From: a virus
Direction: 5' to 3' (one strand)
Virus record (IMG/VR): IMGVR_UViG_3300047334_000054
Location: 1-23,700 of that record
Length of the DNA: 23,700 nucleotides
Made by a program: the position numbers and the translations under genes. Under the pieces are notes generated by a model that saw only the letters and a program-made list of their open reading frames with translations, searched no databases and was not told the DNA's origin. Below are positions 1 through 23,700 of the stretch, piece after piece (the stretch's first letter is position 1; each line of letters begins with the position of its first letter).

Positions 1-2
1 AA

Positions 3-641
3 CCGACTCTGTGGTCGATGCCCTGGACCGTGGACAAGGACATCACCAAGGCCAGCAAGGATCGTATGACGGGTCGCACCTATACGATCGAGCACCCGGA
101 CGAGGGTTACGACATTTACTTTGACAAAGACGGCGAAGGGCTGGCCACGAAATACACCGGATTCCAAATGGCGCGCAGCCCAACGCGCGTGCCGGAGTCC
201 GCGCTGAACTTCGTATCAGAAAACCCCGTGCTGGCTACGCTGAACCAACGCTCAAACGAAGAAGTGCAGGCGATCTTCCAAGGTGTTGTATCGCAAGGTC
301 GTGGTGGGCGTGACAATGATCGACCGCGTGACGGTGGCCGCCCAGACCGCACCCCGCCGCGCGACGACACGCCGCCGCCCGCCAGTGAGCACGACTATGG
401 CGGGGGTCGCGATCATCCCAACGCTGAACGGCCAGCAGCCGCACGACCGGAGCGCATGATCCGCGAAGAACGTCCAAGTGATCGGCCACCAGTCGATGAG
501 CGTCCACAGACCATGCGCCCGATGCTTACGCGTCCCACGACAATAGAACCGACACCGCCTGTTGAGGCACCAACACCCCCAGCCACGCTGTCGGCCGCAG
601 CGCAACGGGCCGCTGCACTACGGGCGAGGCTCAACAAGTGA
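3..641 (+). CDS. gp32-like single-stranded DNA-binding protein, 5' partial
   Basis: The reading frame is open to the left edge (P-T-L-W-S precede the first Met at 18), so the true start lies outside the window. The first ~65 visible residues, including HPDEGYDIYFDKDGEGLATKY, resemble the end of the OB-fold core of phage gp32-like ssDNA-binding proteins; such proteins coat ssDNA during replication and recombination. The remaining ~140 residues are low-complexity, rich in Arg, Asp and Pro, and probably disordered. The extreme C-terminus (LRARLNK) is basic, whereas T4 gp32 ends in an acidic tail that recruits partners. The gene leads the recombination/replication cluster, which supports the call. 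The family assignment rests on a short conserved stretch and on context. The stop overlaps the next start by four bases (GTGA). Confidence 0.6.
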   Translation, partial: PTLWSMPWTVDKDITKASKDRMTGRTYTIEHPDEGYDIYFDKDGEGLATKYTGFQMARSPTRVPESALNFVSENPVLATLNQRSNEEVQAIFQGVVSQGRGGRDNDRPRDGGRPDRTPPRDDTPPPASEHDYGGGRDHPNAERPAAARPERMIREERPSDRPPVDERPQTMRPMLTRPTTIEPTPPVEAPTPPATLSAAAQRAAALRARLNK

Positions 642-1015
642 GCAATGAAAGCAGACCAGGCGCACCGCCCGCCAGCGTGCTGCACCCAGACGAGCTGTTG
701 CGCTTGCGCTTGCTACGGGCACTCGAGGAAGTTGGTGATTGTCTACGCTCGTTGTCATGGGTTCTCATTCAAGGCATCCGCGAAGACAACGCGGCGCACC
801 GTGGCAGTATCGCGGTGGGCCTCGAGCGTGCGGCCGTGCTGTGCCGGGGTGGGCCCTATAACTTTGCTGCCGCCGACCCACCACCCGCCCCAAAAACGGA
901 AAATCAAGCGCCGCCAGGCGATTTTGCAGCGCTGGCGGCACCCGTGGTGCCCGTAAGCCCTGCGGAGGCCCTGGCGCGTGCTGGAATTGCGTCTGCGCCA
1001 AAGACTGAAAACTAA
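638..1015 (+). CDS. hypothetical protein, 125 aa
   Basis: I do not recognise this protein. It starts with GTG inside the stop of the SSB gene (GTGA overlap), so its translation is probably coupled. The N-terminal half (to about residue 75) is predicted helical, with a Leu/Arg-rich stretch (LLRLRLLRALEEVGDCLRSL). The C-terminal half is Pro/Ala-rich and carries the peptide APKTEN twice, once internally and once as the last six residues. The position between SSB and the RecA-like gene suggests a small replication or recombination accessory factor, which is inference from context only. No signal peptide or membrane segment is visible. Confidence 0.6.
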   Translation: MSNESRPGAPPASVLHPDELLRLRLLRALEEVGDCLRSLSWVLIQGIREDNAAHRGSIAVGLERAAVLCRGGPYNFAAADPPPAPKTENQAPPGDFAALAAPVVPVSPAEALARAGIASAPKTEN

Positions 1016-1034
1016 CTGGGAAGAAGTTCTAGCT

Positions 1035-2060
1035 ATGCAACGGCCAACCATAGCAACCAAGTCACCAGCACCACTAGCAGCGCAAGTGCCGGAATCCAGT
1101 GTAGTCCATCACACAAGCGGGAGCTTAATGCTTGACCTTGTGCTGGGCGGTGGTTGGGGTGAGGGGCGAATCGTCAACGTGGTTGGTGACTCATCCAGCG
1201 GCAAAACGCTGCTGGCCGTGGAGGCGTGCGCGAACTTTGCCCGCAAAGCGCCGCTGGAGAATATCCGGTATCGAGAAGCAGAATCCGCGTTTGATGAGAA
1301 CTACGCAGCGCAAATCGGTTGGCCGACGGGTCTGGAAATTCCGGAGGAGCCGATGGAGACGGTGGAGCAGTTCTACACCGACCTTGAGGCTTGGTTGGAC
1401 AAGCGCGACGGAATAACCCCGTGCCTGTATGTGCTGGACAGCCTGGACGCGCTGTCGGACGCCGCTGAGCTTGATATGGACTTTGACGAAAAGACCTACG
1501 GTGCAAGCAAACCCAAGCAGCTATCCAAGATGTTCCGCTTGCTTGTGCGCAAGATCGAAGACAAGCGCTGCACACTAATGATCATCTCGCAAATACGCGA
1601 CAAGATCGGGGTTGTGTTTGGTGAAAAGCACAGCCGCAGCGGTGGACGCGCGCTTCAGTTCTACTGCTCGCAAGTGCTGTGGCTGGCTGAAATCAGCAAA
1701 ATTAAGAAGACTGTGCTGGGCACACAGAAGACCGGCATCGAGCGTGTAATCGGCACACACGTCTTGGCTAAAACCAAGAAGAATAAGATTGGTATTCCGC
1801 ACCGTGAATGCGAGCTAACCATCATCTTCAGCTACGGCATCGACGACGAGGAAACTATGCTGGGCTGGCTAAACAAGAACAACGGGGGGTCGCTACTGGA
1901 CAGCACAATTTCACAACTACGTGCAACTCTTAGTGCGGCCCGCCAGGCGCGTGACTACGGGCGGATTGACGCTATCCGCGACTTGCTGCGGGAAGCGTGC
2001 ATCACGCATTGGGCAACAATCGAGGAAGCCCTGGCTCCCACCATTCAGAAGTATAGGTGA
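1035..2060 (+). CDS. RecA/UvsX-like recombinase
   Basis: Strand-exchange ATPase of the RecA fold, expected to load on SSB-coated ssDNA and drive homologous pairing. From the ATG at 1035 (341 aa), Walker A is GDSSSGKT at residues 51-58. A RecA-type EAESAFDENY segment (81-90) holds the likely catalytic Glu83, and Walker B is CLYVLDS (130-136). The stretch SGGRALQFYCS (202-212) lines up with the L2 DNA-binding region of RecA (GGNALKFYAS). The longer frame from 978 overlaps the previous gene and was not chosen; GGGAAGAAG at 1018-1026 is a suitable ribosome site for 1035. The family is clear; I cannot say whether it is closer to UvsX or bacterial RecA. It is slightly shorter than E. coli RecA (353 aa). 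Confidence 0.85.
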   Translation: MQRPTIATKSPAPLAAQVPESSVVHHTSGSLMLDLVLGGGWGEGRIVNVVGDSSSGKTLLAVEACANFARKAPLENIRYREAESAFDENYAAQIGWPTGLEIPEEPMETVEQFYTDLEAWLDKRDGITPCLYVLDSLDALSDAAELDMDFDEKTYGASKPKQLSKMFRLLVRKIEDKRCTLMIISQIRDKIGVVFGEKHSRSGGRALQFYCSQVLWLAEISKIKKTVLGTQKTGIERVIGTHVLAKTKKNKIGIPHRECELTIIFSYGIDDEETMLGWLNKNNGGSLLDSTISQLRATLSAARQARDYGRIDAIRDLLREACITHWATIEEALAPTIQKYR

Positions 2061-2065
2061 CAGCA

Positions 2066-2353
2066 ATGAAGACCAAGACTTCACTTGTGCTCGGTCTGGT
2101 GTTGTGTTCCCACATAGCGCACGCCCAGCAGATGTGTGCCTTCATTAAGTCCATGTTTGACGGCCTACATGCGGACTACCACGAAAGCGTAGTGTGGATG
2201 GGCAACGGAAAACATGGCGTCCAAGTCTACATGACGCAAGCAACCGACGGCAAAACGTGGTCTGTTCTTTACACGGACCCGGCCTCCGGCACCGCCTGCA
2301 TGCTGGCCTCTGGCAAACAAGGCCAATTCGTCGACACGCGCAAGCAGAAGTGA
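2066..2353 (+). CDS. small exported protein of unknown function
   Basis: This 95-residue protein has a textbook signal peptide: KTK at the N-terminus, a hydrophobic core (LVLGLVL), and an A-H-A cleavage site before QQ at about residue 20. The mature ~75 residues keep two cysteines, one in QQMCAF and one in GTACML, which could form a disulfide in the periplasm. The ATG at 2066 was chosen because AGGTG at 2055-2059 lies six bases upstream; a GTG at 2057 is in frame but would add only M-T-A. Cys14 inside the signal is not in a lipobox, so a lipoprotein is unlikely. An exported protein inside a DNA-recombination operon is unusual. Superinfection exclusion or envelope modification are possible roles, but this is speculation. 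Confidence 0.65.
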   Translation: MKTKTSLVLGLVLCSHIAHAQQMCAFIKSMFDGLHADYHESVVWMGNGKHGVQVYMTQATDGKTWSVLYTDPASGTACMLASGKQGQFVDTRKQK

Positions 2354-2354
2354 G

Positions 2355-2918
2355 ATGCGCAAGGGCGGGGGGCAACACAAGGGCGCTGCGTTTGAACGCA
2401 AGGTCGGCCAGCAGTTATCTCTTTGGCTGACTGAGGGAGCGCGCGCCGACTTATTCTCGCGTAACGTCCTGTCGGGTGGACGCTTCACGCTGGCGGTCAA
2501 AAACGGCGTGGAGACCTCCACACCAGGCGACCTTATGGCCGCACACCCGCTGGCGTTTGAGTTCTTATCGCGTTTTATGGTTGAGTGCAAACACTACAAG
2601 GATTTGCAAATCCTTCAGTTCCTGCTTGACCGCCGCAACGGCACATCATTCCTATCCAAGGTGATCGACAAGGCCGGGCGCGAGGCCAAACACAGCGGCT
2701 TGATCCCGATGGTGATTGCGCAGCAAAATCAACTGACGTCGCCGCTGGTGTTTCTACCAATGAGCGCCGGCGTGCATGTGCTGTCCGCGCGCCAGCCGAC
2801 CGGGGTGGTAGTCTACCACAAGCTGCATCGGGACACGGTGCTGGTCCTGCGCCTGGACGCGCTGTGCATGTATATCCGAGCCAAGGATCTGCTAACGCTT
2901 GTGGGAGCACGGTTGTGA
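2355..2918 (+). CDS. PD-(D/E)XK nuclease, Holliday-junction-resolvase-like
   Basis: The 187-residue protein shows the PD-(D/E)XK nuclease layout: KGAAFERKVG near the N-terminus with Glu14, PGDL with Asp59, then FMVECKHYK with Glu77 and Lys79 as the E-x-K of the catalytic core. These residues would hold the metal ion for phosphodiester cleavage. The order and the short length suit a small phage junction resolvase or exonuclease. The gene lies between the recombinase and the SbcD/SbcC pair, so a role in resolving or trimming recombination intermediates is likely. The ATG is one base past the previous stop. The exact substrate cannot be read from the sequence. Confidence 0.7.
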   Translation: MRKGGGQHKGAAFERKVGQQLSLWLTEGARADLFSRNVLSGGRFTLAVKNGVETSTPGDLMAAHPLAFEFLSRFMVECKHYKDLQILQFLLDRRNGTSFLSKVIDKAGREAKHSGLIPMVIAQQNQLTSPLVFLPMSAGVHVLSARQPTGVVVYHKLHRDTVLVLRLDALCMYIRAKDLLTLVGARL

Positions 2919-3904
2919 TTTTGACAGCGGATTGGCACCTGACGGACAACCCGGCTGACGAATACCGTTGGGATGTGTTTGATCGATTGCACGAAATCAT
3001 CGACCTAACAGGTCACAAACACATCGTCATTCTCGGAGACATCACTGACCGCAAGGACAAGCATTCGGCTAGACTGGTCAACCGGCTTATCTCAAAGCTG
3101 GAAGACCTATGCTATGACAACGGCCAGGTGACTATCCTTATGGGCAACCATGACATGCCGCTCAACGGACCCCCGTTCTGGCAAATGCTAACTGCTCTTG
3201 AGGCCAAAATCAGCTTCCACACTGAGCCCTGTCACATTGAGGACATCCTGTTTCTTCCCTACACACACGAACCCGGCCTAGCGTGGTCCAAACTAAACTG
3301 GAATAACTTGCGGGTTGTGTTCATGCACCAAACAGTGACAGGTGCCAAGGTCGGGCACCACGCGCTGACGGACCATCGCGGGGTGCCCGAGTTCCCTGCT
3401 AGTGTGCGGGTTTATTCTGGTGATATCCACACACCGCAAACTGTGCGCGGTGTGACGTATGTTGGTGCCCCACATCCAATCAAGTTTGGTGATGACTACG
3501 AATGTCGTATTCTGACACTTGACCAGAACTACAACGTCGACGATGAGTTTATTCTGGACCCGCCGCGTAAACAAATCCTAACCGTGCGTTCCCTGACAGA
3601 ATTGCAGCGTCAGCCGGTGAAGCCAGGCGACCAGTTGCGCATTCGCTGCACACCCACTTCGGGCAGCGCAGAGCAATGGTTGCTGGATCAAGAAAAGCTG
3701 GCTGCGTGGGTTCGGGAACGCGGCGCGACCGTAGTATCCGTGGAAGTAGACCTTTTGACACCGGACAGCAGCGTTGCCGAGTTCACGGGTGGTGATGACC
3801 CCTACAGTGTGTTGACCCGCTGGGCTGCGTCCGAAACTATCGGCGAGGACTTGCGCATCACCGGCCAATCATTGCTAGACGAAGAACTGCGTGAGTCCCG
3901 CTAA
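2915..3904 (+). CDS. SbcD/gp47-like metallophosphoesterase subunit
   Basis: Calcineurin-type nuclease subunit expected to pair with the downstream SbcC-like ATPase to process DNA ends, as T4 gp47 does with gp46. All phosphoesterase motifs are present in the 329-aa protein: ADWH (Asp6, His8), GDITDR (41-46), GNHD (77-80), MHQ (His138) and GDIH (169-172). The C-terminal ~130 residues would be the cap and partner-binding region. The GTG at 2915 is chosen over 2864: it forms the GTGA overlap with the nuclease stop, puts the first beta-strand (MILTADWH) at the N-terminus as usual for the family, and has GGGAG at 2903-2907 seven bases upstream. Confidence 0.88.
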   Translation: MILTADWHLTDNPADEYRWDVFDRLHEIIDLTGHKHIVILGDITDRKDKHSARLVNRLISKLEDLCYDNGQVTILMGNHDMPLNGPPFWQMLTALEAKISFHTEPCHIEDILFLPYTHEPGLAWSKLNWNNLRVVFMHQTVTGAKVGHHALTDHRGVPEFPASVRVYSGDIHTPQTVRGVTYVGAPHPIKFGDDYECRILTLDQNYNVDDEFILDPPRKQILTVRSLTELQRQPVKPGDQLRIRCTPTSGSAEQWLLDQEKLAAWVRERGATVVSVEVDLLTPDSSVAEFTGGDDPYSVLTRWAASETIGEDLRITGQSLLDEELRESR

Positions 3905-5712
3905 TGCAACGCATTACGTTGGATCAATTACTGATCGAAGGCTTTAAGTGTTTTCGCGACAAGACTATCGTTCAATTCCCCGATAAGGGTGGCTTCTATT
4001 TTCTAACGGGTAACAACGGCCCGGAGCCGCGACTAGGCGCTAACGGTGCCGGTAAATCGAGTCTGTGGGACGCGTTGTGCTGGTGCTGGTATGGGGTTTC
4101 GGTGCGGGGCAACAAAGCCTCCGAGATCACTTCATGGGGTGTCAAGCGCGCACACGTTGCTAACGACTTCACGATCGGTGATACGCGACATCGCGTGGAA
4201 CGCTGGGGTTCACCAGACCGCTTAGTGCTGGATGGCGTTGTCATAGCGCAGCCAGCGTTGGACACCGTGCTGGGCTTGTCCAGACAGCGATTCTTGCATT
4301 CTGTGTTGTTTGGTCAGGGTGCGCCGCTATTCCTCGACCTCACGGTTCCGCAGCGCGGCGACTTGCTGGACGAGGTGCTGGACCTCGGTTTGTGGATGCG
4401 CCTGTCCAAGCGCGCCAGCACGCGCGTCGCGACAATGGAAAAAGCGCTAATCGAACACCGCAAGGAAATCGCTTACAACGAGGGACGTTTGCGTGGTCTG
4501 CCGGACGAGAACTTGTTGCGCCAGCAGGAAGCTAACTGGAACGCGGATAACGACGCGAACCTGACCAACATAGCAAATCAGATCGAGAAACTCGAAGCTG
4601 CTGTTGACGTGTTGGACAAACGCGTCACACACCTGGCGGGCCAGCGTGCAAAGCTGCCCAACATCGACGCGACAAACGCCACCATGCGCGGACTTGATAC
4701 TGCGCTATCGGACAAGCGCGTTGAGATTACGCGGATCACTGATGCGCGACAGCGCGACAACGCGCTGGTTGCATTCTACAGATCACACAAGGATTGTCCT
4801 ACATGCAAGCAAGGATTGAGCGAGGACTTTATCGCTAGTCAGATACACACACTTGAGCGTGACGTTGCTGGTGCGTCCGTGGACCTGGACGCGCTACACG
4901 ACCAGTTCGAAACCATCATGGCCAAGCGGGAGCGGCTGCGCACGGAACTGGACGAGCAAATCATCAAGCTCCGCACCGTAGACAACGAACTGACGGAAGC
5001 CACCACGGCACGCAATCTACAAGCCCGCGCGCTGGACACGCTAACGGCCGAGCTGGACCGCCTGCTAACCCCCGTCAAAAACCCGTTTTCAGAGGCGCTG
5101 GCACGGCTGGCCGACCAGCGGCGGGGTGTAGCAGCGACTCAACAGCAAACCGCCCTGGCGATAGCGGATTTAACTGTTGAGCTGGACCGCACGAAATACT
5201 GGCAGGAAGGGTTCAAACGCGTTCGGTTGTTTCAAATCAAGTCAGCACTATCCATGCTTGAGCTGGAGACCGCGAACGCAGCCTCGGCCCTTGGGCTGCC
5301 TGGCTGGCGCATCAGCTACGTCACGGAGATTGAGACCAAGTCCGGCACCATGCGGCCAGGTGTGCGGGTGCAAGTTACGTCACCCACCGTATCCGCACCG
5401 TGGGAAGTGTGGTCGGGTGGTGAGGGCCAGCGTATTCGTCTGGCCGTGCAACTCGGTATAGCGGCAATGGTGCAGCGTATGTGCGGGATAACATTCGGGT
5501 TTGAGGTTTGGGACGAACCTTCCAATTGGCTGTCGCCGGAGGGGATAGACGATCTACTGGAATGCCTACGCTGGCGGGCGGATGCGACGGGGCGCGCCGT
5601 ATGGTTGCTAGACCACCGCGCGTTGTCCTTCGGTGGCTTCGACGAGGTGTGGCTGGCGGACAAGACCAGTGAGGGCACCACCATCGAACTGATACAGGAG
5701 AACACCCGTTGA
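3904..5712 (+). CDS. SbcC/gp46-like SMC-family ATPase subunit
   Basis: ATPase partner of the SbcD-like nuclease, 602 aa, close to T4 gp46 (560) and much shorter than E. coli SbcC. Walker A GANGAGKSS is at 45-53, after a slightly extended loop (GNNGPEPRL). A coiled-coil arm follows, broken at its tip by a CPTC zinc hook (Cys298, Cys301), where two molecules should dimerise around Zn2+. The second arm leads to the ABC signature WSGGEGQRIRLA (503-514) and Walker B FEVWDE (Asp537, Glu538), then a LLDHR segment as H-loop. The start ATG shares one base with the SbcD stop (TAATG). All catalytic motifs are intact, so the complex should be active. Confidence 0.9.
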   Translation: MQRITLDQLLIEGFKCFRDKTIVQFPDKGGFYFLTGNNGPEPRLGANGAGKSSLWDALCWCWYGVSVRGNKASEITSWGVKRAHVANDFTIGDTRHRVERWGSPDRLVLDGVVIAQPALDTVLGLSRQRFLHSVLFGQGAPLFLDLTVPQRGDLLDEVLDLGLWMRLSKRASTRVATMEKALIEHRKEIAYNEGRLRGLPDENLLRQQEANWNADNDANLTNIANQIEKLEAAVDVLDKRVTHLAGQRAKLPNIDATNATMRGLDTALSDKRVEITRITDARQRDNALVAFYRSHKDCPTCKQGLSEDFIASQIHTLERDVAGASVDLDALHDQFETIMAKRERLRTELDEQIIKLRTVDNELTEATTARNLQARALDTLTAELDRLLTPVKNPFSEALARLADQRRGVAATQQQTALAIADLTVELDRTKYWQEGFKRVRLFQIKSALSMLELETANAASALGLPGWRISYVTEIETKSGTMRPGVRVQVTSPTVSAPWEVWSGGEGQRIRLAVQLGIAAMVQRMCGITFGFEVWDEPSNWLSPEGIDDLLECLRWRADATGRAVWLLDHRALSFGGFDEVWLADKTSEGTTIELIQENTR

Positions 5713-7076
5713 TCCCCTATGAGCAGTTCCTCACCAACAAGCACATCCGCGCCACGCCAGTGAGCATAACCAACCCGCTGCGCATAGACGCACCCTTGTT
5801 CGATTTCCAACGCGCGGCAGTTGAGTATTGCTTGCATGTCGGGAGGTGCGCGCTGTTCCTCGATACCGGGTTGGGTAAGTCGATCTGCGAACTGGAGTTC
5901 GCACGGCAGTGCATCCACGCCACGGGTAAACCCGCGTTGATCCTAACCCCTCTGGCCATCGCAGCGCAGATGGTAGGGGAGGCGCGCAAGTTCGGTTACG
6001 CTGCGCGCATCATACGCAAGCAAGTAGACGCGGGCGCGTTCATCAACGTGTGCAACTATGACATGGCAGAGCACCTAGACTTTCGCGCCTACGGGTGCCT
6101 GATCCTGGATGAGTCCTCGATACTCAAGAACCACGCGGGGGCTACGGCGCGCGCCCTTGTCGATATGGGTGCGAATATCCCCTACCGGCTATGCGCGTCT
6201 GCCACGCCCGCGCCCAACGATCACACCGAGCTAGGGATGCACGCCGAGTTCCTAGGCTTGCTACGGTCTGATGAGATGCTGGCGCGGTGGTTTATGAATG
6301 ACCGCGAGAATACAAAAGAGTGGCGTCTCAAGGGACACGCCGTCAAGCCCTTTTGGGAGTGGGTCGCGTCATGGGCTGTAATGGCGGAAAAGCCTAGTGA
6401 CCTAGGGGACTACTCGGACACGCGCTACGAATTGCCCGCGTTGGATATCCGCGAGCACATAGTGAACCACGTGGTAGACGCCGCGCCCGGTGCGAGTGGT
6501 TTCTTCAGCGTGGTCTCCGCTACCAATCTACATGGCGTAAAGCGCAGCACGGCGGCGGGACGCGCCGATCTGGTGCAAACCATCGTGCAGGCGGAACCTG
6601 ATGAGGCGTGGGCTATCTGGTGCGATACAGATTACGAGGCGGATGAGTTATGCCGGCGCTTACCCGGTGCGTTGGACTTGCGGGGCAGCCAAAGCCCCGC
6701 ACAGAAGGAGGCGTCACTGCTGGCATTCTCCACGGGTGCTAACAAGCGGATCATAACCAAGCCCAGCCTATCAGGCTTTGGTCTCAACTGGCAGCACTGC
6801 GCGCGCACCGTGTTCGTAGGGCGCTCGTTCTCGTATGAAACATGGTATCAAGCTGTGCGGCGCTTTTGGCGGTTTGGCCAGGCGCGCACGGTGGTTGTGC
6901 ATCTGATCTTCGCGGACGGCGAGCGGCACATCGATGCGATCCTCGGTAACAAGTCGGAGAAGCACGCCAGCATGAAACTTGAGATGCGCGCCGCTACCAA
7001 GCGGGCGATGCGTATAGCTGACCAAGGCACAATTTACAGACCAACGAAAGCAGGGGACTTACCGGCATGGCTGTAG
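5709..7076 (+). CDS. SNF2-like superfamily 2 helicase
   Basis: Two RecA-like lobes of an SF2 ATPase/translocase. A Q-motif-like FDFQRAAVEY (31-40) precedes Walker A FLDTGLGKS (50-58). The DEAD-box equivalent is LILDESS (131-137), followed by motif III SATP (164-167). The second lobe ends with YQAVRRFWRFGQ near residue 380, a Snf2-type motif VI with its arginines. It starts with TTG overlapping the SbcC stop (TTGA); CAGGAG at 5695-5700 supports this rare start. The gene directly precedes and overlaps a DNA methyltransferase. It may remodel protein-DNA complexes or branched DNA; with no nuclease domain in either partner, a restriction role is not obvious. Confidence 0.8.
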   Translation: MIPYEQFLTNKHIRATPVSITNPLRIDAPLFDFQRAAVEYCLHVGRCALFLDTGLGKSICELEFARQCIHATGKPALILTPLAIAAQMVGEARKFGYAARIIRKQVDAGAFINVCNYDMAEHLDFRAYGCLILDESSILKNHAGATARALVDMGANIPYRLCASATPAPNDHTELGMHAEFLGLLRSDEMLARWFMNDRENTKEWRLKGHAVKPFWEWVASWAVMAEKPSDLGDYSDTRYELPALDIREHIVNHVVDAAPGASGFFSVVSATNLHGVKRSTAAGRADLVQTIVQAEPDEAWAIWCDTDYEADELCRRLPGALDLRGSQSPAQKEASLLAFSTGANKRIITKPSLSGFGLNWQHCARTVFVGRSFSYETWYQAVRRFWRFGQARTVVVHLIFADGERHIDAILGNKSEKHASMKLEMRAATKRAMRIADQGTIYRPTKAGDLPAWL

Positions 7077-8008
7077 AATGCTTGGACCAATCACTCACTA
7101 AGGATTACGCCCTCTACCAGGGCGATTGCGTGTCAGTGCTGCGCCAGCTACCCGCCGGTTGCGTCGACTTCTCGATCTACTCCCCTCCCTTCGCTAACCT
7201 GTTCATCTATTCGGACAGCATGGCAGACATGGGCAACGCCACGTCGGATAGCGAGTTCTTCGATCATTATGGGTATCTCGTGGCTGAGCTCACGCGGTTG
7301 CTCCGCCCCGGCCGCTTGATCGCGGTTCATTGCTCCGACTTGCCTTACGTCAAGTGGCGGGACGGTCGCATCGGTATCAAGGATTTCAGTGGTATGCTGA
7401 TCCGCGCGCACGAAGCGCATGGGCATACCCTGCATTCCCGTGTAACGCTTTGGAAGTCGCCGGTCACAGAGATGCAGCGCAACAAATCCATCGGATTGCT
7501 CTACAAGCAACTTCGCAAGGATAGCATCAAAAGCCGGCAAGGGTTCCCCGACTACCTATTGGTGTTCCGCGTGCCAGGGGAAAACGATAAGCCTGTTACA
7601 CACACGCCGGAGAGCTTCCCCTTGGCACAATGGCAGGAGTGGGCGTCCCCCGTATGGACCACTATCGATTGGTACAACACGCTAAACCGGGAGTTGGCGC
7701 GCGAGGAGTCAGACGAACGCCACATCGCGCCGCTCCAACTAGACCTAATAGAGCGCGCATTGGTCCTATGGTCCACGCGGGGGGATACAGTGCTCTCACC
7801 CTTCGCGGGTATAGGGTCCGAGGGCTACGTCAGCGTCCAACAAAAGCGTAGGTTTATCGGCACAGAACTGAAGCAATCCTACTACCGCGAGGCTTGCAAG
7901 TTTCTCGCCCGTGCTGTGACGGCGGGTAGTGCCGGGTCGCTACTAGACCTCGATACGCAAGCGCCCCCGAAGCTCACGAAGCCAACGCTCAAGAGGACCG
8001 CAACATGA
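7067..8008 (+). CDS. site-specific DNA methyltransferase (N4-cytosine or N6-adenine type)
   Basis: S-adenosylmethionine-dependent amino-methyltransferase of the beta order: catalytic motif IV SPPF (39-42) precedes the SAM-binding motif I, FAGIGSEG at 246-253, followed by FIGTELKQSYYREA. YALYQGDCVSVLRQLP near the N-terminus is typical of phage and restriction-associated enzymes. SPPF is more often seen in N4-cytosine enzymes than DPPY, so N4-methylcytosine is my preferred guess. The ATG overlaps the helicase stop by ten bases. Modification of phage DNA to escape host restriction is the usual role. No cognate restriction enzyme is next to it, so it looks like an orphan. The target site cannot be read from the sequence. 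Confidence 0.85.
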   Translation: MAVECLDQSLTKDYALYQGDCVSVLRQLPAGCVDFSIYSPPFANLFIYSDSMADMGNATSDSEFFDHYGYLVAELTRLLRPGRLIAVHCSDLPYVKWRDGRIGIKDFSGMLIRAHEAHGHTLHSRVTLWKSPVTEMQRNKSIGLLYKQLRKDSIKSRQGFPDYLLVFRVPGENDKPVTHTPESFPLAQWQEWASPVWTTIDWYNTLNRELAREESDERHIAPLQLDLIERALVLWSTRGDTVLSPFAGIGSEGYVSVQQKRRFIGTELKQSYYREACKFLARAVTAGSAGSLLDLDTQAPPKLTKPTLKRTAT

Positions 8009-8469
8009 TCACCGCCGAACGCTACCACGACATCTCTTGTGGCCACCGGGTTTACGGGCATGAGAACGCTTGTGCGGGGCTGCATGGCCACAACTACCGG
8101 GTAACTTTCACGCTTGGTAGTATCGCGGGAGACCTGGACACTATTGGTCGCGTAATTGACTTCAGCATCATCAAAAGCAAGCTGTGCATGTGGTTGGAGG
8201 ACAACTGGGATCACAAGTTCCTCTTGTGGGAGAAAGATCCGCTCTACGGACGCATGAGCCTGCTGCTGCGCGAGGGCTACCCCGGTGATCCCACGGACCC
8301 GCTGACACAGTCCTTGATCGGCGTGCCGTTCAATCCCACGGCAGAAAACATGGCGAACCACCTGATGTATATCATCGGACCGCAGCAGCTCCTCGGCACG
8401 GGTGCTGGGTTGCAATCCGTGCGCGTGGAGGAAACGCGCAAATGCAGCGCGACCGTAACCAAGTTCTAG
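8005..8469 (+). CDS. queD: QueD-like 6-carboxytetrahydropterin synthase
   Basis: T-fold enzyme that converts dihydroneopterin triphosphate to 6-carboxy-5,6,7,8-tetrahydropterin, the first dedicated step toward 7-deazaguanines. The zinc ligands His14, His27 and His29 (GHRV, LHGHNY) and the catalytic Cys23 are in place. Further family marks are VIDFS (50-54), the WDHKFL dyad (Asp69-His70), PTAENMA (111-117) with Glu114, and VRVEET (139-144), whose first Glu is the usual substrate anchor. Its 154 residues are slightly more than E. coli QueD because of an insertion around 75-105. The ATG overlaps the methyltransferase stop (ATGA). With QueE next door, a role in DNA base modification is likely. 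Confidence 0.88.
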   Translation: MITAERYHDISCGHRVYGHENACAGLHGHNYRVTFTLGSIAGDLDTIGRVIDFSIIKSKLCMWLEDNWDHKFLLWEKDPLYGRMSLLLREGYPGDPTDPLTQSLIGVPFNPTAENMANHLMYIIGPQQLLGTGAGLQSVRVEETRKCSATVTKF

Positions 8470-8478
8470 GAGGACACC

Positions 8479-9162
8479 ATGCACGGCAAGAACCTAATAG
8501 TAGGTCGGCGCAAGCTCGAGCAGGGCTACGCGATACACTCCATATTCAAAACCATACAAGGAGAAGGGCCGTGGGCCGGATGGCCGGCGCTGTTCGTGCG
8601 GTTTGCTGAGTGCAATCTGCGTTGCTACTTTTGCGATACGAATTTCGATACAACAGTCATTCTAAGCCTGCAAGAGCTTGTCGCCACCATCTGCGCCAGT
8701 CAAGCGAAGCGCGTGGTGCTGACGGGCGGTGAGCCCATGCTGCAAGCCCTGCCCGAGTTGCTTATGGCAAACACGCAAGCCATCTTCCAAATCGAAACCG
8801 CCGGCACCGTCTGGCCGGAGGGTATGGAAGACGTTCCTTACGACAAAGCACCTGTGATTGTGTGCTCGCCAAAGACCCCGGCTGTGCATCCGCGTATCGA
8901 GGAGCGCGTAGTATTTTGGAAATACATCATTCGCGCTGGCGAACTTGGTGACGACGGCCTGCCCAACAAATCAACGCAAATTGTTGGGCAGGCCGCGCGT
9001 ATATTTCGATCGGAGCGAAAATACTCCGTGATCTACGTGCAGCCCTGCGACGAGGACGACCCAACAGCCAACGCAGCTAACTTGCAGGCCGCCGTCACAA
9101 GTTCGATGGTCCACGGCTATAGGCTGTCACTTCAGCTGCACAAGATTGCGGGCCTCCCGTGA
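8479..9162 (+). CDS. queE: QueE-like 7-carboxy-7-deazaguanine synthase (radical SAM)
   Basis: Radical-SAM enzyme that contracts the ring of the QueD product to give 7-carboxy-7-deazaguanine. The cluster motif C-x3-C-x2-C is Cys45, Cys49 and Cys52 (ECNLRCYFC), preceded by the family sequence TIQGEGPWAGWPALFVRFA and followed by TGGEP (82-86), which contacts SAM. Its 227 residues match the family. The start has a strong AGGAGG site at 8468-8473. It acts in series with QueD upstream. QueC, FolE and a transglycosylase such as DpdA, which would complete and insert the base, are not in this window; they may lie elsewhere or come from the host. Confidence 0.9.
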   Translation: MHGKNLIVGRRKLEQGYAIHSIFKTIQGEGPWAGWPALFVRFAECNLRCYFCDTNFDTTVILSLQELVATICASQAKRVVLTGGEPMLQALPELLMANTQAIFQIETAGTVWPEGMEDVPYDKAPVIVCSPKTPAVHPRIEERVVFWKYIIRAGELGDDGLPNKSTQIVGQAARIFRSERKYSVIYVQPCDEDDPTANAANLQAAVTSSMVHGYRLSLQLHKIAGLP

Positions 9163-10547
9163 TACCAGAGCTGAAAGGATCACTGGAAGAAAACATCCTA
9201 ACCCTAATCGGTTGGGATGACCAGCGCGCGCCGGCTCTACTGTTACGTCTCGACCCAGCGTTGTTTAGCACACGCATTTATCGGGAAATCGCACAAGAGG
9301 CCTACAAGCATATCACGCGCTACGGCAGCGCCCCCCACACACACTTGTATGACTTGCTCGAGGAGCGTTTGCAGCGGGGCGACGAGGGTAAGCTAATGCG
9401 TCAAACCCTCGACCAAATGCGGGAACTGGCCGCTGAGATCCAACCCCGCTTCGTGCTGGACCAGCTTGACCACTTTATTGAACTTCGCACTATGTCTGTC
9501 GCGCTAGTAGCGGCCTCGGAGGCGTTGTCGCGGGGCGACACGCGCAAAGCCCGCGAAGCGCTCTACAATCGCGCAATGGAGCAGAACAATACAGCAGGCA
9601 CCTGGCTGGCCAAGCCGGAACAGTCGCTCCGCTTTATGGACAAGCGGGACGAAGATTGGTTCCCGTCCGGCGTAGACGTGCTGGACAACGCTGGCGTAGT
9701 GCCGGCGCGCGGCGCTGTCTACATGATGATTGCACCCGCTAAGCGCGGCAAAAGCTGGTTCCTTATTGAAACCGGCAAGCAAGCCATGCAGCACAACCAC
9801 CGCGTTCTGCACGTTACATTGGAAATGCCGGAGGAGCAGGTTGCCCAGCGCTATGTGCAATCCGTATTTGCGCTGACTGCAACTGAATCCAAATTGGTGC
9901 AAACAATCAACTTTGACAACAGCAGCCACGACGGCACTAAGCTACTGTTGTCGGAACCACGCATGACGGAATCCATCACGGACATTGGACGCGCCCGGCT
10001 TACCCCGCAAGTGCGGGCACTTAGCCAGCGTGGTGCTCTGCTGATTAAGCAATTCCCTAGCGGTTCCCTGACTGTCGCGCAACTTGACGCATACTTGGAC
10101 TCTCTAGCGCGAACGGACAAGTTCGTGCCGGATGTAGTTCTGCTTGACTATCCAGCTTTGATGGCCGTCGACAGCAGCAACTACCGCATCGACATTGGCC
10201 GAGTGGCCGTGGGACTGCGTGGCCAAGCCATACGTCGGAACCACGCTCTCGTCACTGTAGCGCAGGGCAATCGCAGCGCGTCCTCCGCCTTACGGGTTGA
10301 CCGCTCGCATGTGGCCGAGGACTTTTCACAAATCATGACAGCCGACACCGTGCTGACCTATAGCCAAACAGAGGCCGAAAAGAAGCTGGGTCTGGCGCGC
10401 CTGTTCGTGGACGCGGCGCGTTCCGTGCGCGATGGATTTACTGTGATGATTTCACAGAACTACGAGACAGGTCAGTTCGCAATCGACAGCACCCGCATGG
10501 ACGGACACATCGAAGCCGCTGTCAAGAAACTAAGCGAACCCAAATGA
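9159..10547 (+). CDS. DnaB-like replicative helicase
   Basis: Hexameric 5'-3' helicase of the DnaB/gp41 family. Residues 1-145 form a helical N-terminal domain. The ATPase domain follows, entered by SGVDVLDNAG (170-179). Walker A is IAPAKRGKSW (191-200), then VTLEMPEEQ as motif 1a, Walker B DVVLLDYP (about 326-333), and a C-terminal sensor region with VTVAQGNRSAS. The GTG start overlaps the QueE stop (GTGA). No separate helicase loader or primase was recognised in this window, and primase motifs are absent from the N-terminus. The protein probably works with the SSB at the phage fork. Confidence 0.83.
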   Translation: MIPELKGSLEENILTLIGWDDQRAPALLLRLDPALFSTRIYREIAQEAYKHITRYGSAPHTHLYDLLEERLQRGDEGKLMRQTLDQMRELAAEIQPRFVLDQLDHFIELRTMSVALVAASEALSRGDTRKAREALYNRAMEQNNTAGTWLAKPEQSLRFMDKRDEDWFPSGVDVLDNAGVVPARGAVYMMIAPAKRGKSWFLIETGKQAMQHNHRVLHVTLEMPEEQVAQRYVQSVFALTATESKLVQTINFDNSSHDGTKLLLSEPRMTESITDIGRARLTPQVRALSQRGALLIKQFPSGSLTVAQLDAYLDSLARTDKFVPDVVLLDYPALMAVDSSNYRIDIGRVAVGLRGQAIRRNHALVTVAQGNRSASSALRVDRSHVAEDFSQIMTADTVLTYSQTEAEKKLGLARLFVDAARSVRDGFTVMISQNYETGQFAIDSTRMDGHIEAAVKKLSEPK

Positions 10548-10548
10548 C

Positions 10549-12105
10549 ATGCCTATCGACCCCGAGGCCATACAGCGATACCTGGCTTACGTTCCCACTA
10601 AGCGGCCAGACTTCAAAGGCGAGAATTACCACGCGCTGCGTCGTCATATTGCGCAAGACACTGGTGTTGAGCTAAACACGCGCACGCCATTGCGCCAGCA
10701 CCAGCTCGAGGGGTTAGCGTTCGCGCTGCACATGATGCGCTGTCTGTTATTCTACGACACGCGTCTCGGCAAAACCAAAATGGCGCTGGATTGGGCGACA
10801 CACTTACGACACGCGGGTCTGTGGTCGGACGCGGGGCTAGTAATTGCGCACGCACCTGTCGCGCTGGACGTTTGGGAGTTCGAGGCTAGTAAGCACAGCG
10901 CACTCAACGTCCGGGCCGTGCGCAACCTGGCGCAGCTCGAGCAAGCGATTAGCGAGAACGTAGACTTAATTGTTGTGACGTGGTCCGTGCTACAGGCCAT
11001 GTTTACAATCAAAAAGAAGTCGCGCAAAGGTCAGCCTAAACTTTACCCGGATCGCGCTAAGCTACGCCAGGTGGCCGGCTGCTGGTCGCTCTGCATCATT
11101 GACGAAATCCACCGCTGCAAGAACGAACAGGGGCTTTGGTTTGCAATGGCCGCTGAGCTGGTGCGGAAATGCACATTCCGCATTGGTTTGACCGGCACAC
11201 CGTTCGGCCGGTTCCCGCTGGACGTATGGGCGCAGGCTTACTTGATTGACGACGGTGATTGCCTTGGCACCAGTCCGCAGTTCTTCCGCACGGCCTTCAG
11301 CAAGAAAGTAAAGAACTGGTTTAGCCCGACAAAAGAATCCCTGGCGTTCGACGAGTCACTAAAACCCATCCTTCAGACGCGCATCGAATCCATATCGATG
11401 GCCTACGCGCGGGCCGAAGTGACGCAAGTATCCGTGCTGGACAATCGCGTGGAACTGCGCATGTCACCGGAGCAAAGGAACGCCTACAATGACGTGATCA
11501 GCGGTGTGATTACACGCCCCGACGACTTGGACCCCGTGGAAGTCGGGTCTACATTCTCGCGCTTACGCATGATCAGCAGCGGGTATTTGCCTTACACGGA
11601 CGACGAGCTAAGCGAGCATGTGTTGCATTTCCCGCATCCGAGTAAGCTGGATTGGCTGCGTGATCTACTGATGGAGCTGGGTGACGTGCCTACTGTGATT
11701 TTCCACGAATACACGCACACCGGCCTGTTGATCTGCAAACTGCTGACAGAGCTAAAAATCAAGCATAGCTGGCTTTATGGTCAAGCGCGCGATAAGGGCG
11801 CTGCCAGGCGTGCGTTTGTAGACGGGAACGCGCAAGTGCTAGTGGCCAACACCGCTACGGGTGGGACAGCCATCGACCTCAACCGGGCCGACTACTTGCT
11901 GTTTTTTGAATCCCCGACCAGTCCCATTGTCCGCCAGCAAGCCGAGGCGCGGCCGCTGGGTGAGCGGGGCCAGCGCGTCCTGATTATGGATGACCTAGTG
12001 TCGTCGCCAGTGGATAAGCGTGTCCTGGATTTCATATCAGAAGGCAAGGACATCTTGCGCACCTTGATCCACGGGAAGGCCACTTGGAAATCTTTGCGGG
12101 CTTGA
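10549..12105 (+). CDS. second SNF2/DEAD-type superfamily 2 helicase
   Basis: A 518-aa SF2 ATPase distinct from the helicase at 5709. A Q-motif (LRQHQLEGLAFAL, Gln52) precedes Walker A FYDTRLGKTK (68-77). Motif II is IIDEIHRCK with DEIH at 185-188, and motif III is LTGTP (TGTP 215-218). In the second lobe GTAIDLNRADYLLFFE and the segment RQQAEARPLGERGQR resemble motifs V and VI of phage SNF2 proteins, though motif VI is divergent. The ATG follows the DnaB stop by two bases. The DnaB neighbour suggests a role in origin or fork remodelling, or a UvsW-like role in switching replication mode; this is inference. It is the last large gene of the + operon. Confidence 0.8.
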   Translation: MPIDPEAIQRYLAYVPTKRPDFKGENYHALRRHIAQDTGVELNTRTPLRQHQLEGLAFALHMMRCLLFYDTRLGKTKMALDWATHLRHAGLWSDAGLVIAHAPVALDVWEFEASKHSALNVRAVRNLAQLEQAISENVDLIVVTWSVLQAMFTIKKKSRKGQPKLYPDRAKLRQVAGCWSLCIIDEIHRCKNEQGLWFAMAAELVRKCTFRIGLTGTPFGRFPLDVWAQAYLIDDGDCLGTSPQFFRTAFSKKVKNWFSPTKESLAFDESLKPILQTRIESISMAYARAEVTQVSVLDNRVELRMSPEQRNAYNDVISGVITRPDDLDPVEVGSTFSRLRMISSGYLPYTDDELSEHVLHFPHPSKLDWLRDLLMELGDVPTVIFHEYTHTGLLICKLLTELKIKHSWLYGQARDKGAARRAFVDGNAQVLVANTATGGTAIDLNRADYLLFFESPTSPIVRQQAEARPLGERGQRVLIMDDLVSSPVDKRVLDFISEGKDILRTLIHGKATWKSLRA

Positions 12106-12113
12106 ATTTTATG

Positions 12114-12131
12114 GCTTGCTCTTTCGCAAGC
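12114..12131 (+). other. small inverted repeat after the helicase gene
   Basis: GCTTGC (12114-12119) and GCAAGC (12126-12131) form a six-base-pair stem with loop TCTTTC, nine bases after the helicase stop. No T-run follows, so it is not a standard intrinsic terminator. It overlaps the candidate -35 box of the next gene, so it could be an operator or an mRNA stabiliser. Function unknown. Confidence 0.35.
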
Positions 12132-12144
12132 TGGCCCCTATATA
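12116..12144 (+). promoter_or_regulatory. possible promoter for the two small downstream genes
   Basis: TTGCTC at 12116-12121 and TATATA at 12139-12144 are separated by 17 bases. The match is 3/6 and 4/6 to sigma-70 boxes, so it is weak. The position is right: this 84-base gap is the only sizeable non-coding gap in the + operon, and it sits before the small gene and the MarR-like gene. Read-through from upstream is equally possible. Confidence 0.25.
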
Positions 12145-12189
12145 TGGGGTTGTGGCCGGGTGGTCCGGTCGGACAGCAGGAGACGGGAC

Positions 12190-12417
12190 ATGGTTCTTCG
12201 GAACGCCTTAGACCTCTCGAAAAACCTGACCCGTTTCGAGCAGATTCTCGTGGAGTTGGACGCCGTGCAAGCGGCGGACACAGAATACAAGACCGCGTTT
12301 AGCACGGGCAGCAAGGCCCGGTTGCATCGCGGTGAGACGTGGCGCGGGCGCTTGATCGCGCTGGTCGCATACCAGCAGTCCAAGCAGATTTTTGAGGACA
12401 AATCACTAAATGAGTGA
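12190..12417 (+). CDS. hypothetical protein, 75 aa
   Basis: I do not recognise this small, charged, mostly helical protein. The ATG at 12190 was chosen because GCAGGAGA at 12176-12183 is a near-consensus ribosome site seven bases upstream; the longer frame from GTG at 12160 would place that site inside the coding region. There is no signal peptide, membrane segment or metal motif. Its end overlaps the MarR-like gene by eight bases, so the two are probably co-expressed; it might be a partner or modulator of that regulator, but nothing in the sequence shows this. Confidence 0.6.
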   Translation: MVLRNALDLSKNLTRFEQILVELDAVQAADTEYKTAFSTGSKARLHRGETWRGRLIALVAYQQSKQIFEDKSLNE

Positions 12418-12724
12418 CCTAGCTGAGACGCTGCTCCGAGTCGTGCGCTACGGCGACAACGCCAGCGCGCGACTCACCGTGCGGCAGCTCTACATCGTGG
12501 TTGCTTGCGCCGAGCAGGGGCCGCAAGCACCCGTCCATCTAGCCGCTGTGATGGACATCAACCCAAGCGTGATCAGCCGGGCGGTCGACAAGCTGGTTGC
12601 TACCGGCTGGCTGCGTCGCGTCATGGGACACCCCTCTGACGGGTCCGCTCACGGCACGCTGGTTGAGCTGACCACGGCCGGGTTCGCCTACCTCGCTGGC
12701 ATGGGGCTGTTACCCGGCAGCTAA
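12410..12724 (+). CDS. MarR-like winged helix-turn-helix regulator
   Basis: A 104-aa DNA-binding protein. The sequence LTVRQLYIVVACAEQG followed by VHLAAVMDINPSVISRAVDKL and an ATGWLRR wing matches the MarR-type winged helix: helix 1, the helix-turn-helix with recognition helix PSVISRAVDKL (about 50-60), then the wing around residues 65-85. It is shorter than typical MarR proteins (about 140), lacking most of the dimerisation helices. It closes the + operon and faces the - strand operon, so a role in switching early to late expression is plausible but inferred. GAGGAC near 12393 is a loosely spaced ribosome site. The stop codon lies inside the 91-bp repeat. Confidence 0.65.
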   Translation: MSDLAETLLRVVRYGDNASARLTVRQLYIVVACAEQGPQAPVHLAAVMDINPSVISRAVDKLVATGWLRRVMGHPSDGSAHGTLVELTTAGFAYLAGMGLLPGS

Positions 12725-12808
12725 AAACGGCTTTTCAAGCACCGCCAGGCCGTTTTAGAGGTGGAGCTGGGGGTATAGTAGCGGCCAGCGGCCAAACTGG
12801 CCTGGCGG
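12718..12808. repeat. 91-bp dispersed repeat, copy 1
   Basis: This is the first of two 91-base copies (the other at 20064-20154), in the same orientation, 86/91 identical; all five differences are transitions. It starts at the end of the MarR-like gene and covers its stop codon. The left part (AAAACGGC, 17-base loop, GCCGTTTT) is a terminator-like hairpin in both directions. A second pairing, CCGCCAGGCC (12743-12752) with GGCCTGGCGG (12799-12808), is conserved, but the flanks of this stem are degraded compared with copy 2. It lies where the two operons converge. Confidence 0.9.
12721..12758 (+). terminator. bidirectional intrinsic terminator candidate
   Basis: CTAAAAACGGC (12721-12731) pairs with GCCGTTTTAG (12749-12758): eight contiguous base pairs plus two more across a one-base bulge, with a 17-base loop. 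A-rich on one side and T-rich on the other, it could stop transcripts from both directions. It sits exactly at the stop of the + operon. The long loop and the short T-run make strength uncertain. Confidence 0.5.
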
Positions 12809-12824
12809 CCTCCGTGGGAGCGCG

Positions 12825-12878
12825 AAAAAATCCGCCGACGATTATGGTTGGCAAGACTATTCAAGCCAGTCCGGCGGA
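12825..12878 (-). terminator. possible intrinsic terminator of the - strand operon
   Basis: On the - strand TCCGCCG (at 12872-12878, inside the last codons of the 109-aa gene) can pair with CGGCGGA (12831-12837), followed directly by six T. The loop is long (34 bases) but contains smaller pairings (GACT with AGTC). The T-run and location just past the last - strand gene fit a terminator. The pairing with coding sequence is unusual. Confidence 0.35.
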
Positions 12879-13183
12879 ATGTCTGGTAGCTCCACCGTTT
12901 TCCCGCGCAGATCGTGATGGCAATCGCCGCAAAACTCGATCTTTCCAGCGCGAATAAAGTAGTGACACCGGAGCTTTGGAAAATTTGCGGCAACATTCAC
13001 AGACGGCGCGAATGTCGGAGCCTGAGCATTGCCGTCAAACGTCCACTGTGCTCCGTTCTTGAACGGCTGCTTGACAGCGATTTGATGCGTGTTCTCGCAT
13101 CCAGGGCACCAGTGTTCATGCAGAGAACGAAGCGGCCCGTAATGCCGAAGAACGAGCTTAGAACTCAGAACTTCGGTTGCCAT
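12857..13183 (-). CDS. DUF6527-like Cys-containing phage protein
   Basis: Small protein (108 aa from 13183; 109 from the adjacent ATG at 13186) of a family common in phages and often labelled DUF6527. Seen features are WCPGCENTHQI near residue 26, WTFDGNAQAPTFAPSV in the middle, RCHYFIRAGKIEFCGDCHHDL, and a final VELPDIP. The CPGC pair and the later CGDC pair could bind zinc. The function of the family is unknown to me. The start lies in the 44-bp junction repeat, with GGGGA seven bases before the second ATG. It is the last gene of the - strand operon. Confidence 0.72.
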   Translation of the reverse strand: MATEVLSSKLVLRHYGPLRSLHEHWCPGCENTHQIAVKQPFKNGAQWTFDGNAQAPTFAPSVNVAANFPKLRCHYFIRAGKIEFCGDCHHDLRGKTVELPDIPPDWLE

Positions 13184-13225
13184 CATGGATTCCCCGAGAT
13201 ATGCCCCGGCGGCGCCGGATCGCTC
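13182..13225 (-). repeat. 44-bp stop/start junction repeat, copy A
   Basis: This 44-base sequence matches 13511-13554 at 43 positions; the single difference is a transition next to the start codon. Read on the - strand it encodes the last residues of one gene (SDPAPPGHISGNP), supplies a GGGGA ribosome site, the TGA stop, and an overlapping ATG for the next gene. It also contains a small hairpin, CCGGC-GCC-GCCGG. Confidence 0.95.
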
Positions 13226-13512
13226 CCCAGCGCCGCGCTGCCGTTCATCATAGCCTGACTCGATCCAGAGTAACCGATTTTGCGCAGCGGCCGGTCATGG
13301 AATCGCTCGTCCTCCGGCGTCCAGTAAACCTTTCCGCACTGCCACCACACATCGTCGCCCACAGACGGGATTTCCCCGTCTAAATCCACATAGACCCCGC
13401 ACTCGTCTCCGATGCCAGCACGGTTTCCGAAACCGTCATACAAGCGCTCGGCGCACCAGAGGCAAGTTCGTTCACCGCGAACAGACACGAAGATTACAAC
13501 GCCGCCAATCAT
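13183..13512 (-). CDS. hypothetical Cys-rich protein with shared C-terminal peptide
   Basis: 109-aa protein I do not recognise. The N-terminal hydrophobic start (MIGGVVIFVSV) is too short for a clear signal peptide. Cysteines appear as CLWC, in GDECG and in WWQCGKVYWTPEDERFHDRP, so a small zinc-binding fold is possible. The final 13 residues SDPAPPGHISGNP are identical to the end of the upstream beta-helix protein although the rest is unrelated. The ATG at 13512 is preferred because GGGGA lies about seven bases upstream; GTG at 13515 is an alternative that overlaps the upstream stop. Unknown function. Confidence 0.62.
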   Translation of the reverse strand: MIGGVVIFVSVRGERTCLWCAERLYDGFGNRAGIGDECGVYVDLDGEIPSVGDDVWWQCGKVYWTPEDERFHDRPLRKIGYSGSSQAMMNGSAALGSDPAPPGHISGNP

Positions 13513-13554
13513 CACGGATTCCCCGAGATATGCCCCGGCGGCGCCGGATCGCTC
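13511..13554 (-). repeat. 44-bp stop/start junction repeat, copy B
   Basis: Second copy of the repeat at 13182-13225. It ends the beta-helix gene and opens the 109-aa gene; here the base before TGATG gives GTGATG instead of ATGATG. The two copies are 329 bases apart, and the sequence between them is the complete 109-aa gene, so each such gene with its junction looks like a cassette unit. Confidence 0.95.
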
Positions 13555-14807
13555 ACGAACACCGCGCCGGCCGCCGGCGAGGTCGCCAGCCCGGTCATCG
13601 TGCCGCCGCCGCTTACGCCGATGCTGGCTCCGTTGCCGGTCCAGGCCAGCGTGTTCGTGCTATCGAACGCGACATTTTCGTTCGCTGCGACCATGACCGA
13701 CGAGTTGAAACGCCCGACGTATAGGTGCGCCCCTGACCACGCCATGCTGTTGGTTGTGGGCACGATGCCTTCCTCGCCAAAGCCGATGACGTTCTCACCC
13801 GGCGTGGATGCGGTGACATCGTAGACGCCTCCGGTCACTGTCACCACGCCGCCGTTCGCGGCGTCGATCCAGCGACCGCCGCCATTGTTGGCATTGTAGC
13901 CACCTGTCACTGTGGTGGTCAGGGTCCGGGTCTTGATCTGGTTTCCGTACGTGTTGCCGTAGAAATTGGAGTTGTTGACGATCAAAGCGGCGCCGGTGGC
14001 GTAGATGTCGTGGCTCAGGCCATCGAGGCTCTGGCCGTTGTTCACGAAATCGCAGGATTCGACGTCCAACGTCACGTTCTGGCCGGGGCCGCCGAACACC
14101 GCCGGCGAGTAGGGCGGCGAGAACACCCCGTCGTCGCTGTGCTCAATCAGCAGATGGTCTAGCACCAGCGTGCCGGGTGCGGCGAAGTTCTCCGCGTAGA
14201 CGCCGGCCTCGCCGCTACCACCGCCGCCGCTCGCCGGGCCGCCGCAGTTTTTCAGCACGAGGCCGTAGACGTGGCCTGGCGACTGGGCGTGGATGCAACC
14301 CTTGCCCCACGCCAGCCGGTGTCCGGCGGCGATGCCGCCCTGCCCGTCAATGCTCTCCTTGCCGTCCGCTTGGCCGAGGATGGTCCAGCCGTCGAGTCCG
14401 ACGGGAATATCGAACGGCACGAGGTCGGCGGTGCCGGCCAGCACCGTCATGGTAAATCCCTTGGCCATGCAGGGGATCGCCGACGCCATCTCGGTGAATG
14501 TCTGGCCGGGACCAACCGTCACGGTCGCAAGCGGCGTCGCCGGGCAGGTAGCAGGCGGCGGTGTGACAACGGCAGACTGCGGAAGCGCCTTGATGGCCGC
14601 CAGCACGGCGGCGAACTGCGCGTCCATGTCGGTCTTGAGCGCGGTGATGGCGGCGGCGTTGCTGGCGGCCGTGGCCGCAGGGACGACTACAGCAGCGGTG
14701 GCGGGCTTGGTGACCGCGACCGTGGAGGTGATCATGGTTGCGGGCGCAGCGGCGTGCGCCAGCAGCGGTGTAAGGGCTACGCCAGCAAGTAGAATGATGC
14801 GAAGCAT
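13512..14807 (-). CDS. exported right-handed beta-helix protein
   Basis: 431-aa protein with a signal peptide (MLRIILLAGVALTPLLAHAA, cleavage near residue 20). An Ala-rich helical stretch follows (about 25-85), then a long region of short beta-strand repeats with Asn, Gly and Val periodicity (LVLDHLLIEHSDDGVFS, VESCDFVNNGQSLDG, ALIVNNSNFYGNTYGNQI), typical of pectate-lyase-like beta-helices. Such folds often bind or cleave polysaccharide; catalytic residues cannot be assigned. The start at 14807 was chosen because CTCC at 14815-14818 is a GGAG ribosome site and because it overlaps the stop upstream; the longer frame to 14915 would bury the signal. Export is unusual for a virion-type beta-helix. 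Confidence 0.7.
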   Translation of the reverse strand: MLRIILLAGVALTPLLAHAAAPATMITSTVAVTKPATAAVVVPAATAASNAAAITALKTDMDAQFAAVLAAIKALPQSAVVTPPPATCPATPLATVTVGPGQTFTEMASAIPCMAKGFTMTVLAGTADLVPFDIPVGLDGWTILGQADGKESIDGQGGIAAGHRLAWGKGCIHAQSPGHVYGLVLKNCGGPASGGGGSGEAGVYAENFAAPGTLVLDHLLIEHSDDGVFSPPYSPAVFGGPGQNVTLDVESCDFVNNGQSLDGLSHDIYATGAALIVNNSNFYGNTYGNQIKTRTLTTTVTGGYNANNGGGRWIDAANGGVVTVTGGVYDVTASTPGENVIGFGEEGIVPTTNSMAWSGAHLYVGRFNSSVMVAANENVAFDSTNTLAWTGNGASIGVSGGGTMTGLATSPAAGAVFVSDPAPPGHISGNP

Positions 14808-14983
14808 CAGATCACTCCAAAGAACCACAGCAGAAGAAAAACAAGCAGGACGGCGCCGAGACCGACACCACCCCGCCCGTAGTGCGTGAAGCCTGGACCA
14901 CCCCATTGACCCCACCCGACTCCGGCGCCGCCGAATATCAGCAGCAGCACAAGAATCAAAATGATTACACTGATGGGGCTCAT
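14807..14983 (-). CDS. tiny two-helix membrane protein, DUF3309-like
   Basis: A 58-aa gene found by reading the gap between its neighbours. It has two membrane segments: VIILILVLLLIF at residues 6-17 and AVLLVFLLLWFFGVI at 44-58, joined by a Gly/Trp-rich loop (GWGQWGGPGF, YGRGGVGLG). This layout resembles DUF3309 small membrane proteins of proteobacteria. The TGA stop shares one base with the downstream beta-helix ATG (TGATG), showing coupling. No function is known to me; a membrane-disturbing or holin-like role is possible since the gene is in the lysis block. Confidence 0.65.
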   Translation of the reverse strand: MSPISVIILILVLLLIFGGAGVGWGQWGGPGFTHYGRGGVGLGAVLLVFLLLWFFGVI

Positions 14984-14994
14984 TGGTTTATTCC

Positions 14995-15768
14995 CTACCC
15001 GATTGCAGCGCGCAAGGCTTGGCCGACAGACGCAAGCTGAGTCCAGTTGATCGACATGGGATCGAGGCCGTTACCGCGAATTGCGTCATGATTCAGCGGC
15101 ACAACACCACCGACCATGTATTTTTCGACGAACGCTTTCGTGGCCAGCAGTTCCTTGCCCCACGAGACAAAACGAACCAGACCGGTGTCGTTATTGTAGA
15201 ATAGCCCCTTGGTCTCGTGGCCGCCCCACACACCGCCATCGTCGGCCACCACGTCCCAAACCTCTTGTGATTGGCAGGAGACCGGCAAGCTCCAACTGAT
15301 ACCGCAGTCACCAGCCCACGCCAGGGCGTCGACAAGATCGTCCCACGCGCCGGCACGGATGCCGGCAGCGCCAGCCAGCTTGTTGTGAGTGCCGTTGCCG
15401 AGATCGACGCCGGTATTCAACCAGTAGTCGATCGCAATACCTGGCTCGGTGCCCTGATCCGTGGTTGGCTCATTCGGGTTGAAACCCGTAATCGCGGAAT
15501 ACAGTGACAGAGTCTGCACCGTATTGGCGACGTATGGTACGGCCTGGCTCCAACGCGTCATGGCCGTGATGCTGTGCATCATGAACGCTGGATAACAGTC
15601 ACCATACGTGTCGTTGCCCAGCATACCCCAGCCGGTCTCGCGCACACCGTAGCCGCCGACTTGTGCTGGTGTGGGCAAGTTCGGCAGCACCTCGGACAGC
15701 AACGGCAACTTGGGCAAGCCGGGCCGGTTGTCTTTCCGACCTAGCTTAAACTGTGAATGGTCCGGCAT
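14995..15768 (-). CDS. papain-like cysteine-peptidase-type protein
   Basis: 257-aa protein of a family I have seen in phages and bacteria, with GWGMLGNDTYGDCYPAFMMHSI at the front. The likely nucleophile is Cys58 (GDC) and the likely base His184 (GGVWGGHETKG). The segment LVRFVSWGKELLATKAFVEKY (198-217) resembles the strand after the catalytic His in papain-like folds. A papain-type Asn is not evident, so activity is uncertain. There is no signal peptide. The ATG shares one base with the upstream lipoprotein stop (TGATG). Context with envelope proteins suggests a peptidoglycan-, host- or virion-directed hydrolase, by inference. Confidence 0.55.
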   Translation of the reverse strand: MPDHSQFKLGRKDNRPGLPKLPLLSEVLPNLPTPAQVGGYGVRETGWGMLGNDTYGDCYPAFMMHSITAMTRWSQAVPYVANTVQTLSLYSAITGFNPNEPTTDQGTEPGIAIDYWLNTGVDLGNGTHNKLAGAAGIRAGAWDDLVDALAWAGDCGISWSLPVSCQSQEVWDVVADDGGVWGGHETKGLFYNNDTGLVRFVSWGKELLATKAFVEKYMVGGVVPLNHDAIRGNGLDPMSINWTQLASVGQALRAAIG

Positions 15769-16253
15769 CAGCGCGCTGCCAGCAAAACCGCACGCGCTTG
15801 GGCAGCGGTCATGGTGTTTGCTGCGGCGGACGGGGTGGCCAGCAGGCCGACGCCGACTTCAATAATCGGCAGTAGCACGCTGACGGCAGTGATGATCTTC
15901 TGCAACGTCGCCGGCAGCGTGAACCCTGCCAAGGCGGTTTCCAGCGCGCTGAAGTCCGAAGCGATTTGCGTCACGATCGGTGCGCCTGTCGCCTGACTGG
16001 TGGCGACCGCGAACGCCGCTGCGGCAGCAACGATCTGCTCCACTTCCGTTGCAACGGCACCGACTGCGGCGGCGTTCACGCCAAGGGCGGCTTGCAGTGC
16101 CGGGAGCTGGGCGTCAAGCGACTGCGCAACCAGATCGACGTCCGCTGTGATTTGCGCGGCGATTTGCGCAACGGTGGTTGTGCCACACGCGGACAGCACG
16201 GCCAGCATCGGAAGTGCGAGGAAAGTAGTGCGCAGGAGGTTACGACGATTCAT
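15768..16253 (-). CDS. phage lipoprotein, Ala-rich
   Basis: 161-aa protein with a lipoprotein signal: MNRRNLLRT, hydrophobic core FLALPMLAVL, lipobox LSAC with Cys23. The N-terminal RRNLL could also be read as a twin-arginine signal. The mature part is Ala/Val-rich and helical with a hydrophobic stretch near residues 120-139 (ITAVSVLLPIIEVGVGLLA) that may cross or associate with a membrane. It follows the 44-aa lipoprotein, overlapping its end by four bases (ATGA). It may be a spanin-like or superinfection-exclusion lipoprotein, but no family was recognised. Confidence 0.65.
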   Translation of the reverse strand: MNRRNLLRTTFLALPMLAVLSACGTTTVAQIAAQITADVDLVAQSLDAQLPALQAALGVNAAAVGAVATEVEQIVAAAAAFAVATSQATGAPIVTQIASDFSALETALAGFTLPATLQKIITAVSVLLPIIEVGVGLLATPSAAANTMTAAQARAVLLAAR

Positions 16254-16384
16254 TTTTGATCTCCGTAGGGAGGTTGCTGCATGTCCGATGCGGCGACGGT
16301 CTGCACGTATTTATCAACGCGCCGGAGAAATGCGCAACCGGCTACAACTCCGGCCAGCAGCACGACCAGCGCGATGCGAATCAT
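16250..16384 (-). CDS. very small lipoprotein, spanin-like candidate
   Basis: 44-aa gene found by reading the gap. MIRIALVVLLAGVVAGC is a complete lipoprotein signal with lipobox VAGC (Cys17), leaving 28 mature residues ending QQPPYGDQK. It overlaps both neighbours by four bases (ATGA on each side), which strongly supports a real gene. Small Pro-containing lipoproteins next to endolysin and holin genes are often outer-membrane spanins (Rz1-like), but this one is shorter than lambda Rz1 (60 aa) and its inner-membrane partner is not clear. It could also simply be an inner-membrane peptide. Confidence 0.6.
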   Translation of the reverse strand: MIRIALVVLLAGVVAGCAFLRRVDKYVQTVAASDMQQPPYGDQK

Positions 16385-16809
16385 GGTGTTGTAGTTGTGG
16401 TCTCCGTAGTGGTATGCGCTGTCTGTGGTGCAGGTGCTGGCAACGCGTGAGTGCTCTTGTCCAGCAGCGTGCCGAGTTCACCAGTGACCATGCGGTCGAT
16501 GTGATCCGGTGTGATGTTGAGTCGCTTCAATGCGTCGGGCGCGGCGGAGATCAGATACTGCGCACCCTCGGCCACCGCTTGGTCATGTGTGACGAAGCCG
16601 AGGTTGGTGATGCGTCCGGCTAGTGCTGAGTTTGCGATGCCGCCAGCGCGACCGAGCGCGCGATCCACGGTTGTTTGATCCACGAACTTTTGCAAGACCG
16701 GCCAATGCGCGAACGCGAACGCGACCAGTGTGCTTGCTGCCGCAGTCAGCGCCGCATACATGAGCGGTTGTAGGACAGTCACAAGCGGCGTCAGGTCAAC
16801 GTGCTGCAT
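16381..16809 (-). CDS. membrane protein, holin candidate (LL-H-like)
   Basis: 142-aa protein with one clear membrane segment near the N-terminus (LMYAALTAAASTLVAFAFAHW, about 16-36). A helical region follows with QKFVDQTTVDRALGRAGGIANSAL and EGAQYLISAAPDALKRL, then a Pro/Thr-rich tail. One TM plus an amphipathic soluble domain is the layout of LL-H-family holins, and the position next to the endolysin supports it. Without alignment this stays a candidate. TAGGAA lies seven bases before the ATG. Its stop overlaps the small lipoprotein start (ATGA). Confidence 0.5.
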   Translation of the reverse strand: MQHVDLTPLVTVLQPLMYAALTAAASTLVAFAFAHWPVLQKFVDQTTVDRALGRAGGIANSALAGRITNLGFVTHDQAVAEGAQYLISAAPDALKRLNITPDHIDRMVTGELGTLLDKSTHALPAPAPQTAHTTTETTTTTP

Positions 16810-16818
16810 AGTGTGTTC

Positions 16819-17343
16819 CTAGTTAGACGCGAATTGAGAACTTGCTGCCACCACATACATCAAGCGACGTATCCAACCCTTGCCGTCCGTGGGCCATTGC
16901 TTGTCAGAGCGGTATTGTTCGTCACGTAGCCGGGCAAACTCCGCATGTAGCGTAGGAATGTTGGTGCTGGCCGCACTAAGCGTCTCAGGGCCAATAACGC
17001 CGTCATCCGCAACACCTACGGCACGCTGGAACGCTGGAATAGACCAGCCGCGACCATGATTTACAGCGGCATCAAACAGCAAACCGGCGAGCATGGGGTG
17101 GAGCTGATCCCCGCTAATCGGGTTGTAGAAGTCCCGCAAGTAAATTGTTTGTGCGTCCGTCAGCGTTAGATTTTGAATGTCGAGGATTGGGTATGATGCA
17201 GCGGAAATCCCAAACTTGGTGCCCACCAGTTTACCAACACCGACAGCACCACCTGTCCAGTTACCTGAGTCGCCGGAACTGCGGTCAAACGGACCCTCTA
17301 CTCCGACCGTCAGCGCAAAACACTGGTCGAATACAGAAGACAC
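16819..17343 (-). CDS. endolysin, GH108-type muramidase with C-terminal peptidoglycan-binding domain
   Basis: Cell-wall hydrolase, 174 aa. The N-terminal part has the GH108 pattern FDQCFALTVGVEGPFD, where Glu16 is the expected catalytic acid (usually in HEGG), then GTKFGIS (41-47). The C-terminal part LRDFYNPISGDQLHPMLAGLLFDAAVNHG and FQRAVGVADDGVIGPETL matches the peptidoglycan-binding domain common to this family. There is no signal peptide, so it needs a holin for release, and the candidate lies downstream. It begins with GTG sharing one base with the upstream stop; no strong ribosome site is visible, suggesting coupling. Replacement of the usual HEGG by VEGP is a divergence. Confidence 0.85.
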   Translation of the reverse strand: MSSVFDQCFALTVGVEGPFDRSSGDSGNWTGGAVGVGKLVGTKFGISAASYPILDIQNLTLTDAQTIYLRDFYNPISGDQLHPMLAGLLFDAAVNHGRGWSIPAFQRAVGVADDGVIGPETLSAASTNIPTLHAEFARLRDEQYRSDKQWPTDGKGWIRRLMYVVAASSQFASN

Positions 17344-17897
17344 TACTTGCTCACGGGAACGGGAATTATCGTCAGCGGGCCAGGTGGTTCCACTACGACA
17401 CGCGCGGACGACACGGTCTTAGGGTCTTCTATTACAACCGGCACGTCCTTGGTCTCGATCGGTGAGGGCTGCAAGAACCACGGCGTAAGCGGACAGCTCC
17501 AGGTTGCGCGCAGCACGTAACCCCATGTCCCGATCCCAATGTTCTCCGGAATGTCTAGCGAGTTGATATAGTGGTCGAGTCCGGGAGGAACAAGCGCCTT
17601 AGGTGGCGACTGTAGGGGAACGATGATTAGTTCACGCTTGCCGTTGCGAACCTCATACCGGCGCAATCCCTGGTCAACACGGCGATCGCAAGTGTAGTGC
17701 TGTTCTTTCTTGACATAGATTTCCAAGCGGCCACCGCGAAACGTGACTGCGTCCGCGTCGCGGATATCAATGAGTTTGACTGGCGGGGTGCGCGTTGAAT
17801 CAAACAGAAGCGTGGAGCAGAGCGCTCCCACTACTGCCGAGACCAGAATCAAGCGCCACCTGAGATGCGCGATCAAACCGGCTTCTTGCAAGGTCAC
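17343..17897 (-). CDS. membrane-anchored protein of unknown function
   Basis: 184-aa protein with one N-terminal membrane segment (LILVSAVVGALCSTLLF, about 16-32) and a large outside domain with CDRRVDQG and SCPLTP cysteines and a Pro-rich tail (EPPGPLTIIPVPVSK). The topology is type II, so the domain would face the periplasm. The GTG at 17897 is chosen: it overlaps the upstream stop (GTGA), and GGAGG lies about nine bases before it; the longer frame to 17939 would run 46 bases into its neighbour. The position before the endolysin suggests a lysis-related role, for example an inner-membrane spanin, but no long coiled coil is seen. Confidence 0.55.
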   Translation of the reverse strand: MTLQEAGLIAHLRWRLILVSAVVGALCSTLLFDSTRTPPVKLIDIRDADAVTFRGGRLEIYVKKEQHYTCDRRVDQGLRRYEVRNGKRELIIVPLQSPPKALVPPGLDHYINSLDIPENIGIGTWGYVLRATWSCPLTPWFLQPSPIETKDVPVVIEDPKTVSSARVVVEPPGPLTIIPVPVSK

Positions 17898-18280
17898 GGC
17901 GTGATCCCTCCGTGACCTGTCAGCACGGACCAGACCCATTGTGCTTTAGTTATGATGATGGTCAACACGGCGCTAGTTATTCCAGCAGCAGCGGCTACCC
18001 ATATAGCTTGCTTGCGCCCCCGCCAATCCTTTGCGCGATTTTCTTCATCGCTGGCTTTCTTGGCCCTCACCTCACGCACCCAGCGGAGGTCGGCCCGCAG
18101 TTGCCCGATGGATTCGCTTTCAAAGATGTCAACAAGACCCGCTTCCAGTTCCATGCGCCCAAAATCGGAAACGCGTTGCGCGCGTGCAGCTCTTGTCACA
18201 AGATGTCGAAGTGCTGGCCCTGTATCCTCCTCCTCCGGCACGTCTGGAATATCTTCCATTATAGCGCAGTTATCCAACAC
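17894..18280 (-). CDS. C-terminal-anchored membrane protein in the lysis block
   Basis: 128-aa protein: acidic N-terminus (MEDIPDVPEEED), helical charged middle with a likely coiled coil (IGQLRADLRWVREVRAKK), and a C-terminal membrane segment (IWVAAAAGITSAVLTIIIT, about 98-116). The start is GTG at 18280, because CTCC at 18289-18292 gives GGAG eight bases upstream; the ATG at 18259 lacks a ribosome site, and the frame to 18352 begins with Cys-rich sequence unlike a leader. The layout resembles small phage membrane proteins beside endolysins; it might serve as a second holin or antiholin. I recognise no family. Confidence 0.5.
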   Translation of the reverse strand: MLDNCAIMEDIPDVPEEEDTGPALRHLVTRAARAQRVSDFGRMELEAGLVDIFESESIGQLRADLRWVREVRAKKASDEENRAKDWRGRKQAIWVAAAAGITSAVLTIIITKAQWVWSVLTGHGGITP

Positions 18281-18313
18281 GGCTGCATCTCCGGCGAAAT
18301 CACAAGAGGCCCC

Positions 18314-18333
18314 TATGCTGGTTGCTCCCAGCA
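18314..18333 (-). promoter_or_regulatory. inverted repeat in the leader of the lysis block
   Basis: ATGCTGG and CCAGCAT form a seven-base-pair perfect stem around a six-base loop, about 34-53 bases before the GTG start at 18280. No T-run follows. It could be an operator or an mRNA hairpin that controls the lysis genes. Confidence 0.35.
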
Positions 18334-18363
18334 TAACACACGTAACACACACCCTAGCGTAAA

Positions 18364-18409
18364 TTGTGCGTTAATAACAGGGCCTTGTGCGTAACAAAGC
18401 CTTGTGCGT
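18364..18409 (-). promoter_or_regulatory. three ACGCACAA direct repeats, possible promoter of lysis block
   Basis: The octamer TTGTGCGT (ACGCACAA on the - strand) occurs at 18364-18371, 18385-18392 and 18402-18409. Two copies share GGCCTTGTGCGT-like or AGCCTTGTGCGT-like flanks. Between them lies a weak - strand promoter: TTGTTA (18392-18397), a 15-base spacer, and an extended -10 TGTTATTAA (18371-18379). This 131-base gap (18281-18411) is one of only two sizeable gaps in the - strand block, so a control region for the lysis genes is plausible. Confidence 0.3.
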
Positions 18410-18411
18410 CG

Positions 18412-18735
18412 CTACGAGTAGTAGCTGATATCCAAAATTGCTCCTGCAGCCTGTTGGATGAACTGCACAATACTCAGCGGACCTGAGTATTGAAGCTGGC
18501 TGCCGGACGCAACAGGAACACCCACGGTTGCAGTCGGTGCCGTGCCGTCGTCTCGGTAACGCACACCAGCGCCGCCCACGCTGATAAAAGCAACTGTCGC
18601 ACCCGTGGGCGGCGTCAAATACGTCGCAGCGCTCAGCGACGTAATCTGCTGGTAGCCTTGCGGAGTGTAGGAATAAGGCGAAATCTCAACGGGTATAGCA
18701 CCTGATCCCGCGTTCTGTTGGTTGGGGTAGCTCAT
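18412..18735 (-). CDS. small phage structural-type protein
   Basis: 107-aa protein with a beta-rich core: ATYLTPPTGATVAFISV, VRYRDDGTAPTATVGVPV, LQYSGPLSIVQFIQQ and a final ILDISYYS. This arrangement (YRDDGTxPT and a YxG segment before the last strand) resembles small proteins that occur among phage tail or head decoration genes; I cannot name the family. The ATG at 18735 is preferred to the upstream in-frame codon because GGAGCG lies eight bases upstream and the longer frame overlaps the previous gene. It is separated from that gene by two bases. Confidence 0.6.
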   Translation of the reverse strand: MSYPNQQNAGSGAIPVEISPYSYTPQGYQQITSLSAATYLTPPTGATVAFISVGGAGVRYRDDGTAPTATVGVPVASGSQLQYSGPLSIVQFIQQAAGAILDISYYS

Positions 18736-18737
18736 GG

Positions 18738-19376
18738 TTAAGCGCTCCAATCGTAGTCGATTGCGGACAAACTCGAATAAGGTGTGTAGGGTATCAACCC
18801 CAGCGCGATCTCGATCTGTGTAATACCCGTCTGTGTGATCAGAGCAGGGGTCACTGTGATCGCCGTGCCTGTAGTAGCGGACACTCCGTAAGCACCAACG
18901 CGCGTTGTGGTGACGACGCCCGCACCGAGACTACGCGCACCTATTGCTGTAGATGCCGGGTTGCCAGCACCGACGCGCAGGCCGGTGAGATAGCTGATGA
19001 GTATTCCGACGTCGATGCCGCTGCTTCCAGGCAGCGCAGCGCCTGGATTCCCAGCACCTATACGCAGCTTCTGTAGAACGCCCGCTCCAACGCCGCTGCT
19101 TCCAGGAGTCGCTGCGCCTGGATTCCCAGCACCTATACGCAGCTTTAATCCGACTGCTGCGCCGATGCCGCTGCTTCCAGGCAGCGCAGCGCCTGGATTC
19201 CCAGCACCTATACGCAGCTTCTGTAGAACGCCCGCTCCAACGCCGCTGCTTCCAGGAGTCGCTGCACCTGGATTCCCAGCACCTATACGCAGCTTCTGTA
19301 GAACGCCCGCTCCAACGCCGCTGCTTCCAGGAGTCGCTGCGCCTGGATTCCCCGCGCCGATGCTTAGATTGGCCAC
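18738..19376 (-). CDS. tandem-repeat tail-associated protein
   Basis: 212-aa protein made mostly of five 25-residue units (residues 4-128) of the form LRIGAGNPGAATPGSSGVGA, ending GVLQK, plus a degenerate sixth (LRVGAGNPASTAIGARSLGA). The last ~55 residues (ITVTPALITQTGITQIEIAL, DYDWSA) are not repetitive and may be the anchor. The Gly/Ala/Pro/Asn-rich units suggest a fibrous or beta-roll shaft. The gene starts with GTG and lacks a good ribosome site, so it may be coupled to the upstream gene. Position among tail genes supports a virion accessory role; no family recognised. Confidence 0.6.
   Translation of the reverse strand: MANLSIGAGNPGAATPGSSGVGAGVLQKLRIGAGNPGAATPGSSGVGAGVLQKLRIGAGNPGAALPGSSGIGAAVGLKLRIGAGNPGAATPGSSGVGAGVLQKLRIGAGNPGAALPGSSGIDVGILISYLTGLRVGAGNPASTAIGARSLGAGVVTTTRVGAYGVSATTGTAITVTPALITQTGITQIEIALGLIPYTPYSSLSAIDYDWSA
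18993..19367 (-). repeat. five tandem 75-bp repeats
   Basis: Five in-frame units of exactly 75 bases lie end to end; the landmark CTGCTTCCAG on the + strand recurs at 19021, 19096, 19171, 19246 and 19321. Units 1, 2 and 4 encode nearly the same sequence (ATPGSSGVGAGVLQK), while units 3 and 5 share the ALPGSSGI form and then differ. The near-identity in DNA, not just protein, points to recent duplication or slippage. Confidence 0.95.
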
Positions 19377-19389
19377 GAGGTCACACTAG

Positions 19390-20031
19390 CTAGTTCTGTA
19401 TGAACACGAGTGATCCGTTGGGCACTGTCAGCGTCGACGCAGCAGACAGAGTCCACGCGAATGACGACGTGATCGTGACGGTCAGCCCGCTACCCGTCGT
19501 CCCGCCGCCTGACGTAGCAGCGGGCGAAGATGGCACACCACCGATCACGTACTGATTGCTGTTCGCCAACGCGACTCCGGTCACAGCACCGCCAGAGACC
19601 GTAGAAATAGTCACCTGCGCCGCGCTGAAACCGGTCTGCACCGTCCCACCAGAAACTGTCACGGTCCTTCCGACGTCCCCTGACACGTATCCGGTTCCGC
19701 CCGAGGCGACCGCGACTGCCGTGACCTGCGCGTCGAGACCTGTCGTGAAATACAGGTTGCCGGCGGTCACAGCGTCCCACAGCGCGCAGTAGTTCACAGC
19801 CGGCCACGCACCACCCGACGTCGACGTGAACACGATGTCTGCCGTCGAGTTGAACATGCTGTTCGCGACGTTCCCCATCGGGGCGGATTGGCGCGCGTAA
19901 CCGGGGGCTGTGCCGGAGGTCAGCTCGTTGTTTCCGGTCAAGCCCGGTGCGCCCGTGTGGAGCGACAAGAAAAGCGTTTTGCCGGCGACAAACGTGAGAA
20001 TCGCGTTTGCGCCAGCGGTTCCGGTTGCCAT
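19390..20031 (-). CDS. tail protein, gp80-like, with inserted beta domain
   Basis: 213-aa protein. The front (KTLFLSLHTGAPGLTG, GYARQSAPMG, VNYCALWDAVTAGNLYFTTGL) and the end (FAWTLSAASTLTVPNGSLVF) match the short phage tail proteins that are often about 130 aa. Between them, residues ~104-190 form an inserted Ser/Gly/Thr-rich beta segment that contains GGTGYVSGDVGRTVTVSGGT. AGAGGAGG about eight bases before the ATG is a very strong ribosome site, in keeping with a late structural gene. It follows the 91-bp repeat copy 2 on the - strand. Expected role is at the distal tail or fibre. Confidence 0.65.
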   Translation of the reverse strand: MATGTAGANAILTFVAGKTLFLSLHTGAPGLTGNNELTSGTAPGYARQSAPMGNVANSMFNSTADIVFTSTSGGAWPAVNYCALWDAVTAGNLYFTTGLDAQVTAVAVASGGTGYVSGDVGRTVTVSGGTVQTGFSAAQVTISTVSGGAVTGVALANSNQYVIGGVPSSPAATSGGGTTGSGLTVTITSSFAWTLSAASTLTVPNGSLVFIQN

Positions 20032-20063
20032 GGCTTAGCCTCCTCTGTGGTAGTAGCACGCAC

Positions 20064-20154
20064 CAGCTAAAAACGGCTTTTCAAGCACCGCCAGGCCGTT
20101 TTAGAGGTGGAGCTGGGGATGTAGTAGCGGCCAGTGGCTAAACCGGCCTGGCGG
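20064..20154. repeat. 91-bp dispersed repeat, copy 2
   Basis: Second copy of the element at 12718-12808. Here it fills most of the 130-base gap between the tail fibre gene and the gp80-like gene, starting a few bases after the fibre stop. The outer stem is much better preserved than in copy 1: GCACCGCCAGGCCGTTTTAG (20085-20104) pairs with 20138-20157 at 19 of 20 positions around a 33-base loop. The terminator-like hairpin (20067-20077 with 20095-20104) shares one arm with this stem, so the two cannot form together. Confidence 0.92.
20067..20104 (-). terminator. intrinsic terminator or attenuator candidate after the tail fibre gene
   Basis: Read on the - strand, AAAACGGC, a 17-base loop and GCCGTTTTT form a stem with a T-rich 3' side, about 58 bases past the fibre stop. 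Transcription must continue to reach the next - strand tail and lysis genes unless they have their own promoter, so partial termination is more likely than a full stop. The upstream 20-bp stem may act as antiterminator. Confidence 0.45.
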
Positions 20155-20161
20155 TGCGCGC

Positions 20162-21760
20162 TTACCACTCGATTATGACCAAGCCGCCCGCGCCGTTACC
20201 GCCGCTGAAGGGGGTTGTAAACCCTGCGTTCGTTCCCGCGCCGTTGCCGCCACAGCCATAGTTCGCGCCATTGTTGCCGGCCGTGCCGACGTTTCCGGCT
20301 CCGACGACGCCGGGGAACCCGAAGCCCGGCGGCCCACCAGGGCCGCCACTCCAGAAGCCCCCGTAAAACTGATAGATGAGGCCACCGTTCTGCCCCGCTA
20401 CGTTCAGCACACCGCCCGACGCGGACCCGCCGTTGGCCGTAAAGACTGCGCCGTTTCCGAGACCGCCGAGTCCTTGCCCGGCGCTGAACGCACCAAACAC
20501 GGAGGTCCCGCCGTTACCGCCGTTACCGCCCCCTGACCCCCCGGAGCCCCCACCCCCGACGACACCAGAGTAAGTCGCGCCAGCGGTTACACTGGCCCAG
20601 CCCTCGACGTAGCCCCCACCACCACCACCACCGCCGGGACCACTCGAACCAGACGCACCACCACCACCACCGCCACCAAACAAGCGAACTTTGAACTGCG
20701 ATACGCCTGCGGGAACTGTTACCGAGAAACTGCCGGGAATGTTGTAGATCGCCATTCCGTGCGTGAACTGGAACGCGATCGCGCCTAGCGGTGTGCTATC
20801 AACTTGCGCCAGAAGCTGGGAGCCACTCCACCCGATCATCGTCTGGTTAGCCAACATCCCAGCGCCGGTGCCACTCTGTGTCAGGGCGGTTTGCGAGAGA
20901 AGCTGAATGTTTGAGCCGTCAAAGACGAACTCATAAATCAAACCACCGACGAGGGTATTCGGGTAAAGCGCGTTTCCCCCCCTGGCGACGACGCGCGTGG
21001 TGCCATTCAAATTCATAGTCGTCGCGCCGGTATTCGTAGAAACAATGCGAACCAAGAAAGGCTGTCCGATAGCCAAGTAGTTCATCGTTGGAATGTTTAC
21101 GACGATATTGTTGGTTGAGCCGGTATCTGTTCCAAAATAGATTCCGCCAATCGGTGGAATCGTTTGAAGCTGGTATGTGGAGCCGTTGTAGATAACCTCG
21201 TAGACACCGCCGCTTTGAAGCTGGCCGCCGACCAGGGAATAAGCCGCTGGTGTGTTGAGGTTTACAGCACCAAACCCGTTGACGTTTAGCGTCACCGCGC
21301 CTGTATTCGTTGCAATGGCTTGGAAACGAATCGGCATACCCGTCAAAGCGGACAAGCTACCTGGCCCAATCGGCAGCGTAAGAACAATGGTATTCGCCGT
21401 GCCCGAAGCCACCACGTAGTTATCAGCCTGGATCTGTAGTTGCTGGCGCTGAATCATTGTGGCCGCTTGACCCATCGTCCACAACAGCTGGACATTATCA
21501 CCAGCGGACCAAGTCAGCGCCGTTGTGCCCTCCTGCGCACGGACGATTGTGAAGGTGTCGCCGGACACCGCCGTCACCCACACAATCTCGAGAAGCAACC
21601 CCGTAGCAGCGTCAGTCAAGCAGACCACGAAATACTGACCAGTTGAGGGGTTGGGGAACAACGCGCCCCCACCACTGGCCAGCGCTAGTGACGTTGTCGA
21701 GCTTGATATGGAGCCCGCCAGCGTGGACGCTGCGAGGTTTTTGAAGATCAGCAAGCTCAT
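20162..21760 (-). CDS. tail fibre protein with glycine-rich distal domain
   Basis: 532-aa protein. Residues 1-110 (ALFPNPSTGQYFVVCLTD, TFTIVRAQEGT) are the attachment region seen in many phage fibres. Residues 110-330 contain repeated beta units (GAVTLNVNGFGAVNL, GATTMNLNGTTRVVARGGNAL). The C-terminal ~180 residues (from VTVPAGVSQFKVRLFGGGG) are a glycine-rich domain with GGGGGGGG runs ending in GAGGLVIIEW, a type known for receptor-binding tips. GGT-type codon runs at 20613-20637 and 20656-20679 may be prone to slippage. ATAGGAG lies eight bases before the ATG. Its role is host recognition, inferred from family architecture. Confidence 0.8.
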   Translation of the reverse strand: MSLLIFKNLAASTLAGSISSSTTSLALASGGGALFPNPSTGQYFVVCLTDAATGLLLEIVWVTAVSGDTFTIVRAQEGTTALTWSAGDNVQLLWTMGQAATMIQRQQLQIQADNYVVASGTANTIVLTLPIGPGSLSALTGMPIRFQAIATNTGAVTLNVNGFGAVNLNTPAAYSLVGGQLQSGGVYEVIYNGSTYQLQTIPPIGGIYFGTDTGSTNNIVVNIPTMNYLAIGQPFLVRIVSTNTGATTMNLNGTTRVVARGGNALYPNTLVGGLIYEFVFDGSNIQLLSQTALTQSGTGAGMLANQTMIGWSGSQLLAQVDSTPLGAIAFQFTHGMAIYNIPGSFSVTVPAGVSQFKVRLFGGGGGGGASGSSGPGGGGGGGGYVEGWASVTAGATYSGVVGGGGSGGSGGGNGGNGGTSVFGAFSAGQGLGGLGNGAVFTANGGSASGGVLNVAGQNGGLIYQFYGGFWSGGPGGPPGFGFPGVVGAGNVGTAGNNGANYGCGGNGAGTNAGFTTPFSGGNGAGGLVIIEW

Positions 21761-21772
21761 GCTGCGGAACTC

Positions 21773-23158
21773 CTATGAGACGACGTAGGTGAATTGCGGG
21801 GGCAACGGCAGCACGCCGGACGCCACGGCCGCTGTAAACAAAGGCTTGATTGACGCGAACCCCGTGATAGCGATGTTCGCTTGCCGTCCAGAGAACGTCA
21901 CGCTTACGGGGTATGTATTGTCAATCTGTGTGGGATAGCACACGATATCCGCAGCGCGATTGGATACCGCTGTCGTGCCAGTAGGCGGTAGAATTAGTGA
22001 GGTAGCTTCGTTCTGTGCTTCCAGCTGGGCACCACCAATCCGCATTGTGATGTCGACGGCTGTTGTGGTATCCCCAAACAAAAACAAGATTCCGCCATAA
22101 CCGGAATCTACGTTTGGTGCAATGTCTTGCACGGACAGTCGTGCTGGTGTTGGGAATAAACTTAGATCCGGACCCAGCGGAGAAAACGTCGTGAAGCGTA
22201 GGTTTGGGTAGACACCGACCACGTTAGCGCGCGTGCCACCGACCAGCGCCCCATACACACTGAACGTCACGGACTCACCGGCCGCCACCGATAGCAGTGA
22301 GTTCTCCATTTGAAGAACAAGTTGCGTTGCTGTCGGTGTGCCGTACAGCCGAATGTCGACGTAACCTACGCCGTTGACTGTGATGGACTGTATGAGTTGC
22401 CAGGTCAGCGGTGGTGTAGTCGGCCAGGACCAATCTGTTGGAAGTGCCGCACCTGAGCCGCCCGTGCCGACGACCGCGTTGATGGCCATCGGGTTCGTAA
22501 TGTAGTTCGTGCTGGCGACCTCGTCAAGAAACTGCCCGGACCCTTGCGACCAGTCAACGCGCGGCGTATTGATTGGAGCGATCCCCAACGTGCCGGCCAT
22601 GTTGACGTAGGTGCCTTGTGTTGCGCGATTATCCACAAGGTTTGCCGGCAAAATCAACCCGCCGCGCGCATGCGTGCCGCCGACGTAACCAACACCGTCC
22701 ACCCCAACAAGAAAACGCATTATTCGTCGCTTGAGCCAGCGTGTTGTGAATTGAAACCCGTCACCCTTGTAGAGCAGCCAAGTCAATACGCGCTTGTAGA
22801 TATCGTCATTCACAGGGTAGACGGTTTGCGCGGGAAACGTCTTGTATTGTGCAAGCTCGAGCTGTGCTAGGAAGTAGGTAGCCAGCAGGCCAATCGCGGG
22901 AGCGCTACTACCCGGAATAACTGGACGGGGTAGCCCGTAGAGTCCGGTTGCTATCCAATCCAGTAAAGAGCCGCTGATCTGTGCTCCGGTGTAGACAGGC
23001 AGGTTGATTGTGTTGAACCAATCAACATAAGTTTGCACCATGCCGTTATAGGCCGCCGCAAACGCCTGTATGTCATCGTCATCTGAATACTCTTGGTAGA
23101 CGTAACTTGAAATGGTATTCTGTAGTGACTGTGGCGCCGTTGGCGGGAATGCGACCAT
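21773..23158 (-). CDS. baseplate/tail protein with carbohydrate-binding-like C-terminus
   Basis: 461-aa protein of two parts. Residues 1-160 (SLLDWIATGLYGLPRPVIPG, YKRVLTWLLYKGDGFQFTTRWLKRRIMRFL) look like a baseplate wedge or tail-end protein. From about 160 to 461 there are beta-sandwich features: SVYGALVGGTRANVVG, GGILFLFGDTTTAVDITMRI, and GGAQLEAQNEATSLILP with NRAADIV, a signature often found in phage tail proteins near carbohydrate-binding modules. The ATG shares one base with the upstream stop. It links the baseplate J-like protein and the fibre in gene order, fitting a fibre-attachment or receptor-contact role. Confidence 0.72.
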   Translation of the reverse strand: MVAFPPTAPQSLQNTISSYVYQEYSDDDDIQAFAAAYNGMVQTYVDWFNTINLPVYTGAQISGSLLDWIATGLYGLPRPVIPGSSAPAIGLLATYFLAQLELAQYKTFPAQTVYPVNDDIYKRVLTWLLYKGDGFQFTTRWLKRRIMRFLVGVDGVGYVGGTHARGGLILPANLVDNRATQGTYVNMAGTLGIAPINTPRVDWSQGSGQFLDEVASTNYITNPMAINAVVGTGGSGAALPTDWSWPTTPPLTWQLIQSITVNGVGYVDIRLYGTPTATQLVLQMENSLLSVAAGESVTFSVYGALVGGTRANVVGVYPNLRFTTFSPLGPDLSLFPTPARLSVQDIAPNVDSGYGGILFLFGDTTTAVDITMRIGGAQLEAQNEATSLILPPTGTTAVSNRAADIVCYPTQIDNTYPVSVTFSGRQANIAITGFASIKPLFTAAVASGVLPLPPQFTYVVS

Positions 23159-23700
23159 TAGCCTTGCACCACGTTGATACCGGACGGCGCTGCGTAGAAG
23201 TAGCTTTCGGGGTCACCCGCAATCAACCCTGTGCCGGACAAAGGTGCGGCCGCAACCCCGTTCAGAGAAACCGCCCAAGTCAAACGAGTCAGAAGCGCGG
23301 CGGGCAGGACGCTTACCACAGCGTTTTGAAACGCTTGTATCATTACAAAGATATTCATGGGCTGGCCGACCACAATGTTATTCACGTAAGCAACAATCGC
23401 AGGTATGGCCAGGGCCGCGATTGCGCTAGTGGACACGACGTTGACTGAGTCCGTATTCCACGTCACCGTCATGGTCACAAGCTGCTGCGGCGGCTGCACG
23501 AACGGAATCGCATACGTGTCGGGGTAGTCTTGCACGGTAACAACTTGATTGCGGAGGTTTGGTGTCACTACCCCGCCGCTTGTGTAAGCGCCGTAACCAG
23601 AACTATTGACTCCATTCAAACTAAACGTAGTTGGAGTCAGCACGGTGATTGTATAAGGGCCGCCATTGACGGCAGTCATCCCCACCACACCGGCAATGTT
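23158..23700 (-). CDS. baseplate J-like protein, 5' partial
   Basis: C-terminal 180 residues of a gene that continues past the right edge; the frame is open through position 23700 (N-I-A-G-V-V precede the GTG at 23688, which is not a true start). The front visible part, GMTAVNGGPYTITVLTPTTF and NSSGYGAYTSGG, is a beta module seen in many phage tail proteins. The second part (VTMTVTWNTDSVNVVSTSAI, IVAYVNNIVVGQPMNIFVMIQAF, GDPESYFYAAPSGINVVQ) resembles the end of baseplate J-like proteins of contractile-tail phages. If correct this implies a myovirus-type tail, but it is based on a fragment. Confidence 0.6.
   Translation of the reverse strand, partial: NIAGVVGMTAVNGGPYTITVLTPTTFSLNGVNSSGYGAYTSGGVVTPNLRNQVVTVQDYPDTYAIPFVQPPQQLVTMTVTWNTDSVNVVSTSAIAALAIPAIVAYVNNIVVGQPMNIFVMIQAFQNAVVSVLPAALLTRLTWAVSLNGVAAAPLSGTGLIAGDPESYFYAAPSGINVVQG

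Follow-up and report, generated by a model that had tools for sequence, protein, structure and literature searches.

Small dispersed repeats next to stop codons in a tailed-phage genome: a possible REP/MITE-like family

The locus and the repeat unit

The window (the whole stretch of DNA analysed, 23,700 nt) is a fragment of one phage, for which overlapping contigs with >99.9% identity give a composite genome of at least 74.8 kb. Two operons converge within it, and a repeat element, W1, sits at this point of convergence. A second copy, W2, lies between a tail-fibre-like gene and a gene matching a PHROG head protein. The initial annotation had described both as 91-bp copies on the same strand that differ only by transitions. 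Direct sequence comparison confirmed this: 86/91 positions are identical (E ~1e-36, far above chance) and all five mismatches are transitions. The element is, however, not present just twice, as had been stated. At least seven scattered copies were found in the ~75-kb composite, in both orientations, and five of them (A3, A4, B1, B2 and B3) lie outside the window. When all seven are compared, transversions, indels and a swapped arm occur as well as transitions. The features within the window are listed in Table 1.

Table 1. Genes and repeat features in the window
Feature	Position	Strand	Evidence and remarks
Weak core-like match	892..925	+	nhmmer E 7e-4; inside coding region 638-1015; doubtful member, possibly a spurious eighth
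MarR-like winged-helix gene	12410..12724	+	PF12802 1.7e-8, PF01047 1e-7; last of + strand operon; TAA stop (12722-12724) inside W1
Copy W1	12718..12808	+	nhmmer 3.6e-32, included in model; type I left arm
Left arm AAACGGC of W1	12725..12731	+	Complementary to GCCGTTT 12749-12755
Core CACCGCCAGGCCGTTTT of W1	12740..12756	+	Alignment of copies
Right module of W1	12778..12802	+	GTAG, then GGCCAG...CTGGCC palindrome; REP-like layout
DUF6527 gene	12857..13186	-	PF20137 8.7e-14; last of - strand late operon
Gene flanking W2 on the other side	19390..20031	-	phrog_240 2.4e-12; PHROG head protein match
Copy W2	20064..20154	+	nhmmer 8.7e-32, included in model; type I left arm
Left arm AAACGGC of W2	20071..20077	+	Complementary to GCCGTTT 20095-20101
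Core CACCGCCAGGCCGTTTT of W2	20086..20102	+	Alignment of copies
Right module of W2	20124..20148	+	GTAG, then imperfect GGCCAG...CCGGCC palindrome
Tail-fibre-like gene	20162..21760	-	phrog_863 2e-21, phrog_8469 1.3e-19; stop 7 nt from W2

The unit is non-coding and about 91-97 bp long. It consists of a left arm, a core, a linker, and then GTAG with a GC-rich, mostly palindromic stretch. In the alignment, CACCGCCA and GTTTT are invariant across all seven copies. Left arm and core are able to pair as a hairpin (AAACGGC ... CACCGCCAG GCCGTTTT), which is present in both left-arm layouts and altered in A4 and B1. GTAG precedes CGGCC in six of seven copies, the exception being A4. The right-module palindromes are clean and 6-9 bp long in W1, B2 and B3, and imperfect in W2, A3 and B1. 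Their fold energies were on average no better than those of shuffled sequences, with the values for B1 and B3 taken from the segment at an earlier GTAG.

Similarity among the copies is very uneven and ranges from 95% down to barely alignable outside the core. W1 and B2 are 94% identical across the right 71 nt, yet their left-arm layouts differ. W1, W2 and B3 have the left arm in common, and the right half of B3 is different. As judged from the alignment, the two left-arm layouts and the exchanged right halves show that the family evolved as a mosaic.

Placement of the copies and comparison with relatives

Six of the seven copies are no more than 7 nt away from a stop codon, and either end of the element may face the gene. 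This placement is improbable by chance (P ~2e-6 if the null covers the whole intergenic space, 1e-4 to 1.5e-3 when the null admits short gaps only). The annotation had placed both copies just past the stop of a - strand gene. This is correct for W2, at 7 bp from the tail-fibre-like gene's stop. W1 is separated by 48 bp from the stop of the DUF6527 gene and actually adjoins the stop of the + strand gene. The description of both copies as non-coding likewise needs a correction for W1, since its first seven bases, CAGCTAA, form the end of this + strand gene including the TAA stop. Further copies had been predicted always to follow late genes. The position at stop codons largely bears this out, but the restriction to late genes does not hold: A4 sits in the other operon, among replication genes, and B3 lies between divergent genes. 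B1 is directly behind the major capsid gene. Four of the five copies inside operons agree in orientation with respect to transcription, a bias that is not significant; A3 has the opposite orientation within the late operon.

Collections of phages, plasmids, viral contigs and GTDB genomes, searched with the element, yielded only contigs of the same phage, and two element patterns had no match in 84,980 GTDB species genomes. Among viral contigs, the core 17-mer CACCGCCAGGCCGTTTT was confined to contigs of the element-bearing phage. The right-module 17-mer GTAGTAGCGGCCAGYGG was found in 14 further viral contigs, but these were single matches without the core and look like chance. Relatives reached via the terminase or capsid protein contained neither a copy of the element nor a comparable dispersed family; thus it does not belong to the conserved features of the phage group. 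Repeats of other kinds, not comparable to the element, were seen in two relatives: a promoter-like set (G015) and short repeats (G052).

A clear comparison with an empty site was limited to one junction, that of A3 between the chaperone and tape-measure genes. In 28 of 30 relatives this gap measures 109-141 nt, and in the other two 173 nt. In the element-bearing phage it is 224 nt, an excess of ~100 nt that corresponds to one element. As the relatives are too diverged for their bases to be aligned, this comparison is evidence of size. The gap is short in relatives because the frameshifted chaperone ORF reaches the tape-measure start; in all eight relatives inspected, the two are 0-4 nt apart or overlap. 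In the element-bearing phage, the stop of the frameshift ORF at X42815 is followed by A3 and then by the GTG start of the tape-measure gene. At the capsid junction, where B1 sits, the gap in relatives varies from 9 to >200 nt and contains other hairpins.

RNA structure and alternative functions

The annotation had offered two readings, a conserved regulatory RNA and a duplicated mobile element such as a MITE. For the RNA reading, tests of covariation, fold energy and Rfam membership all failed to give support. The RNAalifold covariation term was unfavourable (+2.37; seven paralogous copies, low power). Covariation in the hairpin common to most copies did not go beyond shuffles (138/500; seven sequences, low power). 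Rfam gave no match to the element at gathering or lax thresholds. Compared with dinucleotide shuffles, the seven copies had mean z values of -0.67 and -0.66, near the shuffles, and the left hairpin 0.13 and -0.14. Only W1 and W2, taken alone, gave more stable folds than their shuffles (z -2.2 to -3.75). Copies also lie on either strand with respect to transcription. On these grounds, we consider a structured regulatory RNA family very unlikely. Directly behind the capsid gene of 13 relatives we observed a separate RNA with three helices and covarying pairs that is absent from Rfam; the same pair-counting step as used for the element detects covariation in it.

Bidirectional or attenuating transcription terminators behind genes are also an unlikely explanation. 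They would fit the A-rich sequence before and the T-rich sequence after AAAACGGC...GCCGTTTT on both strands, the position of W1 at the operon convergence and that of B1 after the major capsid gene, a place at which many relatives carry hairpins too. Against this, no terminator was called in the W1 or W2 region, and the hairpin stem has just four G-C pairs around a loop of 10-17 nt, with most of the stem lost in A4 and B1. Conservation is in sequence rather than structure, and is stronger in the loop than in the stem.

Rather improbable is a role as cis site that recruits the phage's own RfaH/NusG-like protein and so would help RNA polymerase to get through long operons. RfaH is recruited at ops DNA, and LoaP at an RNA hairpin. 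The phage encodes a NusG/RfaH-family protein as the first gene of its 45-kb leftward late operon (NGN 4.9e-16, KOW 2.7e-8). Its best NCBIfam profile is RfaH with 78.6 bits, although this score is under the equivalog cut-off. The elements share with ops and the LoaP-bound dfn hairpin a potential hairpin, with a conserved loop, that lies within or ahead of long operons. GGCGGTG, which lies within this potential hairpin in the core of all seven copies, on the strand that most of them show to the transcript, resembles the ops core GGCGGTAG, and the core is kept exactly in A4 although the rest has diverged. However, GGCGGTAG itself occurs twice in the genome and in none of the copies. RfaH sites are normally single and located in a leader, as are ops and dfn, whereas the elements lie behind stop codons along operons in both orientations (A3 opposite within its operon, B3 between divergent genes). 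Moreover, no comparable dispersed family occurs in the relatives with a NusG-like protein of their own (G056, G038, G046, G012, G009). The specific version, a distributed antitermination in which the factor made from the first late gene would be reloaded at gene ends along the operon, appears quite doubtful.

A stoperator-like dispersed operator, bound by a phage or host repressor or by a nucleoid protein, one candidate being the MarR-like protein encoded next to W1, would explain the short invariant core, the intergenic and genome-wide dispersal and the MarR-family gene adjoining W1. It has precedents in the mycobacteriophage stoperators, which are dispersed, often intergenic and repressor-bound, and in the 17-bp Cluster O repeat. 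But the unit is five times longer than known stoperators, the GTAG module is conserved too, and the orientation relative to transcription is not constant, with A3 opposite and B3 between divergent genes. No integrase was found in the phage, so nothing points to a lysogenic state that would need maintaining. We regard this operator function as quite improbable.

A probable mobile repeat private to one phage lineage

We favour the interpretation, at a probability of roughly 0.55, that the element is a small non-autonomous dispersed REP/MITE-like repeat, private to one lytic-looking lineage of tailed phages. The copies at stop codons and the one junction that is ~100 bases longer point to a mobile repeat that spread within one virus lineage. 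The MITE suggestion is thus the better supported of the two original readings: the extra copies, both orientations, the mosaic make-up and the element-sized excess speak for it, while the classical hallmarks of a MITE were not found. In W1, W2 and A3, the two ends do not form inverted repeats. At A3 there was no clear target-site duplication, the relatives being too diverged for base alignment. A Y1 transposase (PF01797) had no match in the four contigs spanning the composite.

The copies may have arrived via transposition or via template-switching or recombination. Insertions would be tolerated only where neither a gene nor a ribosome-binding site is cut, which could explain why copies stand exactly behind stop codons. 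Since no such nuclease was found in the phage, mobilisation would need one supplied by the host, for instance a REP-type Y1/HUH enzyme. The element is probably inserted behind genes and transcribed as a 3'-end hairpin. Most copies would be co-transcribed with the gene in front, adding a hairpin just past its stop codon. By analogy with bacterial REP elements, such a hairpin could shield the 3' end of the mRNA, take part in trimming it, or terminate some of the transcripts. Even the diverged A4 has an unchanged core; this speaks for selection acting there and thus for a function beyond mobility, against a purely mobile repeat.

REP-like repeats are familiar from bacterial chromosomes, and the papers on GTAG REPs that were consulted report none in phages. 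A repeat family that spreads in one phage lineage and lands at stop codons would mean that such parasites exist in compact phage genomes too or, alternatively, that these genomes have turned such repeats into useful 3'-end elements. The system is countable, with one species, seven copies and at least one junction with a compact state in 30 relatives. A function could be tested directly because the core is conserved far beyond the remainder of the unit.

Among the closest known systems are the GTAG REP/BIME elements of bacteria. GTAG-REPs mostly follow coding regions, and a stop codon is often provided by the end of the REP (PMC3733652). The phage element has, in six of seven copies, GTAG beside a GC-rich, mostly palindromic stretch, is extragenic and mostly directly behind genes, has variant stems within families and a mosaic make-up, and in W1 its terminus provides a stop codon. 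It differs in its ~95-bp unit, the extra left hairpin and the strictly conserved core, which is unseen in REPs. Its GTAG units are not in head-to-head dimers, and seven copies in one phage contrast with the high copy number of GTAG REPs in bacterial genomes. The bacterial elements are mobilised by RAYT (TnpA-REP), and no RAYT gene is known for the phage element. With bacterial MITEs it shares the short, non-coding, dispersed form in both orientations and the element-sized excess at one junction; in contrast to them, it has no terminal inverted repeats, recognised target-site duplication or parent transposase. The Cluster O mycobacteriophage repeat (Corndog) is likewise dispersed in many copies, often between genes, within a single phage group. 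However, this is a 17-bp perfect palindrome with invariant arms in 34 copies, whereas the phage element of ~95 bp has seven copies with an invariant core and variable arms.

A reading of the element as a sigma-70 promoter was rejected, as neither the W1 nor the W2 region gave a match. Promoter-like repeats of the form TTGC-N17-TAT, distinct from the element, were observed at X24982 and X73401.

Seven copies along one phage composite

By sequence comparison, the window and the IMG/VR contigs that overlap it belong to a single phage whose composite spans at least 74.8 kb. Mutual overlaps among G002 (3300047178_000077), G003 (3300047177_000012), G001 (3300047329_000033), G007 (3300047334_000042) and G004 (3300047177_000015) were >99.9% identical, and contigs G005 and G006 were grouped with G004 in the overlapping set. 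The composite enters one and the same repeat gene at its two ends, which makes a circular or permuted map probable. Composite coordinates (X) equal the window position + 12876.

Seven copies of the element were detected over this composite. The initial annotation had described two of them (W1 and W2, window positions 12718-12808 and 20064-20154) as 91 bp long, on one strand and 86/91 identical with five transitions, all of which was borne out. Invariant in alignment A1 of the copies were CACCGCCA, GTTTT and CGGCC. The left arm had two layouts, namely AAACGGC followed by TTTTCAAG and the core (W1, W2 and B3, with B1 as a variant), or TTCAAGCC followed by AAACGGC and the core (A3 and B2). AAACGGC/GCCGTTT complementarity was kept in both. 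The right 71 nt of W1 and B2 are 94% identical while their left layouts differ, and B3 has its left half in common with W1 and a different right palindrome. Thus the copies are mosaic. A core-like AAAAACGGAAAATCAAGCGCCGCCAGGCGATTTT (window 892-925; nhmmer E 7e-4), located in a coding tail rich in Pro and Ala, may be a chance match or a fossil copy.

Element copies and other features (X, composite; L, loci of the phage or its relatives)
Feature	Composite	Window, contig or locus	Strand
A4	X7915-8008	G003:7915-8008	-
W1	X25594-25684	window 12718-12808	+
W2	X32940-33030	window 20064-20154	+
A3	X42719-42812	G002:403-496	-
B1	X53754-53844	G007:17152-17242	+
B2	X66346-66439	G007:29744-29837	+
B3	X73225-73315	G004:20105-20195	-
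NusG/RfaH-family gene	X70525-71013	L024:6405-6893	-
Three-helix RNA (relatives)		L171:11076-11149; also L132, L141, L143, L147, L149, L152, L159, L163, L170, L172, L178, L179	
int-alpA RNA (relative)		L122:11042-11108	
54-bp repeat	X24982-25035	window 12106-12159	
54-bp repeat	X73401-73453	L024:9281-9333	
Inverted copy related to 54-bp repeat	X73159-73183		
QueD-like gene		window 8005-8469	
QueE-like gene		window 8479-9162	
QueC gene		L021:2829-3611	
DNA polymerase gene		L021:8168-10696	
58-bp direct repeat		window 13181-13238 and 13510-13567	

Placement and distribution

Element ends were projected from the core. Six of the seven copies have a gene pointing at them with its stop codon ≤7 nt away; the right end of the copy is on the gene side in A4, B1, B2 and W2, the left end in W1 and A3. 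B3 lies between divergent genes. With random insertion into all intergenic space as the null, P was ~2e-6; with the null limited to junctions whose ancestral gap was short, it was 6e-5 (≤200 nt), 1e-4 (≤150) and 1.5e-3 (≤100). Part of this effect is expected from any insertion sparing genes and ribosome-binding sites in a compact genome. Both window copies had been placed past the stop of a minus strand gene. This holds for W2, which follows the stop of the tail-fibre-like gene 20162-21760 at a distance of 7 bp. W1 instead overlaps the 3' end of the plus strand MarR-like gene 12410-12724 by 7 bases and thus sits at that stop codon; the facing minus strand gene ends 48 bp away. W1 marks the meeting point of a rightward operon (from ~X71.5 kb across the composite end to 25.6 kb) and a leftward late operon (X71.0 to 25.7 kb).

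Relatives were fetched by large terminase and by major capsid protein (MCP). In 30 relatives, the gap between the short tail chaperone ORF and the tape-measure gene was 109-141 nt (173 nt in two). It is short because a frameshifted chaperone extension reaches the tape-measure start, ending 0-4 nt from it or overlapping it in the eight relatives inspected. In the studied phage the gap is 224 nt; the extension ends at X42815, and A3 occupies the space to the GTG at 42707. By size and layout, which is what relatives too diverged for base-by-base junction alignment can offer, the excess of ~97-105 nt corresponds to one element. At this divergence, a clear target-site duplication was not seen at the A3 junction. 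The capsid junction (B1) is not decisive, since the gaps of relatives vary there from 9 to >200 nt and other hairpins are frequent in them.

Neither the 17-base core nor a longer element pattern matched viral contigs beyond those of the studied phage. The element was not found in GTDB species genomes or plasmids, and phage records gave only two weak 28-base matches. No significant copy was detected by nhmmer in 35 terminase-group or 77 capsid-group loci, and no long relative carried a comparable dispersed intergenic family.

Mobile repeat, RNA or binding site

The initial annotation had left the choice between a conserved regulatory RNA and a duplicated mobile element such as a MITE. Folding energies of the seven copies were near those of dinucleotide shuffles (z averaging -0.67 on one strand and -0.66 on the other), as were those of the left hairpin (0.13 and -0.14). 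RNAalifold gave an unfavourable covariation term. The common hairpin was mostly invariant, and its covariation was reached by 138/500 shuffles, a test of low power with seven paralogous copies. Rfam gave no match to the element. The pair-counting tool did report covariation in a different RNA, found downstream of the capsid gene in relatives; thus the negative result is not a tool failure. This conserved three-helix RNA lies ~10-190 nt behind the MCP gene stop in 13 aligned relatives and consists of a closing stem (~CUGCGUC/GGCGCAG), a hairpin GCACG..CGUGC, then UUCAAACUGU and a hairpin GGACG..CGUCC. Both sides of the closing stem changed in 4/8 pairs, 97.4% of cells were paired, and the covariation was reached by 0/500 shuffles; this RNA also had no Rfam match. 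In one relative the known int-alpA RNA (RF02996, 43.8 bits) occupies the same place. Covariation, folding and Rfam therefore speak against the RNA reading, whereas the additional copies, their mosaic structure and the element-sized excess make a mobile repeat more likely.

Bacterial GTAG-REP elements show the same combination of features (PMC3733652; PMC8266576). Like them, the phage element has a private distribution, copies that are dispersed and mosaic, one junction with an element-sized excess, positions at stop codons and, in six of seven copies, GTAG beside a GC-rich, mostly palindromic stretch. By this analogy, it is most likely a GTAG-REP-like mobile repeat. The phage yielded neither a Y1 transposase nor a tyrosine integrase, so mobilisation would depend on an enzyme of the host. 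From their positions after stop codons, most copies would share a transcript with the preceding gene and, by analogy with REP biology, may serve there as mRNA 3'-end elements or weak attenuators. What speaks most against pure parasitism is A4, which is strongly diverged and yet has an exact core. This leaves room for the core as a protein-binding site, which might among other things recruit the RfaH/NusG-like protein that the phage itself encodes as the first gene of its leftward late operon. Similar proteins occur in some relatives, though not in most. GGCGGT is common to the element and the ops core; the likeness is suggestive only, because no copy has the ops core in full and element orientation is mixed.

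Other features of the phage

A 54-bp repeat contains TTGC-N17-TAT(A/G)TA and a GCTTGC..GCAAGC hairpin and probably serves the phage as a promoter. An inverted copy related to it is also present. Two genes resemble QueD and QueE by sequence and, together with QueC (PF06508, 6.5e-53), hint at a possible 7-deazaguanine DNA modification. The family A DNA polymerase (PF00476, 1.9e-50) carries a fused N-terminal uracil-DNA-glycosylase-like domain (PF03167, 1.9e-12). The 58-bp direct repeat (91% identical) lies around the start of gene 13183-13515 and the end of gene 13512-14915, and both ORFs have the identical protein tail SDPAPPGHISGNP.
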